From Zhongshania aquimaris (lineage in GTDB: Bacteria; Pseudomonadota; Gammaproteobacteria; Pseudomonadales; Spongiibacteraceae), in NCBI RefSeq assembly GCF_019312595.1, contig NZ_JAHWDQ010000003.1, positions 248,001-312,000 on the forward strand: DNA of 64,000 nt. The letters are read 5' to 3'. Below, piece by piece: positions 1-64,000 of the stretch. Numbering within the stretch: the stretch's first letter is position 1; each line of letters begins with the position of its first letter. Below the pieces are notes generated by a model. That model was not told the DNA's origin and did not search any database. It saw only the letters and a list, made by a program, of their open reading frames with translations. A program made the position numbers and the translations under genes.

Positions 1-239
1 AAGTTGGCATCTTCCACCCAATACGGGCGATCGACATTGCCGGGCACTCTCAGCAAACGCGAACGGAAAATAGTGTGCTTGAGCAGACGACGCTCAAAAT
101 TGGCAATAACTCCCTTAAACCGCACAAAACCACCGGGCGCTGTTGACGGGTCATAAATACCGAGACCACCAACATGCTGAGGGGTATTAGGGTGCTCTAG
201 ATTAATAAATGCAGTATCCAAAATACCAAGCTGCTTCAT
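1..239 (-). CDS. WS/DGAT-type wax ester synthase/acyltransferase, N-terminal fragment
   Basis: Reading leftwards from an ATG at 239, the frame stays open to the window edge, giving about 79 residues. The start carries the N-terminal signature of bacterial wax ester synthase/diacylglycerol acyltransferases: an acidic residue near position 8, then PQHVGGL around residues 20-26. In this family the enzyme esterifies acyl-CoA to fatty alcohols or diacylglycerol to make storage lipid. The HHxxxDG catalytic motif lies further in and is outside the window. A good ribosome site (GAGG, 9 nt spacing) supports the start. The abundance of acyl-CoA genes elsewhere in the window fits a storage-lipid organism. 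The product name rests only on the N-terminus. Confidence 0.75.
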   Translation of the reverse strand, partial: MKQLGILDTAFINLEHPNTPQHVGGLGIYDPSTAPGGFVRFKGVIANFERRLLKHTIFRSRLLRVPGNVDRPYWVEDAN

Positions 240-272
240 GCACCAAATCCTCTTATTGTAATCATTGCGTCA

Positions 273-292
273 AGGGTCTGTTCACAGACCCT
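273..292. repeat. Short perfect hairpin AGGGTCTG/CAGACCCT
   Basis: Arms of 8 bp (273-280 and 285-292) enclose TTCA. It lies in the 230-bp gap between the divergent acyltransferase-like gene and the end of trhO. Its left arm and loop (AGGGTCTGTTCAC) recur with one change at 63759-63771. There is no T-tract, so a terminator role is weak. No gene is visible in the rest of this gap. Confidence 0.5.
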
Positions 293-469
293 AGCTCACA
301 GACCAGACAAAACGGGCTATTGAAGCATAGTACATGAATTTAATGAGGATCAAAGTAATTCAAATGAGATATCGCATTGGGGCACAGAAATGTTACTAGA
401 TATACCTGCAAATTCGACTTGCACTCGTATTCAACAGGTATTAGAAGGCTTAACCAACGCGCAGCGTAC

Positions 470-1420
470 TTAAGGTTTCTCTATGCGTGCCTTGCGCTGA
501 CGTGCTGGCGGCGGCGCACCAACGTGCTCTTCGTTTCTTAATCGCGCCAACTCAACCTGCTTTTGGCGATCGCGAAAGCGCTTTTTTTGGTCCTCTGTTA
601 CCACATCAAAACACGCTGGGCAGGTCACACCTTCTTCGTAGTACTCACTAGCTTTATCCGCACTGTTTATTGGCCGGCGACAACCGTGGCAAAGATCATG
701 TTCGCCGATTTGCAGACCATGGGTGACAGCGACGCGGTTATCAAAGACAAAGCACTCCCCCTGCCACAAGCTTTCCTGTTCGGGGATTTCTTCTAGGTAC
801 TTTAGAATTCCGCCCTCTAAGTGGTAAACCTCGTCGAAACCCTCGTGCTTCATAAAGGCCGACGCCTTTTCACAGCGAATACCACCGGTGCAAAACATCG
901 CCACTTTCTTGTGCTTTTGCGGGTCGTAGTGCTCGCGCACATATTCGGGAAACTCTCTAAAACTAGTCGTTTTAGGATCGACTGCGCCGCGAAAACTGCC
1001 AATTTCAACCTCGTAATCATTGCGGGTATCGATAAGGAATACTTCGGGGTCTGAAATCAAAGCGTTCCAATCTGCAGGCTTCACATAGCTGCCCACGACC
1101 TCATTGGGATCAATACCGTCGACCCCCATCGTGACAATTTCTTTCTTCAACTTCACCTTCATTCGGTAGAAAGGTTGGTTCGTGTCGAAGGACTCTTTGT
1201 GGCTGAGATTTGCTAGACGACTGTCTGCACGCAAGTAGTCGAGTACTGTATCAATGCCCTGGCGCGAGCCAGCAATCGTGCCATTTACACCTTCATTTGC
1301 CAGTAGCAGGGTGCCTTTGACACCAGCTTGAATACAAACCTCTAACAGCGGTTCGCGAATCTCGTGGTAATCAGGAATGCTAACAAACTTATATAATGCC
1401 GCGACAACGAACTGATCCAT
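470..1420 (-). CDS. trhO: tRNA uridine(34) hydroxylase TrhO (rhodanese family)
   Basis: This 316-residue protein has the layout of TrhO/YceA: an N-terminal ferredoxin-like domain with a [12 protein letters not shown] segment near residues 37-48, then a rhodanese domain with the active loop CTGGIRC (Cys177, Cys183), and a C-terminal Cys-rich tail (CHGC...CPAC). TrhO makes 5-hydroxyuridine at the wobble position of tRNAs. The start is placed at 1420, where the family begins (MDQFVV). A longer open frame to 1606 would add 62 low-complexity residues and overlap bolA heavily, so it is rejected. The gene follows bolA by 7 bp on the same strand and is probably cotranscribed with it. Confidence 0.93.
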
Positions 1421-1427
1421 ATGCTTT

Positions 1428-1754
1428 TTAACCTTGTTCCTTTTTACTGCCACCCAAGCAATTTGGCGACTCGGGGGCCGGCGCCGCTCTGCTCTGCCAC
1501 TCCTCCGGACTGTAGGTGTGCATTGCCAGGGCATGAACCGGCCCGGCCAACTCCTCCGCAAGTAGTTGGTATACACTCTGCTGACGCGCAACTTTGCGCT
1601 TGGCACTGAACACCGAAGCGACGATCACTAACTTAAAATGGGTTTCAGAATTTGGCGGTACGCTGTGCATGTGGCTTTCGTTAACCACTTCGAGGTACTG
1701 CGGGTTTAAAGCCGCAGCCAGCTTACTGGTAATGCTTTCTTGAATAACCGACAT
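1428..1754 (-). CDS. bolA: BolA family transcriptional/iron regulator
   Basis: The 108-residue product matches BolA throughout its core: ESHMHSVP near residues 26-33, [10 protein letters not shown], then [22 protein letters not shown]. BolA proteins act with monothiol glutaredoxins in Fe-S handling and affect cell shape and stress responses. GGAG sits 5 nt before the ATG. The C-terminus after EEW is a short, Ser/Pro/Lys-rich tail as in other BolAs. It leads a two-gene unit with trhO. The gene upstream (TfoX-like) ends 30 bp before it. Confidence 0.92.
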
Positions 1755-1784
1755 AGGAACTCCGCGCGTATAAATCGGCGTGTA

Positions 1785-2147
1785 TTATACACGCCTAGTC
1801 GACTTCTTGCCCTTTTCCGCCGCAGCGCGCATTGCCGCGAGATAGGCACGATTCGCCCACACACCCAGCATTTCTGGATCATCCAGCGCTTCTTCAGGTG
1901 TTTGATAATACGACAGTGCGATTTCCTTGTTTCCTCGAGGATACGTAAAAGGCGGCAAACCCAGCGCCTCAAAGTCACGCTTGCTATCGCTATCAATTTT
2001 CAAATATAGGGTGTCTTCCATAATCAAGCCAAACATCAGGCCCTCTAAAAACACGCCGTAACCGCCAAACATCTTGCGACCGACGACTGGACCAATTAAC
2101 TGTAATTGATCCACAAGATAGCTGATAAACGCAGATTGAGATGCCAT
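1785..2147 (-). CDS. TfoX/Sxy N-terminal domain protein
   Basis: This 120-residue protein consists almost entirely of a TfoX N-terminal domain, recognisable from GRKMFGGYGVFLEGLMFGLI (about residues 23-42), DTLYLKID, and YYQTPEEALDDPE. It lacks the C-terminal helix-hairpin-helix half of full competence regulator Sxy/TfoX. Stand-alone N-terminal domains like this are widespread and have no settled function. GGAG lies 7 nt before the ATG. It could be cotranscribed with cobD, which ends 12 bp upstream of its start. A role in competence should not be assumed. Confidence 0.85.
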   Translation of the reverse strand: MASQSAFISYLVDQLQLIGPVVGRKMFGGYGVFLEGLMFGLIMEDTLYLKIDSDSKRDFEALGLPPFTYPRGNKEIALSYYQTPEEALDDPEMLGVWANRAYLAAMRAAAEKGKKSTRRV

Positions 2148-2159
2148 AAAACGACTCCG

Positions 2160-3203
2160 CTAGGCGGCGAGTTCAGCTAAATTGAGCTGGCCTAAACGTT
2201 CGGCCAACACCTCTAAATCGGACGCTAAGCCCCAACGCATATAAGCGAGGTCATCGCATTGATAAACCCGCACTGACAGGCCAACTTGATAGCACTCAGC
2301 TTGCAGGCGTTGAGCGCGGGCCAAGGGCATAATTAAGGTAATGAACAGAGCTGTACTCACACAGCGTACGTCGCAATCGGCGAACGTTGCTGCGAGCAAT
2401 TCTTTTTGTGCCTGAGATGCCTCTGCTAATTTACTCCGCATCTGCCCCTGCCACTCGACATCCGCCAAGGCGCGATGCCCTATCCACTGTGCGGCGCCGC
2501 TCACCGTCCAGGGTCCAAGACGGCGATCTAACTCGGATAATAAATCGGACTCCGCGATCACAAAGCCTAAGCGAAGCCCAGGTAATCCAAAAAACTTGCC
2601 AATTGAACGCAGTAAAACAATACCCGGCTCCCCTGCTAATGCCGATACATCGCTCTCTGGATTGCCGTCGCCAAAAGCCTGATCGACTACAAGCAAGCCA
2701 TTGGCCGGCAAAAGTGAGCGCCAATAACGAATGTCATCTATCGACACTTGCTCCGCACTTGGGTTATTAGGGCTAATGAGCACTAAATGTGTAATGGCGT
2801 CTCGGCGAATTTGCTCGGCTACTGTGTCGCGTTCGCTACAATCAAAGCACAGCACTTCATGCCCCGCCAATTGCCAGCGATAACGGTGTTCTTCGTAGCC
2901 AACCTTTGCTAGCAACACGCGTCCCTTGGCAGCAAGGTAAGGTAATTCTTGAATCAGCGGCTGACTGCCAGCCGTCGCCAATAAGCAGTGTGCCGGTACA
3001 CCATAGTACGCCGCTGCCGCTGACTGTAGCGCCTCACTAAAATACGGCAGTTTTGAGTAGCACTCGACTGGCGGTGTGGGAACCGGCCACAGCCAGGGAT
3101 TCACCCCCGTTGCCAGATCTAGCATTGGCTGAGCGGAAGCACTCGCTGGTATATTGCGCGGATCACCACCGTGACTAGGTGCCACATACCGAGAGTCGCT
3201 CAC
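2160..3203 (-). CDS. cobD: Threonine-phosphate decarboxylase (cobalamin side chain)
   Basis: A 347-residue PLP-dependent fold-type I aminotransferase homologue (called CobC in pseudomonads, CobD in Salmonella). Visible landmarks are LDLATGVNPW near the N-terminus, SPNNPSAEQ, VVDQAF (PLP-pyridine Asp) and RSIGKFFGLPGLRLGF, where the lysine should hold PLP. In the pathway it makes aminopropanol phosphate for attachment by CbiB. The start is chosen at GTG 3203, because it forms a GTGA overlap with the stop of cbiB. The longer frame to 3239 would overlap cbiB by 40 bp. Linkage to cbiB strongly supports the assignment. Confidence 0.9.
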   Translation of the reverse strand: MSDSRYVAPSHGGDPRNIPASASAQPMLDLATGVNPWLWPVPTPPVECYSKLPYFSEALQSAAAAYYGVPAHCLLATAGSQPLIQELPYLAAKGRVLLAKVGYEEHRYRWQLAGHEVLCFDCSERDTVAEQIRRDAITHLVLISPNNPSAEQVSIDDIRYWRSLLPANGLLVVDQAFGDGNPESDVSALAGEPGIVLLRSIGKFFGLPGLRLGFVIAESDLLSELDRRLGPWTVSGAAQWIGHRALADVEWQGQMRSKLAEASQAQKELLAATFADCDVRCVSTALFITLIMPLARAQRLQAECYQVGLSVRVYQCDDLAYMRWGLASDLEVLAERLGQLNLAELAA

Positions 3204-4138
3204 AACAGGCCTCCGACAAGTGCCATAACAACAAGCCACAGCAGTAATTGTTTATTAATCAAGACGATACTACGCTCCAAATCACCCGCTTTAGGTGCCA
3301 CACCACAGCCCAATATCGGTCGCTCTGTGGTTTCGCCGTGATACGTCGCCACGCCACCTAAGTTGATGTTTAAGGCTGCGGCACCGCTGGCCATAACGGC
3401 GCCGGCATTGATGCTTTTCCACCGCCACCCCTGGCTGAACCAGCATCTAAAGCCACGTTTAGACAGCGCTAAAACACTAAACCCAAACGAAGTAAGCTGG
3501 GCGGGAATAAAATTTAACACATCGTCGCTGCGGGCAGCCCACCAACCAAAATAGCGATAGCGGGCATTTTTGTAACCCCACATCGCATCCAGGGTATTAG
3601 CCAAACGATGCAAAACTACCCCAGCAGGGCCAGCTAACACATACCAAAGCATGGACCCAAATAAGGCGTCACTGCTATTCTCTAGACTGGTCTCCAAACC
3701 AGCCGATAGGATTTGGTCGCTGTTTAACTCCGCCGTATCACGACTGACTAGATAGCTTATTTTCAAGCGCGCTTCAGCTAAGTCGTCGGCGGCTAAGGCC
3801 CGATCGACTGGACGAATATGCTCGCACAAACTGCGCCAGCCTATCGCCGAGTAGAGCACAAGGCTATCGACTAAAAACACCAATGGCGCCGAAAATTGCT
3901 GAAGGTAATCACGAAATAAGCACACTAGAATTACCGGTGGCAGAACCAATATGCTCCACGCGAAAACACCTAAGCCGCGCTTCAGCAAATCAGAATTTAC
4001 TCGATTTAAGCCGAGCTCGACCCACTTCGCCAAATACCCAAAGCCTACTAAAGGGTGAAAACGCCGCGGTTCGCCGAAAACACGATCCAAGCACAGCGCG
4101 CTAAACCAAACCATGGCAATGTACATTGCACTACTCAC
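3200..4138 (-). CDS. cbiB: Adenosylcobinamide-phosphate synthase CbiB
   Basis: This 312-residue polytopic membrane protein matches CbiB: LDRVFGEPRRFHPLVGFG near the start, an internal SYLVSRDT motif, NTLDAMWGYKN, and the C-terminal region with GGVATYHGE. It joins aminopropanol (phosphate) to adenosylcobyric acid. The stop overlaps the GTG start of cobD, so the two should be translationally coupled. GTG 4138 is the longest start. ATG 4126 is a possible alternative and no strong ribosome site separates them. No other cobalamin gene and no recognisable cobalamin riboswitch is in the window. Confidence 0.9.
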   Translation of the reverse strand: MSSAMYIAMVWFSALCLDRVFGEPRRFHPLVGFGYLAKWVELGLNRVNSDLLKRGLGVFAWSILVLPPVILVCLFRDYLQQFSAPLVFLVDSLVLYSAIGWRSLCEHIRPVDRALAADDLAEARLKISYLVSRDTAELNSDQILSAGLETSLENSSDALFGSMLWYVLAGPAGVVLHRLANTLDAMWGYKNARYRYFGWWAARSDDVLNFIPAQLTSFGFSVLALSKRGFRCWFSQGWRWKSINAGAVMASGAAALNINLGGVATYHGETTERPILGCGVAPKAGDLERSIVLINKQLLLWLVVMALVGGLL

Positions 4139-4282
4139 TATCCGGCGCTACCCATCAAAACCATCAAAGCGGCAAACGCCTTATTTATGACCATTTGATC
4201 ATTTACACCACAGGATGGGAAATCCATAGCTTACTCATTCACACTGACTGCGACCTAGCTCTGAGAACCCGAGGTCAAAATC

Positions 4283-4375
4283 ATGCAGGCAAACAGCCAC
4301 TGGCAGGACAATCAGCAAAAGCAGGATATTGTGGCGGGGACTTTAATGAACTCTATAAAGGTGGTCAACCGCTAA
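4283..4375 (+). CDS. Possible 30-residue small protein
   Basis: A short open frame starts at an ATG preceded by GAGG at 8 nt spacing, is closed upstream by an in-frame TGA (4262-4264), and ends at TAA 12 bp before the convergent end of the amidohydrolase gene. The peptide is hydrophilic at first (many Gln/Asn, one Trp), then has a short hydrophobic stretch ending in VVNR. It occupies the otherwise empty 249-bp gap between cbiB and the amidohydrolase. I recognise no family. The ribosome site is the only positive evidence, so chance is quite possible. Confidence 0.25.
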   Translation: MQANSHWQDNQQKQDIVAGTLMNSIKVVNR

Positions 4376-4387
4376 GACCATTCAAAC

Positions 4388-5143
4388 TCAGACGCCTAAA
4401 CGATAAAAGGCAGCGGCATTGTCCCAAAGGACTTTTTTAGCGGCAACATCGCCGAGGGCGTTGCCTATAATTTCAATATCAACGGGATTAAAAGCCCGCG
4501 GTGAGCGAGTTGACGGGAGGTCTGTACCAAACATCAAGGCATCGGGATTGATTTCAAACAAGCGCTTTATAGCTTGGCTGACAGCAAAATCGACCCGACC
4601 GAATCCTGTTGCTTTCACTTTGGCACCACTTTCAGCCAGTTGATACAGCAACGGTAAGCCTTCTTTTGATAAACCCAGATGATCAATACTGATGGCGGGA
4701 AGTTTGCAAAGCTTACCAGCAAGATCTGTTAGCGATTTACAATCAGCATAGATTTCAATATGCCATCCCAATAAATCGTATACGCGATGAGCAAACTCAC
4801 ATAGATAGGCGCTACTCTCAGAACCACCACGCCGCAAATTAAATCTCACCGCGCGCACGCCATGGCTGGCAAGCAACAACAGATCTTCATCGCTTACCGA
4901 ATACGGCAGCTGTGTAACGCCAACAAAGGTCGGCCCCAAAGCAGCGAGCGCAGTGATTAAATAACTTTGATCAAAACTCTGAAAGGAACCAGAAACAACT
5001 GCGCCACCGCCAACACCTAAAGCCGCGGTTTGGCCAACATAGTCGTCTACTGTAAACGCATCAGGCAAAAACCCATCATTGCTGACGAGAGGGAACGCGG
5101 GGTCAATAATATGTAGATGGGCATCAAAAATCATGTGCTGCAT
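4388..5143 (-). CDS. TIM-barrel metal-dependent amidohydrolase
   Basis: The 251-residue protein looks like the amidohydrolase-2 family: FDAHLHIID at residues 5-13 supplies the first metal-binding HxH, SIDHLG near the middle a further His, and MFGTDLPSTR near the C-terminus the conserved Asp. Family members hydrolyse or decarboxylate small cyclic or lactone-like substrates. The substrate here cannot be told. The start at 5143 has a strong GGAGGTG site. The longer frame to 5281 would run into the glycosyltransferase gene. It lies 118 bp beyond the glycosyltransferase that follows the bcs operon, same direction, so it may be cotranscribed or simply adjacent. Confidence 0.85.
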   Translation of the reverse strand: MQHMIFDAHLHIIDPAFPLVSNDGFLPDAFTVDDYVGQTAALGVGGGAVVSGSFQSFDQSYLITALAALGPTFVGVTQLPYSVSDEDLLLLASHGVRAVRFNLRRGGSESSAYLCEFAHRVYDLLGWHIEIYADCKSLTDLAGKLCKLPAISIDHLGLSKEGLPLLYQLAESGAKVKATGFGRVDFAVSQAIKRLFEINPDALMFGTDLPSTRSPRAFNPVDIEIIGNALGDVAAKKVLWDNAAAFYRLGV

Positions 5144-5261
5144 ACCGCTCTCACCTCCGCCAGCAGTATTTCCGCCTGCGTATCCGCTACTTTTATTATT
5201 AATTTTTAGGCATTCCGTGAAGCCCATCAACATTCGCAGATTTAAAGGATAAAAGCAATGC

Positions 5262-6584
5262 TCAAAGAACGTCGGTATCAATCGCGGCTAAACGTGTCTT
5301 AGCCTCTATCCACTGGGACATATACTGGTGACTTTTTAAGGTCTGGTGACGCAGCATAATACTATTAAAATGGCTTTGGCGATGCGATTCTAGACGGCTC
5401 AGCAATAGGTCTACACGCTGTTCAAACAAAGGCAAATACACATCGCGATCAAAGCGCGAAGCAATTAAATTTTTACCTGCAAACTGCGCTATCTGCCAGT
5501 CATTTGCTGACTGATATAGCTGTATCGCCGCTGCGGCAAATTGATCTGCAAAGGCATCAGAATATGGTGGCAAACCACCTACCACCGCCCCGCTCCACGG
5601 CATATCACCACCCATTCCCTCGGCACCAATATCACTTGTTACCGATGGCGTACCACACTCCATTGCTTCCAGTAGCTTACCTTTTTGGCCCGCGCCAAAG
5701 CGCAAAGGAGCCAGACATAAACGCGCGCAGCCCACCACCTCGGCTGCACTTTTTGCCCAGCCTTTAATTAAGAACCCGAGTTTGTCATTGTGCAGCTGCT
5801 GGGCCTTAGGTGGTGGATAGGCACCGTAAATATGACACTCAACCTTAGGTAGAGATTGGCGAATTTTGGGCCATATAGCCGTCCGCAAATACTGCACCGC
5901 ATCCCAGTTTGGCGCGTGGCGAAAATTGCCTATCACAACGCAATGTTCACGCCTGTCGAACCCCGACCATGTCGCCACGTCCTCGTCATTCAAGGTCGAA
6001 AGCAAGGGCAAATAATGTAATATGTCAGCTGCTACGCCATAGGTATTTTGCAATAGCACGAGTTCGTATTCAGAAATGATCAGACTGAGATCACAGCGCC
6101 AAATGGCTGCGATTTCACGCTGCGCTAGCTCACTATAAAGATCGCTGCGCTGCACATCGCGACCTTGTTTTAAAGCTTGATGTCGAGCGTGACGCAGGCA
6201 GTGTAAATCTTCGGTATCTAATATACGCAGTGCTGACTCGCAGCTGCGCTCAATACGCCAGCCAAATTGCTCCTCGGTAAAAAACCGATCGAACAACACG
6301 ATATCGGGCTGTAATCCGCTAACAAACTCATCAAAACTCGCGCAATTTAAGACAATGTCTACCGCATTCACGCCCATTTCGCTTAGATCAACACTGTGCT
6401 CGCTGCGCTGAGCCGCGCTCGCGAAGGTCAACCTCGCTCCACGACGCTTAAACACCGAGATCAAATCTATCATTCGACGCCCGGCAGCAGAGGAGTTTGG
6501 CTCGGGCCAAACATAGCCGATAATTAGCACGTTCAAGGACGAATCCGGAGCATCGAGGTTTGCATTATGCGAGAGATCAGTCAT
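5262..6584 (-). CDS. Glycosyltransferase (GT-B, GT1/GT4-like)
   Basis: A 440-residue soluble GT-B fold protein. The N-terminal domain opens with VLIIGYVWPEPNSSAAGRR, a typical donor/acceptor P-loop. Later come LRILDTEDLHCLRHAR, a second Rossmann half beginning HCVVIGNFRHAPNWDAV, and a donor-site segment APLRFGAGQKGKLLEAMECG followed by TPSVTSDIGAEG, which is the GT4-like nucleotide-sugar pocket. No membrane segment is seen. It begins 8 bp after the small lipoprotein gene and lies in line downstream of bcsC, so it may be transcribed with the cellulose operon. Its sugar and acceptor are unknown. Glycosyltransferases of this kind are not part of the standard bcs set. Confidence 0.85.
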   Translation of the reverse strand: MTDLSHNANLDAPDSSLNVLIIGYVWPEPNSSAAGRRMIDLISVFKRRGARLTFASAAQRSEHSVDLSEMGVNAVDIVLNCASFDEFVSGLQPDIVLFDRFFTEEQFGWRIERSCESALRILDTEDLHCLRHARHQALKQGRDVQRSDLYSELAQREIAAIWRCDLSLIISEYELVLLQNTYGVAADILHYLPLLSTLNDEDVATWSGFDRREHCVVIGNFRHAPNWDAVQYLRTAIWPKIRQSLPKVECHIYGAYPPPKAQQLHNDKLGFLIKGWAKSAAEVVGCARLCLAPLRFGAGQKGKLLEAMECGTPSVTSDIGAEGMGGDMPWSGAVVGGLPPYSDAFADQFAAAAIQLYQSANDWQIAQFAGKNLIASRFDRDVYLPLFEQRVDLLLSRLESHRQSHFNSIMLRHQTLKSHQYMSQWIEAKTRLAAIDTDVL

Positions 6585-6592
6585 ATTTTTGC

Positions 6593-6847
6593 TTAATCAG
6601 CCTCGGCGCAATAATTTATAAAACCTTCATTTTCAAGTGCGAAGCCCTGTTCCGCAGCAAGCTCCCAAGGTCGCTCGCATTGCGCGGTATACTCACACCA
6701 TGAATAGCCAGCCGACCGAATACAGCCTTTTACGTCGCGGTCACCGCCAACAACACGTGATTCGGTATTTGATTGATGTGGTAAAGGTTGGTTAGAACAA
6801 GCACTCAGCAGAGTAAACAACGCGAACAGAACAAGTATGGGAAACAT
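6593..6847 (-). CDS. Small Cys-rich lipoprotein
   Basis: The 84-residue product begins with a lipoprotein signal peptide and a clear lipobox LLSAC (Cys17). The mature part is about 67 residues and holds four further cysteines (42, 51, 57, 80) around GCIRSAGYSWCEYTAQC, suggesting two disulfides in the periplasm. I do not recognise a named family. The spacing resembles small Cys-containing periplasmic modules. It sits 71 bp after bcsC and 8 bp before the glycosyltransferase, all on the minus strand. That position makes a role at the cell envelope in exopolysaccharide export or modification plausible, but this is inference from location only. Confidence 0.75.
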   Translation of the reverse strand: MFPILVLFALFTLLSACSNQPLPHQSNTESRVVGGDRDVKGCIRSAGYSWCEYTAQCERPWELAAEQGFALENEGFINYCAEAD

Positions 6848-6918
6848 TTTCTAAACCCTCAAAACAGCAACGACAAACTCAGCCCACTATTTCTAAAGTG
6901 CCTGATGTGCGCAAATAA

Positions 6919-9900
6919 TTAATCAAAATCACTGTAGGGAATTGGCGGCTCCGGTGGCGTCCATATTGGCTGCCAGCGATCATTAAACGTATACTTTGCG
7001 TACATCACCACATGGTTTGGCTCATAAAAATCTGCGCGCTGTATATCTGCAGCCAAACCAACATACCAGCGTTTACTGACTCTCTTTTCCAGAGCAGCCT
7101 CAAGTGAGTAACCAAAACCACCACCGGATGAACTGCCTGTCCCGAGTAGATAAGGCGCATCTTCGCTAGACCAAGAATTGGAGATAGAGGCGCCTAAAAG
7201 ATATGACCATTTAGAACCGTGTCGGCCAAAATATCGAACTGGCAATGACACCGAGATATAATTTTGTGGACTGAAATAAGAACCATGCTGAAGGGTATCT
7301 TCGCTTAAATTTTTGTCGTACTGAAAATGCAATACATTCAAACCAACGCGAAATTTACGATCCTCCTCGTCTATCAACCGATGATAGACACCCCCCAGTA
7401 AACCAATTCGCGTGTTGTCTGCGACCTGATTGCCCGTAATTAAGTGATATTGCAAGCTTGCCCAATAGCCGTTGGCACCACCAAGATCATAGCTCAAGCC
7501 CAATTTTGCACCACTTAGAATGACGCCCCCCCACTCGGCTCCTGCAAAATTAGCGCCTAAGGGCACCTCCATTCCAGCATAGGATAGTGTCGAGCTCACT
7601 TCTGGTCTCTGCGATAAAACCGCATTCCAGCCGACGTCTCCGAGGCTGCCTTTTACTCCTGCACTACCGACAATATTAGACTCGCGAAAACCGATTGGCG
7701 TAGTCCCAATATCGGCATGCCAGGTGTCCGCCTCCCAACCGATACCAATTGCCATACCGCGAGCGGATTCCGAAAATGGTAGGCGCGTTATTGTTGTCGG
7801 TGGCGAGGCACCTGGTTCCAGGTAATCGACTGTGCCAGACTTAGCGCTGACATAATCTACGCGGAATAATAAATGACCATCTAAGGACGGCACTGGCCAG
7901 CGCACTTCTACCGGAATTTGCGATGTCGTATCACTACCGCTACGGAAATTGTGGTCTATACCGAATTTAATGTAGCCGTCACGCCTTTCACGAATGTCAT
8001 CAATCGTCGATTTAACACTACTCGTTAACCAGTAGTCATCGTCAGCTAACTGATAGAGTTGTTTTTGACTCAGCTGCTGTGTTGCTAGAGCTGGGTTGTC
8101 TTCTACCCTCACCTGCTGCAATGCGGCATAGGCATATTTTTCACTGGCATCCCAATCCCGCGCAGACTTTTCCAGCAACATCGCCTGGCGAAGCTGCTGC
8201 GCACTTAGGTCACCCCGGGTTTCTAACAGCGTCATATATCTATCGCGTTCCGATGTCGCATCAGCGTCATGTAGCAGCTGAGCGATGTCTATAATGTCAC
8301 CGGAACTGAGCGAATCACCATCCTGTAGTATTGCATCGCTCTGTGCACTTAGCTCAGCTTGATTGGCCATTTTTACTGACATTTTTAATAAACTAATACG
8401 TGCCGACAATTGACCGGCGCCGGTGTGTTCCGCTGCGCGCTGATACATCGAATACGCAATAATCATATCGCCACGTTCGGTGTAATATTTCGCTCTTGCG
8501 AGATCATACTCAAGGGACAAATCATCTAACTGCGCCTGCTCCGCCGGCGAGTCCGACTCAGCACGCAAACGCTGCTGCCAACGCATAAACTGGTCGAACT
8601 GGTCTAAAGATAATAGTAAACGACCGTAGTCTAATTGCGATTCGAATGCCCATGAATCCTCGGGTACTAATCGGCGCGCGATATCCTCAGCTCGCTCTCG
8701 CTCATCCAGATCAACACACATTTCTGCCAAGCGCAGCAGCGCAATTGCTTGCGACTGGTATTGGCTTATCAACTGATCAAGCTGCCGGCTGCGCTCCACA
8801 GAGTTATCACTAATCGGCGCCTGCATACCCGCCAAATTTTGCTCCAACGATAGGCGCATTAAATTACTTTGCATTGCGGCACTGCGCTGATCAGCGGGAA
8901 TACTCTCCAATACCGACACCGCACGCTTTACATCGCCGCGAGCAGATAAATACAAACCATAGGCAAAGCGCATTTCAGCGCTCTTATCTTTATCTGCCCA
9001 ATCCGCCATAAGGGCATCACCGCGAGCTTGTTCCCCCACTGTTACTAAGCCATTTGCTAAATCAGAACGTTGCCACGGTGACCTTGGCTGCCTCGCAAGA
9101 ACACGATTAATCGCCGCAATGTAGCCGTCGCGATTGCGTTGCGGATTAATTCCGGCAAGCGCTTCCAAGTCTTCGTCAATTCTAAGGATTTGCAATTGCT
9201 CGGCAATACGCCGTCGCTGTGGCGCGGAGTATTCGGTCTCGGCTAACTCCAAGGCTGCCCGACGACCGCTTACTGCTTGGCGCAATTGCACACGACCCCA
9301 CAGTGCGCTGCGATTGCTTGAATCACGTCGCAACGCCTCTAAATAATAAACATCGGCGGTTAATGGCTTAGCGTTCGCAATCGCAAGATCCGCTAAACCA
9401 ACATAGGTTTCCGGATTAGATGGATCGATTTCTAAAGCAATATTCAGCTCTTGTTGGGCCTGCTGATATCTGCCGCTTTTTATATACGCCTCAGCTCTGC
9501 GCAAACTTGACCAATAGCTGCTGGCCTTTATCAAGCTAGCCCATTTGCTATTCATATCTGGATTTTGATTGTAGCGCGCCGCATTCTTGAAATAGTGTAA
9601 GGCACGATCGTGATCCCCACGCCGCATGTATACGGTGCCGACACCACCGTTCACCTCAGCATCTTCACTGCGACCGCGCAAAGCATAGCGCAGCAGCGGC
9701 TCTGCCTCAGTAACTCTATTCGCCTCCAACAAAGCCAAACCTTGTTTTTTTGCTCGGTAATACGGATCCTTCAAACGCTCTCGTTCTTCTGCCTGTAGCT
9801 TTAAGACATTGCGGTAACTATTTTGGATATCGAGATCGGCAGGATAGCGCTCAGCCAAAAGCGCATAGTCCGCCAAGACAGCACTGCCTAGCGGCAAGCG

Positions 9901-10680
9901 TCCAAGCGTTCGCAGCCACGAGTCGGCCGCTCTGCGCCCGAGACCGTCGCCCTGCGCCAATCGTCGATATGTCGCTAACGCCACTGGATCATGCGGGTTT
10001 TGCCGACTTTGGAATTCGGCAAGGGTAAGCTCAAGTAAAGCAACATCGGGATATTCGCGATTTAGGTCGATCAAGCGAGATAAGACATACGTTTCCTTGC
10101 CTTTGATAACGCTTAAGACATCAAGAAGCTCCAGCTCCAGCTTTAAACTTGGCATACCATCTGGAAAAAGCGCTTTATATATTGCAAGTGCATCACCGTA
10201 ACGAGCCGCGCGCCGAAAAATACGCGCTTGCTGCAAAGCATTTCGTTTGGAACTCATACTTAAGATGTAGGCTGACAATTGGCGCGTCGCCAAGGAGTCC
10301 GGATCAGCTAATTTTCTCGCCGCTAAAATTGCCTTCGCCCGATCCACATCATCATTGATTAAGGCTTTTTGCGCCTGAAAAAAAAACGCCGCAGGATGAT
10401 TTGGTTCTAGCAACAACAAGCGGTCTAAGGCGCTTTCTAATAAGTCAGGTTTTTCCAGCGCATCGGCCAATTGCATTCGCTTTACTAAATCAGCAACTAC
10501 CGGGTCATCGCCAAACTTGTCACTTTCATTGCGTTCAAATGCCTGACTATCCACGCTTTCAAAGCCAAATTCAGCCGGCGACGACTGCTCGGAACTAGGT
10601 GAAGCACTAAAAAACCACTGATATAGCAAACCGGAAAGTAGCAAGAAGACCGCAAAGTATACCCAACGCCACAACTTCAA
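6919..10680 (-). CDS. bcsC: Cellulose export protein BcsC (TPR + outer-membrane porin)
   Basis: About 1253 residues, the usual BcsC size. An N-terminal hydrophobic segment (WVYFAVFLLLSGLL) is followed by roughly 900 residues of TPR repeats, for example PSNPETYVGLADLAIANAK and HDRALHYFKNAARYNQNP. A C-terminal BCSC_C beta-barrel starts near DGYIKFGIDHNFRSGS and ends with ...YAKYTFNDRW. BcsC carries the glucan through the periplasm and across the outer membrane. The start is placed at TTG 10680, which gives a TTGA overlap with bcsZ and has GGGGT 7 nt upstream. Alternatives at GTG 10689 or TTG 10701 would add three or seven residues. It is the last canonical gene of bcsRQABZC. Confidence 0.93.
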   Translation of the reverse strand: MKLWRWVYFAVFLLLSGLLYQWFFSASPSSEQSSPAEFGFESVDSQAFERNESDKFGDDPVVADLVKRMQLADALEKPDLLESALDRLLLLEPNHPAAFFFQAQKALINDDVDRAKAILAARKLADPDSLATRQLSAYILSMSSKRNALQQARIFRRAARYGDALAIYKALFPDGMPSLKLELELLDVLSVIKGKETYVLSRLIDLNREYPDVALLELTLAEFQSRQNPHDPVALATYRRLAQGDGLGRRAADSWLRTLGRLPLGSAVLADYALLAERYPADLDIQNSYRNVLKLQAEERERLKDPYYRAKKQGLALLEANRVTEAEPLLRYALRGRSEDAEVNGGVGTVYMRRGDHDRALHYFKNAARYNQNPDMNSKWASLIKASSYWSSLRRAEAYIKSGRYQQAQQELNIALEIDPSNPETYVGLADLAIANAKPLTADVYYLEALRRDSSNRSALWGRVQLRQAVSGRRAALELAETEYSAPQRRRIAEQLQILRIDEDLEALAGINPQRNRDGYIAAINRVLARQPRSPWQRSDLANGLVTVGEQARGDALMADWADKDKSAEMRFAYGLYLSARGDVKRAVSVLESIPADQRSAAMQSNLMRLSLEQNLAGMQAPISDNSVERSRQLDQLISQYQSQAIALLRLAEMCVDLDERERAEDIARRLVPEDSWAFESQLDYGRLLLSLDQFDQFMRWQQRLRAESDSPAEQAQLDDLSLEYDLARAKYYTERGDMIIAYSMYQRAAEHTGAGQLSARISLLKMSVKMANQAELSAQSDAILQDGDSLSSGDIIDIAQLLHDADATSERDRYMTLLETRGDLSAQQLRQAMLLEKSARDWDASEKYAYAALQQVRVEDNPALATQQLSQKQLYQLADDDYWLTSSVKSTIDDIRERRDGYIKFGIDHNFRSGSDTTSQIPVEVRWPVPSLDGHLLFRVDYVSAKSGTVDYLEPGASPPTTITRLPFSESARGMAIGIGWEADTWHADIGTTPIGFRESNIVGSAGVKGSLGDVGWNAVLSQRPEVSSTLSYAGMEVPLGANFAGAEWGGVILSGAKLGLSYDLGGANGYWASLQYHLITGNQVADNTRIGLLGGVYHRLIDEEDRKFRVGLNVLHFQYDKNLSEDTLQHGSYFSPQNYISVSLPVRYFGRHGSKWSYLLGASISNSWSSEDAPYLLGTGSSSGGGFGYSLEAALEKRVSKRWYVGLAADIQRADFYEPNHVVMYAKYTFNDRWQPIWTPPEPPIPYSDFD

Positions 10681-11810
10681 GACTGACACCCCGTCTGCCA
10701 AGCAGTATGCAGCGCGCCATCCTTAGAAAACTGGAAATAGTTTTGATCCCAACCAACACCAAACAAGGCCAACACCGAACTGTAGTAGCGCTCGTTTTCT
10801 GTGGCATTAGCTAGCAAACCAGCGGCGCGTTCGCGCTGCTGGATAAGCGTTTCCTTTTTATCGTACTGTGTCAAAAATGGTAGCAAGGCCGCTGAAAATC
10901 CCGCCGGGCCGGTACCTGAATACACACCCGTACTGGTATTAATTTCCTCAGGGGGTCCATCATTTTTCTCTACGGCGTCGGCCATTGGTTTCATCGCCAA
11001 AATCAGCGTTGGCTTTTGCGGATGTGAATCGGCTAGCATACCAACCCATAAATAGTTACGAATCGCATCATAACTTCCCACATCCAATACCCAGTTGGCA
11101 GCACTGCTCCCAGCAGGTATTTTTACCCAATCGGGGGAATAGCCCTTTGGCATGGATTGTAAGAGTAGCTTATATGCACTCGCAGACACCTTATCCCAGT
11201 TTTTTTGCGGATAAAGCGTGGCAAAACGATCTAATATTTGCAGCGGCGCATAGCTCGGATTCACTCGAAACTCGCCATCGCTAGCAAACCCCATTGGGGC
11301 CGGTAACAGGCTCAATCCTAAGCTGGGTATATCTACCACTTCATAGCGCCGTATTTGCTCTAGTAATAAATAGCCCAGCGAAGCGTAATAATAGTGATGC
11401 CAAAGTCGCCCCGCCTCGATCAAGCTATAGGCGATCCAAAGGTCAGAATCCGACGCTGAATTATTGTCGAGAACACCGTATTTCTTGCCACCCCGCGAGG
11501 AGTCTTCTGAATCGAGCCGCCCCCACAACCACGCAGGTAAATAAGCAGCTAGATCGCCTCCCGCCAACTCCCGCTGCGTCCAGCCCAGCACTTGATCAAA
11601 ACTGCTTCTGTCATTTGCCACCAAAGCAAAAAACATCGCATAAGACTGCCCCTCTGAGGTCGTAATATGACGAGGATCACTGCGATCTATTACCCGGCCA
11701 TTTTCGATGTAAGCTGCCTTAAACGACTCCCAGTGGGGCCACTCGCAAAGTGGATCAGCCGACGCTGGAAACGCAAGCAGTACACTTATGAACAGCAGAG
11801 CATACTTCAC
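10677..11810 (-). CDS. bcsZ: Periplasmic endoglucanase BcsZ (GH8)
   Basis: The 377-residue protein has a cleavable signal peptide (AFPASA, mature from about residue 19) and the GH8 signature: TTSEGQSYAM with the presumed general acid Glu53, and ASDSDLWIAY with Asp121/Asp123. BcsZ trims or hydrolyses beta-1,4-glucan and is needed for efficient cellulose secretion in other bacteria. The start is GTG 11810, sharing one base with the TAG stop of bcsB (TAGTG). Its stop shares four bases with the bcsC start. Order bcsB-bcsZ-bcsC is canonical. Confidence 0.94.
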   Translation of the reverse strand: MKYALLFISVLLAFPASADPLCEWPHWESFKAAYIENGRVIDRSDPRHITTSEGQSYAMFFALVANDRSSFDQVLGWTQRELAGGDLAAYLPAWLWGRLDSEDSSRGGKKYGVLDNNSASDSDLWIAYSLIEAGRLWHHYYYASLGYLLLEQIRRYEVVDIPSLGLSLLPAPMGFASDGEFRVNPSYAPLQILDRFATLYPQKNWDKVSASAYKLLLQSMPKGYSPDWVKIPAGSSAANWVLDVGSYDAIRNYLWVGMLADSHPQKPTLILAMKPMADAVEKNDGPPEEINTSTGVYSGTGPAGFSAALLPFLTQYDKKETLIQQRERAAGLLANATENERYYSSVLALFGVGWDQNYFQFSKDGALHTAWQTGCQS

Positions 11811-14071
11811 TATTCATCCTCGCCCGCACGCAAACGCATCGCCGCAATCTGATTAAGAATTCGCCATATCACGATTACCAACATAGTAATGAGCAATGCT
11901 GCGCACGCCAATAAGATGAAAGGATGTTCTGAAAAGTGGTACCAAATTAGCTGCCATATCGGGAGCTTGCCAACATAGTAACGCTCACCAACCAGATAGC
12001 TGTTGACCCGGTCTTCGCGAAACACCGCGACCGAACCGAACATCGCCGAAATTTTGCCACTATCGTTAAATGCAGCGCTGACCTTCGCAAGATCATCAGT
12101 CGTAGCCGCCATCACTGAAATTACACTCCGACCGGGTGTGTAAGGGGATTCGGCGCCCACCACGGCGGCTAGACCACCTGTAGCACTCACATTCACATTG
12201 TCCGCAACTTCATTATCAATTGCGCGGCCATTCTCACCTATATTCAATGACGCTTGGCGATTGCGAACGGGAATAGAGATAACCCGCTCTGTTTCACTCA
12301 ATATCATCGGCAAGGCATCGGAGTCAGCCATTGCGGTGCGCAGCGCTGGTGTAACACTAATCGCAAGAATATCCTTATCTTTTAATTGTGCCGGAACCCA
12401 GTCATTCACGACCTCCACGCCCACCGCCGGATAGCCAGAGCTAGCGCCAATAAAGCCCAATAACTGAAGATAGGTTTCTATCTCTCTGGTGTTTAGCTCA
12501 CTGGGAAGCACTACAACTGTTTCGCTTAAATCCGCCATGCGTGTAAATGGAAAGCCCGCGTTTGCAAATGCACGCAAGCTCGGCATCTCGATGTAGTGCG
12601 GGTAGCCAGAAAAGTCCAAGCTAGAACTGCCGTCTACTACCGCGTTTGGCGGCGCTGCCGGAACGGTTTTACAAGCCCCATTGCTGACACTAGAGAAAGC
12701 AAACTGAAATTCTAACTGATTCTTACTGCCGACTTTAAACGCCGGAATTCGAACCAGTTCACCACCGGCAAGACTATCGGCAACAAGTGGAATTCGAACT
12801 CGATTTTCGCTGCCACTGACACCACTTTTAGTTAAATTAAATGCCTCTACAAACTGCTTATTAATCGACACACTCATACGCGAGCCGTCGTAATCCTCCG
12901 ACATCGGAGAGTAGCGATACTCCAGATCCATTGGAATTCCGCGACTCCGCCAGGTAAATAAATCAGGTGGCAGCTGCAAGTTAATTTTAACCGCTGAGGC
13001 ATTTCGCCCTACAACTTGTAAGTCCTGCTTATTATTGACTAATTCAGAGAACAAGACCTTTCTATCTGTGCGCACCCAATTTGGCGCATCGTAAGGCCTA
13101 CGCGGCTTAATTTGCAGCGCCCTATTTATCTCCGCCAACGATCCAGTAAGTAGCGAATTCCCCAATGCCAAACCCTTTACGGCCGTTAACAATTCTGAAG
13201 TATCGCTGCCCATGATAAGCAAAAGCTTGCTATAGGGATTCTCAGGATGACTAATAAGCTGCAGAGTGGGTTTATTTACAGGCGGAAAATCCTTTAAAAA
13301 TGCCGGCCGCTGGTCGTTTGTCATGAAAACCAAGGCGTGCTGTTGCTGGTTAGGCACAGCATCAATCTGCACTGGAAACTCAGCGCCGCGCCACTGCGAC
13401 AGAGCGCCAAAATAAGAGGCGGTGATACCGGCAGACTTAACGAGTTCAATACTGGGGGAATTGGGCAGAACCACCGGCAATACTAATTTCGTAAATTCCC
13501 TTTCATCAAAAAACGGCGCGGGAAGAAAGCCCAGTTCATTGCGTAGGCGAATTTTTTGCGACGTGATACGCAAGCGACTACTTTTACTTATCTCTGCCCA
13601 AATACTTTGATCGTCAGGATTCCAACATTCAAGGTCCAGGTGGCCAACAAGCTCAATGCGAATCTGGTTATAATTTGCAAAATACCGCGAATCCAACGGT
13701 ATTGTTGCACCGCTCATCTGCCCCTGTTTGCCTTCTTCGACGGCAATAACCTTCATTAATTCCTGATTAAAATACACCTTTAGATGGGAATATTTCGCCT
13801 GCAGGGCCGGTGAACTAGTAAAACGTAGATCGAACTCCCCGCCGGTAATCACTTCATCGAGCCGCGAGCCAAAGCCGATATGGGTGTCGCTTTTACTGCC
13901 TTGCAATTCAATCGAGCCGCCATAACCGATATCACTTAGCGGAAAGTCACGCTCTATAATCGGAGGCTCTTCGTCGACCAATGTCGACAACGGTTCTCCG
14001 TAGGAAAACGGTGAAAGCATTATTAGCGCTAACACGAAGATATCTATAATACGGACTCTAGCAATACTCAT
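11810..14071 (-). CDS. bcsB: Cellulose synthase regulatory subunit BcsB
   Basis: A 753-residue periplasmic protein anchored by a C-terminal membrane helix (FILLACAALLITMLVIVIW, near residue 725). It has a signal peptide at the N-terminus. Tandem carbohydrate-binding-like and flavodoxin-like segments are recognisable from YGGSIELQGSKSD and LGFLPAPFFDERE. BcsB forms the inner-membrane complex with BcsA and guides the nascent glucan. It starts at ATG 14071, overlapping the bcsA TGA by four bases (ATGA), so translation is coupled. Length and position agree with the family. Confidence 0.93.
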   Translation of the reverse strand: MSIARVRIIDIFVLALIMLSPFSYGEPLSTLVDEEPPIIERDFPLSDIGYGGSIELQGSKSDTHIGFGSRLDEVITGGEFDLRFTSSPALQAKYSHLKVYFNQELMKVIAVEEGKQGQMSGATIPLDSRYFANYNQIRIELVGHLDLECWNPDDQSIWAEISKSSRLRITSQKIRLRNELGFLPAPFFDEREFTKLVLPVVLPNSPSIELVKSAGITASYFGALSQWRGAEFPVQIDAVPNQQQHALVFMTNDQRPAFLKDFPPVNKPTLQLISHPENPYSKLLLIMGSDTSELLTAVKGLALGNSLLTGSLAEINRALQIKPRRPYDAPNWVRTDRKVLFSELVNNKQDLQVVGRNASAVKINLQLPPDLFTWRSRGIPMDLEYRYSPMSEDYDGSRMSVSINKQFVEAFNLTKSGVSGSENRVRIPLVADSLAGGELVRIPAFKVGSKNQLEFQFAFSSVSNGACKTVPAAPPNAVVDGSSSLDFSGYPHYIEMPSLRAFANAGFPFTRMADLSETVVVLPSELNTREIETYLQLLGFIGASSGYPAVGVEVVNDWVPAQLKDKDILAISVTPALRTAMADSDALPMILSETERVISIPVRNRQASLNIGENGRAIDNEVADNVNVSATGGLAAVVGAESPYTPGRSVISVMAATTDDLAKVSAAFNDSGKISAMFGSVAVFREDRVNSYLVGERYYVGKLPIWQLIWYHFSEHPFILLACAALLITMLVIVIWRILNQIAAMRLRAGEDE

Positions 14072-16728
14072 AGCTGTTCTGCTCTCGGCAACGCTTTTCT
14101 AGGACTAAAGGAAGATAAATATTTAAAACGCCTCACCAACCACCGCGCTATATCGGGAAATGGCCGCGGCGCCAAGGCAAATAGACGTCGATAGCCGTAT
14201 ACCGCAGCGCGGAAAACCGCAGCCATACTTGCCATTGGACGATCATAGTCATAGGAATCCTGCCACTTCACCCAGGTATCTGCTCGGGCGAAGGTACACT
14301 GCACAAAATCAGTCATTTGTTCGGTACTCAGCGGTTTCAGATGCAAGCCCATAGCATTATCTAGGGTGTAAACACTGCGCATTGGAAAGGTAAACTCGCG
14401 ATTAGCTCGCATTAAAATAATGTCAATATCGAACTGGCCACGGGGCAATCTACTCATGTCCTGCACGGCAACTCGAAGGCCTTCTAGTGAAAAATCCATC
14501 ACAGTCGCCTGAATGAGATGACCACTATTCAACCTCACCTTCGCGGGTATATTCGTGTCTACTCGATGGACTCGACGTACCTGTTTCATTTCTGAGGCAA
14601 CGGCAACCGCACTGCCAATAATCAAAACGTTGTAGAGCGTCCAGGTCATATTGACGATAACAGCGCCGATTTCGTTCTCCGGACCATTAAAATAACGATA
14701 TAAACCAAAACCCAAACCTATAAAATTGGCGAGAACAAGTAACATATACGGTTTAGATATAACCCAATCGTAATAGGAGTTTTCGACTAGGCCGCCCTTT
14801 GCGGTAACATTGAAACTACCTTTTTTAGGTGCAAACAGAGCGACTGTGGTTGGTCGCGCAATATACCAAGACAGAACAACCTCATAGACTTCACCCCAAA
14901 AGGAATAGCGATATTTTCCCTGCATCCGCGAATTGGTAATACTGGAATGCAGTATATGAGGCAGTACATACAAGACCAGAACCATCGCCGGCGCGTATAT
15001 TACATAGGCGTGAAAAATCAAAAAGGCCAATGGCGCCGTTAAGAATATCAAGCGCGGAATACCCGACAAAAAGTGCAGCATTGCGTTTAAATAACAGAGC
15101 CGTTGCTGCCATTTTAGTCCTGGGCCAAACAGCGGATTATCGGTTCGCAGTATCTGCGCCATCCCCCTCGCCCACCGAATACGCTGACCTATATGTGCCG
15201 ACAAGGTTTCGGTGGCCAAACCCGCCGACAGTGGCGCTCGTAAATAGGCAGAGTGGTATCCGCGACGATGCAATCGCAAGGATGTATGGGCGTCCTCGGT
15301 TACCGTCTCTACGGCGATACCGCCTACCTCCTCTAATGGTCCGCGCCGCAATATTGCACAGGAGCCGCAGAAAAAGGTGCTATTCCAGAGGTCATTACCA
15401 TCTTGTATTAAGCCGTAAAATAGCCCGCCTTCGTTCGGCACTTTTCGGAAGTTAGACAAATTGCGCTCAAAGGGGTCCGGCGAAAAAAAGTGGTGTGGTG
15501 TCTGTATTAATGCGAGTTTCGGATCCTTTAAAAACCAGCCCATACTTATTTGTAAAAAAACACGGGTGGGAATGTGGTCACAATCAAATATCGCGACATA
15601 TTCACCGCTGGTTTGTGCCAAGGCGTAATTGATGTTGCCCGCTTTCGCGTGATTATTGGTCGGCCGCCGGATATAGCCCACACCAACTTCTGCGGCAAAG
15701 TCTTTGAAACTATCGCGCTTGCCATCATCCAGAATATGAATATGTAGCTTCTCTTTAGGCCAGTCTAAGCCCAAGCAGGCGTATACCGTTGCCCGCACGA
15801 CACTCAAATCCTCATTATATGAAGGAATCATAATGTCGACACTTGGCCATTCGCGAGAGTCAGCGGGTAAGGCGACGGTGCCTCGGTGCAGCGGCCGGAT
15901 GTTTTGCACATAACCCAACAACATAACAAGCCAGGCGTAGGCCTCCGCCATTAGCAAACCAATGCCAAAAACCAGCCCAATTGGGTCATCAAAATTTAAG
16001 GTCGAGGTGCAGCGCCACCAGACGTATCTGCCGGAAACAAGCAGTGATATCCCCACCATTAACATCAGCGGCAGGTGGCCGGGAACACGGTTGAGTGCGT
16101 ATGCAAGAAGGAACAAAAGGCTGACGAAAATAAATTGATCTTCGACTGTCAGTGGCACAGTGAAACTCATCAGCGCCAATATGACTAATAAGACCCCGAC
16201 TATGGTTCTCGCTAGCGCTGTCAGAAAAACAGGCTTTTTCGATGGTGTCTTACTTGTACTCGTAGATTGCGACTCGAGCTGCTGAATGTAACGGCTCATA
16301 CTCCGTGTAAGTACATTAGCAAACAGCAGCGCCTTACATTTAGAGATAAAACGCCATAGCAATGTTAAAGGCTCGTCGGAAGGCTGTTCCCCGCCGTCGA
16401 CACCTATTCGGGTTCGTGCCGGAGGCGACTGCCGAACAACGATTACCCAGCAGAGCTGAATCAGGAATCGAAATAGATCACTAACCCGAGGCCGACTAAA
16501 ATTGATATGGGGAAAATAGACCAGAGGCAATTTCCAGCTTTCCACACCGGCGATGGTCGGTTTTAGAAACACAAAACACAGGCTCAGCCAGAGCGGGACC
16601 ACTATAAAGCCGGCCAGTCGAAAGGGTTTAAGTCCACGAAATGCGAGCATTCGGCTAGCGTAATAGCGCCTCATTACCGGTATGAGCTCCGCGGAATTCA
16701 ACTCGCTGATGTCAACCACCTTAGGCAT
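14068..16728 (-). CDS. bcsA: Cellulose synthase catalytic subunit BcsA
   Basis: An 886-residue multi-pass GT2 synthase. Catalytic landmarks are all present: DDG near 334, DCD near 382-384, FFCGSCAILRR, TED near 477-479 and the QRIRW (QxxRW) motif near 515. The C-terminal PilZ domain has RRVHR at about 718-722 and DFSLEG near 745, the c-di-GMP-binding pair, so activation by c-di-GMP is expected. It polymerises UDP-glucose into beta-1,4-glucan and translocates it through the inner membrane. The start is ATG 16728, with GAGG 9 nt upstream and an 8-bp overlap with bcsQ. A GTG 15 nt upstream is possible. Confidence 0.96.
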   Translation of the reverse strand: MPKVVDISELNSAELIPVMRRYYASRMLAFRGLKPFRLAGFIVVPLWLSLCFVFLKPTIAGVESWKLPLVYFPHINFSRPRVSDLFRFLIQLCWVIVVRQSPPARTRIGVDGGEQPSDEPLTLLWRFISKCKALLFANVLTRSMSRYIQQLESQSTSTSKTPSKKPVFLTALARTIVGVLLVILALMSFTVPLTVEDQFIFVSLLFLLAYALNRVPGHLPLMLMVGISLLVSGRYVWWRCTSTLNFDDPIGLVFGIGLLMAEAYAWLVMLLGYVQNIRPLHRGTVALPADSREWPSVDIMIPSYNEDLSVVRATVYACLGLDWPKEKLHIHILDDGKRDSFKDFAAEVGVGYIRRPTNNHAKAGNINYALAQTSGEYVAIFDCDHIPTRVFLQISMGWFLKDPKLALIQTPHHFFSPDPFERNLSNFRKVPNEGGLFYGLIQDGNDLWNSTFFCGSCAILRRGPLEEVGGIAVETVTEDAHTSLRLHRRGYHSAYLRAPLSAGLATETLSAHIGQRIRWARGMAQILRTDNPLFGPGLKWQQRLCYLNAMLHFLSGIPRLIFLTAPLAFLIFHAYVIYAPAMVLVLYVLPHILHSSITNSRMQGKYRYSFWGEVYEVVLSWYIARPTTVALFAPKKGSFNVTAKGGLVENSYYDWVISKPYMLLVLANFIGLGFGLYRYFNGPENEIGAVIVNMTWTLYNVLIIGSAVAVASEMKQVRRVHRVDTNIPAKVRLNSGHLIQATVMDFSLEGLRVAVQDMSRLPRGQFDIDIILMRANREFTFPMRSVYTLDNAMGLHLKPLSTEQMTDFVQCTFARADTWVKWQDSYDYDRPMASMAAVFRAAVYGYRRLFALAPRPFPDIARWLVRRFKYLSSFSPRKALPRAEQL

Positions 16729-17497
16729 TTTCAGCGTCCTCACCTAAACGCCCCAAGCACCATAGCGCTAGAGAATGGTAGTCACTGCTCGCCTGGCTGC
16801 TAGGCATATACGTGTTAACGGCAGTCATATACGCCGCTGCCTCTGGCACAGCGGTGTCGCGGTGAATAGATGCCGGCAAAACCTGCGCCGCAAATTCTGC
16901 TTTTAGCAGTAACTCAATATCCAAACTCAATGCTGAATTGGTATCAACTTCATTGAGAAGATAGAGCTGTTTGTCACCGAGGGTTTCACCATTCAACGCG
17001 GCTTGCTTTAGCAGCCGATACGTACCCAAATCTGGATGGGCAACATAGAAACTAAAATCGGCCAGTTCATATATTGCTTGATAACATTCACTAATCAAGT
17101 TATCGCTGAGTGCTTGCTGGCGATCCACCGGCATGTCAATCAACACCCACTCGTCCTGTCGCACAGCAAATGTATCCGCAATCGATTTTATCGATGACAT
17201 CAACACTTCCCGAAATCGCTTGAATTGATAGGGTGCTAGTTCGCCAAATGGCAAAATACGTCGCCCATCACTAGCCTGGAAAGCACATTGTTTCCAATCC
17301 GCTCCGGTAGCAATTGCTTGCGCCCAACCACTGACAGACTCTTGAGACACACCAAAGTGCAAGCAGAGCTGATTATCTGGATGCAAATCAATTGATAGGG
17401 TCTGCTCGCCTGCATTTTGCAGACTCGCCGCTAAATTTGACACAACCGTCGTTGCGCCAGCGCCACCGCGCTGTCCTGAAATAATAACAAGTGGCAC
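16721..17497 (-). CDS. bcsQ: Cellulose biosynthesis ParA-like protein BcsQ
   Basis: This 258-residue protein is a MinD/ParA-type ATPase. The P-loop at residues 8-17 is GQRGGAGATT, lacking the usual signature lysine, as is also seen in enterobacterial BcsQ. Later motifs are LSIDLHPDNQ and VLIDMPVDRQQ. BcsQ belongs to the cytosolic crown of the cellulose secretion complex with BcsR and BcsE and is linked to polar secretion in Escherichia coli. It begins with GTG at 17497, which shares its first base with the TAG stop of bcsR. Neighbours leave little doubt about the assignment. Confidence 0.9.
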   Translation of the reverse strand: MPLVIISGQRGGAGATTVVSNLAASLQNAGEQTLSIDLHPDNQLCLHFGVSQESVSGWAQAIATGADWKQCAFQASDGRRILPFGELAPYQFKRFREVLMSSIKSIADTFAVRQDEWVLIDMPVDRQQALSDNLISECYQAIYELADFSFYVAHPDLGTYRLLKQAALNGETLGDKQLYLLNEVDTNSALSLDIELLLKAEFAAQVLPASIHRDTAVPEAAAYMTAVNTYMPSSQASSDYHSLALWCLGRLGEDAENA

Positions 17498-17691
17498 TAG
17501 GCAGTTATCCCTATTTTATCATCTTTGCGCAGCGGGGGATGACGCTCCAATCCATTCATATGTGCCAGCGCAGGCCACTTCATCAATATAGAGAGAACGT
17601 ACTCATTCTCACTCAATTCTTGATACCCGGAGGCATCATCACCAAAGGCGCCATATGCGGTATTAATATCGCGGCTACTATTCGACAACAC
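17497..17691 (-). CDS. bcsR: Cellulose biosynthesis protein BcsR
   Basis: A small protein of about 64 residues with the BcsR/YhjR pattern: DASGYQEL near the middle, then NEYVLSILMKWPALAHMN, comparable with the KRWPLLAE ending of enterobacterial BcsR. In E. coli, BcsR pairs with BcsQ and sets the level and assembly of the synthase. The start is uncertain. AGGAG at 17700-17696 points to GTG 17691 (4 nt spacing) or TTG 17688 (7 nt). A GTG at 17703 would place the ribosome site inside the gene. It is the first gene of the minus-strand bcs operon. Confidence 0.8.
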   Translation of the reverse strand: MLSNSSRDINTAYGAFGDDASGYQELSENEYVLSILMKWPALAHMNGLERHPPLRKDDKIGITA

Positions 17692-17703
17692 AGTGCTCCT
17701 CAC

Positions 17704-17962
17704 TGTTTTCCAGCATACGTGAAAGATGCGAATTTAGACTAACGATGATACATGCCTGCTTCCAAATAAGCACTTAAGTAGCTACACCAAGCCACTGAAA
17801 TAGTTTAGTATTTCCAGCATATTAGCTCGAAAAATTGATGTCACAAAGTGTATGGCCTCATAACTCGTCTGCTGGCAAAGGAAATCTCAAATTTTAGACA
17901 CTGATACTGAGAGTACATCGCGTTCACTTGGCATTGCGGACATACCAAGTTACGGCAGCGAA
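17704..17962. promoter_or_regulatory. Divergent promoter region of bcsRQABZC and bcsEFG
   Basis: The 259-bp intergenic region between the two divergent bcs operons must hold both promoters. Two imperfect palindromes resemble the pseudomonad FleQ box GTCAATAAATTGAC: 17826-17839 (CTCGAAAAATTGAT) and 17886-17899 (CTCAAATTTTAGAC, compared in the opposite orientation). Each matches 10 of 14 positions by eye. Given the AT-rich core, chance matches are possible. No convincing -35/-10 pair was picked out. Confidence 0.5.
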
Positions 17963-19498
17963 ATGACAGTTGGATCAGTTTACCTCTGCTTAAGCGCGGG
18001 GAAAAAACACCTGTCCGCGCTTGTCTCAAGTATCTGCAAACGCAACGACTCCCCAGACTTCATCGGCCTGTGCACACCAGATGAGTTATTCCGAGGCTTA
18101 AATAGCGACGCCTCGCAGTTATTAGATCAATGTCTACAAAAGCAATGCAAACGGGTGCATTTTTGGCATGATCCGGAAGAGATAACGTCAGGGTCCGTTG
18201 GCAGTTTACTCAGGGACTTAAAGAAACTCGCGCCCACCAAGCCGCGCTTATATATCATTTTTGTCAAGGCAACGTCTTTTCCTGGCAAGCAGCAGAAAAA
18301 GCTGAACAAGGTGCTGGGGAAATGGCAAGCCTGGGCCAGACAATACCAACATACTGTGCTGTTCCTATGTCACGGTTCAGAAAAGACGATTGAAACGGCG
18401 GCCTTGCATGCCAACAATTTACTCTCAGGGCTTAGTAGCGTTTACGCACTAGACACCCATCACTACCGATACTTTATCCACCACTGGAACTCCGACGCCA
18501 AAGTCATCGCGGACCAAGAGTTTTTACTTACCACTAACTCAGAGGCCAATTTAAAGGCTATCGACATTCCCCGCGAACACACTGCCGATAGTGGCGCAGC
18601 ATTTAACACTGGCTCCGCGCACAGCGAGATAGTCACCACCACTAGCGTAGCGAGTGAAATTTCATCTGAACTGGACATCGGTACCGTTGTTGCTTCTAAC
18701 AACTTAATCATGAATTCATTCGATGAACTGCATAGTGCAACAGTAATTTTAGCCTGCTCATCGCCTACTGAGGTGGTCGAGCTGGCGACAATGACCTACC
18801 AGCTCCGTTCGAAGTATCGACAGAATATAAAAATTCTCATCAGGGAAAACGTACAGTGCCTTCGCTACGCGGACGAGCAATTTCTGCTTAAGGCAGGCGC
18901 CACCCAAATTATTCCCTACATCATCACCAGCACAAGACTAGTAAGCCTTATTGATGCAATTCGAAACATTAATGTTGTACGCCAACTTCCGCCCACACTC
19001 TATGGCTTACTCGAAAGCAGGCAAACGTCTAACTATCGCGGTTATGCTGACTCTTTTGTCTTTGCCAGCTCTGTCACTAAAACCATGGACTCGCAACGCT
19101 ATTCAGGTGTCGAGCATATACTGGTGCGCTTTGAACCACTGCGTGGTATCAGCTTAGAGCAATCACTTAACCTTTGCTCCATAAAGCGGGATGGCGATTT
19201 AATTACCGTTTGTCGCGGATTTATTTACATTTTTTTGCACGCCTGCCGACTCAACGATGTGGCTGTCGCATTGCGCAACTCACTAGTACTGCCGGTGCAG
19301 GATGCGTTTGGCTCGCAGTCTATCATTCATGACCCAGACGACATTGCAGCTGAGCTAGAACTTATCGACTTATCGACCGATGGTATACCGATGGATATCG
19401 GCCAAAAACTATTGGCAAGCAACCCTGAAAAAAGTCAGACAAATAAAACCAAAGACCTCATAGCTGTGCCGCTTGCGACACCGTATGTAATCGAATAG
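17963..19498 (+). CDS. bcsE: c-di-GMP-binding cellulose regulator BcsE
   Basis: A 511-residue cytosolic protein. The C-terminal half contains the GIL-type c-di-GMP site: LIRENVQCLRYADEQFLLK, with the RxxD motif RYAD at 301-304, followed by KAGATQIIPY. The N-terminal half (residues 1-180) looks like the degenerate ATPase-like region of BcsE. The segment around 200-245 is Ser/Thr-rich and probably a linker. BcsE promotes maximal cellulose output and binds BcsR/BcsQ and BcsF. It opens the plus-strand operon bcsE-bcsF-bcsG. Confidence 0.9.
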   Translation: MTVGSVYLCLSAGKKHLSALVSSICKRNDSPDFIGLCTPDELFRGLNSDASQLLDQCLQKQCKRVHFWHDPEEITSGSVGSLLRDLKKLAPTKPRLYIIFVKATSFPGKQQKKLNKVLGKWQAWARQYQHTVLFLCHGSEKTIETAALHANNLLSGLSSVYALDTHHYRYFIHHWNSDAKVIADQEFLLTTNSEANLKAIDIPREHTADSGAAFNTGSAHSEIVTTTSVASEISSELDIGTVVASNNLIMNSFDELHSATVILACSSPTEVVELATMTYQLRSKYRQNIKILIRENVQCLRYADEQFLLKAGATQIIPYIITSTRLVSLIDAIRNINVVRQLPPTLYGLLESRQTSNYRGYADSFVFASSVTKTMDSQRYSGVEHILVRFEPLRGISLEQSLNLCSIKRDGDLITVCRGFIYIFLHACRLNDVAVALRNSLVLPVQDAFGSQSIIHDPDDIAAELELIDLSTDGIPMDIGQKLLASNPEKSQTNKTKDLIAVPLATPYVIE

Positions 19499-19520
19499 AC
19501 ATGAGGCTAGGCTAGAAAAA

Positions 19521-19715
19521 ATGGATATAAGAAGCTTTTTACTTACGCTTATAGTTGCGCTCAGTGCGGGCCTTTTTATTGGCTTTACATTGCGAGACAT
19601 CAGCCAATATGTAGCTCAACAGGTCCGAAAACACCTAATTAAACCCAGGTTTCTCAAGCCCTACCAATCAGCGACACAATCTGACCGCGCGATTGAACCC
19701 AAGGTGGATGCATGA
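19521..19715 (+). CDS. bcsF: Cellulose biosynthesis membrane protein BcsF
   Basis: The 64-residue protein has one membrane helix (about residues 5-24) and a basic cytosolic tail (RDISQYVAQQVRKHL). BcsF is a small membrane anchor that in E. coli recruits BcsE and works with BcsG. It starts 22 bp after bcsE and its stop overlaps the bcsG start as ATGA (19712-19715). Sequence alone would be weak; position between bcsE and bcsG decides it. Confidence 0.85.
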   Translation: MDIRSFLLTLIVALSAGLFIGFTLRDISQYVAQQVRKHLIKPRFLKPYQSATQSDRAIEPKVDA

Positions 19716-21325
19716 GATCGAAGCACAACACTGCAGTAGAAACCGTGGTGCTACCTGCCGGCCTCGGTTGGTGGAATCTTTATTTTATATGCAAAATAGC
19801 GTTGTACACTCAAGGCCTTATCGACTTTCACGCACTTGAAAACTTTACATTTGCCGCCTGTTTGCTGCTACCAATCCGCAATCACTATGGCAAAGTCCTT
19901 CGACAAATTATTGCCATCCCAGTCGCGGCCGTGTTGCTACACTACGACTCGTTCATGCCACCGCTATCGCGTCTTTTTTCGCAATTTGATCAGCTTCTAA
20001 GCTTTGAATTCAGTTACCTCATTGAATTGCTTAGTCGTTTTATATCCCTAAAAATGCTTTTAGCTGGAGTCGCAGCTGCTTGTATTTACTACTACATGGC
20101 GAAATCGATTAGGGTCACATCACTTGTCCTGATTGCCATTGTGGCAACTGGTATAAGCACATTGACCACACCACCCGTCGCGACACAAACAGCAAGTAAT
20201 ACAACAAAGAGCGCGATAACATCGTCAAACGACACCAGCAACGCGGCACTGAATCGCTATCTCGACACATTTTTTAGCACCGAGAAATCTCGCCGAACCC
20301 AGTTCCCTAACACTGACACTCAAAGTGCACCATTCGACATTCTACTGTTGAGTGTCTGCTCCCTCGGTGTCGATGATATCAAGCTCGCTGGCCTCGATGA
20401 TCACCCACTATTCCAAAAATTCGATATCGTCTTTGACGCGTTCAACTCCGCCACAAGCTACAGCGGACCAGCGATCATCCGCTTAAGCCGAGCCACTTGT
20501 GGCCAAGCAGAGCACAGCACCTTGTATGGGCCGGTGGACCCAGAATGCCAGCTGTTTCATCAGTTAGAACAGCTCGGCTACGGCAAAGAACTGATCCTGA
20601 ACCACGACGGCGTTTTTGATTCCTTTTTAGAAAGAACTCAGCGTTATAGTGGCATTAGCTCCGCCCCCTTCCCCCATACCGGCGTGGCCGCCACCCAAAA
20701 AGATTTTTCAGGTGCGTTGATCTACAACGACGCAGGAATGCTAAACGCATGGTGGAAGAATCGACAGACCTTAGACAATGATCGCGTCGCTGCACTATAC
20801 AATACCACCAGCCTTCACGACGGTAATCGCATACTTAAAAAGCCAACGGTTTTTGGCGTGGCAAGTTACCAACAACGAGGTAATACCCTTTTTGATGAGC
20901 TTGCCACATTCCTAGAGAATCTAGAAAAATCTAACCGGAACATTGTCGTTGTACTCATACCTGAGCATGGCGCTGGATTGCGAGGCGACAAGATGCAAAT
21001 ATCTGGGATGCGAGAATTGCCATCTCCTTCTATCACTCACATACCCGTGGCGGCGAAGGTAATAGGCCCAAACTTACAGCGCAGTGACGCGATTTTTCAT
21101 GTTAGAGAAGCCAGCAGCCACCAAGCGCTATCGCAATTATTGGCCAATATCCTTGAACAAAAGGTTTTCGATCAGACTCATTTTAGCGCAGCGCAGCTCA
21201 GTTCAAATCTTCCCCAAACCGCACCGGTATCTCAAAATGAAGGCAGCACTGTCATCAAGGTGAATAAGGAATATTTTATTTCCCTAGACAAACAAACTTG
21301 GACTCCCTACAGCACAAGCAAATAA
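19712..21325 (+). CDS. bcsG: Cellulose phosphoethanolamine transferase BcsG
   Basis: A 537-residue inner-membrane enzyme. About five hydrophobic segments lie in the first 155 residues, then a periplasmic alkaline-phosphatase-like domain. Active-site candidates, aligned by eye with E. coli BcsG, are Cys216 (SVCSLG), Tyr250-Ser251 (TSYSGPA, Ser nucleophile), His369 and Glu418-His419 (LIPEHG). Such enzymes transfer phosphoethanolamine from phosphatidylethanolamine to cellulose. The gene overlaps bcsF by four bases. Its presence predicts a modified cellulose rather than plain glucan. Confidence 0.92.
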   Translation: MRSKHNTAVETVVLPAGLGWWNLYFICKIALYTQGLIDFHALENFTFAACLLLPIRNHYGKVLRQIIAIPVAAVLLHYDSFMPPLSRLFSQFDQLLSFEFSYLIELLSRFISLKMLLAGVAAACIYYYMAKSIRVTSLVLIAIVATGISTLTTPPVATQTASNTTKSAITSSNDTSNAALNRYLDTFFSTEKSRRTQFPNTDTQSAPFDILLLSVCSLGVDDIKLAGLDDHPLFQKFDIVFDAFNSATSYSGPAIIRLSRATCGQAEHSTLYGPVDPECQLFHQLEQLGYGKELILNHDGVFDSFLERTQRYSGISSAPFPHTGVAATQKDFSGALIYNDAGMLNAWWKNRQTLDNDRVAALYNTTSLHDGNRILKKPTVFGVASYQQRGNTLFDELATFLENLEKSNRNIVVVLIPEHGAGLRGDKMQISGMRELPSPSITHIPVAAKVIGPNLQRSDAIFHVREASSHQALSQLLANILEQKVFDQTHFSAAQLSSNLPQTAPVSQNEGSTVIKVNKEYFISLDKQTWTPYSTSK

Positions 21326-21361
21326 TTAATTAGGCCAAGCTCGGGCTGCCGGGTGAGCCCC

Positions 21362-21763
21362 TCAACGCAAACTGAATAGCGCCGAGTTCTTGTCGTTTAT
21401 CTGTTGATTCAAGGTCCAATAGTCGTAAATCACGCCTAATAGAAACAGGCCGCCCGTCAGCAAGTACAGGATACCGGTCAGCCACTTCCCCAGATAAAAC
21501 CGGTGCAAACCGAACACGCCCAAAAAAGTAAGCAGTATCCACGCAAAATTATAACTCGTTGTGCCAGACACATAATTCGCATCGGCAGCCCTATCCATGC
21601 TCGGAATTAAAAATAAATCAACAAACCAACCAATCAGAAACAGTCCCAAAGTAAAAAAATAGATTGTTCCGCTTATCGGGCGACCATAGTAAAAACGGTG
21701 GGCGCCCATAAAACCAAAAATCCACAAAATATAAGCTACTACTTTGCTATGGGTGTCGTTCAT
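21362..21763 (-). CDS. Tandem TM2-domain membrane protein
   Basis: The 133-residue protein contains two TM2-type units: GFMGAHRFYYGRPISGTIYF (about 17-36) and GVFGLHRFYLGKWLTGILYL (about 79-98). Each is followed by a GLFL(I/L)G helix and an acidic/aromatic end (DLFLIP, DYWTL). TM2 proteins are small membrane proteins with conserved GxHRFY motifs and no settled function. The internal duplication is the only special feature. It converges on bcsG with a 36-bp gap and appears monocistronic. It should not be counted as part of the cellulose system on position alone. Confidence 0.85.
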   Translation of the reverse strand: MNDTHSKVVAYILWIFGFMGAHRFYYGRPISGTIYFFTLGLFLIGWFVDLFLIPSMDRAADANYVSGTTSYNFAWILLTFLGVFGLHRFYLGKWLTGILYLLTGGLFLLGVIYDYWTLNQQINDKNSALFSLR

Positions 21764-21877
21764 TGATCATACTTCCCGCAATGGAGTTATGCTTAGACTA
21801 CAAAGCAAAAATCGAAGTGTAGGGGATTCCAGCGGTAAGCTAAAGTGCCATTCGCCAGTAACTTGCGTAGTTAAGCC

Positions 21878-22564
21878 CTAGGGTTTCCCACGCTTCAACT
21901 TTGACGATACGACAAAAATTACCGAAGCTGGCTGCCCTGTCGTGTTGTTAAGCGGCTCCAGCATTTCTTGAAGATGTAAACCAACGCTCGAAAACAGGCT
22001 AAGCCATGATGACAGCGTTCGGAAATACCAGGGTGCAGGATCGGTGAATTCGTCACTAAAACCTGCCCAGCTGCCCTCTCGCCAGCCGTCACAATAGGGC
22101 TCGCCGCTGTAGTTAGGGTGTAATGTTTGTATTATGCAGCAGCCCTGAGCGGTAAGCGTATCCGCTATGGCATGGAGAACTTCAGCCACAATCTCATTGC
22201 CAAGCAAGGAGAAGTTACAGACCACGCAATCGACTTTTCGACCCCATTGGCCTTCGGCAAACTCCCGATAGGACATCTGTGTGAAACTGCCGCCTAGCGC
22301 ACTTGCCCGCGCTATTAACCCCGGTACCGCGTCAATGCCCACAGCATTGATACCCAAATCGCTTAAGGCTCGCACCAACCAACCTTCGCCACAACCAAGA
22401 TCTAAAACAAGCTCGGGGGCTTCGGCTACCACCGCATTAACAATGGCGGCATCGGTAACCGTGACGCGGCTACGAATTTCAGCGCTGCGTATTGCCTTAG
22501 TCCACGCATCAACATTCTTATGCCACGTTTGAACTATTACATCATCATTATCGCGATTATCCAC
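21878..22564 (-). CDS. SAM-dependent methyltransferase (class I)
   Basis: A 228-residue class I methyltransferase. Motif I is VLDLGCGEGWLVRALSDLG (about 74-92), followed by an acidic strand end AVGIDAV. The post-I region has VDCVVCNFSLLG. The C-terminal half is rich in aromatic residues (WREGSWAGF, WYFRTLSSW), which probably form the acceptor pocket. The substrate cannot be deduced. The start is GTG 22564. It is divergent from rlmC and separated by 134 bp. Confidence 0.82.
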   Translation of the reverse strand: MDNRDNDDVIVQTWHKNVDAWTKAIRSAEIRSRVTVTDAAIVNAVVAEAPELVLDLGCGEGWLVRALSDLGINAVGIDAVPGLIARASALGGSFTQMSYREFAEGQWGRKVDCVVCNFSLLGNEIVAEVLHAIADTLTAQGCCIIQTLHPNYSGEPYCDGWREGSWAGFSDEFTDPAPWYFRTLSSWLSLFSSVGLHLQEMLEPLNNTTGQPASVIFVVSSKLKRGKP

Positions 22565-22698
22565 ACTACACCCTCACTCGCCCCCAGAGCCTGTCACCAT
22601 GATTCATAAATCATCAAATAACAAAATGAGTAAATCTTCTTGCAGCAACACTGACACCGGCTTATAACGTCGGTTTACTATTCAAAGCGAACCAGCAA

Positions 22699-23844
22699 GT
22701 GCATTGCCAACATTACAACTCTTATCAATGTCGCTCATGCCAATGGCTAGACACCAGCTACACGCAGCAACTTGCCCAAAAAGAGGCTGAGCTTTTAGCA
22801 CTGCTCACGCCCCTCGCTCCGCCGCCTTTATTAGCGACGGTTAGCTCGCCACAGTTTGGTTTCCGCTATAAGGCAAAAATGGTGGTCCTCGGCAGCGCCA
22901 AACAAGTCAAACTCGGCATCCTGTCACCAAAAGGGAAACCCGTCAGCATTTGCGATTGCCCACTCTATCCTGAGCAAATGCAATCCGTATTACAAGCGCT
23001 GGAAGATTGGCTGACAACGCTGAATATTGTCCCCTATGACATAAAACAGCGCCGCGGTGAATTAAAATATCTTCTTCTAAACCAGAATGAAGTCGGGATA
23101 TTTATGCTGCGTTTAGTCTTGCGAAGTGAAGACAGCATACCGCTTATAAACGCTGCACTTCCGGCTTTGCTCAGCGCATACCCACAAATTGAAACCGTCT
23201 CAGCAAATATTCAAGCAGTTCACGCCGCTATCCTGGAAGGTCCGGTCGAACAGCTTTTAAAGGGCACGCCATGGCTGCGCCAAACCCTAAATGGAATACC
23301 GCTATATCAGCGGCCAAAGGGCTTTTTCCAAACCAACCCCCATGTCGCGGAAAAATTATATGCGACCGCCGCACGGTGGCTTTCTACTTTACCGATACAC
23401 CATATTTGGGATTTATACTGCGGCTCTGGTGGCTTTGGCTTGCACTGCCTCATATCCGAACGAACACTTAGCGGAATTGAAATTGAAGCTGAGGCGATCG
23501 CCTGTGCAATGCGCAGCGCGAAAGAACTAGGCCTTGAATCGAGAGTCAACTTTCGCGCTCTAGACTCCGCCGTGTTCACAGATAAAAAAGCGAACAATGC
23601 AGATACGATAGCGGCACCCGACATTATCATTGTCAACCCGCCGCGCCGGGGTTTGGGCTCAGCCTTGTGCGAAGACCTGTGCGCTATTAATCCTCCGTAT
23701 ATTTTATACTCAAGTTGCAACCCCAAAACACTGGCTAAAGACCTGATCCAACTGCCAAGCTACCGCATTCAAACCGTTCAATTATTTGATATGTTCCCCA
23801 ATACCGCTCACTATGAAGTCTTAGTGCTGCTAGCTCGTATATGA
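22699..23844 (+). CDS. rlmC: 23S rRNA (uracil-747-C5)-methyltransferase RlmC
   Basis: This 381-residue protein starts with the iron-sulfur cluster motif CQHYNSYQCRSCQW (Cys3, 11, 14) and lacks the TRAM domain, which separates RlmC from RlmD. Downstream are HIWDLYCGSGGFGLHC (SAM site), IIIVNPPRRGLG, and the catalytic Cys in LYSSCNPKTLAKDL. It methylates uridine 747 of 23S rRNA. The start is GTG 22699. The Fe-S reductase gene follows after 43 bp. Confidence 0.92.
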   Translation: MHCQHYNSYQCRSCQWLDTSYTQQLAQKEAELLALLTPLAPPPLLATVSSPQFGFRYKAKMVVLGSAKQVKLGILSPKGKPVSICDCPLYPEQMQSVLQALEDWLTTLNIVPYDIKQRRGELKYLLLNQNEVGIFMLRLVLRSEDSIPLINAALPALLSAYPQIETVSANIQAVHAAILEGPVEQLLKGTPWLRQTLNGIPLYQRPKGFFQTNPHVAEKLYATAARWLSTLPIHHIWDLYCGSGGFGLHCLISERTLSGIEIEAEAIACAMRSAKELGLESRVNFRALDSAVFTDKKANNADTIAAPDIIIVNPPRRGLGSALCEDLCAINPPYILYSSCNPKTLAKDLIQLPSYRIQTVQLFDMFPNTAHYEVLVLLARI

Positions 23845-23887
23845 GCTGGGTGGCAATATCGCTTCTCGACACTCGGCAACACACTAC

Positions 23888-24823
23888 ATGCCAACTATTC
23901 GGTTTAAAGAACACGACTATTTGAGCGCAGGCGACGAGTCGGTACTAGATACCCTACTGCGCAATCAGATCTCAATACCCTATGGCTGTCGTGCCGGTGC
24001 CTGCCAGGCTTGCACACTTCAAGCAGCACCCGATCAAATCCCCGATGACTGCCAGCCGGGTTTGACTGAGCAGCAGATCCGGCAAGGCCACTTTCTAGCC
24101 TGTCAGTGCATTCCTGAGCAGGATATAGACGTTAACGCCGTCGATATTTCCGAGCAAAAAATATCAGCCACTATCATAGATAAAACACAACTTGATGAAA
24201 GAACCTTACGCCTTCGTCTAAGTTGCCGCTTGCGCTGGCGCGCCGGCCAATATATTACGCTCTGGATTAACAATATTGCCCGTTGCTACTCCATTGCCAG
24301 TGTGGCTCGCCTAGACCCATTTGTAGAACTTCATATACGCGCTCATCCACATGGGCTCTTTAGTCAGCAACTGTTCAATTCAGCAGAGATACTGGATGTT
24401 ATTCACTTACAAGGCCCCCTCGGCCACTTTGTTTACGACCAAGAATTCGCAAATCAGCCGCTATTATTGATTGGCGCGGGAACCGGAATTGCCCCTCTAA
24501 TAGGAATTGCTCGCGATGCGAAAGACTATGGGCATCACGCGAACATCCACCTTCTCGCCCTTGATCACACAACGGAGAATTACGCTCAGCAACAGCTGGA
24601 CGCACTGAGAAATAGCGCCGCAATTTTTTCGTATCAAACTGATCTCACTGACAACACCGAGACAATAATCGGCAATCAATTTCCGAGTTTGCGCGGGCAG
24701 CGAGTGTATATTTGCGGTGGCGAAGATTTTGTACAGAAAATCAGAAAACGGTGTTTTATGCTTGGCGCATCACCGAGGGATATTATTACTGAAGCATTTA
24801 TTAACTTTGGTTCCCAGCGCTGA
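23888..24823 (+). CDS. 2Fe-2S ferredoxin-flavin-NAD(P)H oxidoreductase
   Basis: A 311-residue electron-transfer protein. The N-terminal plant-type ferredoxin domain has CRAGACQAC (Cys34, 39, 42) and LACQC (Cys72). An FAD domain has RCYSIAS at 132-138, and an NAD(P)H domain has LLLIGAGTGIAPLIG. This is the order of reductases for oxygenases (such as phenol or toluene monooxygenase reductases) and of CDP-glucoseen reductase-like proteins. No oxygenase is adjacent, so its partner is unknown. It may be cotranscribed with rlmC. Confidence 0.88.
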   Translation: MPTIRFKEHDYLSAGDESVLDTLLRNQISIPYGCRAGACQACTLQAAPDQIPDDCQPGLTEQQIRQGHFLACQCIPEQDIDVNAVDISEQKISATIIDKTQLDERTLRLRLSCRLRWRAGQYITLWINNIARCYSIASVARLDPFVELHIRAHPHGLFSQQLFNSAEILDVIHLQGPLGHFVYDQEFANQPLLLIGAGTGIAPLIGIARDAKDYGHHANIHLLALDHTTENYAQQQLDALRNSAAIFSYQTDLTDNTETIIGNQFPSLRGQRVYICGGEDFVQKIRKRCFMLGASPRDIITEAFINFGSQR

Positions 24824-24831
24824 AAAAATCG

Positions 24832-25245
24832 TCAGCCTAGGCGTTGATACCCTAAATACTCGGCAGTAAATGTTTGCTTTCCGTGCTCCATAAAGTACTC
24901 AAAGTCCCAGAGCCAAGCAGCCAGTTGCTGGCGACATTCATCTCGAAACACATAGGTCTGCGCCTCGACTGGCGCTCCATGCACTTCTACCTTAAGCGCA
25001 ACTCTCGAATACCAGTCGCCCTCAAATAAATCCAGGCGTGCTAAGCCCAAATCATTCACATCGTAATAAATACGGCCCTGCACCTTAGCGGACGCCTCAG
25101 GGACGATGGCAGGGTAAGCCTCATTTCGAACAGCGTAGCGTGCAAAATCATTCAATGATGCAGATTCTGACGCTAATGCCTGTCCTGTTACCGCAGCCAT
25201 TATGTCGTCACACATTAAGCTACCGTAAGTAAAAACTATTGCCAT
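24832..25245 (-). CDS. Gamma-glutamylcyclotransferase (AIG2-like)
   Basis: About 137 residues with the AIG2-like fold signature VFTYGSLM at the start, an internal GRIYYDV, and LDLFEGDWYSR, where the acidic residue of the family active site is expected. The start is taken at ATG 25245, which puts FTYGSL where the family has it. ATG 25260 adds five residues. A longer frame to 25371 reads through the preceding EAL gene. It still overlaps the EAL gene end by 26 bp and is probably coupled to it. The true substrate (glutathione breakdown, butirosin-like or other) is unknown. Confidence 0.8.
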   Translation of the reverse strand: MAIVFTYGSLMCDDIMAAVTGQALASESASLNDFARYAVRNEAYPAIVPEASAKVQGRIYYDVNDLGLARLDLFEGDWYSRVALKVEVHGAPVEAQTYVFRDECRQQLAAWLWDFEYFMEHGKQTFTAEYLGYQRLG

Positions 25246-26422
25246 AATTGTCTTTGTCATCCTCGCCAAAACAGAGGATGTCAGCAAACAACACCCTATC
25301 GCCAGACAACATCTTGCCAATGGTCTGACAGAGTCGTCCGCTGCGAACATCTCGATAAGGTTGCGAGGCAACCTGGTTCCTCTGCCGCAACTGCTTTGCT
25401 GCCAAGGCCTGATAGAAATATGGGCGCATCGACCAATTTGAACCTACATTAGCATTGTCGACAATCCACATTCGCTCACCCCGATCATTTGCCACTTCGT
25501 AATTTGGCGAAATTTGCTCGCCACTATAATCGCAGACGAACACTCTTAAAATGCCATCTGGTGGTGCCGCTAAGTTATTAAATTCTAAGTTGTGACCTTT
25601 CAACGCCGATTGGATCGAAAGAAAGTAGAACTCCATTTCTTCCGTATACAGCATCAACTGCTTTTCGCGGTTTAAATTGCGTTCAACATAGCCTTTAAGT
25701 AGGCCGCGAATGATCTCTTTGGGGGCGTTGGAATCTATAAACTCTGGCAGAGCTGGCCAAAAAAAATAGCCCTGGACGTAGCGCGCGCCGCACTCCAGTG
25801 CAAAATAAAACTCTTGCTCAGTTTCGACGCCTTCACACAAAAGTTTGCTACCCGTGCGCCGCGCTAAATAGGCAATACTCTGCACCACTTCTTGAGACAC
25901 CCCACCAGACATGGCGCGCTTAAACAGGCTCATATCTAATTTTATGATATCCGGTTCAAGCGAAATAATTCGATCTAGATGTGAGAACCCCGCGCCAAAA
26001 TCGTCGATAGCAACCTGCATTCCAGCAGCGCGATAACGCGCTAGCAAGCGTTGCATATTCTTGTTATCACCCGCCCCTTCAACGAATTCAATAAGAATTC
26101 GACTGGGATCTACACCCAACTTCTTCGCCATTTCAAGGGTCGGGACTGGCATATCATCGGCGACGTGATCCATCCACTCCGGCGATAAATTTAATGATAG
26201 AAAAACGTTGTGCGGACTTTCGGAAAGGTAGGCTATGGCCTGTTCACGAACGCTGCGATCAATACCAAGTAGATCGGCGCGGTTGAAGCTGGGGTCACTA
26301 AATAAAGCCCCAATCGAAACGATTTGTCCATCTTGCGATCGCGTCCTAGCTAGCGCTTCGTATCCAACAATCGACATTTTATTAATATCGATTATTGGCT
26401 GAAAACACGGAAAATACTGCAC
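25220..26422 (-). CDS. EAL-domain c-di-GMP phosphodiesterase with YkuI-like C-terminus
   Basis: About 400 residues. The EAL domain (residues 1-240) keeps the key motifs: YEALART, SLNLSPEW, IEFVEG, AIDDFGAGFSHL, IIKLDMSLF, LLCEGVETEQEF and QGYFF, so hydrolysis of c-di-GMP is likely. The rest resembles the PAS/Cache-like domain that follows EAL in Bacillus YkuI: FVCDYSGEQISPNY, WSMRPYFYQAL, SQPYRDVRSG. There is no membrane segment. GTG 26422 is preferred because GGAG lies 5 nt upstream; GTG 26428 is the longer option. Because BcsA and BcsE bind c-di-GMP, this enzyme could influence cellulose output, but no direct link is visible. Confidence 0.88.
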   Translation of the reverse strand: MQYFPCFQPIIDINKMSIVGYEALARTRSQDGQIVSIGALFSDPSFNRADLLGIDRSVREQAIAYLSESPHNVFLSLNLSPEWMDHVADDMPVPTLEMAKKLGVDPSRILIEFVEGAGDNKNMQRLLARYRAAGMQVAIDDFGAGFSHLDRIISLEPDIIKLDMSLFKRAMSGGVSQEVVQSIAYLARRTGSKLLCEGVETEQEFYFALECGARYVQGYFFWPALPEFIDSNAPKEIIRGLLKGYVERNLNREKQLMLYTEEMEFYFLSIQSALKGHNLEFNNLAAPPDGILRVFVCDYSGEQISPNYEVANDRGERMWIVDNANVGSNWSMRPYFYQALAAKQLRQRNQVASQPYRDVRSGRLCQTIGKMLSGDRVLFADILCFGEDDKDNYGNSFYLR

Positions 26423-26537
26423 TTCCACTCCGCTATAGAACCTTTGTAAGAATTAACAAAGTAACTAAGCAAAAACAATTTTACAAGTACTGTTTCCTTA
26501 AAAAATCTAACCCATGTAACAGCTTAGACGATTAATC

Positions 26538-26567
26538 TAAAAAAAAGACCAGCATTGCGCTGGTCTT
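26538..26567 (-). terminator. Rho-independent terminator after the acyl-CoA hydratase/dehydrogenase gene
   Basis: A perfect 9-bp stem (26545-26553 with 26559-26567, AAGACCAGC/GCTGGTCTT) and a 5-nt loop is followed, on the minus strand, by a run of T (26546-26541). It sits 23 bp past the stop at 26590 and would end the beta-oxidation operon. Confidence 0.9.
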
Positions 26568-26589
26568 AGTCTCCTTGCTAAAAACTCGC

Positions 26590-28752
26590 TTAGCGAAACA
26601 ATTCGCCACTCTCAGCGCGACTAAGTAACAAGGACGGCACGCTGAAGTCGGAGCCATACCGCGCTTCTAGCTCCCTAGCCCTGGCAACAAAGGCGTTTAA
26701 ACCGTAGGCATTTATGGCTTGAAAGACTCCGCCGGTTTGCGCGGGGAAGCCAATACCCATAATCGAGCCAATATTACCGTCACCGACGACGTCAATTACG
26801 CCTTCTTCCATACATTTCACCGCCTCTAAACACTGACTAAACGTGAGGCGATCTTTAATATCTTGATAGGGAATATCGGTATAGCCATTCTTAGCGAAGG
26901 CATCTTTCAAACCGGACCAAATGTGTTTTTTGCCGCCTGCGGGGTATTCGTAATAGCCGCCGCCGTGGATTTTACCCTTGCGACCAAATTCAACGACCAT
27001 GCGATCTAAGACCCGCGATGCCGCGTTGTCATGCCATTCACGCCCCTGCGCGACGGTGTCGGCTTTAGCCTGCTGTCCATTTTTATAAGCGGTTTCTTGA
27101 CTAATTTCATCGATGGCCGCTAGCGGACCAACCGGAGAACCGTTGTCGCGCGCAGCGGATTCAATCAAAACCGGATTCACCCCCTCCTCTAGCATAATAG
27201 CGCCTTGGGTGACGGTTTTGCTGATGACACGAGTGGTAAAGAAGCCAGGTGCATCATTAACCACAATCGGCGTTTTACCAAGCTGCTGCGCAAGATCAAA
27301 GGCCTTCGCAAGAGTTTCATCAGAGGTTTGCACACCGCGAATAATTTCCACCAAGGGCATTTTCTCTGCGGGAGAAAAGAAATGCATACCGATAAAGTTT
27401 TGCGCCCGCACACTGGCCTGAGCCAATTCAGAGATCGGTAACGCTGAGGTATTTGAAGCAAACACACTGTCGCTCGCCAACACAGCTTCGCATTCGGCAG
27501 TGACGGCTGCTTTAATACCGCGATCTTCAAAAACCGCTTCGATCACTATATCGCAGTCAGCAAGATCGTTGTAATCCGCTGTCGCGTGAATCAAGGCCAT
27601 GCACTTATTCATCACGTCTTCGGTCAACTTACCTTTGGCGAGACCCTTGTTAAAAAAGGCCTCCGCGTAACCGCGGCCGCGATCTGCATTTTCTTGGCTG
27701 ATGTCTTTTAGCACAACCTGAATACCCTTCTGGGCGGCAACCGTCGCAATACCCGCCCCCATTTGTCCCGCGCCTAGGATCCCTAACTTTTTACATTTAA
27801 AGCGCTCGCTGACATCAGGCCGACTCGCGCCTTTATTCAAGGCTTCCATCTGCACAAAAAATGCCGTCATCATATTTCTGGCGGTTTGATCTAGTAACAA
27901 ACTCAAAAAATAGCGCCCTTCAATCTGTTGGGCAGTATCAAAATCTACCTTTGCGCTATCGACTACACAGGCAAAAATCGCATTTTGCGCAGGCATCAAA
28001 TTCTTCGTTTGTACCATTACATTTGCTGGGCCAAAAAAAGTTAAGCCCTGATTCGCCGGCTCATCTGGCCCGCCGCCGGGAATAATGAACCCGTCTTGAT
28101 CCCAGGGCTGCTTGGCGTCGGCATGTGTTTTAATCCATGCCTTTGCCTTGGCGTGCATATCTGCCTCATCCGTCGCTAATTCATGAAGTAAACCTTTCGC
28201 TAATGCCTGATCAGCCTTTAAGCGACGTCCTTGGCTAATAAGGCCAATCGCCTCTTGCATACCGAGCAAGTAGGTCATGCGCACGACACCACCAGCGCCG
28301 GGCATGAGACCTATCATCGCCTCAGGCAAGCCCACTTGGACACCCTGTATCGCCACACGGTGATGACAGGCCAAGGCTATTTCAAAACCGCCACCCAGTG
28401 CCGGACCATTCAAGCCCACCGCCACGGGTACGCCTAGGGTTTCGAGCTGACGCAGAGGTGCTTTTGTCGCCATCACCCCCTCGTACATTTTTGTTTTTTC
28501 TTCTGCGCTGGGATTTAAATCCATATCCAGCATTTCATTGATATCGCCACCAGCAAAAAACTGCCCAGGCTTACCACTGCGCACGTACACACCGCTTACG
28601 CCACCCTCAGCTACCATGGCCTGCAATTCAACGATCGTCGCACGCATCGCCTCGTCGTATTCCCGCCCCATGGTGTTTACTGCTTTACCGGGCTGATCAA
28701 AAATCAACTCTACAATGCCGTCGCTATCTTTTTCCAAGCGAATATATGCCAT
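26590..28752 (-). CDS. Fatty-acid oxidation multifunctional enzyme (enoyl-CoA hydratase/3-hydroxyacyl-CoA dehydrogenase)
   Basis: A 720-residue FadB/FadJ-type alpha subunit. The N-terminal crotonase domain has the oxyanion loop FFAGGDIN and both catalytic glutamates (GGGFEIALA Glu124, GLPEAMIGLMPGAGG Glu144). The Rossmann dehydrogenase domain starts at GILGAGQMGAGIA (near 328), with IGMHFFSPAEKMPLVE further on and a C-terminal 3HCDH domain. Together with the upstream thiolase it completes a beta-oxidation spiral. The pair is separated by 132 bp with a hairpin. The exact paralogue (FadB, FadJ or other) is not decided, hence no symbol. Confidence 0.92.
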   Translation of the reverse strand: MAYIRLEKDSDGIVELIFDQPGKAVNTMGREYDEAMRATIVELQAMVAEGGVSGVYVRSGKPGQFFAGGDINEMLDMDLNPSAEEKTKMYEGVMATKAPLRQLETLGVPVAVGLNGPALGGGFEIALACHHRVAIQGVQVGLPEAMIGLMPGAGGVVRMTYLLGMQEAIGLISQGRRLKADQALAKGLLHELATDEADMHAKAKAWIKTHADAKQPWDQDGFIIPGGGPDEPANQGLTFFGPANVMVQTKNLMPAQNAIFACVVDSAKVDFDTAQQIEGRYFLSLLLDQTARNMMTAFFVQMEALNKGASRPDVSERFKCKKLGILGAGQMGAGIATVAAQKGIQVVLKDISQENADRGRGYAEAFFNKGLAKGKLTEDVMNKCMALIHATADYNDLADCDIVIEAVFEDRGIKAAVTAECEAVLASDSVFASNTSALPISELAQASVRAQNFIGMHFFSPAEKMPLVEIIRGVQTSDETLAKAFDLAQQLGKTPIVVNDAPGFFTTRVISKTVTQGAIMLEEGVNPVLIESAARDNGSPVGPLAAIDEISQETAYKNGQQAKADTVAQGREWHDNAASRVLDRMVVEFGRKGKIHGGGYYEYPAGGKKHIWSGLKDAFAKNGYTDIPYQDIKDRLTFSQCLEAVKCMEEGVIDVVGDGNIGSIMGIGFPAQTGGVFQAINAYGLNAFVARARELEARYGSDFSVPSLLLSRAESGELFR

Positions 28753-28774
28753 GATATTTTCTCTCTGCTCTGCC

Positions 28775-28805
28775 GGTAGCCGCGATCAGTTCAAGCTCGG
28801 CTACC
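28775..28805. repeat. Hairpin between thiolase and hydratase/dehydrogenase genes
   Basis: GGTAGCCG (28775-28782) and CGGCTACC (28798-28805) form an 8-bp stem with a 15-nt loop. It lies in the 132-bp spacer of the two beta-oxidation genes and has no T-run, so it may adjust the relative mRNA levels of the pair. Confidence 0.45.
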
Positions 28806-28884
28806 ATTATTTCTTTAGCTTATTCACCTAAGCCGAATGACTAGCTAAGTGATTCCATGTCGTTACTTTACGGTTAAGAAGTGC

Positions 28885-30084
28885 TTAAACTCGCTCAATA
28901 ACCGTTGCAATACCAATGCCGCCGCCCGCACATAGCGTGACCACACCGCGCTTTAAATTCCGACGTTCAAGCTCATCCAATAAGGTGCCAAGAATCATCG
29001 CACCGGTCGCGCCAATCGGATGCCCCATCGCGATTGCGCCGCCGTTAACGTTGATTTTTTCGTCTGGAATATTCAGCACTTTCTGATAGCGCAGCACAAC
29101 TGAGGCAAAAGCTTCATTCAGTTCAAACAAATCTATATCGTCGACTGTTAATCCGGCCTTTTTTAATGCCTTTTCGGTGGCCGGTGCAGGCCCCGTTAGC
29201 ATGATAGTGGGTTCAGTGCCGACTAATGCGCAGCTCAAAATACGTGCTCTTGGCGTCAGATTTTGCTCCTTGCCAGCCCGCTCGTTGCCCACTAATACCA
29301 GCCCAGCACCATCGACGATGCCAGAGGAATTTCCCGGGGTATGCACACAGTGGATATTTTCCAATTCAGGATACTTCAGGCGTGCCACACCGCCGTGACC
29401 GAAATCGTCAAACATCTGGAAGGCAGGCTTTAGCTTTGCTAAGCCTGCTAAGTTGGTGTCGCCACGAATAAACTCATCGTGGTCAAGAATCGTCACACCG
29501 TTAAAATCTTTGACTGGTACTATCGATGTAAAATAGCCCTTGTCTCTAGCCAATGCTGCACGCTGTTGTGACATCACCGCATAGCGGTCAACATCCTCAC
29601 GACTGAACCCGTCCATGGTTGCGATCATATCCGCGCCAAGACCTTGGGAAATAAAATAGCTCTTCATCGCCACCCAGGGGTCGCCTGTTGCGCCGCCACT
29701 GGCACCGATTCCCAGACGAGACATGGACTCCACGCCGCCCGCAGCAACCAAGTCTTCGTAACCCGCAGCGACTTTTGCCGCCGCCATGTTCACCGCGTCT
29801 AAACCGCCGGCGCAAAAACGATGCAGCTGTGCACCTGTGGTTACATCATCCCAGCTCGAATACACCAACGCCGCTTTGGCGATGTTCTGCCCCTGTTCTT
29901 TTACCGGCTCGCCGCAGGCTAAAATCAGATCTTCGACTTTAGAGGTATCCAGATCGTGGCGCTCTTTTAACGCCTCTAAGAGATTGGTCACCAAATCGAT
30001 TGGCTTAACCTCATAGAGCGAACCTCCGCGCTTACCTTTGCCACGCGGTGTACGAATCGCATCGTATATAAATGCTTCTGTCAT
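28885..30084 (-). CDS. Acetyl-CoA acetyltransferase (thiolase, FadA-like)
   Basis: A 399-residue thiolase with the acyl-accepting Cys91 in [30 protein letters not shown] (His) and the second catalytic Cys in TLCAGGGIG. The start ATG 30084 has AGGA 7 nt upstream and fits the usual [15 protein letters not shown] beginning. The frame extends 20 residues further but that part is not family-like. It precedes the multifunctional alpha-subunit gene on the same strand. An AraC-family gene lies 212 bp upstream in the same direction and is a candidate regulator. Confidence 0.93.
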
Positions 30085-30296
30085 GGAATATCCTGTCAAA
30101 CTGAGATGAATGTTATCGCTTAAGCTATCTACCACGGAACGCACAATGGCCGTCAGGCGGTTTTAAGACAATGACATTTTCGGTCAACACACTGACAGAA
30201 TTTTTGAAAAGGAATTTAAAACAATGACTTATGACAAAGTAAGGACAACGGCAGCAAATAAAGACTGCGCTGAATGGACTGAGCTAGCGCCATTCC

Positions 30297-31337
30297 CTAA
30301 CGGCTATTTTCACGCTCTTGTTGGCGATACTCGCCCGGCGTGGTGCCCGTCCATTTTTTGAAACAGCGGTGAAATGCAGAGGGATCGGTAAAACCCATTA
30401 GGGCAGCCACTGCGTTAATCGATAACTCAGAGTTACCGAGATAGGCCATTGCAGCGTCTCGACGACACTCATCCTTAAGTTGCTGAAAGGTCGTACCTTC
30501 TTTTTTAAGACGACGACGCAGGGTTGGTGCCGACATATTTAAGGCGTCTGTAATGCGCTCAAAACTAGGAAATCCCTGCGAAAAATCGTGGCCGATCATC
30601 GCTCTGACTCTCGCCACGAGACTGCCGTCATCCCGCGCGCCACTCATCACCATTAGGGGATACGGTGCAGTGCGCAGAAATTCTTTTAATGTGCGCTCAT
30701 TATGAACCAGCGGATAGCTCAGGTAGCGGGTATCAAATACGAACTCATCTCGAAGCTGGCCGTAATACACCGGGCAGGAAAACAGCTGCTGATATTTTTC
30801 GACACGGGTTTTACCCGATGGTGATTGGCCCGCAAATCGCACTTCTTTTAGTTCGATATTGCTACCAACCAGCCAGCAAAAAAACCGGTGCCAAATCGAT
30901 AAGCCATATAGGTCGGCCATGTCGACTTTATCGCCAGCAAAGCCTTTTTTAATACTGCCATAGCCGACGATCGCGCTATCTTTGCGAGTATCTAAGTAAA
31001 TTTGGGCATCGGCATCATAGAAGGTACGAAAAAACTCACAGGCGCGCTTTATCGCCTTCTCCAAATTCTCGCAGCCAATAATGCAGTAACACATCATCCG
31101 AAACGCACCCGGCGTCACACTCTGGCCAAGCATTAAGCCAAAGGCCTCATCCTGCAAAAGGCTCATCACTTGCTGATATAGCTTGGTATATTGCATCGCA
31201 GAAATATTGGCTTGATAGCCTGCAGACCGGCTATTCAGCGGGTTAAAGCCAATTCCAGCAACCGTTAAGAGACCGCTGTGGTCGTAACCTCTCTCCGCGG
31301 CAAGGTTCAACAGCGACCGAGCAAATTTGGTCGGCAC
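30297..31337 (-). CDS. AraC-family regulator (OruR/ArgR-like)
   Basis: A 346-residue regulator with an N-terminal arabinose-binding-like domain (GYDHSGLLTVAGIGF; MQYTKLYQQVMSLLQDEAFGLMLGQ) and a C-terminal AraC helix-turn-helix pair (MSAPTLRRRLKKEGTTFQQLK; LSINAVAALMGFTDPSAFHRCFKKWTG-like end). Such proteins often control fatty-acid or lipid genes in pseudomonads. The listed start is GTG 31337. The ribosome site AGGAG at 31373-31369, however, is 7 nt from an in-frame CTG at 31361, which would add eight residues. The beta-oxidation genes lie directly downstream. Confidence 0.88.
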   Translation of the reverse strand: MPTKFARSLLNLAAERGYDHSGLLTVAGIGFNPLNSRSAGYQANISAMQYTKLYQQVMSLLQDEAFGLMLGQSVTPGAFRMMCYCIIGCENLEKAIKRACEFFRTFYDADAQIYLDTRKDSAIVGYGSIKKGFAGDKVDMADLYGLSIWHRFFCWLVGSNIELKEVRFAGQSPSGKTRVEKYQQLFSCPVYYGQLRDEFVFDTRYLSYPLVHNERTLKEFLRTAPYPLMVMSGARDDGSLVARVRAMIGHDFSQGFPSFERITDALNMSAPTLRRRLKKEGTTFQQLKDECRRDAAMAYLGNSELSINAVAALMGFTDPSAFHRCFKKWTGTTPGEYRQQERENSR

Positions 31338-31493
31338 GGTTTCTAAATCAATATTACTCAGCAGATTTCTCCTAGGCGTTTTATCTATTATGTGTAGTCT
31401 AGCATCGCTGAATTACAGGCAGCAGTAATATCCATTAAACGCATAATTATCAACTATATTGAATTGATCTTATAAACTGCCATAATCACTACT

Positions 31494-32099
31494 ATGACTG
31501 ACGCTCAATTCGACCTACTAATGACTGGCGATACCGCCCCTGGTGTGGATCGGAATATCGCCGTTAGTAAGCTCGCCACGCTATTTAAACGCCCTGTCGA
31601 GCAAGTCGACAAGTTGCTCTGTGGGAAGCCGAGCCGCGTCCGTAAAAACCTAAATCAAGCTGAGCTTGAGCGCTACCAAAATGCCTTCGAAAGTATTGGC
31701 GTAATCACCAAAGCAGTGACCTCAGCACAAGCAGCAGACGTCCCGCAAATTGACAAAACCCCTGCTACGCTAAACCTGTGTCCAAACGGCACACCCGTGC
31801 TCAGTGAGGACGAACGATATAGGCCTGCCGTCGCAGCACCCGATACTGATCACCTTAGTGTCGCTGACTCCGGTGAAAACCTAAGCAGCAACGACTCGAT
31901 ACCGGTGCCCGCACCTGACACCGATCATATCAGCGTAGCGCCAGTGGGAAGTACCATATTACCGCCGGCACCCAAAGAAAATCCTCCGCAAAAGTCCCTT
32001 AGTCATTTGAGCTTATGCGGACCTGGCACCCCACTCCTAGACAAAAAACCAGAGCTTAATTACCGAGTGCCCAATACCGAACATCTTAGCCTACAATAA
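31494..32099 (+). CDS. Conserved-looking hypothetical protein with short C-terminal repeats
   Basis: The 201-residue protein has two parts. Residues 1-75 look like a compact helical domain (VSKLATLFKRPVEQVDKLL, KNLNQAELERYQNAFESIG), resembling small modules I have seen fused to membrane or zinc-ribbon proteins. The rest is Pro-rich and repetitive: NLCPNGTPVL (94-103) and SLCGPGTPLL (173-182), and APDTDHLSVA (115-124), APDTDHISVA (140-149), VPNTEHLSLQ (192-201). There is no signal peptide or membrane segment. It stands alone between an AraC gene and a two-component system. I do not know its function. Confidence 0.7.
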   Translation: MTDAQFDLLMTGDTAPGVDRNIAVSKLATLFKRPVEQVDKLLCGKPSRVRKNLNQAELERYQNAFESIGVITKAVTSAQAADVPQIDKTPATLNLCPNGTPVLSEDERYRPAVAAPDTDHLSVADSGENLSSNDSIPVPAPDTDHISVAPVGSTILPPAPKENPPQKSLSHLSLCGPGTPLLDKKPELNYRVPNTEHLSLQ

Positions 32100-32123
32100 A
32101 CGTCCACCTAGCCGATTCCAACG

Positions 32124-33497
32124 TTACCGCGGAAACCTCAGCACTATCCGCAAACCAGGATTGTTATCTTTCAATTCAATATAGCCGTCGTGTAAACGCA
32201 CCACTGCCTGCACCAAGCTCAAGCCAAGGCCATTGCCTGGGTGACGACTGCGACTGTGTTCAACTCTAAAAAAGCGCTGAAAAACCCTCTCCCGATCTTC
32301 TTCGGGGATACCTATACCACTGTCAGCCACTTCTATTCTGACAATGCTGCCCTCGACGGCGAGATTAACCTGGACCCGACCACCCTCAGGGGTATATTTA
32401 ATCGCGTTATCTACCAGATTGGCGACAGCCTGGAATAGCAAATTGCGGTCGCCATTGAAGCTACCCACTTTGGCCAAACCGGTGTGGAAAGTTTGTTCCT
32501 TTTCAGCCGCCAACGGCTCGTAAAGCTCAATAACATCGGTCACCAAGGTGCACAAATCAACCTCGGCAAACCCTGAGCGCCTATGCCCCGTTTCCACCTG
32601 CGCAATACGAAGCAATGCGCTAAACGTACCCAGTAAACCATCGGCCTCTTCTATCAAACTTTCCAGTTGGTCTCGACTGGCGGGATCATCACAGCTTTCG
32701 TGAAGCTCACTGAGCTTATTTCGAAGCCTAGTCAGAGGTGTACGCAAATCGTGGGCAATATTATCCGAGACCTGTCGCACTCCCGTCATTAGCGCTTCAA
32801 TCCGGTCCAACATTTGGTTTACGCTTTCAGACAGGCGCAGAAAATCACCGCTGCTGGTTTTGGTATCGATACGCTCCGACAAATCACCCGTCATAATCCG
32901 ACGCAGCGTGATATTTATATTATCGACGCGTCGCAGTGTTAGCGCGGTAACGATGGCGCCACCAATGGTGCCCAGCAGGATAGTGGCGACCATGCTGCGG
33001 GTTAATGCCCCGCCCACTAGCTTGGTACTATTCAGCACATCAGCATAATGGCGTGCAACTAATACATGTTCCCCCCCCGCCAACTGGCGAGAGCGCGCTA
33101 TAAACTCAGTACCGGTCGAATCTGGACCACTGGTTAATGATTCGAAACTGAAGCCCAGCCAGCCATTGCGGTATTCCTCGCTGTCCGGCCACTGATCGAG
33201 GCTGCCGGCAATCTTATTAAGGTTTTCATCACCCACGTAGTAAAAAAATCGAATAAGACGATCGGGACCACTATGGGACTTTACAAAGGCGTCGACCGCA
33301 GATTCACCACCGCTCTCGTATGCGGCACTTAAATCTTTAAGTTCAGTTTCAACAGACTCGTGAACCTTGGCAAAAAAATCATAGGCAATAAACGCATAGA
33401 TCAATGCCAGCACCATAAATACGGCGACACTGAGCCAAGCTACATAGCTGACCAAAAAGCGGAAGGTAAAACTGGTAAAAATTTTACTGAGAATCAT
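32124..33497 (-). CDS. Sensor histidine kinase (HAMP, HisKA, HATPase)
   Basis: A 457-residue membrane sensor. It has an N-terminal helix, a periplasmic domain of roughly 120 residues, a second helix (ATILLGTIGGAIVTAL), HAMP, the phosphoacceptor region SDNIAHDLRTPLTRL (His249), and the ATP-binding boxes NLVDNAIKYTPEGG, VADSGIGIPEEDRERVF and GNGLGLSLV. ATG 33497 is preferred over GTG 33518. It overlaps the response-regulator gene by 14 bp, so the pair should be coupled. The signal is unknown. The OmpR-type arrangement is typical of envelope or metal stress systems. Confidence 0.92.
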   Translation of the reverse strand: MILSKIFTSFTFRFLVSYVAWLSVAVFMVLALIYAFIAYDFFAKVHESVETELKDLSAAYESGGESAVDAFVKSHSGPDRLIRFFYYVGDENLNKIAGSLDQWPDSEEYRNGWLGFSFESLTSGPDSTGTEFIARSRQLAGGEHVLVARHYADVLNSTKLVGGALTRSMVATILLGTIGGAIVTALTLRRVDNINITLRRIMTGDLSERIDTKTSSGDFLRLSESVNQMLDRIEALMTGVRQVSDNIAHDLRTPLTRLRNKLSELHESCDDPASRDQLESLIEEADGLLGTFSALLRIAQVETGHRRSGFAEVDLCTLVTDVIELYEPLAAEKEQTFHTGLAKVGSFNGDRNLLFQAVANLVDNAIKYTPEGGRVQVNLAVEGSIVRIEVADSGIGIPEEDRERVFQRFFRVEHSRSRHPGNGLGLSLVQAVVRLHDGYIELKDNNPGLRIVLRFPR

Positions 33498-34161
33498 CCA
33501 ACATATATCCAGCGCCACGAACTGTGTTCAATAAGGGTTTATCAAAGCCTTTGTCTATTTTTTGGCGCAGGCGGCTGATATGAACATCAATGACATTGGT
33601 CTGAGGATCAAAGTGATAGTCCCACACGTTTTCTAGCAACATTGTGCGGGTCACTACCTGACCGGCGTGACGCATGAGGTATTCCAATAATTTGTATTCC
33701 CGGGGCTGAAGATTAAAAGGCTGGCCGGCGCGGGTAACCTTATGTGCCAGCAAATCCATCTCTAAATCGGCTACCTTTAACCGAGTTACAGCTGATCCCG
33801 CTTCCTGGCGACGCAAGATGACCTCGATACGAGCCAACAGCTCTGCGAAGGCAAATGGCTTTACTAAATAATCGTCACCACCGGCTTTAAGCCCTTTCAC
33901 GCGATCATCAACCTCACCTAATGCACTCAAGATCAGCGCTGGCGTGCTGTCATTCGACGCGCGCAGGGTTTGAATAATGGTTAATCCGTCGACATGGGGA
34001 AGCATACGGTCAACGATAAGCGCGTCGTACTGCTCCGTAGTTGCCTTCACCAAACCGGTTTTGCCATCCGCCGCGTGCTCAACTTGATACCCACTTTCAC
34101 GCAAGCCTTTAACGATATATTCCGCTACGCTCGCATCATCTTCTATCAATAAAACCCGCAT
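33484..34161 (-). CDS. OmpR-family response regulator
   Basis: A 225-residue regulator: a receiver domain with the acidic pair EDD at 7-9, phosphoacceptor Asp51 (IVDRMLPHVDG), Lys in LVKPF, and a winged-helix output domain with LQPREYKLLEYLMRHAG and VIDVHISRLRQKID. It is followed and overlapped by its kinase. A 177-bp gap separates it from the divergent secreted-protein gene, which is the obvious candidate target. Confidence 0.93.
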   Translation of the reverse strand: MRVLLIEDDASVAEYIVKGLRESGYQVEHAADGKTGLVKATTEQYDALIVDRMLPHVDGLTIIQTLRASNDSTPALILSALGEVDDRVKGLKAGGDDYLVKPFAFAELLARIEVILRRQEAGSAVTRLKVADLEMDLLAHKVTRAGQPFNLQPREYKLLEYLMRHAGQVVTRTMLLENVWDYHFDPQTNVIDVHISRLRQKIDKGFDKPLLNTVRGAGYMLDDSQ

Positions 34162-34338
34162 CTATACTAATCCCTTCCGTTTTTATTATGGCTTCGCTGC
34201 GCCATGTCTTTCACACAGCGAAACACCCATCGATGAAAGACCTAAGTTGGTGAAGTACATCTACTTATTCACCCTTAGTATGGGGGCGCGTACACTTTTT
34301 TCCAACAGCTACAGCTCCGACATGGGAGACTAACAGCA

Positions 34339-34827
34339 ATGAATAATATAAAAAATGTGTGCACCTGTCTTATACAATATGTAAGCAAGCTTCATTATTT
34401 GATCCTACTGGGCTGCGGCTTGCTGCCCTGCACAGCATTTGGTGATAATTGGGGCAAAGAATCGGTCAATGACATCACCCTGCCACGGCACGAAAAGCTT
34501 AGCTATCGCCCAACAATCACGTTCTGTATCGAACGCGATGAAAGTACTGGTAAATTCCAAGCCTTTAACGCCAACCAAGCGCGATTCAATCGCGTATGGA
34601 TGGAGCAAAACAACGCGAAACACGGCAGTGATGCCAGTAAAGCCTTGATTAAAATGGGTATAAAGGCGCTGTATAAATCGTTTCACAATCGCAGCGCTGG
34701 CGCAAAACGCTTTCTACCCGATGAAGAGGGTCGGGTTGCAGTCTCACAGTTCACCGAGTATGACGCTGATTACAAAGTCCATTTAAGCAGCGATTCAATC
34801 ACCCTCGGTTTAGCGTTGGCGTTTTAA
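34339..34827 (+). CDS. Secreted protein of unknown function
   Basis: A 162-residue protein with a signal peptide ending near TAFGD (cleavage about residue 35). The mature part has no Cys except one in FCIERDEST and is basic and polar; a short segment reads ALIKMGIKALYKSF. It ends in SSDSITLGLALAF, a beta-strand-like terminus ending in Phe. That ending resembles, but does not prove, an outer-membrane signal. It is divergent from the OmpR-type regulator gene and could be its target. I recognise no family. Confidence 0.7.
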   Translation: MNNIKNVCTCLIQYVSKLHYLILLGCGLLPCTAFGDNWGKESVNDITLPRHEKLSYRPTITFCIERDESTGKFQAFNANQARFNRVWMEQNNAKHGSDASKALIKMGIKALYKSFHNRSAGAKRFLPDEEGRVAVSQFTEYDADYKVHLSSDSITLGLALAF

Positions 34828-34863
34828 GCTAGCTACACCATTTGAGTTAGGCCCTGTTACAAT

Positions 34864-35439
34864 GTGGTGGTTTCTGATGTGGATCTACCGCCAATGCCGC
34901 CAAAAGTTAAAAAGCCCGCTACCCCCTCCAACACCAATGCTATTGAAGACACCAAGCCTATTATCCAGCAAGGGCCGCCTGGCGTTTTCCGTCGACTCGC
35001 CGTCATCGTTTACGACAGCTTTTTACTATTTGCGGTTCTATTTGTCGCCACCTTAATTCCGGCCTACATACTCAGCCCAGAAATGTTCGCCGCCAAACCT
35101 GCGAATGACAGTGTTGTACACGAACTTAACATCCCGATGCAGGGGTGGATTTATCGAGTTTATTTGGTCGCACTGATTATCCTTTTTTACGGCTGGTTCT
35201 GGCGCAAAAGTGGTCAAACTCTTGGTATGCAAGCTTGGCGTATAAAACTGGAAAGTGTCAGCGGTGGCAAACCCAGTTGGTCACAATGCGTTATTAGGGT
35301 GCTTGTCGCGGGTGTATCGTTTACTGCAGGTGGGCTAGGCTACTGGTGGATATGGTTAGATAAGGAAGGCCGCTCATGGCATGACCTAGCCTCAAAAACA
35401 GTATTGCGCTCAATACCAAAAGACAAGAAAAAAGCCTGA
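34864..35439 (+). CDS. RDD-family membrane protein
   Basis: A 191-residue protein. After a polar, Pro-rich N-terminus it has two or three membrane helices and the RDD signature FRRLAVIVYDSFLL (about 43-56), SGQTLGMQAWRIKLES and CVIRVLV, ending with SWHDLASKT. RDD proteins are small membrane proteins, some linked to Na+/H+ transport, mostly unassigned. GTG 34864 is the longest start; ATG 34894 is possible. The last codons and TGA lie inside the bidirectional terminator shared with lptG. Confidence 0.82.
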   Translation: MVVSDVDLPPMPPKVKKPATPSNTNAIEDTKPIIQQGPPGVFRRLAVIVYDSFLLFAVLFVATLIPAYILSPEMFAAKPANDSVVHELNIPMQGWIYRVYLVALIILFYGWFWRKSGQTLGMQAWRIKLESVSGGKPSWSQCVIRVLVAGVSFTAGGLGYWWIWLDKEGRSWHDLASKTVLRSIPKDKKKA

Positions 35440-35460
35440 GTAATTGCTCAGGCTTTTTTC
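35427..35460. terminator. Bidirectional terminator overlapping two stop codons
   Basis: A perfect 14-bp inverted repeat (35427-35440 with 35447-35460, GAAAAAAGCCTGAG and its complement) around TAATTG. Each side supplies an A-run before and T-run after a GC-rich stem, so it works on both strands. The TGA of the RDD gene (35437-35439) and of lptG (35448-35450) are both in the stem. Confidence 0.92.
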
Positions 35461-36509
35461 ATTAACATAAGGGTGCCTGCGACAAAACAAATGCCAATCG
35501 GCAAAATACTCGCGTAAATTGGGTCAAAACCATAGACCATGCTGGACGGCCCCAAAATATCTTGCAGGGTTCTAAAAACAATCCCCACCATCACACCTAC
35601 AAAGACCCTAAAACCCATTGTTACATTTCGCAATGGGCCAAATATGAAGGAAATAGCAACGAGAACCATGCCCATAATGGTGAGCGGTTGAAGCAGCTTA
35701 TTCCAAAATGCCAACTCATAGTCGCCCGCATTTAATCCCTGCTTTTTCAAATAATTGGCATATCGCCACAATCCGCTAATTGATAAATCTTTTGGGTCCA
35801 ATACAAGAATATTCAACAGCTCCGGAGACAAACCACTCTCCCACGGCAACTGGGGCACAAACTCAAACTTAGCACCCTTCGATGTTAAATCAACGACCTT
35901 TGCCGCCTCCAATGTCCACGCACCATCAATATAGTGAGCGCGCTCAGCAAAGATATTACGCTCTAATTGCCGCTTATCATCGAAGTTGAAAATACTGACA
36001 CCAAACAACACCCCATTGGGCTGCACTGCATTAAAATGCATGAATTGCTGGCCTTCGCGGTGCCACATACCATGCTGGGAATGAATATTCTGGGTTTTTT
36101 GCAGCGCAACTGCGCGCTGACTTTCCGCTATTTGCTGTGATACAGGTGCAACAAATTCCGCGACGCACAAACCTAATATGGTGATAGCTAAGGTAGGCTT
36201 AATGACCGCGAAGACTAACTGGCGAGTCGACACTCCCGCGGCGCGCATCACGATTAATTCACTGCTGCTCGCCAGCGATCCCAAGCCAGCTAAACACCCC
36301 ACCAAGGCCGCAAAGGGAAGATAGTCATAAAAACTACCCGGCGACGTCAAGCCTACATACTGTAGCACTGACCAAAACGTATAATCGCCGCGCACTTCTT
36401 TGAGGCCGTCAATCAGCGACGACAACAAATCAAGTCCGACGATCACAAGCAGCACCAAAATAATTGCGCCGGCGACGGTCCTACCTATATAGCGATTAAG
36501 CTTAGCCAC
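35448..36509 (-). CDS. lptG: LPS export permease LptG
   Basis: A 353-residue YjgP/YjgQ permease. Transmembrane helices at both ends enclose a periplasmic beta-jellyroll (residues about 130-260: MWHREGQQFMHFNAV, ISIFNFDDKRQLERN-like segment). MRAAGVSTRQLV is the coupling-helix region. With LptF and LptB it extracts lipopolysaccharide from the inner membrane. It overlaps lptF by 8 bp. It terminates in the hairpin shared with the RDD gene. Confidence 0.93.
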   Translation of the reverse strand: MAKLNRYIGRTVAGAIILVLLVIVGLDLLSSLIDGLKEVRGDYTFWSVLQYVGLTSPGSFYDYLPFAALVGCLAGLGSLASSSELIVMRAAGVSTRQLVFAVIKPTLAITILGLCVAEFVAPVSQQIAESQRAVALQKTQNIHSQHGMWHREGQQFMHFNAVQPNGVLFGVSIFNFDDKRQLERNIFAERAHYIDGAWTLEAAKVVDLTSKGAKFEFVPQLPWESGLSPELLNILVLDPKDLSISGLWRYANYLKKQGLNAGDYELAFWNKLLQPLTIMGMVLVAISFIFGPLRNVTMGFRVFVGVMVGIVFRTLQDILGPSSMVYGFDPIYASILPIGICFVAGTLMLMKKA

Positions 36510-37614
36510 GTCGACGCCTCCAGCTTAACCACCAGTGGCGCCACATACTGTCTCGGTACAACAAAATCAAACCCAATAACAAAAACACGATGTGCACTAT
36601 CCACATACCAGGGAATACTGGCCATTCTCCTTTGGCAATTGCATCGCGAATCGCATTAAGGCAAACCAAATACACCATATAAATCATAAAGGCGGGGAAC
36701 ATTTTGCCGTAGCGTCCGCGACGATGATCAGTTTTACTCAGCGATACGGCGATAATGGCCGCTATCGGCACCAAGAGAGCAAGGGAGATACGCCACTGAA
36801 TCGCCGCGATATCCTCCAATTTATTAGACCCCCACAGCTCTGCCGTGTCCTTGCCGTCTAATTCCTGACGATAGGTTTTAACTTCTGAATCGCGAAGCAA
36901 TTGATCAAGCTGACTAAAACTTGTTACTTGGTAGTCCATAAATCCAGACTGCCCTACATAACGCACGCCATCGTCTAATACCAAGTAGCGTTGACCGGAC
37001 TTCTTGTCTATTTCAAAACGTCCCTGAGCAGCAGTGACCAGCGACACCAAGGGCCGACCGCCATCTACAATCGGCTCGGGTTGAGCTATAAAGACTCCCT
37101 CCATCGTTTGATCGTCGCGATTGGCACGTTCAATATACGTTACCCGTCCACTGGCCTTATCGACTCGAAAACGCCCTTCTACCGCAGCCTTCACGCCAAT
37201 TTCCGAACGACTTTCCGCAAGCAAGTCGACGTAAGCCTGTATACCAGAGGGAGTGACGATTAGACTAACGTAGCCAACAATGGCCGCAGTGAAGAAGCCG
37301 GGAATGAGGGTATAGGCCAAAAGGCGTCGTCGACTCATGCCACAGGCACTCATCACGGTCATTTCACTGTCGACGTAAAGACGCCCATAAGAGAGAAGAA
37401 TGCCGATAAAGAGGCCGAGTGGCAGCACAACTTCCAGAAAATTTGGCAGGCGGTACATCATCACCAAAAACAAAACATCGGGCGCAAAATCACCCGACGC
37501 AGCTTGACCGAGGTATTTTACGAATCGCCCACTCATAATAATAACAAGCAAAGTGAGAGTAACGGCAAACACCGTCTTGAGCATTTCGCTAGCGAGGTAC
37601 CTAAATAAAATCAA
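36502..37614 (-). CDS. lptF: LPS export permease LptF
   Basis: A 370-residue YjgP/YjgQ permease: N-terminal helices, LPNFLEVVLPLGLFIGIL, TVMSACGMSRRRLLAYTL (coupling helix), a periplasmic jellyroll from about 135 to 250, then helices near the C-terminus. The start is a TTG at 37614, supported by GGAGAG 8 nt upstream and by the family N-terminus ILFRYLA. It is divergent from pepA, a very common gammaproteobacterial arrangement. Confidence 0.93.
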   Translation of the reverse strand: MILFRYLASEMLKTVFAVTLTLLVIIMSGRFVKYLGQAASGDFAPDVLFLVMMYRLPNFLEVVLPLGLFIGILLSYGRLYVDSEMTVMSACGMSRRRLLAYTLIPGFFTAAIVGYVSLIVTPSGIQAYVDLLAESRSEIGVKAAVEGRFRVDKASGRVTYIERANRDDQTMEGVFIAQPEPIVDGGRPLVSLVTAAQGRFEIDKKSGQRYLVLDDGVRYVGQSGFMDYQVTSFSQLDQLLRDSEVKTYRQELDGKDTAELWGSNKLEDIAAIQWRISLALLVPIAAIIAVSLSKTDHRRGRYGKMFPAFMIYMVYLVCLNAIRDAIAKGEWPVFPGMWIVHIVFLLLGLILLYRDSMWRHWWLSWRRRRG

Positions 37615-37971
37615 ACAACTATCTCTCCACCGCTCGTACTAGTACTCAATCGCCGACCAAGCACCATATTTTTGCCTTGGCAAACACGAATATACGTAAA
37701 ACCAAGTAATTTAAGAATCTACTCTAGGAAGTAAACAAAGATTACAGAGCAGTTAAAACGTTTTCTCTTCGCTGCCAAAAGATAAAATACCCCGCCTAGC
37801 AGCTCACCAAGACACCCGTAACTGTTTCACGTCACGATGATACCCTTTACACTAAGACGAGAATACATCGATATCACGCCTTCATTGCTACGCGATATGC
37901 CGCGAACACACTATTAAGCAATATGACGGCGTGCATTATCACCAATCTGTTCATTGCCTGCGAGTATATAA
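37615..37971. promoter_or_regulatory. Divergent intergenic region lptF/pepA
   Basis: This 357-bp stretch separates divergent lptF and pepA and presumably holds both promoters. I see no RNA gene, repeat or convincing protein gene. A 26-codon frame at 37837-37917 has no ribosome site and is not called. Several AT-rich patches (TACACT near 37848, TATATAA before pepA) could be promoter parts but do not pair well. Confidence 0.5.
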
Positions 37972-39453
37972 ATGCAAATTAGTCTAAAGCCCTGCAAAGA
38001 TGTCACCACAGTAAACACCGACTGCCTGATTCTTATCATTGATCGGGCACTTAGCACCGACATCGCAAAGGCCGCAGATTCCGCCAGCGGCGGCGCTATT
38101 AGCAATATCATTAAGCGCGGTGACTTTAGTGCAAAAATTGCCGAGACACTATATTTACCGGCGGTCAGCGGGCTAAAAGCACAGCGTTTACTGCTTATTG
38201 GCAAAGGTGACGGCGGCGATCTAAAAGACAGTGAATTCGATAAAATCATCACGGCAGCGATTAGAGGTGCAAATAGTGCGAGCTGTAAAGACTTTAGCAT
38301 CATGCTGGATGGCCTCAGCGTTAGCCATCGCACTGAGTCATGGCAATATCAGCGTATCGCGCTTCTTTCGACAACCGCCGGATATCGCTACACCGCAACG
38401 GTCAGCAAACCCAAACCACCGCTCACAATCAAGCGAGCAACCCTACAGGCTGCCAATACCGATGCCAATCGGTGCGCGGTTCACGCCGGCCTCAGTATAG
38501 GTAAAGGTGTCAACGTCGCGCGAGACCTCGGCGATCTGCCCGGCAACATCTGTACACCAAATTACCTTGCCAACGAAGCCCGCGCATTGGGCCGCAAATT
38601 CGAATCCGTCACGGTAAGTGTGCTCGACGAAAAGAAAATGGCGCAGCTGGGTATGCATTCACTGCTCTCGGTCTCAGCTGGCAGTGATCAACCTGCACGA
38701 CTTATTGTTATTGAATATAAGGGGGGTAAAAAATCTGACAAGCCCCATGTTTTGGTTGGCAAAGGCATCACCTTCGACACCGGCGGCATAAGCTTAAAAC
38801 CCGGCGCGAAAATGGATGAAATGAAATACGATATGTGTGGTGCAGCCAGCGTTGTCGGCACCATGGGCGCTGTCGCTGAGATGGACTTAAAGCTAAATGT
38901 GATCGGCATTGTCGCGGCAGCTGAGAACATGCCGAATGGCAACGCGACGAAACCAGGCGATGTGGTGACAAGCATGTCCGGGCAAACCATTGAAGTTCTC
39001 AATACCGATGCCGAGGGTCGCCTGGTACTTTGCGATGCACTTACTTATGCAGCTAAATTCAAACCGGCCTCGGTAATCGATATCGCAACACTTACCGGTG
39101 CCTGCGTGGTCGCGCTGGGCAAACATGCCGCCGGATTATTCAGCAATGACGACGACTTCGCCGCAGAATTACTCGAACAAGGTCGCCTAGCTCAAGATCG
39201 CGCGTGGCATATGCCCCTGTGGGACGACTACCAATCTCAACTAGATAGCAATTTCGCTGACATTGCCAATATTGGTGGCCCGGAAGCAGGCAGTGTAACT
39301 GCGGCCTGTTTCCTGTCTCGCTTCACCAAAGACTATCGCTGGGCGCATCTCGATATCGCCGGTGCGGCTTGGCACGGCGGTGCGAACAAAGGAGCCACTG
39401 GCCGCCCTGTCGGTCTACTGTGCCAATACCTCGCTAGCAAAGCCGGCAAGTAG
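37972..39453 (+). CDS. pepA: Leucyl aminopeptidase PepA
   Basis: A 493-residue M17 peptidase. The N-terminal macro-like domain precedes the catalytic domain with VLVGKGITFDTGGISLKPG, MKYDMCGAA (metal Asp) and the family signature EVLNTDAEGRLVLCDAL. It releases N-terminal residues from peptides and in E. coli also binds DNA in site-specific recombination and gene regulation. It is followed by holC after 19 bp and likely forms the pepA-holC-valS unit. Confidence 0.95.
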   Translation: MQISLKPCKDVTTVNTDCLILIIDRALSTDIAKAADSASGGAISNIIKRGDFSAKIAETLYLPAVSGLKAQRLLLIGKGDGGDLKDSEFDKIITAAIRGANSASCKDFSIMLDGLSVSHRTESWQYQRIALLSTTAGYRYTATVSKPKPPLTIKRATLQAANTDANRCAVHAGLSIGKGVNVARDLGDLPGNICTPNYLANEARALGRKFESVTVSVLDEKKMAQLGMHSLLSVSAGSDQPARLIVIEYKGGKKSDKPHVLVGKGITFDTGGISLKPGAKMDEMKYDMCGAASVVGTMGAVAEMDLKLNVIGIVAAAENMPNGNATKPGDVVTSMSGQTIEVLNTDAEGRLVLCDALTYAAKFKPASVIDIATLTGACVVALGKHAAGLFSNDDDFAAELLEQGRLAQDRAWHMPLWDDYQSQLDSNFADIANIGGPEAGSVTAACFLSRFTKDYRWAHLDIAGAAWHGGANKGATGRPVGLLCQYLASKAGK

Positions 39454-39472
39454 TGGCTAGCAGATACACGCA

Positions 39473-39895
39473 ATGACGCGAATTGATTTTCATATTCTTA
39501 GCTTGCAGGACGCAGAGGCGGCTATGCTTTATGCATGCCGCCTCACCGAAAAAGCATGGCGAGCCGGTCATCAGGTGTATTTGCACTGCGATGATGTGGA
39601 AACAACAGAAATCCTAGACAGGATGCTCTGGCAGTATCGCGAAGAAAGTTTTATCCCTCATAGCTGCCATCCCGCTGACCAAAACTCCGTCTTAGTCGGC
39701 TGCGGCGAACACGCTAGCGAACACTGCGATGTATTGGTTAACCTTGCACTGGAAGTACCAAGCTTTTTCAGCCGGTTTAAACGTCTAGCGGAAATCGTCA
39801 GTCAACAAGAGGGCAAGCTAAGCGCGTCGCGTGAGCGTTACAGCTTCTATAAAAACCGCGGCTACCCGCTTAAAACTCACACCATCAAAGGTTAG
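39473..39895 (+). CDS. holC: DNA polymerase III chi subunit HolC
   Basis: The 140-residue protein matches HolC: RIDFHILS at the start, AMLYACRLTEKAWRAGHQVYL-type helix/strand, then LDRMLWQYREESFIPHS and a LVNLALEVP segment. Chi links the clamp loader to SSB. It sits between pepA and valS as in many gammaproteobacteria, with a small acidic gene inserted before valS. Confidence 0.92.
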   Translation: MTRIDFHILSLQDAEAAMLYACRLTEKAWRAGHQVYLHCDDVETTEILDRMLWQYREESFIPHSCHPADQNSVLVGCGEHASEHCDVLVNLALEVPSFFSRFKRLAEIVSQQEGKLSASRERYSFYKNRGYPLKTHTIKG

Positions 39896-39901
39896 ATCCC
39901 A

Positions 39902-40327
39902 ATGGCGAATGACAAAGGCCCGTTGTTGGGTGAACTGGAAGAGCTAAAAGCCGTTTTACGTAAGCAACGGGGCGTCGACTTATCTGCCATCCCCCTCCTT
40001 GACGATATTATTGACGACCTAAGCCCCTCATTCGATGATTCAAACATCAGCGACCACAGCACCGACTCGGACTACGGCGAGCTGAGCGAATACATTACCG
40101 ACGGCGTAGAAATAGATGAATTTGTGGCTACATCAGTCACACCAAGTTACGAACTCAATTACGAATCCAATTACAGGAACGACGGTAATTACGAGCGGGA
40201 AATTTTCATGCAGGAAGTAATCGACTCGATGATGCCGGAAATAGAAGCACAACTTCGCAGGCGTTTACTCAGTTTAGACGAGACTATTTTAGAGCGCTGG
40301 TACTCCCAATTACGTCACGACAAATAA
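39902..40327 (+). CDS. Acidic hypothetical protein between holC and valS
   Basis: A 141-residue protein with an N-terminal helix (LGELEELKAVLRKQRGVDLSAIP), a long acidic middle (residues 35-85, rich in Asp/Glu/Ser), and a C-terminal helical region (EVIDSMMPEIEAQLRRRLLSLDETILERW). It starts 6 bp after holC, so it is probably cotranscribed. Genes in this slot occur in pseudomonads without known function. The N- and C-terminal helices look like interaction segments joined by a flexible acidic linker. Confidence 0.75.
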   Translation: MANDKGPLLGELEELKAVLRKQRGVDLSAIPLLDDIIDDLSPSFDDSNISDHSTDSDYGELSEYITDGVEIDEFVATSVTPSYELNYESNYRNDGNYEREIFMQEVIDSMMPEIEAQLRRRLLSLDETILERWYSQLRHDK

Positions 40328-40497
40328 CACAAGAAGTTCACTCCAAACCAGCCTTCTTTTTAGCCAGTCCGCCGAAAAATCAGTATACTTGTCCACTTTT
40401 AAATCGTCGCAACATGCGGCTGAACCGCAAGGTCAATCAGCCCCTGCAACGCCACTAACATGACCTGTAAAGCAGGCTAACACCCCACAGAGATCCA

Positions 40498-43365
40498 ATG
40501 GACAAGACATTTCAGCCCGCAGACATAGAAACCAAGTGGTACCAGAATTGGGAAGAAAAAGGCTATTTTTCTCCCCAGGGCAAGGGCGACTCTTACAGTA
40601 TTATGATCCCACCGCCGAATGTCACCGGCAGTTTACACATGGGACACGCCTTCCAAGACTCCATCATGGACGCCCTCACCCGCTACCACCGCATGAAGGG
40701 GCACAACACACTTTGGCAGGTCGGCACCGACCATGCCGGTATCGCTACGCAAATGCTGGTCGAACGCAAACTTGCGACTGAAACTGGCCAGACCCGTCAC
40801 GACCTCGGCCGCGACGCGTTTCTAGAAAAAGTATGGGAATGGAAAGAAGAATCCGGCGGTACCATTACTCGCCAGCTTCGCCGTCTAGGTGCATCAGTAG
40901 ATTGGAACCATGAACGCTTCACCATGGATGACGGATTCTACAAAGCCGTACAGGAAGTCTTTGTTCGCCTTTACGACGACAAACTTATTTACCGCGGCAA
41001 GCGATTAGTAAATTGGGACCCCAAACTGCACACCGCGATATCAGACCTTGAAGTCGAAAACACCGACGAAAAAGGGTTTATGTGGCATCTGCGCTATCCC
41101 TTAGCAAATGGCGAGACCACCACAGATGGCAACGACTATTTAATCGTCGCGACCACACGCCCAGAGACAATGCTTGGCGATACGGCAGTAGCGGTCAATC
41201 CAAAAGACGAGCGCTACGCTGCGCTGATCGGTAAATTTGTCGCGCTACCGCTGGTAAATCGCCTTATTCCGATTGTCGCCGACGATTACGTTGATCGTGA
41301 GTTCGGCACCGGCTGTGTAAAAATCACCCCCGCCCACGACTTTAATGACTACGCGGTAGGTCAGCGCCACAAATTGCCGATGATTAATATCCTCGACAAA
41401 GACGCCGCCATCCGCGACGAAGCGGAAATTTTTAATAGCGACAGCTCCGAAAATACCGACATTAATAAAACCCTGCCCGCAAACTACGCAAGGTTAGACC
41501 GCTACGCGGCGCGGAAAGCGATTGTTGCGGACTTTGAGTCCGCCGGCCTACTTGAAAAAGTAGACGATCACGCCTTAAAAGTGCCGCGCGGAGACCGCTC
41601 TGGATTAGTGATTGAACCGATGCTGACCGATCAGTGGTTTGTTGCCACAGCGGCGCTGGCCAAGCCCGCAATTGAAGCCGTGGAAGACGGTCGGATCGAA
41701 TTCGTCCCCAAGCAATACGAAAATATGTATTTCAGCTGGATGCGCGACATTCAAGACTGGTGTATCTCGCGGCAACTTTGGTGGGGTCACCGCATTCCCG
41801 CTTGGTATGATACGGAGGGAAATATCTATGTCGCCCGCGACGAGGCTGAAGCCCGCAGTAAATATCAATTATCTCCCGACCTGGCACTGAGCCAAGACGA
41901 CGATGTGCTCGACACGTGGTTTAGCTCCGCACTTTGGACCTTCGGAACCTTGGGTTGGCCTGAGCAGACCGAGCGACTCAAAAACTTCCATCCGACAGAC
42001 GTGTTGGTAACCGGCTTCGACATCATTTTCTTCTGGGTTGCCAGAATGATCATGATGACCATGCACTTTAATAAAGACGAAAACGGCGCGGCCCAAGTGC
42101 CTTTCAAAACCGTTTACGTGACTGGCCTAATCAGAGATGAACAGGGCCAAAAAATGTCTAAATCCAAGGGCAATGTTTTAGACCCGCTGGATATGATTGA
42201 TGGCATAGAATTAGACGCGCTGCTAGAAAAGCGCTGCGGCAATATGATGCAGCCACAGCTGGCTGAAAAAATCGCCAAGGCTACCCGCAACACATTCCCG
42301 GAAGGCATCGGCGCCCACGGCACTGACGCCCTGCGCTTCACCTTATTTTCGCTGGCCTCAACGGGGCGCGACATAAACTGGGATATGCGCAGACTGGAAG
42401 GCTATCGCAATTTCTGCAACAAGATTTGGAACGCAGCCCGCTACGTACTTATGAATACCGAGGGTCAGGATTGCGGTGCAAACAACGAAGCTGTTGAGCT
42501 TAGTCTTGCCGATCGCTGGATAATCTCCCGCCTCCAACAAACCGAGCAAACTGTCGCGGACGCCATGTCAGCCTATCGACTTGATCACGCGTCTCAGGCA
42601 ATTTACGAGTTTATTTGGAACGACTACTGTGACTGGTACCTAGAATTATCTAAGCCGGTACTGTGGGATGACAATGCAAGTGACGAAATAAAACGTGGCA
42701 CTCGCCGTACGTTGATTCGGGTACTTGAAGCCACTCTGCGCATGGCCCATCCCTTTATGCCCTTTATCACCGAGGAAATTTGGCAACAGGTCGCCCCCAT
42801 CGCAGGGGTCAATTTCAACGCTGGCGACAACACCATTATGTTGCAAGCCTATCCGCTAGCCGAAAATGAAAAAATTGATGACGCCGCCATAGCCGATGTC
42901 GAATGGCTGAAGCAGGTCATTCTCGCTGTTCGCAACATTCGCGGCGAAATGAATGTACCTCCGTCAAAAGCCCTATCGCTATTATTAAAAAATGGCAGTG
43001 ATGAAGATTTACGACGCCTGAATAGCAACCGTCAATCACTCAGCAAGCTCGCTAAACTCGATAACATTCAGTGGCTAACAGGCGAAGACGAAGCACCTAT
43101 GTCAGCTACCCAGTTAGTTGGCGCCATGGAAGTGCTAGTACCCATGTCAGGCTTGATCGATAAGGCCGCCGAGATTACCCGCTTAGAAAAAGAGATCCAA
43201 AAATTGGACAAGGAAATCCAACGCCTGCAAGGTAAGCTCGGCAACGCCGGATTTTTGGACAAGGCGCCGGCGGATGTGGTCGCGAAAGAGCAGGAGAAAC
43301 TCGCCGTTCAACAAGCTGCCTTAGCAAAACTCAGTGAACAAATTCAAACCATTCAAGCACTATAA
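40498..43365 (+). CDS. valS: Valyl-tRNA synthetase
   Basis: A 955-residue class Ia synthetase with HIGH-type motif [13 protein letters not shown] (near 40-52), an editing domain ([17 protein letters not shown]), [17 protein letters not shown], and the KMSKS loop QKMSKSKGN (near 554). A C-terminal coiled coil ([19 protein letters not shown]) is the valine-enzyme tRNA-binding arm. It charges tRNA-Val. The 170-bp leader contains a TATACT box at 40384-40389, without a good -35. A long palindrome follows the stop. Confidence 0.97.
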
Positions 43366-43374
43366 AGCTGCAAC

Positions 43375-43411
43375 CTAGTAGGCCTTCAACATGATGTTGA
43401 AGGCCTACTAG
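43375..43411. repeat. 37-bp near-perfect palindrome downstream of valS
   Basis: Two 18-bp arms (43375-43392 and 43394-43411, CTAGTAGGCCTTCAACAT and its complement) flank a single G. RNA from either strand could form a very stable hairpin. It starts 10 bp after the valS stop but has no T-run, so it is not a standard terminator. Confidence 0.9.
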
Positions 43412-43467
43412 TTCTACTATAAATAGCCAAGGCATAGACAAAATCGCTAAAGCCGTTATAGTAGAAC
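43411..43467. repeat. Second inverted repeat next to the palindrome
   Basis: GTTCTACTATAA (43411-43422) and TTATAGTAGAAC (43456-43467) form a 12-bp inverted repeat around a 33-bp spacer. The first arm begins on the last base of the 37-bp palindrome. The remaining DNA up to the cold-shock gene at 43683 (about 215 bp) shows no gene and probably holds its promoter and leader. Confidence 0.8.
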
Positions 43468-43682
43468 TCACGACAAGTTTATTATTCGCCGTGATGTGAT
43501 GGTTACACCCAGATACAATGTGCTGACACCGCCCGCTCCTCGCAGTAATCACTGCTTTGGGGCCAACTCCCCCCTAAGATTTAAGTCACTCGATACGTAT
43601 ACTACATTCCGACAGCAAGCCAGCATTCACTATTTCGTCCTGTTTTCACCCTATCTGTTTAACAACTCAATGAGGAAGAGCA

Positions 43683-43892
43683 ATGAGCGACCGCGTGTCC
43701 GGTACAGTTAAGTGGTTTAACAATGCCAAGGGGTTCGGGTTTATTACCCACAGTGAAGGCAGCGATGTCTTTGTGCACTTTCGCTCTATTCGCGGTGAAG
43801 GCTATCGCACGTTAGACGAAGGGCAAACAGTTGAATTCACCCTGATTGACGGACCCAAAGGCCTGCAAGCCGAAGACGTCACAAAAGTTTAA
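43683..43892 (+). CDS. Cold-shock domain protein (CspA family)
   Basis: A 69-residue single cold-shock domain with RNP1 KGFGFI (about 17-22) and RNP2 DVFVHF (about 29-34), and the [12 protein letters not shown] loop. It binds single-stranded RNA/DNA and probably acts as an RNA chaperone. The ribosome site GAGGAAG lies just upstream. The large gap before it suits the long structured leaders of cold-shock genes. It converges on the sensor kinase gene. Confidence 0.94.
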
Positions 43893-43958
43893 TCGGCGGC
43901 AACACACTCTAGAGCAAAAGAGCGGCAGCTTACTTAGCCCTCGCGCCAAACCGGAAAC

Positions 43959-46574
43959 TCAGAATGCTTCCACCGCAAGCCGTGGTCGGTACTCCACCGC
44001 CCTCGTTAATGCCGAAGGCAGCACGGGATCGCTATACACTTTATGCGGATCTCTTGCTTGTATGCGAAGAGGTCTAGGTGAGATATAAATAATTCGCACG
44101 CCGTGCTCTGAGCAAAACTCAGCCAAATCACTGTTCTCACCTTCAGCCAGTATAAGCACCGTTGTCTCGATATTTACCATGGACAGGCGCGCGGCCAGCT
44201 CCGCGGTAGAACTGAGCCAATAGGCGTCTTGACCACCCAAAGCTAAGGCCGCATGTACCGACGCTTTTAACAAAGGGTTAGCCAAGCAAGCCAGTATAGT
44301 CACAGCCTCATCAATAGGGATGCGCTTCGAGGTGGTGTCTACAGTAAAGGGTATCGTGAATACAAAACGACTCCCATTTTGGTGTTGATCATCTAGTGAA
44401 ATTTCACCGCCCATCAAACCCAGTAAGCGACTGGAGATGGCCAAGCCAAGGCCGGTACCACCAAAACGACGAGCACGGCTATTTTCTTCAAACATAAACG
44501 GCTTGAATAACTGTTTACGTATTTCTTGCGACACACCGACACCGTTGTCTATCACTTCAAACTCGACACGCTGTCGTGGCCCAGAAACACTATTTGCGGC
44601 TTTAAGGCGTAATTGAACAAGCCCTTCGCCATGTAAAGAGTTCGTAAACTTCATGGCATTATCTAATAAATTAACCAAAATTTTACGCAAGCGCGGCGCA
44701 TCGGCGAAAACCGCTGTCGGCACACTCGGGTCAACATGCAAAATGAATCGGAGCTTGTTTTTGCTTGCGCGCTCAGCATATTCATCAGCTACGCCCTCGA
44801 CAAATTCCACCAATTGAATACTTTCGGCCTCCAACTCAACGTCACCAGAATCAAGGGCTGAGTAATCCAGTATATTGTCTAAGGTTCCCAGTAAGCTCTC
44901 TGAAGAACGCCGCACCGTATCGACCATCATCCACTGCTCTTGATCGACCTTGGTTTTACTCAGTAAATCTGCCATACCAATGATGCCGTTCATTGGCGTT
45001 CTTATCTCATGGCCCATAACAGCCAGGAATGTCGCCTTGGTTCGATTTGCTGCTTCGGCCCGCAGCAGTGCTGCTTCCAACTGTTGCGTTCGCAGGCGCA
45101 CACGGTCTTCGAGATTGCGATTTAAGCGTCTCACTTCGCGCTCGGTTTCTTTAAAGTGAGTTACATCCGAGTGCATGCCCACAATTCGGATAACCTGACC
45201 ACTGCTATCCCGCTGCGCACAAGCACGCGTTACCGCGTCACAGACAGTGCCGTCGCGACGTCGCAAACGGTGCTCATCGCGAAACAATGTTTGGTCACTG
45301 TTGATGAATTTGCGTATAGCCTCTTTTACCCGCGGCCTATCTTCCGGGTGAATACTGTCTTCAAATACAACATGGCCATCTAGTGGCTGCCCGCCACGAA
45401 TACCTATCATGCTGAGCCACGCAGCGCTAAAAAATACCGAGTCAGTGGTCAGATCCCAATCCCACAAGCCATCTCGTGACGCCATCATTGCCATTTCAAA
45501 GCGCTTCTGTGCGTGCTCGTATTGCTGATACAGATGCCGACGCTCAGAGACATCCTGTAGGCAAACCACCAATACTTGGCCCTCGTTGCTGTCAAAATCG
45601 CCAAACCTAAGCTCTACAGGTATTTCGAGGCCATCCGCATTCAGAACGAGCAATTCACGCCCCTTAATATACTGAGTGCCCCTGCCATCGCTGGTGTCTA
45701 AATAGTTTCGACAATACAGCTCATATTGCTGCTGAAACCGCTTTGGCAAAATGTCAGCCATTTGCATGCGCGAAAGGTCATCGCGGCTGTGTTTCAAGAA
45801 CTCCGCCGCGGACTGGCTAACCGAAAAAATTTCGCCGTCGCGGTTGGTTATAATCGCTATTCCCGGCAAGGTGTAAACAAGGCGATTGAAGTATGCACGT
45901 GTACAGAGCATGTCTTGATGCTCCCTCGCGAACTTTCTAGAGACATATATACCTGCTATCAATGGTGCCATGCACAGAAATAGCAAAGTAAGGACAAGCT
46001 GGCTCTGCTGCCGCCAAAGTAATTGATCCTTGATTACCGATGCTGCCGCGACCGCCTCCGCTTCCTGTTGCTTTGCCCACAGACGCTGCAAGCCGTCCAA
46101 TAATTTTTTAGAGTCAAACTGAGGGTTCAAGGGAACGGGTACGCCCGCCAGCGGCTCCACGGCCTCGGCTTGATATGATATATACAGGTCCAGCACATGC
46201 ATTATTTCTTGCAAATGGGGCTGGGAAAACTGCTGCAAAACGTCGCCCATTAAGAGCTCTTGTCCCTTCAATAGACGATTGCGAATAATATCTGCTTGAA
46301 ATTTATCATTGACGATGTACGCCGTGGCAAACTCATGGATAACATTGCCTCGGGCTAAGACGTTATCTAATTCAAGCAAAGCCGCATTGCGTTGCTGCAA
46401 CAGGCTTAATGGCACGCCAGATGATGAATTCGCCGCCAGCCTGTTAAGAACATAGGCCTGATTGGCAAATAAAATAAACATCAGCGCACTGAGAACCACA
46501 ATCGCGGTGTTGAGTATGGCCTGATGCTTCTTAGTGCTAAGCTTCGCCTCTCTGGATTCAATCCAGTCGCGCAT
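43959..46574 (-). CDS. PAS-domain sensor histidine kinase with degenerate receiver
   Basis: An 871-residue membrane kinase. A helix near residues 22-40, a periplasmic helical domain (60-185) and a second helix (about 192-212) are followed by two PAS regions (230-345 and 360-475, the second ending VGMHSDVTHFK), a coiled coil, HisKA with VMGHEIRTPMNGIIGM (His522), and HATPase (LLDNAMKFTN, DNGVGVSQEI, GGTGLGLAIS). The last 115 residues look like a receiver but lack the acidic pair and phosphoacceptor Asp. ATG 46574 has GGGA upstream. Its partner regulator is not adjacent. It lies between two cold-shock-domain genes. Confidence 0.9.
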   Translation of the reverse strand: MRDWIESREAKLSTKKHQAILNTAIVVLSALMFILFANQAYVLNRLAANSSSGVPLSLLQQRNAALLELDNVLARGNVIHEFATAYIVNDKFQADIIRNRLLKGQELLMGDVLQQFSQPHLQEIMHVLDLYISYQAEAVEPLAGVPVPLNPQFDSKKLLDGLQRLWAKQQEAEAVAAASVIKDQLLWRQQSQLVLTLLFLCMAPLIAGIYVSRKFAREHQDMLCTRAYFNRLVYTLPGIAIITNRDGEIFSVSQSAAEFLKHSRDDLSRMQMADILPKRFQQQYELYCRNYLDTSDGRGTQYIKGRELLVLNADGLEIPVELRFGDFDSNEGQVLVVCLQDVSERRHLYQQYEHAQKRFEMAMMASRDGLWDWDLTTDSVFFSAAWLSMIGIRGGQPLDGHVVFEDSIHPEDRPRVKEAIRKFINSDQTLFRDEHRLRRRDGTVCDAVTRACAQRDSSGQVIRIVGMHSDVTHFKETEREVRRLNRNLEDRVRLRTQQLEAALLRAEAANRTKATFLAVMGHEIRTPMNGIIGMADLLSKTKVDQEQWMMVDTVRRSSESLLGTLDNILDYSALDSGDVELEAESIQLVEFVEGVADEYAERASKNKLRFILHVDPSVPTAVFADAPRLRKILVNLLDNAMKFTNSLHGEGLVQLRLKAANSVSGPRQRVEFEVIDNGVGVSQEIRKQLFKPFMFEENSRARRFGGTGLGLAISSRLLGLMGGEISLDDQHQNGSRFVFTIPFTVDTTSKRIPIDEAVTILACLANPLLKASVHAALALGGQDAYWLSSTAELAARLSMVNIETTVLILAEGENSDLAEFCSEHGVRIIYISPRPLRIQARDPHKVYSDPVLPSALTRAVEYRPRLAVEAF

Positions 46575-46868
46575 CAATATGTCCCTTTTCTATCCCGCTT
46601 AATTAGCAGCTAAGCCACCACTCAACAATTCCATATAATGGATTTAAGGGAAGATAAGAACTATTCGTATTTTCCACTAGCAGGACAAAATCTAAGCGGT
46701 AAAAAGGCCCGTCGCTTTGTAAGGATTTAGGCCATTTTGCCTTACATGGGCACCGATCCCAGATCCCGCGACGTGATCGTATACCAATGCTATAATTGCG
46801 CGCGGGTATAAACCCCACCTGCACTTTACGGGTAGGTTCTTTCCACTTTTAGCAATTTTTGGATCTTT

Positions 46869-47261
46869 ATGTTACTGATAATTAGAATTATATTTTTGGC
46901 CATCTTAAGTTTTTTGAGCATTGCAGCGCTCCACTTCCTAGGTATTAATGTAAGCAGTCCCATTCCGGCGGCAGTTATTACACTAGCAATACTTCTTGCT
47001 ATGCTCCTATCGCCTAGCCTTCCAGCACTAGCAGACAAATTTAAAAGTCAACGCGAACGCGGTACGGTTAAATGGTTTAACGTGAGCAAAGGCTACGGAT
47101 TTATCACCCGCGACGCGGGCGGTGATGTGTTTGTTCACTTCCGCTCGATACGCGGCCAAGGTCGCGGCCGTCGCAGCCTAAACGAAGGGCAAACCGTCGA
47201 GTTTGTACTGAGCGAGGGTGAAAAAGGTCCTCAAGCAGAGGAAGTATCCATCGTTAAGTAA
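46869..47261 (+). CDS. Membrane-anchored cold-shock domain protein
   Basis: A 130-residue protein with two hydrophobic segments (about residues 3-24 and 32-48) and then a complete cold-shock domain: [18 protein letters not shown] with RNP1 [17 protein letters not shown] with RNP2, and a GRGRRSL insertion. Both halves are in one uninterrupted frame, so this is a real fusion. It should place an RNA-binding domain at the inner face of the membrane. It is divergent from the PAS kinase by about 290 bp. The domain is closely similar to the free cold-shock protein at 43683. Confidence 0.88.
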
Positions 47262-47278
47262 CACCGCTCATCGCACCG

Positions 47279-47302
47279 GTGGCAGTGCCTCGGCATTGCC
47301 AC
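47279..47302. terminator. Hairpin between convergent cold-shock and slyX genes
   Basis: GTGGCAGTGC (47279-47288) pairs with GCATTGCCAC (47293-47302) with one G-T wobble and a CTCG loop. It sits 17 bp after the cold-shock gene and 13 bp before the end of slyX. The pyrimidine tract TCTTCCTT follows on the plus strand. Confidence 0.6.
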
Positions 47303-47315
47303 TCTTCCTTCAAGA

Positions 47316-47534
47316 TTAGTAATGTGGCGGGCGCTCAAGCTCGTGTGTTAACGCTCCCTCACCCGCGCTATTTTTTTGCTGAATCTGCTCGTGCAGCAAC
47401 TCCAAAGTACGTCGCAAATTACGTATTTCAAGATCTTGCGCAACCACACGCTCATTTAATGCATTTAACATGTCTTCTTGAAACGCCAGCTGGGTCTGCA
47501 CATCGATCAGCGCTGCACTTACATCATCGGCCAT
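47316..47534 (-). CDS. slyX: SlyX family coiled-coil protein
   Basis: A 72-residue protein with the SlyX layout: an amphipathic coiled coil (VQTQLAFQEDMLNALNE, VVAQDLEIRNLRRTL) and a C-terminal PPHY. The start is at ATG 47534 with GGGAG upstream; a frame to 47558 adds eight unsupported residues. SlyX has no clear biochemical role. It converges with the membrane cold-shock gene. Confidence 0.88.
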   Translation of the reverse strand: MADDVSAALIDVQTQLAFQEDMLNALNERVVAQDLEIRNLRRTLELLHEQIQQKNSAGEGALTHELERPPHY

Positions 47535-47620
47535 TAAAGGCTCCCTAAAAATTAACACTCAAATAGCCCTAACAAAGGCGATGCCATTATAATCATCACA
47601 GCGTTAAATAGGAGAAATTC

Positions 47621-47968
47621 GTGTCTAGACTTGTCTACTCTACCGATATTGGTCGCCGCTGCCCCGACTGCGGCCACGCCAACACCGAATGCAGCTGCAA
47701 AAACACTGACAATGCAGCGCCCAGCGGCGACGGGATCGTCCGTATCCGCCGCGAAACCAAGGGCCGGAAAGGTAAAGGGGTCAGCATCGCAAGCGGGATA
47801 TTACTAAGCACTGCAGAACTTAAAACCTTGGGCAAAGAGCTGAGACAAAAACTCAGTACAGGCGGTGCAATCAAAGACGGCGAGCTAGAATTTCAGGGAG
47901 ATCATCGACTGGCCCTCAAAACGCTTTTAGAGGCAAAAGGATACACCGTCAAACTATCTGGGGCTTAG
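47621..47968 (+). CDS. Translation initiation factor Sui1-like (YciH)
   Basis: A 115-residue Sui1-domain protein. The N-terminus has GRRCPDCGHANTECSC, a possible Zn-binding cluster common in bacterial YciH. It continues with VRIRRETKGRKGKGVSIASG and ends KTLLEAKGYTVKLSGA, as in eIF1-like proteins. Its exact role in bacterial initiation is not settled. The start is GTG 47621 with AGGAG about 6-7 nt upstream. Confidence 0.92.
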   Translation: MSRLVYSTDIGRRCPDCGHANTECSCKNTDNAAPSGDGIVRIRRETKGRKGKGVSIASGILLSTAELKTLGKELRQKLSTGGAIKDGELEFQGDHRLALKTLLEAKGYTVKLSGA

Positions 47969-48099
47969 GGTTTAATAAGTTAGTATTCAGCACACAAAAG
48001 CACTGTAAACCTTTAATAAGGCTAACAATCACTATTGTCCTGTACTACTCTTTGCTGCCTAAACGCCACCTCACACTATAATAATTAAAGGAATCCTAC

Positions 48100-48501
48100 A
48101 TGCCCCTGCAACTACTGAGTGACAATATAGAAATTGGCGTCGTTACAACAAATATAAGCAATATGCGGCGCTTTTACGGCGACATCTTAGGGTTAAAATA
48201 CGAATCAGAATTGAAGTTCCCCGGCGGAGTCATGCACCGTTATCACATGGGCTCCGCCATCGTAAAACTGGTGAGCTACGATACCCCACCGGAGAACGAC
48301 GTTATCCCTGGGGGTGGCTTCAGCGCCAGGGGTTACCGCTACATCTCAATGGGTGTAAATGGTTTAACTGCATGGTTCACTGAACTAAAGGCCGCTGGCG
48401 TAGAGATTCCCGTTGATGTCACCGCTTTCGCCGACGGCATAGGTTTTGGGTTCTTAGCCGACCCAGACGGGAATTGGATAGAAGTGTTTGGCGTACTGTA
48501 A
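48100..48501 (+). CDS. VOC/glyoxalase-family protein
   Basis: A 133-residue protein of the vicinal-oxygen-chelate fold, with paired beta-alpha-beta units: IGVVTTNISNMRRFYGDILGL near the start, MHRYHMGSAIVKLV, and GFGFLADPDGNWIEVFG at the end, whose Glu is a usual metal ligand. This family includes glyoxalases, dioxygenases and resistance proteins; the substrate cannot be told. It has its own leader (48069-48099) and converges on fleQ. Confidence 0.85.
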   Translation: MPLQLLSDNIEIGVVTTNISNMRRFYGDILGLKYESELKFPGGVMHRYHMGSAIVKLVSYDTPPENDVIPGGGFSARGYRYISMGVNGLTAWFTELKAAGVEIPVDVTAFADGIGFGFLADPDGNWIEVFGVL

Positions 48502-48508
48502 TTTAAGT

Positions 48509-49846
48509 CTATAAGCCTAATTTACGCACCTTCTCAATCAGGGTTGTTCTTCGCAGGCCCAAATGCGCCGCCGCCTTACTCATCACGCCTGCATGTGATG
48601 CCAAGGCCTGAGATATCCACTCTCGCTCGAGGTTTTGTATATAGGCTTTCATATCGATACCGTCGGCTGGCAAAGCCGGTAACTCCCCAGCTGGCGCCGC
48701 GCCCTGCGCAGCCAATGGCGCTGGCTGCCAATCGCTCTCACCATAGCGATAGTTTTCCGGCAAGTCAGTCAATCCGACCACCGTATCAGGGTACATAATC
48801 ACTAAACGCTCAAGTAAGTTTGCCAATTCTCGGATATTGCCCGGCCAAGAATGGCTGCAAAGCGATCTTAGCGCTGAATCTGCCAGCCGCAGCTGCCCCA
48901 AACCCTCACTTTCAATTTGTTTTGATAAGGCCCGAATCAGATGCCCAATATCATCAGGCCGCTCCGCTAACGCTGGCACCCGCAGCGGAAACACGTTAAT
49001 TCGATAATAGAGATCCTCACGAAATTGCCCCGCGTTGATCATCTCTTCTAAGTTGCGGTGGGTCGCGGCTATAATTCTCACATCCGCACTGCGGGTTTTA
49101 TCCGACCCCACCCGCTCAAACTTGCGCTCTTGTATTACCCGCAGGATTTTCACCTGCATTTCCAAAGGCATATCACCAATTTCATCGAGGAAAAGTGTGC
49201 CACCCTCCGCCAATTCAAAGCGCCCTGCTCGGCTGGATATTGCACCCGTAAATGCCCCCCGCTCATGGCCAAACAATTCGCTCTCCAACAACTCGCGGGG
49301 AATAGCGCCACAGTTAATAGGAACAAAGGGCGCATCTCGGCGACTAGATAAATCGTGCAGTGAACGGGCAACCACTTCTTTGCCAGCACCTGAGGGACCC
49401 GTTATGAGCACCGTCACAGCCTTGTCAGCCACTTGCGCAGACAAGCGCCTAAGTTCTTTCACCGCAGGACTGACCCCGACCAATCGCTGCTTATCGCTCG
49501 CAGCCTCAATTTGAGTCTGCGCTCGCCCAAGCTGCAGCCGATACAAAACTTCCAACACATCTTGATAATAGAAGTCACTACTCAAACTTAATTCCGAGGC
49601 AGGCTTGCTGCGAGCACCGGCCTTCGGCCTCAAATCTACCAGCGGTATCGTCGCTTGCCCTAGCCACTGGGTTTGCTCCACGCTAAGACCGTCCGAAAAA
49701 ATAGCGGCGCAATCACTAGGATTTAAATCAGCACAATCTGTATAAATACAGTAATCGCCCAAGGACGAGAGAATTGCTTGCAAACGCAAGCTGAGCGAGT
49801 CCGGCGCAAAGATTGCGAATACAGGAATGGTAGAAGCAGAGGCCAC
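48509..49846 (-). CDS. fleQ: Sigma-54-dependent regulator FleQ
   Basis: A 445-residue enhancer-binding protein whose AAA+ and C-terminal regions match FleQ. The N-terminal FleQ-type receiver lacks a normal phosphoacceptor. Walker A is TGPSGAGKEVVAR (149-161), the sigma-54 contact loop is GAFTGA (197-202), Walker B LFLDEIGD (218-225), and the C-terminal helix-turn-helix SKAAAHLGLRRTTLIEKVRKLGL-like end is diagnostic. The start is GTG 49846 with AAGGA 6 nt upstream. FleQ controls flagella and, in pseudomonads, cellulose/Pel. No flagellar genes are here, but two FleQ-box-like sites lie upstream. Confidence 0.9.
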   Translation of the reverse strand: MASASTIPVFAIFAPDSLSLRLQAILSSLGDYCIYTDCADLNPSDCAAIFSDGLSVEQTQWLGQATIPLVDLRPKAGARSKPASELSLSSDFYYQDVLEVLYRLQLGRAQTQIEAASDKQRLVGVSPAVKELRRLSAQVADKAVTVLITGPSGAGKEVVARSLHDLSSRRDAPFVPINCGAIPRELLESELFGHERGAFTGAISSRAGRFELAEGGTLFLDEIGDMPLEMQVKILRVIQERKFERVGSDKTRSADVRIIAATHRNLEEMINAGQFREDLYYRINVFPLRVPALAERPDDIGHLIRALSKQIESEGLGQLRLADSALRSLCSHSWPGNIRELANLLERLVIMYPDTVVGLTDLPENYRYGESDWQPAPLAAQGAAPAGELPALPADGIDMKAYIQNLEREWISQALASHAGVMSKAAAHLGLRRTTLIEKVRKLGL

Positions 49847-49879
49847 GGCATTTCCTTTGGTTAGATTTAGCTTGGCACA

Positions 49880-49893
49880 GTCAATTTATTGAC
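49880..49893. promoter_or_regulatory. FleQ-box-like palindrome 1
   Basis: GTCAATTTATTGAC, a perfect 6-2-6 inverted repeat, reads GTCAATAAATTGAC on the minus strand, which equals the FleQ consensus known from pseudomonads as I recall it. It lies 34 bp upstream of the fleQ start, consistent with autoregulation. Confidence 0.7.
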
Positions 49894-49937
49894 TATACCA
49901 GCAATACAGTCAAAACATTCATAATCGACACGAGAAA

Positions 49938-49951
49938 GTCAAATAATTGAC
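49938..49951. promoter_or_regulatory. FleQ-box-like palindrome 2
   Basis: GTCAAATAATTGAC is an inverted repeat with GTCAA/TTGAC ends. It is 58 bp from palindrome 1 (start to start), about five and a half helix turns. It is 92 bp upstream of fleQ and 129 bp upstream of the divergent gpt gene, so either gene could be affected. Confidence 0.6.
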
Positions 49952-50079
49952 ACCAGGAATAAACTTAACACTCAACTAAAGCCGACCCAGCTACACACAC
50001 CGGACCGCCGAAACCCTTGCGATGACCACGGGCATACGGCACAATCTGCCACCTTTCCCCCAGCAGAACGGTCATTAGC

Positions 50080-50544
50080 ATGTCAGACGGCAACCCTCCT
50101 GTTTATTACTTATCATGGGATGAACTACACCGTGACACTCGGGAGTTGGCTCGCAAGCTCACTCAGCAATCCTGGAAAGGTATTATCAGTATTGCCCGCG
50201 GTGGGCTCGTGCCCGGCGCCATCTTGGCAAGAGAATTAAATTTACGCGTTGTCGATACGCTCTGCATCGCCAGCTATGACCACGACCAACAGGGTAAAGT
50301 GAATATCCTTAAAACCGTCGATGGCGACGGCGATGGATATCTACTTGTCGATGACTTGGTCGATACCGGTGGCACAGCCAAAATTGCCAAAGAGCTGCTA
50401 CCCAAGGCCTGTTTTGTCACGATTTACGCTAAACCCAAAGCCATGGCTTTAGCCGAACATTTCGTGCGCGAATTTAGTCAAGATACCTGGATACATTTCC
50501 CGTGGGATATCGAACCAACATACAGCCAACCGCTAGTGCAATAA
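50080..50544 (+). CDS. gpt: Xanthine-guanine phosphoribosyltransferase
   Basis: A 154-residue type I phosphoribosyltransferase, close to the length of E. coli Gpt. The N-terminus YYLSWDELHRDTRELA, ISIARGGLVPG (diphosphate loop), and the PRPP motif YLLVDDLVDTGGTA (about 87-100) are all present. It salvages guanine, xanthine and hypoxanthine. It is divergent from fleQ. Confidence 0.92.
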   Translation: MSDGNPPVYYLSWDELHRDTRELARKLTQQSWKGIISIARGGLVPGAILARELNLRVVDTLCIASYDHDQQGKVNILKTVDGDGDGYLLVDDLVDTGGTAKIAKELLPKACFVTIYAKPKAMALAEHFVREFSQDTWIHFPWDIEPTYSQPLVQ

Positions 50545-50582
50545 AAAACACGTAAGCTAAATACTCGGTCACGCAGTTAAGC

Positions 50583-50611
50583 TTTTGATTCAAGTCAACA
50601 TTCACTATAAA
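50583..50611 (+). promoter_or_regulatory. Possible promoter of the tRNA gene
   Basis: TTTTGA at 50583-50588 and TATAAA at 50606-50611, 17 bp apart, lie 38 bp before the tRNA. It is a plausible sigma-70 promoter by eye only. Confidence 0.4.
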
Positions 50612-50648
50612 CTGCGTTTCGTTTTACGCAGTACGCCTGCATTTTTAT

Positions 50649-50725
50649 GTCCCCGTGGCACAGCTGGATAGCGCGGCCCCCTCCTAAGGGGCAGGTCACA
50701 GGTTCGAATCCTGTCGGGGACACCA
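50649..50725 (+). tRNA. tRNA-Arg (anticodon CCT)
   Basis: A 77-nt cloverleaf with encoded CCA. The acceptor stem is GTCCCCG/CGGGGAC, the anticodon stem GCCCC/GGGGC encloses the loop CTCCTAA with CCT at its centre, and the T-arm has GGTTCGAATCC. It reads the rare AGG codon. It stands between gpt and an AraC gene. tRNA genes can be integration sites, but I see no repeated 3' end in the window. Confidence 0.97.
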
Positions 50726-50804
50726 TTTTCAAAGACAAATGACCACACTGCCCAACGTAAATCCAATTATAATTATATCCACGGCACATTAGAGGCTCAG
50801 CGGC

Positions 50805-51824
50805 ATGAATAGCATTTCATCCATGCGCAATATTTCTGTTGGCAACTATTTTATCCATGCGGTACTTAGCAATGCGGCAGCCCATGGTCTCGATTCCAAG
50901 CAGTTACTCCTTGCCGCAGGGATCTCCCCAGAACTACTAGGTCAAACTAATGCGCGAGTTTCAGCAATAAACTTCTGCCGCCTACAAACAGCCGTAATGA
51001 AGGAAATGAAAGACGAGTTTTTAGGATACGGCCCGTCTCGCTATGTAATCGGCACCTGGACGAATATGTGCTACTCCGTCATCCACTGCACGACCCTTGG
51101 TCATGTCATGGCGAGATACTGCCGCTTTTATCAAATGTTCGACTGGGGCTTACAGCTGCGCTTTGAAATCAATGGTGATAAAGCCAAAATTGTTTTCGAA
51201 CGCGGTAACACCGATCACCCGGTTAGCGAATACGGTTTCGAGCTCGTGATGTTTAATTTTCATCGATTCTGCAGCTGGATGGTACGCCGACACCTGCCGC
51301 TGATTACTGTGAATCTAGCGTACCCCGCACCTGCTCACGCTCAAGAGTACCGTCACCTATTTCTAGGCCAAGCTGTATTCTTCAATAAACCGCGCACGGA
51401 GATCATTTTTCACCGCAGCCTAACCGAACTAGCAATTGAACAAAACGAGCAATCCCTGCAGCGCTTTTTACAGCATCCCAGCCTGGTGATGCTAATTCAG
51501 CAGTATCAAGAAAAAAGCTGGACCGATCAGGTGCGTATGATCGTTAACAAGCGCTTAATCGACACACCCGGCATTGACGAGATTGCAGAGCAATTGCATT
51601 TGCATCCGCAAACCCTGCGCAGAAGACTCGCGCAAGAAGGGACCACCTTTAACGACGTAAAAACCCAATGCCGGCATGACACCGCCTTATACCATCTCGG
51701 CCGCAGCAATCTATCGATTGAGAATATCGCGCAGCGCACTGGATTCTCTGAGTCCAGTGCGTTTACCCGCGCCTTTAAAACATGGACAGGAATGACACCA
51801 CAAGATTATCGTCGTCGTATGTGA
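50805..51824 (+). CDS. AraC-family regulator (OruR/ArgR-like)
   Basis: A 339-residue regulator with an arabinose-binding-like N-terminal domain (HGLDSKQLLLAAGISPELLG) and a C-terminal HTH pair (LHLHPQTLRRRLAQEGTTFNDV; IAQRTGFSESSAFTRAFKTWTGMTP). Its layout resembles the AraC gene at 30297 but it is not a recent copy. It opens the lipid-metabolism region right of the tRNA. It converges on the thiolase-like gene, with a hairpin between them. Confidence 0.9.
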   Translation: MNSISSMRNISVGNYFIHAVLSNAAAHGLDSKQLLLAAGISPELLGQTNARVSAINFCRLQTAVMKEMKDEFLGYGPSRYVIGTWTNMCYSVIHCTTLGHVMARYCRFYQMFDWGLQLRFEINGDKAKIVFERGNTDHPVSEYGFELVMFNFHRFCSWMVRRHLPLITVNLAYPAPAHAQEYRHLFLGQAVFFNKPRTEIIFHRSLTELAIEQNEQSLQRFLQHPSLVMLIQQYQEKSWTDQVRMIVNKRLIDTPGIDEIAEQLHLHPQTLRRRLAQEGTTFNDVKTQCRHDTALYHLGRSNLSIENIAQRTGFSESSAFTRAFKTWTGMTPQDYRRRM

Positions 51825-51836
51825 GTCGTTACACGT

Positions 51837-51867
51837 GACACGCTTTGTTTAAAGTACAAAGCGTGTC
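51837..51867. terminator. Convergent hairpin between AraC and thiolase-like genes
   Basis: A 12-bp perfect stem (51837-51848, GACACGCTTTGT, with 51856-51867) and 7-nt loop lies in the 51-bp gap between two convergent genes. There is no strong T-run, but position and stability fit a bidirectional terminator. Confidence 0.65.
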
Positions 51868-51875
51868 TAAGCACA

Positions 51876-53405
51876 TCAAATAAAACGTACGATGTTTTGC
51901 GGAGCCTTATGCGTCACCGCGATTTTTCGCCCAATCACTTCGCTATCACCTTGCAATATGGCGTAAGCCGCATCGTCATCTGCAGCGGTATTCGCCAGAA
52001 AACGACGACCGTCGTCTAAGCGACCAATCACAATACCCAAGCTCGGCTTACCGCGCGTATAAACAAGTGTATAGGTTTCGACCACAGCCTCACCTTCAGC
52101 CTGCTCAGCCAATTCCGCTACCGGCAAGTTATCAAACGTCGCCTGTAACGTCGGGTCAGCATTGTGGCAAGGCGTTTGTGGCGCTTGGGCAGAATACAAG
52201 CCCACCGACTGTTTCGACAAAAAGCCGCCATTGGCGGTGATCAACCCGAAACCGTCTGAAGTTTCCCGTAACTTATCAGTCAAACTGGCAATCGCATGGG
52301 TGCTGTAATTATTTCCTGCACCGCCGAAAAAGGGTAAACCGCCAGTAACCGTTAGCTCCTTATCGGTATTCCAGTCTAAATCCATCGCCTCACAGGCAGC
52401 CAAAACCGCGATAGGAAAACAGCTATAAATATCCAAAACGTCTATGTCGGAAATCGTTTTTCCCGCTGCGTTAAGTACGCCGTTCAACGTTAACTTCATT
52501 GATTCGGACACTGCTAAATCTGGTCGAGCAGAAACGAAGCGATCATCAACATCTGCATAGCTATGCAGGTAAACCCACTGTGACTCGGGAATACCAAGCT
52601 CAATCGCCTTATCAACCGAACACATCAATAGTGCCGCGCCCTGATTGACCGCGTCCTGTGCCACCATCCACTTTGTATGTGGTGATGCTACCCAATAATT
52701 CTCCGCTGAGACGGTATTTAAAAACTCCGCGCTGCGAGCCACTGGAAATTGTGAATAGGGATTGCTGGCTGCGACATCAGAAAACTTCGCAAATAACTCA
52801 GAGGCTAATTGCCGGTGCTCACCAACGCTTAATTTATGACGTGCACGCCATGCGTTCTCGAACAGAGGGTAGACTTGGGTCGGAAAGGTGATGCCATGAG
52901 CAACTTCATACGGAGTAAAGAGCCAATGACAACCACGATCATCTAGCTGACCGTCAATTGTCTCACTCCAGTCCAAGCTTAGCCCGGCCCGGTTAGCTTG
53001 CTTCATGATCCCTGTTGCTTCAGCACCGGCTATTAAGCAAAGCGACATTTCACCAGAAGCGATCTTCTCGGCAAACTCATTCACAAAGCGCTGAGGAGAA
53101 TGCCCTCCTTCGCGTCCGTAAATAGCAGTTTCAGGATCTGCGCCGATCCGCTTAGCCAGCGATCGGGGAATATTATTACTTATCCCAAAGGGCCCTTTGC
53201 CCCCCGGAACTGAATCAACAAAGCCGCGAATGAAGGCAATGGTATCAATCTCGGATGCGAGATCACTCTTTGCGCCGGCTGCGTTGATAGCTGAGATTGC
53301 CGCTTTAGCGGCGATATCAACGGGTGACATAGCCGTTTCCGCAGTGATTTCACCACGAAACACATATTGTCCAGACGCGACCAGAATCGGTGTTGTATTA
53401 GCCAC
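51876..53405 (-). CDS. Acetyl-CoA acetyltransferase-like protein (SCP-x type thiolase)
   Basis: A 509-residue thiolase-fold protein of the SCP-x/lipid-transfer group. Features include GREGGHSPQRFVNEFAEKI, CLIAGAEA and DIYSCFPIAVLAACEAM near 335-350, and GGLPFFGGAGNN. The C-terminal ~80 residues form an OB-like domain (VVETYTLVYTRGKPSLGIV). Such proteins cleave or carry long or steroid-like acyl-CoAs; the reaction is uncertain because the classic Cys context is changed. The start is GTG 53405, with AGGA upstream. It is apart from other acyl-CoA genes by a 278-bp gap with no gene. Confidence 0.85.
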   Translation of the reverse strand: MANTTPILVASGQYVFRGEITAETAMSPVDIAAKAAISAINAAGAKSDLASEIDTIAFIRGFVDSVPGGKGPFGISNNIPRSLAKRIGADPETAIYGREGGHSPQRFVNEFAEKIASGEMSLCLIAGAEATGIMKQANRAGLSLDWSETIDGQLDDRGCHWLFTPYEVAHGITFPTQVYPLFENAWRARHKLSVGEHRQLASELFAKFSDVAASNPYSQFPVARSAEFLNTVSAENYWVASPHTKWMVAQDAVNQGAALLMCSVDKAIELGIPESQWVYLHSYADVDDRFVSARPDLAVSESMKLTLNGVLNAAGKTISDIDVLDIYSCFPIAVLAACEAMDLDWNTDKELTVTGGLPFFGGAGNNYSTHAIASLTDKLRETSDGFGLITANGGFLSKQSVGLYSAQAPQTPCHNADPTLQATFDNLPVAELAEQAEGEAVVETYTLVYTRGKPSLGIVIGRLDDGRRFLANTAADDDAAYAILQGDSEVIGRKIAVTHKAPQNIVRFI

Positions 53406-53683
53406 AAAGCTTCCTCATTATTTTGGAGTACTAGTGCAGTATTAAAGCGCGGAGTTTGAATTGGCAGCTCACAAAATCCGGTGCGACATCTCAGCCAAGG
53501 TAGTTAGAGATTGCGCGCAAGATCGCTAGTAGCGGATAAAATATCAAAGGCCCCAATAACACTGTTGCAATTATCTAGATAAAACAGAAAAGCAGGCTTC
53601 ACATCAAACTCAGGAAAAGACCTAAGTTCAAAGTGAAACCCGCAATCATAATTATGAGGGAGTTACACAGCTAATTGAAATGG

Positions 53684-54040
53684 CTATGGCGCCACTATAT
53701 TGTCGCGCGCGCCAACAATACGAATGCTATCTAAGGCATCTTGACGCTCAAGGGAAACAACCTGCCAATTCCGACCATTAACGTCGCAAACCACCTTAAA
53801 GGAATCCGCATCGCGCGCGATCACCTGCAATACAATAGTCGGGCTAACCTGGCTTCCCATGGCACCCTTAAATTTCAAACGCACCGGGCTCTCCTCACTT
53901 CCGTATTTAGTGTTAGCTTCCGACTTACACATCTTAGTCGCCTGAGTAATATATGACCCTGCAAATGCCGATTGGCCCGCACTGAGAGCCAATGCAGAAA
54001 ATAAAACGGCGGTGAGGGTAATGTTTTTGCGATTTTTCAT
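53684..54040 (-). CDS. Secreted hypothetical protein
   Basis: A 118-residue protein with a signal peptide (NRKNITLTAVLFSALALSAG, cleavage near QSAFAG). The mature protein has two cysteines, a KMCKSEANTKYG segment and beta-rich regions (PTIVLQVIARDAD, WQVVSLERQ). The start at ATG 54040 has GGAG 6 nt upstream; an upstream frame to 54154 is not supported. I recognise no family. It is divergent from a LysR-type regulator gene 158 bp away, which could control it. Confidence 0.75.
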   Translation of the reverse strand: MKNRKNITLTAVLFSALALSAGQSAFAGSYITQATKMCKSEANTKYGSEESPVRLKFKGAMGSQVSPTIVLQVIARDADSFKVVCDVNGRNWQVVSLERQDALDSIRIVGARDNIVAP

Positions 54041-54198
54041 AGTATTCTCCAAAGGCCCAAGAAATTCATTGTGGCGTCTATTAACGCCGACTTGCTCATT
54101 CACGGAACCCAGTCTAAGATCTATATTCGCGCACAGGAATACCAAAAATATCACATAGCTTGTGCAAAAATCGCTAGCTTGAAAAAGGCAATTTAAAA

Positions 54199-55125
54199 AT
54201 GGATAGCATCAACTGGGACGATATTCGCTACTGCTTGGCGGTGATTACTGAAGGTTCTGTTACTGCGGCTGCAAAAAAACTAGATGTAAATCACGCAACA
54301 GTATCTCGGCGGATTAGTGGTCTAGAATCCGTACTAGGCGCCCCGCTGTTTGATCGCTCCACCAGTGGCTGGCTTGTCACTCCTGTCGGCGAAGCCGTTA
54401 TTCACTCCGCCGAACAAATAAACGAACAGATACTCGGCATACAAAGGACTGTTCAAGTTGACCGGCAGGAATTGAGTGGCAAGTTAAGAGTAACGGCCTT
54501 GGACGTGTGCATCCAAAGGATATTGATGCCTGGCCTTAAAGCTTTTTCCGCGCGTTATCCAGATATCAACCTAGAACTCATCGCCTCGGAGAGCACATTT
54601 AATCTAGCCGGGCACGAAGCCGACATTGCCTTCCGCACAACCAACGAACCGCCACCAAATGTGCTAGGCACCAAAATAGCTAAATTCGCCTACGCCATCT
54701 ACGGCAGCAAAAATCTATATCAACGCTATTTAACAGGCGACCACGAGGTCAGCGGAATCACTTGGATGGGCGACGGACACACCGTGCCGCCGTGGATGCA
54801 AAAAACATTTCCCGGCATGCAGGTTCGCTACCGAGTGAATTCGCTATCAATTGCTTACGATTTGGTGGCTCAAGAATTTGGATTTGCCCTACTGCCATGC
54901 GGCTTAGGTGACTCTGACGCAAGTCTCACACGCATCGACAGTGATTATATCGAACCCGGAATGGACTTTTGGCTACTGTCGCACATTGACTTACGCACAA
55001 CGGCTAGAATCAGAATATTTCGAGATTTTATGTTAGACGCTATTCAGCCTTACATTCCACTCATTGAGGGAAGAATGACCAGTGAAGAAGTGTTTAGCCT
55101 GCGCGAGAAAGTAGGGCTAGTTTAA
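54199..55125 (+). CDS. LysR-family transcriptional regulator
   Basis: A 308-residue LysR protein. The N-terminal winged helix contains VTAAAKKLDVNHATVSRRISGLESVLGAP-type sequence, then LFDRSTSGWLVTPVGEAV. The C-terminal co-inducer domain is shorter in its secondary motifs, as in members that control single targets. It is divergent from the secreted protein gene and convergent with the SDR gene. Effector unknown. Confidence 0.92.
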   Translation: MDSINWDDIRYCLAVITEGSVTAAAKKLDVNHATVSRRISGLESVLGAPLFDRSTSGWLVTPVGEAVIHSAEQINEQILGIQRTVQVDRQELSGKLRVTALDVCIQRILMPGLKAFSARYPDINLELIASESTFNLAGHEADIAFRTTNEPPPNVLGTKIAKFAYAIYGSKNLYQRYLTGDHEVSGITWMGDGHTVPPWMQKTFPGMQVRYRVNSLSIAYDLVAQEFGFALLPCGLGDSDASLTRIDSDYIEPGMDFWLLSHIDLRTTARIRIFRDFMLDAIQPYIPLIEGRMTSEEVFSLREKVGLV

Positions 55126-55164
55126 TGCCCGTGACCGCAGGCCAAGGGCATCAAGCTAGTAAAA

Positions 55165-55944
55165 TTATAATGACTGGAGCAAATGGCCGCCATCCACAGG
55201 CAAGGCAACACCACTTATAAACGAACCCGCGCTACTCGCCAACATGAGCAAAGGCATAGTTAACTCATCCATTTGCCCTAATCGACGCGGCGGAATTTTA
55301 TTCAGATACTGCGCGCCTTTTTCTGATTGAAAAAAATCAGTGTTAATTTCAGTTTCAAAATAGCCGGGGCAAAGTGCATTAACCCGAATACTATGCCGCC
55401 ACAACTCCTGCGCGCTATTTTTAGTAAGCTGAATAACGCCGGCCTTGGCAGTGGCGTACAGGGTATTATTTGAGCTGGGCTGCAAGCCAAGAATAGAGGA
55501 AATATTGATAATACTACCCCCAACGCCGGCCTTAATCATTCGCTCAGAGGCCTCGCGCGACACCCGCCACACCGCTTTTAAATTCGTGTCGACGGTAAAA
55601 TCCCATTTATCTTCGGTGCTGTCGACAAAGCGGCCAGGGTCGGCAACCCCGGCATTATTAACGACAACCGTTACCGTACCGAGAGTAGCTTGCACCTGCT
55701 CAAACGCCGCCACAACCGAGTTGCCATCATTTACATCCATTGCTACGGCCATTGCCTTGCCGCCCCCCGCCTCAATATCTGCAACAAGGCTCTCTAAACG
55801 ATCGACTCGCCTCGCCGCCGCCACGACCGTCGCGCCAGCCTGCGCCAACACCTTGGCAAAATGTGCCCCTAAACCACTAGAGGCACCTGTTACCAAAGCA
55901 AGCTGCCCTGACAAGTCGAGGCTCTTTATCACTGCATCATTCAT
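55165..55944 (-). CDS. Short-chain dehydrogenase/reductase
   Basis: A 259-residue classical SDR. The cofactor motif TGASSGLGAHFAK is at about 19-31 (TGxxxGxG), NNAGVADPGRF follows, the catalytic Ser is in INISSILG and the YxxxK pair in YATAKAGV. A preference for NAD(H) cannot be settled. It is the last gene of the histidine phosphatase - acyl-CoA dehydrogenase - phosphotransferase - SDR unit and starts 19 bp after the phosphotransferase. It could reduce or oxidise a hydroxyacyl-CoA. Confidence 0.93.
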   Translation of the reverse strand: MNDAVIKSLDLSGQLALVTGASSGLGAHFAKVLAQAGATVVAAARRVDRLESLVADIEAGGGKAMAVAMDVNDGNSVVAAFEQVQATLGTVTVVVNNAGVADPGRFVDSTEDKWDFTVDTNLKAVWRVSREASERMIKAGVGGSIINISSILGLQPSSNNTLYATAKAGVIQLTKNSAQELWRHSIRVNALCPGYFETEINTDFFQSEKGAQYLNKIPPRRLGQMDELTMPLLMLASSAGSFISGVALPVDGGHLLQSL

Positions 55945-55963
55945 ACATTAATTCTCTGAATTT

Positions 55964-56992
55964 TTACTCGCCCTTCTCAATTAGAGCCCAGCCCAAATCA
56001 GCCAAAGGCGCGGCAAGTGCGCCGTAGTCCATTGCTTTTTTGCTGGACGCGTTGCCATCCAATGCGCGCTTGTATACGCCTTGCAAAATGGCGCTCAAAC
56101 GGAAGAAAGAAAAGGCCAAATAGAATACCCAATTATCTATCTCGGCTATGCCTCGACGCTGGCAATACTGTTGTACATAGGCTTTTTCACTTGGAATACC
56201 CAAGACCTCACGATCAACACCCCCTAAGCCCGGAATAGCCGCGTCACTCGGAATCCGAAGCTGCATACACTGGTAGGCTAAATCTGCATAGGGGTGGCCG
56301 AGAGTAGACAACTCCCAATCAAGTAATGCCAATACCTCACTGCTATCGTGAGCAAACATCATGTTGTCTAGCCGGAAGTCACCATGATTGATACACACCA
56401 AGCCATCATCTGCAGGTAGATTATCGCTAAGCCACACCATCATTTTTTCCATAGATGGCACAGTTTCTGTTTCACTGGCGCGATACTGCTTAGTCCATCG
56501 ACTTAGCTGACGCTCAAAATAATTCCCAGGCTTGCCGTAATCACTTAGGCCCGCCTTTTCAATATCGATACTGTGTAGATCAGCTAACACTGTATTCATG
56601 GCGTCATAAATAGCAGTGCGTTCTGCGGGTGTTTGCCCTGGTAAAGCGGCATCCCACATAATCCGACCATCAAGAAAATCCATCAGGTAAAACATCGAGC
56701 CAATAACACTATCGTCGTCACACAATACCCGCATTTTCGGCACTGGGACGTCAGTTGAGGCCAAGGCGTGCATCACCCGAAACTCGCGATCGACTGCATG
56801 AGCAGACTTCAATAACTCACCCGGCGGTTTGCGCCGCAGCACATATTTGCCACTGGCAGCCTCAACCAGATAGGTTGGATTAGATTGACCGCCGGCAAAC
56901 TTCTCTGCTGAGAGCGGCCCTTTAAACCCGTCGACATTCGCTTCTAGATACGCCGTCAATGAGGCTATATCAAGCTCGAATTCATTTGCCAT
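55964..56992 (-). CDS. Phosphotransferase (ACAD10/LvaA-like APH family)
   Basis: A 342-residue APH-family kinase. The N-lobe has KFAGGQSNPTYLVEA, the ATP-anchoring lysine lies in KYVLRRKPPG, the catalytic loop is CINHGDFRLDNMMF (about 195-208), and the metal Asp is in ALLDWELSTLGHPYADLAY. In the known LvaA and ACAD10 relatives, such kinases phosphorylate 4-hydroxyacyl-CoA, and the neighbouring acyl-CoA dehydrogenase removes phosphate. Here it is flanked by exactly such a dehydrogenase (11 bp away) and an SDR. Transfer from aminoglycosides is not implied. Confidence 0.9.
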   Translation of the reverse strand: MANEFELDIASLTAYLEANVDGFKGPLSAEKFAGGQSNPTYLVEAASGKYVLRRKPPGELLKSAHAVDREFRVMHALASTDVPVPKMRVLCDDDSVIGSMFYLMDFLDGRIMWDAALPGQTPAERTAIYDAMNTVLADLHSIDIEKAGLSDYGKPGNYFERQLSRWTKQYRASETETVPSMEKMMVWLSDNLPADDGLVCINHGDFRLDNMMFAHDSSEVLALLDWELSTLGHPYADLAYQCMQLRIPSDAAIPGLGGVDREVLGIPSEKAYVQQYCQRRGIAEIDNWVFYLAFSFFRLSAILQGVYKRALDGNASSKKAMDYGALAAPLADLGWALIEKGE

Positions 56993-57003
56993 TGCGCTCC
57001 CCT

Positions 57004-58227
57004 TTAACCCGCATAACGGTCAATGATTTGTTTTCCCAAGGCCATTTGATGCACCTGATCGGGGCCATCTGCTTGACGGCACCAGCGCGCATAATTAAAT
57101 GCTTCCGCCATGAAGTAATCTTCGGTCAAACCACCTGCGCCGTGCAACTGCATGCAACGGTCAATCACATTCTGCACGAGTAAGGGAACCGTTGTTTTAG
57201 TTGCCGCAATCATATCGGTGGTTTGCATGGGACCCTGCTCATCAATCAGCTTACAGGTTTTCAAAACCAACAAGCGCGCCATTTCAATCTCAGAAAAACT
57301 CCGAGAAATCTCTTCGCGCACTGACTGATGCTTGCTCAAGGGCTTACCGAAAGTGGTACGTGATACCGCACGCTTACACGCTAGTTCCAAGGAACGCTGT
57401 GCCGCACCGATCAAACGCATGCAGTGATGCATACGACCTGGTGCCAAACGACCCTGTGCAATTTCAAAACCTCGACCTTCACCCAATAGTACGTTTTCTA
57501 ATGGCACCCGTACATTGTCGAAAACCATTTCCGCGTGACCAATAGGCGCATCGTCATATCCCAAGGTCGTTAATGGTCGGGTGATCGACATGCCAGCGGT
57601 GCCAGCCGGGACCAATACTTGGGTCTGTTGCTTGTGACGACTCAGGTTATCTGGATCAGTTTTGCCCATCACGATAAAAATTTTAGTGCGTTCGTTCATT
57701 GCGCCGGTGATAAACCATTTCCGGCCATTTAACACCCATTCATCGCCGTCTTTAACAATACTCATTTGTATATTGGTGGCATCGCTAGAGGCGACTTGCG
57801 GCTCGGTCATCGCGTACGAAGAGCGAATATCACCGTTTAGTAGCGGCGTTAACCACTTCTCGCGCTGGGCATCGGTCGCGTACTTCATGAACACTTCCAT
57901 ATTGCCGGTGTCTGGCGCATTGCAGTTAAACACCTCGGGCGACCACAATACGCGACCCATTAGCTCCGCGAGCGGCGCGTAATCCACAAAGCTTAAACCA
58001 CCGTGTTCGCAATATTGCGAGTATTCTTCTGGGCAAAATAGATTCCACAAGCCGGCGCTTTTGGCCTTTTCTTTTAGCTCATCCATTAACGGCACAATAG
58101 CAAAACGGTCTTTTGCGCCGTGCAATTGCTCTGCATAGGCTTTTTCATTTGGATAAATATGCTCATCCATAAACGCGCCGAGTTTGTTTAACAGCGCTTG
58201 TCCTTTTGGGCTTGGCGTAAGATCCAT
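57004..58227 (-). CDS. Acyl-CoA dehydrogenase (ACAD10/11, LvaC-like)
   Basis: A 407-residue flavoprotein. FAD/substrate motifs include SSYAMTEPQVASSDATN (about 145-160), GRKWFITGAMNERTKIFIVMG, DNVRVPLENVLLGEGRGFEIAQ, and the C-terminal MQLHGAGGLTEDYFMAEAF region. The start ATG 58227 has GAGG 8 nt upstream; a frame to 58260 adds 11 residues. The close linkage with a kinase suggests it works on phosphorylated acyl-CoA. The electron acceptor (ETF) is elsewhere. Confidence 0.92.
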   Translation of the reverse strand: MDLTPSPKGQALLNKLGAFMDEHIYPNEKAYAEQLHGAKDRFAIVPLMDELKEKAKSAGLWNLFCPEEYSQYCEHGGLSFVDYAPLAELMGRVLWSPEVFNCNAPDTGNMEVFMKYATDAQREKWLTPLLNGDIRSSYAMTEPQVASSDATNIQMSIVKDGDEWVLNGRKWFITGAMNERTKIFIVMGKTDPDNLSRHKQQTQVLVPAGTAGMSITRPLTTLGYDDAPIGHAEMVFDNVRVPLENVLLGEGRGFEIAQGRLAPGRMHHCMRLIGAAQRSLELACKRAVSRTTFGKPLSKHQSVREEISRSFSEIEMARLLVLKTCKLIDEQGPMQTTDMIAATKTTVPLLVQNVIDRCMQLHGAGGLTEDYFMAEAFNYARWCRQADGPDQVHQMALGKQIIDRYAG

Positions 58228-58266
58228 AACTAAATCCTCTTCTGCGTAATACGGCGACAAATCGCC

Positions 58267-58953
58267 CTAAGTGTAAGTAATTAAATGGCGATGCCCTGAG
58301 CTTTCCAGATGCGGAACCGCATTAAACATATTCAAACTAAAACTCATACCGCGGGTGAAATAGCGTGTCACCCCCGTGTTTTTTGCCTGTAGATTGGTAT
58401 TCACCATAGTCTCGACATCTAGCGCGAGTACCTCTCTTAACATGGCACTAATAGGACCGCCGGAGGTAACCACTAACACGCGCCCCTTTACTCCCGACAA
58501 GTTACCTATAGTGCCGCGAACCCGCCGCTCAAATTCATCCCACGGCTCGGCAATATTCTTCAACTCATTGCGGCTCCAAGCCATCAATGCCACGCGCAAC
58601 ATACGATAAAAGCTCTGCGAATCGGCAAGATTGATCTTCCCACCGTCAAGCAGGTCGCCATTTAAAGCGATATATGCGCCGACCAAACTATGGAAGTCAT
58701 ACTCGTTCAAGCCAGGGAGTTCAGTGGCCTGAGGCGTAACGATAGACGATTGCGCCAAGGCATCACGAATTCCCGCCAAGGTCTCGCGGTGACGTCGCAT
58801 CGTACCGGTAAATACGGCATCAAAACGCTGTTCGGCATCGGCAAAATGTTCGCCCAGCAAGCGGGCCTGCTCCCAGCCAACTTCAGTAAGGCGGTCGTAA
58901 TCGTCAGTACCAAAGGCAGCTTGCCCATGTCGGACCACAATAACTTCAGCCAC
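58267..58953 (-). CDS. Histidine phosphatase family protein
   Basis: A 228-residue protein of the phosphoglycerate-mutase-like superfamily. The phosphohistidine motif VVRHGQAAFG is at about 6-15; TMRRHRET and ALPLLG-like (ATELPGLNEYDFHSL) segments and VLVVTSGGPISAML near 160 complete the pocket. These enzymes dephosphorylate small metabolites. It ends 39 bp before the acyl-CoA dehydrogenase start on the same strand. Within an operon that appears to make phosphorylated acyl-CoA, it could clear a dead-end phosphate. The start is GTG 58953. Confidence 0.88.
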   Translation of the reverse strand: MAEVIVVRHGQAAFGTDDYDRLTEVGWEQARLLGEHFADAEQRFDAVFTGTMRRHRETLAGIRDALAQSSIVTPQATELPGLNEYDFHSLVGAYIALNGDLLDGGKINLADSQSFYRMLRVALMAWSRNELKNIAEPWDEFERRVRGTIGNLSGVKGRVLVVTSGGPISAMLREVLALDVETMVNTNLQAKNTGVTRYFTRGMSFSLNMFNAVPHLESSGHRHLITYT

Positions 58954-59149
58954 AAATGCCCCCTGCTATCAACACGATCATGGAAATTACCACCATCCTT
59001 ATTTATATCGCCTCGCGCAGAACGAACAGCACAAGTAAATTTGAGGAGACAGCATCATAACGCCAGCACAATCATTATTGAAATCTATTATTTTTATCTA
59101 TCATAATAAGCTATGCTTATTTTACTTTGGACATAACGAGGCAGGCTTT

Positions 59150-60037
59150 ATGAACACATCAAAAATAGATCTAAATCTGTTTACTGTCTTTGACGCCATC
59201 TACTCACAACAAAGCCTGACCCGCGCCGCGGGTGTTTTGCACGTTAGTCAGCCCGCTGTTAGCAGCTCGCTCGCGAAATTGCGCAGTATCTTCGACGACC
59301 CATTATTTGTCCGCACCAGTACCGGTATGACGCCAACCCCACTGGCCAGGCAACTCGTCAGCACGGTACGGGAATCCTTAAAAAATCTGGATAATTGCAT
59401 CGCGACGCGAATTCCTTTTGAAGCTAGCACCGCAAGGCGGACCTTTCGCCTGCACGCCACCGAAAACGCCGAATTAATTCTACTACCCGTGCTACTTAAG
59501 CAACTTAAACAGCACGCGCCGCAAATTGACTTAGAGGTCGTATTTATTGATCGGCGTGAAGTAGCGTATGAAATGGCCAGCGGCAAAATACACCTCGCCG
59601 TAGACGCGCCGCTACTTAGCCACCCTGAACTGCTTAGTCAGCCCTTGCAAACAGATGACTATGTTTGTGTGATGCGAGAAAACCATCCGCTCACTGCGAC
59701 AGAGTTCAATTTAAATGACTTTTTGGAGCATGAGCACATCCATATTTCCAGCAGAATGAAAGGCTCAGGTCATATTGATTTAGCATTGCGATCTATTGGC
59801 CAAAAACGTCGTATCGCTCTACGCTTGCAACACTATGCAGCCCTGCCCGCATTGCTGGCGCAATCTGACTTTATCGCCGCAGTACCTGCAGCCGTTGCAA
59901 ATCATTGGCAATTATCCAACCGCCCACTGCCCTTCGACACACCTAAGTTAGAGCTCCAACTATTCTGGCACAAAAGCGTGGAGCACGACCCAGCGGTACT
60001 ATGGCTGCGGGAGTTCACGCTGGCCTTAGGGCACTAA
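59150..60037 (+). CDS. LysR-family transcriptional regulator
   Basis: A 295-residue LysR protein of the NodD/PcpR-like type: SKIDLNLFTVFDAIY, SLTRAAGVLHVSQPAVSSSL, LFVRTSTGMTPTPLA. The start is at ATG 59150, with GAGGCAGG upstream; the 24 residues before it in the open frame are not family-like. It is divergent from the phosphatase-led operon across 196 bp and is the best candidate to regulate it. Confidence 0.92.
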   Translation: MNTSKIDLNLFTVFDAIYSQQSLTRAAGVLHVSQPAVSSSLAKLRSIFDDPLFVRTSTGMTPTPLARQLVSTVRESLKNLDNCIATRIPFEASTARRTFRLHATENAELILLPVLLKQLKQHAPQIDLEVVFIDRREVAYEMASGKIHLAVDAPLLSHPELLSQPLQTDDYVCVMRENHPLTATEFNLNDFLEHEHIHISSRMKGSGHIDLALRSIGQKRRIALRLQHYAALPALLAQSDFIAAVPAAVANHWQLSNRPLPFDTPKLELQLFWHKSVEHDPAVLWLREFTLALGH

Positions 60038-60051
60038 AGCGCCATTTTTTA

Positions 60052-61080
60052 TTAATTGATCGCGTTGTCTGACAACTGCTGATTCATTCGATAGCGCCCT
60101 GGGGCCAAGCCAAACCAACGTTTAAACGCTTTTTGAAATGAACTTTGATCGCTAAAACCCAGCTCAGCTGAAATTTCGAGCAAGGCCAACTCACCCTCAC
60201 TCACTAACTGTTTCGAGCGCTGCTTACGGGCATCATCAACGAGGCATTTAAAATTGGTATCGGTATTATTCAAACGGCGCTGCAGCGTGCGAGGAGCCAA
60301 GCCTAGCTCCGCGGCAACCTCATCTAATTTTGGCACACCACTGGGCAACTGCCGCACAACACAGGCGATAACGTCTTTGACAATGCGATCTTCCATTTGC
60401 AATTTGGCCAATTCAGATCGAGCAGTTTGCACCAGGGAATTATAAATACCGGTATGGGGGAAACGGGTTGGTCGCTCAAGAAAATGGCGGTCAAACTTCA
60501 CCATATTGGCATCACTATCGTACTTCACTGGCGCCTCTAAAATACGTTCGATCTCTGTCTTCTCAGCCGGACCAGAGTGACTAAAGTACACCTCACGCTG
60601 ATTGCACCAGCGATCTAGAATCACCTTGTTGGCGCGATACCAACTGGTAAAAAAGAACTCGGTTAACTGTCGAGACACTGGCTTGCGCTCAGGTACGACC
60701 CATGCCAAACACGTCCATTCATCTTCCGTCTCGCTGTACATCACATCGCCATGATCAATCAGCAAACGCGAAAAATTCGCTACCGCATCAAATGCCGCCC
60801 TGGAATTTGGCGCACTCATGCCGATATAGCTCACCATACCCCACGCGGTCGGCGACGAGTCTGCCCCGGCATGCGCACCCAAGAAGGTATCATCCAGCAT
60901 GACACTAGCGACATCGAGAATCACTTCAAAAAGGCGCAGCGGAAAACGTCCCTGCACGGTCAGATGCTGCTCTGGTGTAAATCCTACCGCGGCGATCAGG
61001 CTCTTGGCACCAACACCACGATTTTCAATGTACTGGAGCAAATCCACCAAATATTCAGAACACACTGTCGGTGTACGCAC
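60052..61080 (-). CDS. AraC-family regulator (arabinose-binding-like N-terminus)
   Basis: A 342-residue regulator of the same broad type as the AraC genes at 30297 and 50805, with GVGAKSLIAAVGFTPEQHL at the N-terminus and a C-terminal HTH (LGLAPRTLQRRLNNTDTNF; ISAELGFSDQSSFQKAFKRWFGLAPG). The start is placed at GTG 61080, with GAGG 8 nt upstream; GTG 61125 would add 15 residues. It is divergent from the acyl-CoA ligase gene, a likely target. Confidence 0.9.
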   Translation of the reverse strand: MRTPTVCSEYLVDLLQYIENRGVGAKSLIAAVGFTPEQHLTVQGRFPLRLFEVILDVASVMLDDTFLGAHAGADSSPTAWGMVSYIGMSAPNSRAAFDAVANFSRLLIDHGDVMYSETEDEWTCLAWVVPERKPVSRQLTEFFFTSWYRANKVILDRWCNQREVYFSHSGPAEKTEIERILEAPVKYDSDANMVKFDRHFLERPTRFPHTGIYNSLVQTARSELAKLQMEDRIVKDVIACVVRQLPSGVPKLDEVAAELGLAPRTLQRRLNNTDTNFKCLVDDARKQRSKQLVSEGELALLEISAELGFSDQSSFQKAFKRWFGLAPGRYRMNQQLSDNAIN

Positions 61081-61276
61081 GACACAATCCTCAAATATAG
61101 GCTTTGTATAAAAACCCAAAAACACTTAACAAAGTAGTTAACTATGCCAGCATGACACAGCGCACACAATAAAACCGGAACCCATGAAACAATAATCCAA
61201 GTGACGCTTGTCGGCGTAAGTAATTGCCGTACAATCAAGTAAGTAATAAAAATAAAATACAGCGGGAAGCTCACAA

Positions 61277-62848
61277 ATGTTAGTTCATCAGTTCTTCGAT
61301 TTTCACTGTCAACGCAAGCCCGACAGTCTATGTTTGATATTTGCGGGAAAACACTACAGCTATCGAGATATTTCGCATCAATCAGAACAGCTCGCACGAT
61401 CTCTGCGCAGCGAGGGACTAGAACACGGCGACCGCGTGGCCGTGCTGTGCGAGAATTGCCCCGAATACTTAAGCTTGATGATGGCGTGTAGCCGCATTGG
61501 CGCAGTGCTAGTGCCTATCAACTATCGGCTCGCACCCGCCGAAGTATTATTTGTACTACAAGATACCAAAACCAAATTACTGCTCGCGCCCGACGGTAAG
61601 CTAACTGAATTAGTTGAGGGCCTGCGCCCGCTGATTAGCGGATTAACGGTGATATCAACCACCGAACAAGGCGATTACAATTGGCAGAATTGGTTAGAGC
61701 ATGGCGCTGCCAACACCGCCGAAGCCAATTTCAGCAAATCTGATCCCAACACCTACTCTGCTTTTTTACAGCTATACACCAGTGGCACCACCGGCAATCC
61801 CAAAGGCGTTGTAATAAGTCATCACAATATCATCGCCCTCTACATCATGAGCCAAACCTCATTGCCGGTAAAATCAGGTGTGGGCACTAGAGACTTAGTC
61901 TGTGCACCCAATTTTCACATTGGCGGCTCTGGCACTTTGTTACTCCCCATTTTGGCTGGGGCCAGCGTGGTCTTGCACAGCAGTTTTAACCCCGTCGCCA
62001 TTGTTGACGACCTTGAGCAACTGCAAATAGACAATATGTTTATTGTGCCCGCCATGATAATGGCTATTATTGAATATGTGCCGAATATTGAGCAGCGCGA
62101 TTTCAGTCATCTGAAACAATTGCTGTATGGCGCTTCACCGATTAGTACCGGCCTGCTCGAAAAAGCAACGAGCATTTTTAAATGTGACTTTTATCAATGC
62201 TACGGCATGACAGAAACCACCGGCACAGTCGTTTCTCTATCTCCCGCCGATCACGCCTTAGCCCTCAACGGCAGGCCCGAATTATTGCAATCCTGCGGCC
62301 GCCCACTGGCCGGTGTTGAAGTCAAAGTCATCAATAAACAAGGCGAAGCGCTTGCACGCGGTCAAACCGGAGAGCTATTGATTCGCTCTGAATCTAATAT
62401 GCAAGGCTATTTCAATTTAGAACAAGCCAGCCGTGACACCGTCATTGACGGTTGGGTGCACACCGGTGACTCCGCCATGATCGATGAGGACGGCTACATT
62501 TTTCTTCGCGACAGAATCAAAGACATGATCGTTAGCGGCGGGGAAAACATTTACCCCATCGAAATAGAAAATGTATTAAGTAAGCATTCTGCAATTACCG
62601 ACGTTGCGGTAGTCGGCATTCCAGACGACAAATATGGCGAGACTCCACTCGCCTGCGTTGTATGCGCGACTGGCCAAACATTGACTATTGAAGAGTTAAT
62701 TACATTTTGCCGAGACCAGCTCGCAGGTTACAAAATACCGCGTCGTCTCGAATTTTACGAGGCCTTACCTCGCAACCCATCGGGCAAAATTCTGAAGAAA
62801 ACCCTGCGCGAACCTTATTGGGAAAATCGCGAACGCAAGATTAATTAA
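61277..62848 (+). CDS. AMP-dependent acyl-CoA synthetase/ligase
   Basis: A 523-residue ANL-superfamily enzyme: P-loop LYTSGTTGNPKGVVISH (about 168-184), YGMTETTG (near 312), HTGDSAMIDEDGYIF, RIKDMIVSGGENIYPIE, and the C-terminal catalytic lysine in PSGKILKKTLR. It activates a carboxylic acid as acyl-CoA. A fatty acid or a smaller acid cannot be decided. It would supply substrate to the dehydrogenase/kinase operon nearby, from which it is divided by regulators. Its end overlaps the convergent hydrolase by four bases. Confidence 0.92.
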   Translation: MLVHQFFDFHCQRKPDSLCLIFAGKHYSYRDISHQSEQLARSLRSEGLEHGDRVAVLCENCPEYLSLMMACSRIGAVLVPINYRLAPAEVLFVLQDTKTKLLLAPDGKLTELVEGLRPLISGLTVISTTEQGDYNWQNWLEHGAANTAEANFSKSDPNTYSAFLQLYTSGTTGNPKGVVISHHNIIALYIMSQTSLPVKSGVGTRDLVCAPNFHIGGSGTLLLPILAGASVVLHSSFNPVAIVDDLEQLQIDNMFIVPAMIMAIIEYVPNIEQRDFSHLKQLLYGASPISTGLLEKATSIFKCDFYQCYGMTETTGTVVSLSPADHALALNGRPELLQSCGRPLAGVEVKVINKQGEALARGQTGELLIRSESNMQGYFNLEQASRDTVIDGWVHTGDSAMIDEDGYIFLRDRIKDMIVSGGENIYPIEIENVLSKHSAITDVAVVGIPDDKYGETPLACVVCATGQTLTIEELITFCRDQLAGYKIPRRLEFYEALPRNPSGKILKKTLREPYWENRERKIN

Positions 62849-63741
62849 GCGCTAAACAATGCGGTCAACCAATCACTAATTTCGCTCATGGCCTTATTGT
62901 GATGATCATTAGGCCCCTGCAAACCGACAAAGCCGTGGCTAGCAGCGGCGTACAAGCTGTATTGCACATTATTGTCATGCTGGCTCAGACGCGCGGCAAA
63001 ATTAGCACCGTCATCACGCAGCGGGTCGCGCTCAGCGGTGATAAGTAGGGTCGGCGGCAAGCTATCTAAATCACTTCGCATTAACGGTGTCGCGCGCGGA
63101 TGTCGAGTCTGCCCTGGCTCTAACTGCGGGCTGTTTAGCAAATACGTATCCCAAAACCACATCATTAATTTACGCGTCAGCACAGGTCCATTGGCATTTT
63201 CAATATACGATAGAGTACCTGGATCGTAGTGATCCGTAACCGGATAAATTAACACCTGCCCCTTCACCACACCCGGCAAACATTCCCGCGCTTGCAAGGT
63301 CGTCACCGCAGCGAGGTTGCCACCAGCACTATCTCCTGCTACCGCAATAGCGTTTGGCAATCCACCATACTGGGCAATATGTTCATAAGTCCACTTTAAG
63401 GCTGCCAAACAATCTTCAGGCGCCGCGGGAAAGGGATACTCTGGCGCCAGGCGATACTCCACCGCCACCACAATACAATCACTGCGATCGCACAAGTCGC
63501 GGCACAGGGGATCATAAACATCCAAATCACCAATAACCCAACCACCGCCATGGTAGTACACCAGCACTGGGAATGGCCCCTCCCCCGGAGGTTGGTAGAC
63601 ACGAAGTGGAATAAGGCCGTGGGCAGTTTCAATACTCGAGCTGCGCACAGCAATATGCTTTGCCGTTTTACCCAGCCAGCGTATCCACGTATCTGCTTTA
63701 ACTAAATTTCGTATCGCAACGGCTTTGAGTTTTGTTTTCAT
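62845..63741 (-). CDS. HSL-family alpha/beta hydrolase (esterase/lipase)
   Basis: A 298-residue esterase of the hormone-sensitive lipase group. It has the oxyanion motif VYYHGGGWVIGD (about 61-72), the nucleophile GDSAGGNLAAV, the acid in ITAERDPLRDDG, and His in AASHGFVGL. It hydrolyses esters of short to medium chains. It ends convergent with the acyl-CoA ligase with a 4-bp overlap. No signal peptide, so it is cytosolic. It could release acids for activation by the ligase. Confidence 0.92.
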   Translation of the reverse strand: MKTKLKAVAIRNLVKADTWIRWLGKTAKHIAVRSSSIETAHGLIPLRVYQPPGEGPFPVLVYYHGGGWVIGDLDVYDPLCRDLCDRSDCIVVAVEYRLAPEYPFPAAPEDCLAALKWTYEHIAQYGGLPNAIAVAGDSAGGNLAAVTTLQARECLPGVVKGQVLIYPVTDHYDPGTLSYIENANGPVLTRKLMMWFWDTYLLNSPQLEPGQTRHPRATPLMRSDLDSLPPTLLITAERDPLRDDGANFAARLSQHDNNVQYSLYAAASHGFVGLQGPNDHHNKAMSEISDWLTALFSA

Positions 63742-63810
63742 ATCGCGTTCTTATTATTAGGGTCTGTTGACGTTTCATCACTGATCTTATTAGAAGTGTA
63801 TAAAATAAAT

Positions 63811-64000
63811 TTAAGCGGTTTTTTTCTCCGCACTTTGTTCCGCCACACACTTGTTATTTTTCGGCACCGCGTATAGTGTCGTCACATTGCGACCATTGCC
63901 ATCGGCCCGCAAATACACTTTGCTATTCACCCAACCTGTGGCGGTATAAAACCCCCATTTGCGAATTTTTGGACCGGTAATAAACAAGGTCAAGCTATCT
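63811..64000 (-). CDS. C-terminal fragment of an unidentified protein
   Basis: The frame runs from the right edge to a stop at 63811-63813 and codes for about 62 residues. There is an internal pattern of strands (LTLFITGPKIRKWGF, NSKVYLRADGNGRN, TTLYAVPKNN) and a Lys/Ala-rich end. The 5' part lies outside the window; a TTG at 63993 is a weak alternative start. I do not recognise it. The 69-bp gap to the hydrolase holds the AGGGTCTGTTGAC sequence noted elsewhere. Confidence 0.55.
   Translation of the reverse strand, partial: DSLTLFITGPKIRKWGFYTATGWVNSKVYLRADGNGRNVTTLYAVPKNNKCVAEQSAEKKTA

Follow-up and report, generated by a model that had tools for sequence, protein, structure and literature searches.

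In mammals, ACAD10 and ACAD11 have been demonstrated to carry out a 4-hydroxyacyl-CoA kinase/phosphate-elimination reaction, and a kinase and an acyl-CoA dehydrogenase (ACAD) from Burkholderia pseudomallei, the LvaA and LvaC orthologues of that species, can substitute for parts of ACAD10 (PMC11342911, PMC12440821; both accessible in part). According to the accessible parts of the same papers, ACAD10/11 remove the phosphate without any histidine phosphatase, and LvaC is reported to do likewise. In bacteria, the lva operon of Pseudomonas putida combines a kinase (LvaA), an ACAD (LvaC) and an SDR oxidoreductase (LvaD) with LvaB, LvaE, LvaF, LvaG and the sigma-54 regulator LvaR, and the levulinate cluster of Pseudomonas citronellolis LA18T holds kinase, ACAD and SDR genes together with a histidine phosphatase (HP), in the order kinase-HP-ACAD-SDR, with an adjoining ligase, transporter and PrpR-like regulator and, in the accessible part of its description, no lvaB (Habe 2019, PMC6692424). 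The authors of that work proposed that the HP may act on 4-phosphovaleryl-CoA (PMC6692424).

Operon layout and comparison with described clusters

We analyzed a 64,000-nt stretch of the Zhongshania aquimaris genome (contig NZ_JAHWDQ010000003.1, positions 248,001 to 312,000), here called the window, which contains the following features.

55165..55944, minus strand: SDR oxidoreductase, 259 aa (PF00106, PF13561)
55964..56992, minus strand: kinase of the APH fold, 342 aa (PF01636, 1e-51)
57004..58227, minus strand: ACAD, an acyl-CoA dehydrogenase of the ACAD10/11 and LvaC type, 407 aa (PF00441, PF02770, PF02771)
58267..58953, minus strand: HP, a histidine-phosphatase-like protein, 228 aa, GTG start (ORF call; PF00300, 4.8e-19)
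58954..59146: HP/LysR intergenic region, presumed promoter region
59147..60037, plus strand: LysR-type regulator gene, divergent from HP (ORF call, Pfam)

The sequence-only reading had described four head-to-tail genes, and the ORF calls matched it exactly: HP, ACAD, kinase and SDR follow one another on the minus strand, separated by 39, 11 and 19 bp if ACAD starts at its ATG (the alternative is a TTG at 58260). The identical set occurs in synteny in Zhongshania aliphaticivorans with protein identities of 82-96 %, so the arrangement is not due to chance, and the base composition of the window indicated no genomic island. The LysR gene next to HP, absent from that reading, was kept in 7 of 10 loci compared and probably encodes the regulator of the operon; a TTG at 59078 is its alternative start. 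LysR genes flank the operon. Scanning for promoters and terminators returned fewer sites than in shuffled sequence, a result that includes the promoter-like sites of 58954..59146.

In contrast to the lva operon of P. putida, the operon contains HP, and no LvaB-, LvaE-, LvaF-, LvaG- or LvaR-like gene lies inside it, since the three gaps leave no room. Nor did an ORF and Pfam survey show a gene for an acyl-CoA ligase, a transporter or a sigma-54 regulator inside the operon; the nearest ligase is an AMP-ligase gene (61277-62848, plus strand) some 2.3 kb past HP on the opposite strand, and a sigma-54 activator gene (48512-49846, minus strand) lies at some distance. Unlike mammalian ACAD10/ACAD11, the window has two separate proteins, accompanied by a linked SDR and LysR gene, with an HP-fold partner in place of the HAD domain of ACAD10. 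The suggestion that joining an HP to an Lva-type set might be new had to be abandoned, as the four-gene combination was published in 2019 for P. citronellolis (PMC6692424, accessible in part).

Kinase and ACAD of the ACAD10/11 kind

The best solved relatives of the kinase and ACAD were of the ACAD10/11 and LvaA/LvaC kind, and together with the functional residues they upheld the assignment originally made from sequence, with LvaA/LvaC compared by description. By alignment, R260, R265, H268, R271 and D387 of the window ACAD correspond to R626, R631, H634, R637 and D753 of ACAD11, among which the catalytic Asp D753 and the phosphate-site residues R626, H634 and R637 are described as missing in conventional ACADs. 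In 29 of 30 loci compared, the best match at the locus retained these five phospho-substrate residues. In the kinase, R161, D205 and N210 match R176 (CoA site), D220 and N225 (catalytic) of ACAD11. ACAD11 R86, next to the alpha-C glutamate, was not placeable: under the offset that fits the other residues its position falls on a Phe, and the Arg of the adjacent DRE motif is kept. Identity to ACAD11 was 44 % for the kinase (kinase domain) and 46 % for the ACAD, compared with a reported 29 % between LvaA and the ACAD10/11 kinase domains (PMC11342911).

Given that these ACAD and kinase residues are kept, the core very probably performs the chemistry of ACAD10/11 and LvaA/LvaC, in which 4-hydroxyacyl-CoA passes through 4-phosphoacyl-CoA to 2-enoyl-CoA. 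Taken alone, without any role for HP, this core pathway is one we hold with high confidence.

A one-histidine phosphatase homologue associated with the kinase

The predicted structure of HP (pLDDT 96) aligned with PGAM5, PhoE and 9mmh at VIA-align Z of 20-22. It shares with histidine phosphatase branch 1 (PhoE, PGAM5, SixA, CobC) the fold, the RHG motif with its nucleophilic His, the second Arg and the acidic residue, with R8, H9, R54 and E84 all kept. However, Ser164 (codon 58462-58464) occupies the site of the second catalytic His in solved relatives, and the same substitution runs throughout the subfamily: Ser was found in 112/112 members aligned at that column, whereas all 5 low-scoring proteins aligned there had His. 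A simple motif count over the best 80 relatives scored 72 as S, 3 as H and 5 as unknown; in the alignment all 80 had Ser, the H calls belonging to other motifs. A two-histidine core is described as common to the superfamily (PMC10728186, accessible in part); HP lacks it. By fold and sequence, HP is thus a homologue of the histidine phosphatase superfamily and not a canonical two-histidine member. We found no published description of this Ser-type subfamily in a literature search that covered few subscription papers.

With the second catalytic His missing, activity cannot be assumed, and proteins of this kind annotated as "histidine phosphatase family protein" should not be taken for ordinary phosphatases. 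Retained catalysis is nevertheless argued for by the invariance of H9, R54 and E84 in 112/112 members and of R8 in 80/80. Nor need Ser mean a dead enzyme, because fructose-2,6-bisphosphatase lost less than tenfold activity without a catalytic His (PMC10728186). Ser was also found in HPs with no nearby kinase, so it does not single out the kinase-linked HPs. An apparent fusion of HP to another domain (880-aa frame, locus L156) gave no Pfam match outside HP and was taken as a chance open frame.

Among the best 80 HP relatives, 46 had a same-strand kinase in the 6-kb flank, 42 had both kinase and ACAD downstream of HP, and one further locus (L104) had a kinase on the opposite strand. The remaining 33 had no kinase match in the surrounding stretch, with losses at contig ends counted as misses; searches of 31 of these genomes located a kinase elsewhere in 29 and none in two (L063, L087). 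Sampling across the class (185 genomes) detected HP (E <= 1e-20) in 14 genomes, all among the 24 with a kinase, and sampling across the order (145 genomes) detected HP in 60, kinase in 76 and both in 59, these being raw counts that ignore kinship and genome size. HP lay no more than 5 kb from a kinase match at 50 of 69 HP places. In the order sample, 17 of the 76 genomes with a kinase gave no HP match, as would be expected if HP is an accessory rather than an obligatory step.

HP-containing kinase/ACAD operons span three phyla, with HP inside kinase/ACAD/SDR operons of Streptomyces, Deinococcus, Pseudoalteromonas and Azoarcus. A PaaI thioesterase gene lies within the Deinococcus operon and adjoins HP in Haematobacter. 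HP also provides a marker for locating hydroxy-acid catabolic operons. In GC-rich loci, genes were mapped by tblastn.

Possible roles of HP and the operon substrate

From the observed gene content, conservation, residues and co-occurrence, we infer a substrate, an SDR direction, and both an activity and a substrate for HP. The operon would serve as an entry module bringing 4-hydroxyacyl-CoA (gamma-hydroxyacyl-CoA) into beta-oxidation: the kinase would place a phosphate onto the 4-hydroxyl, the ACAD would eliminate it with transient use of FAD to give 2-enoyl-CoA, and the SDR, supposed to act at a keto/hydroxyacyl-CoA step, would most likely interconvert the two forms. HP would be an accessory phosphatase of the histidine fold whose site has changed (Ser for the second His). 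Its most likely task is to dephosphorylate stalled or hydrolyzed kinase products, either 4-phosphoacyl-CoA or the free 4-phospho acids, which would otherwise accumulate. We favor this altered but active HP clearing phosphoacyl intermediates, with a brake on the kinase as its main rival, and give the statement as a whole somewhat less than an even chance.

The alternative that best survives, which we consider possible but doubtful, leaves the core unchanged and makes HP a degenerate phosphatase acting as a regulator, which would hold phosphoacyl-CoA in its remaining phosphate pocket and restrain or assist the kinase, or would replace LvaB as kinase partner. The universal loss of the second His agrees with this, as does the HAD domain of ACAD10, which retains only one Asp of its DxD motif, shows next to no phosphatase activity and holds the kinase back (PMC11342911). 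Histidine-phosphatase-fold proteins without catalytic residues can turn into ligand binders, and one flea protein has Ser as its second His, but its first His is gone too (PMC10728186). Partnership with the kinase would also fit the P. citronellolis cluster, with its HP and no lvaB, and the LvaB-LvaA interaction reported in P. putida (PMC6692424). However, the otherwise complete set of conserved catalytic residues is unusual for a dead enzyme, and the fructose-2,6-bisphosphatase case shows that activity can outlast the loss of a His.

In mammals, control of the phosphoacyl-CoA intermediate in 4-hydroxy acid catabolism has been proposed to lie with the degenerate HAD domain of ACAD10. As a tentative extension, the widespread one-histidine HP subfamily might serve bacterial 4-hydroxyacyl-CoA kinases as a dedicated partner for control or repair, having arisen in parallel to that domain and independently of it. 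If true, phosphatases of two unrelated folds, both with compromised catalytic sites, would have been recruited to restrain the same intermediate. With its altered phosphatase site, this conserved bacterial protein, frequently encoded next to the kinase, makes such control directly testable with small proteins.

It is rather unlikely that the operon acts, by the same kinase/ACAD logic, on another phosphorylated acyl-CoA (a different hydroxyl position, or a ring or isoprenoid acid). The lack of a ligase, transporter and sigma-54 regulator inside the operon is consistent with such a substrate, and the window ACAD diverges from ACAD11 more than other HP-linked ACADs (48-56 % identity at 14 loci). 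This genome also has three kinase/ACAD modules, each with different accessory genes, which suggests different substrates. Yet every ACAD phospho-substrate residue compared matches ACAD11, and in the accessible part of PMC11342911 cells formed no phospho-product from 5- or 6-hydroxyhexanoate. A main-path step, with HP dephosphorylating 4-phosphoacyl-CoA en route to a 3-hydroxy or enoyl product as proposed for P. citronellolis (PMC6692424), is very improbable given that ACAD10/11, and reportedly LvaC, remove the phosphate without HP (PMC11342911, PMC12440821) and that 17/76 kinase genomes had no HP match.

At none of 19 DUF6285 places was there a Ser-type HP within 20 kb. This family, to which LvaB may belong, has a gene adjoining the third kinase/ACAD pair of this genome, and our literature search found no paper on it. 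In one genus (loci L209, L211 and L212), another kinase/ACAD module carries a second, canonical HP lineage, encoded between DUF6285 and ACAD. We considered whether L211 might be the P. citronellolis cluster and decided against it: its ACAD shares only 34 % identity with ACAD11, whereas the reported identities are 56 % for LvaC against ACAD11 (PMC11342911) and 78 % for the P. citronellolis ACAD against LvaC (PMC6692424). The presence of this second lineage indicated that phosphatases seem to have been recruited to kinase/ACAD modules more than once.

The operon and its predicted core chemistry

The four genes that the sequence-only reading had placed head to tail indeed lie on one strand, with gaps of 39, 11 and 19 bp:

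58953-58267, minus strand, open reading frame of the histidine-phosphatase-like protein (HP)
58227-57004, minus strand, open reading frame of the acyl-CoA dehydrogenase (ACAD)
56992-55964, minus strand, open reading frame of the APH-fold kinase
55944-55165, minus strand, open reading frame of the oxidoreductase (SDR)

The names of all four proteins match their Pfam assignments; among the NCBIfam matches listed, no model reached its own cut-off (best for SDR, among 25 of 230 matches, 244 bits versus a cut-off of 358). The best solved relatives were 3dxp and ACAD11 (8v3v, 8v3u) for the kinase, and 4hr3 together with ACAD11 (2wbi, 8v3u) for ACAD, with identities to ACAD11 of 44 % and 46 %, respectively. 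Mapped with a numbering offset of one, ACAD R260, R265, H268, R271 and D387 correspond to ACAD11 R626, R631, H634, R637 and D753, and kinase R161, D205 and N210 to R176, D220 and N225; ACAD11 R86 was assigned no position in the kinase under this offset. All five ACAD residues were present in the best ACAD match of 29 out of 30 loci, the exception being a match in L208 that is merely 26 % identical, and among 25 compared kinases D220 and N225 were always retained and R176 in 22.

PMC12440821 describes these ACAD residues as holding the phosphate and setting ACAD10/11 and LvaC apart, and PMC11342911 demonstrates the phospho-route reaction for ACAD10/11 and reports a Burkholderia pseudomallei kinase and ACAD able to substitute for ACAD10 parts. 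Solved relatives and functional residues agree in supporting the earlier assignment of the predicted pair to the ACAD10/11 type. Because the residues match those of ACAD11 and published work both names them and shows the reaction, the operon core very probably performs ACAD10/11- and LvaA/LvaC-type chemistry. Drawn from these residues and the published enzymology, the kinase would convert 4-hydroxyacyl-CoA to 4-phosphoacyl-CoA and ACAD would yield 2-enoyl-CoA, and the SDR step may, by analogy, resemble that of LvaD, which reduces levulinyl-CoA (PMC6692424).

The proposal that the four-gene combination might be new did not survive, since PMC6692424 already describes the same set: a single cluster of Pseudomonas citronellolis LA18T, which lacks lvaB, encodes all four proteins (kinase, histidine phosphatase, ACAD, SDR), and its authors suggested that HP might dephosphorylate 4-phosphovaleryl-CoA. 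The predicted pathway core is a known one and its HP partner has been in print at least once; neither the one-histidine character of HP nor its wide cross-phylum tie to the kinase was found in the literature searched.

A one-histidine subfamily of the histidine phosphatase fold

The position of the second catalytic histidine is serine (Ser164), and Arg8, His9, Arg54 and Glu84 are invariant. This holds for 15 sequences of a class-wide sample (window HP included) and for the 80 top-ranked named relatives out of at least 585. Profile alignment placed the second histidine of the solved histidine phosphatases 9mmh, 6nru and 6e4b in this column, where the HP subfamily instead has serine, and the four other PF00300 histidine phosphatases in the window's genome carry a second-His motif, as judged by pattern. 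Over all loci compared, the 112 distinct HPs scoring above 100 bits with the column aligned, including those that built the model, all had serine together with His9, Arg54 and Glu84; none scoring 60-100 bits had the column aligned, and below 60 bits it was aligned in 5 of 13 listed, all with histidine. HPs from Deinococcus and Streptomyces were also of the Ser type. The AlphaFold2 model (mean pLDDT 96.1, pTM 0.92) adopts the histidine phosphatase fold, with 9mmh as top Foldseek match (E 1.1e-11) and VIA-align Z scores of 22.4 against PGAM5 (2.2 A over 172 residues) and 20.4 against PhoE. As judged from sequence, HP forms a separate histidine phosphatase subfamily.

Association of HP with the kinase

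HP is tied to the kinase. In a class sample of 185 genomes, HP occurred in 14, the kinase in 24 and both in 14 (E <= 1e-20 for each; Fisher 5e-15), HP rising to 17 at E <= 1e-3. An order sample of 145 genomes gave 60, 76 and 59 (Fisher 9.5e-24), G227 being the sole genome with HP but without the kinase, while 17 of the 76 kinase genomes had no HP match. These tests take genomes as independent, though they are related, and leave genome size aside; adjacency is the stronger sign. A kinase match lay within 5 kb at 50 of 69 HP places (two HP pieces in G300 scored as one), leaving 19 without. Among the 80 named loci, the kinase was near on the same strand in 46 and on the opposite strand in one (L104), and 33 had no kinase match within the stretch. 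Whole-genome searches covered 33 genomes, namely those of 31 unlinked loci (L054 and L106 left out) plus L036 and L104, and found a kinase (E <= 1e-30) in 31, including 29 of the 31 unlinked; the genomes of L063 and L087 gave none at this threshold. Loci such as L060, L084, L096, L102 and L103 have a Ser-type HP with neither kinase nor ACAD near and neighbours not clearly conserved, their genomes carrying the kinase elsewhere.

Among 34 plasmid records, of which 6 were surveyed, those of Deinococcus, Streptomyces, Pseudoalteromonas and Azoarcus have HP grouped with kinase, ACAD and SDR; HP adjoins a kinase in Sulfitobacter, and a thioesterase and ligases in Haematobacter, with no kinase within the stretch examined.

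Possible roles of HP and related modules

We tentatively predict that HP is an altered phosphatase: retention of the nucleophile, arginines and acid favours kept catalysis, whereas the universal serine at the second-His place favours changed catalysis. An accessory role fits its distribution, HP being nearly always found with the kinase whereas the kinase occurs without HP in some genomes. Clearing of dead-end products would fit both the thioesterase neighbours and the free 4-phospho acids that arise in cells, as reported in PMC11342911. A regulatory role for HP is the main rival reading, though less likely; its closest precedent is the degenerate HAD domain of ACAD10, described in the same paper as restraining its kinase with negligible phosphatase activity.

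The window's genome (G000) holds three kinase/ACAD modules, the window operon (A) and two on its contig C1:

about 1758105-1762779, module B, order ACAD-SDR-kinase-HP-SDR
about 738862-741472 (L192, L003), module C, order ACAD-kinase-DUF6285

Phosphate-site residues are present in the ACADs of all three. The HP of module B is likewise of the Ser type, and its ACAD and kinase are 56 % and 36 % identical to ACAD11. With Ser-type HP as the sole query, no HP was reported in the module C stretch; its kinase has a gap at the CoA-site Arg position of ACAD11. In C-type modules of L209, L211 and L212, a canonical two-histidine HP lies between DUF6285 and ACAD (kinase, DUF6285, HP, ACAD and SDR in L211 and L212; the same without SDR in L209), constituting a second phosphatase lineage beside the kinase/ACAD pair. 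These loci, from another genus of the same order, are three of five DUF6285 places found there.

Around the window operon, a block from a LysR gene (54199-55125) through an esterase gene (62845-63741) is preserved, within the stretch compared, in the nearest named relative, Zhongshania aliphaticivorans (L028). A divergent LysR gene (59147-60037) adjoins HP, likewise in L028, L029, L030, L038, L041, L183 and L184; none adjoining HP was found in L031, L044 and L053. A sigma-54 activator gene (48512-49846) lies >5 kb from the operon, and a thiolase-like gene with a TLP1 C-terminal domain (51876-53405) adjoins an AraC regulator, such a gene bordering the operon in L029 as well. Farther off are cellulose synthesis genes (6922-21322; BcsA-like with PilZ, BcsB, BcsC C-terminus, GH8, BcsE, BcsG) and a thiolase with an enoyl-CoA hydratase/3-hydroxyacyl-CoA dehydrogenase (26593-30144), a pair that could receive the enoyl-CoA product.
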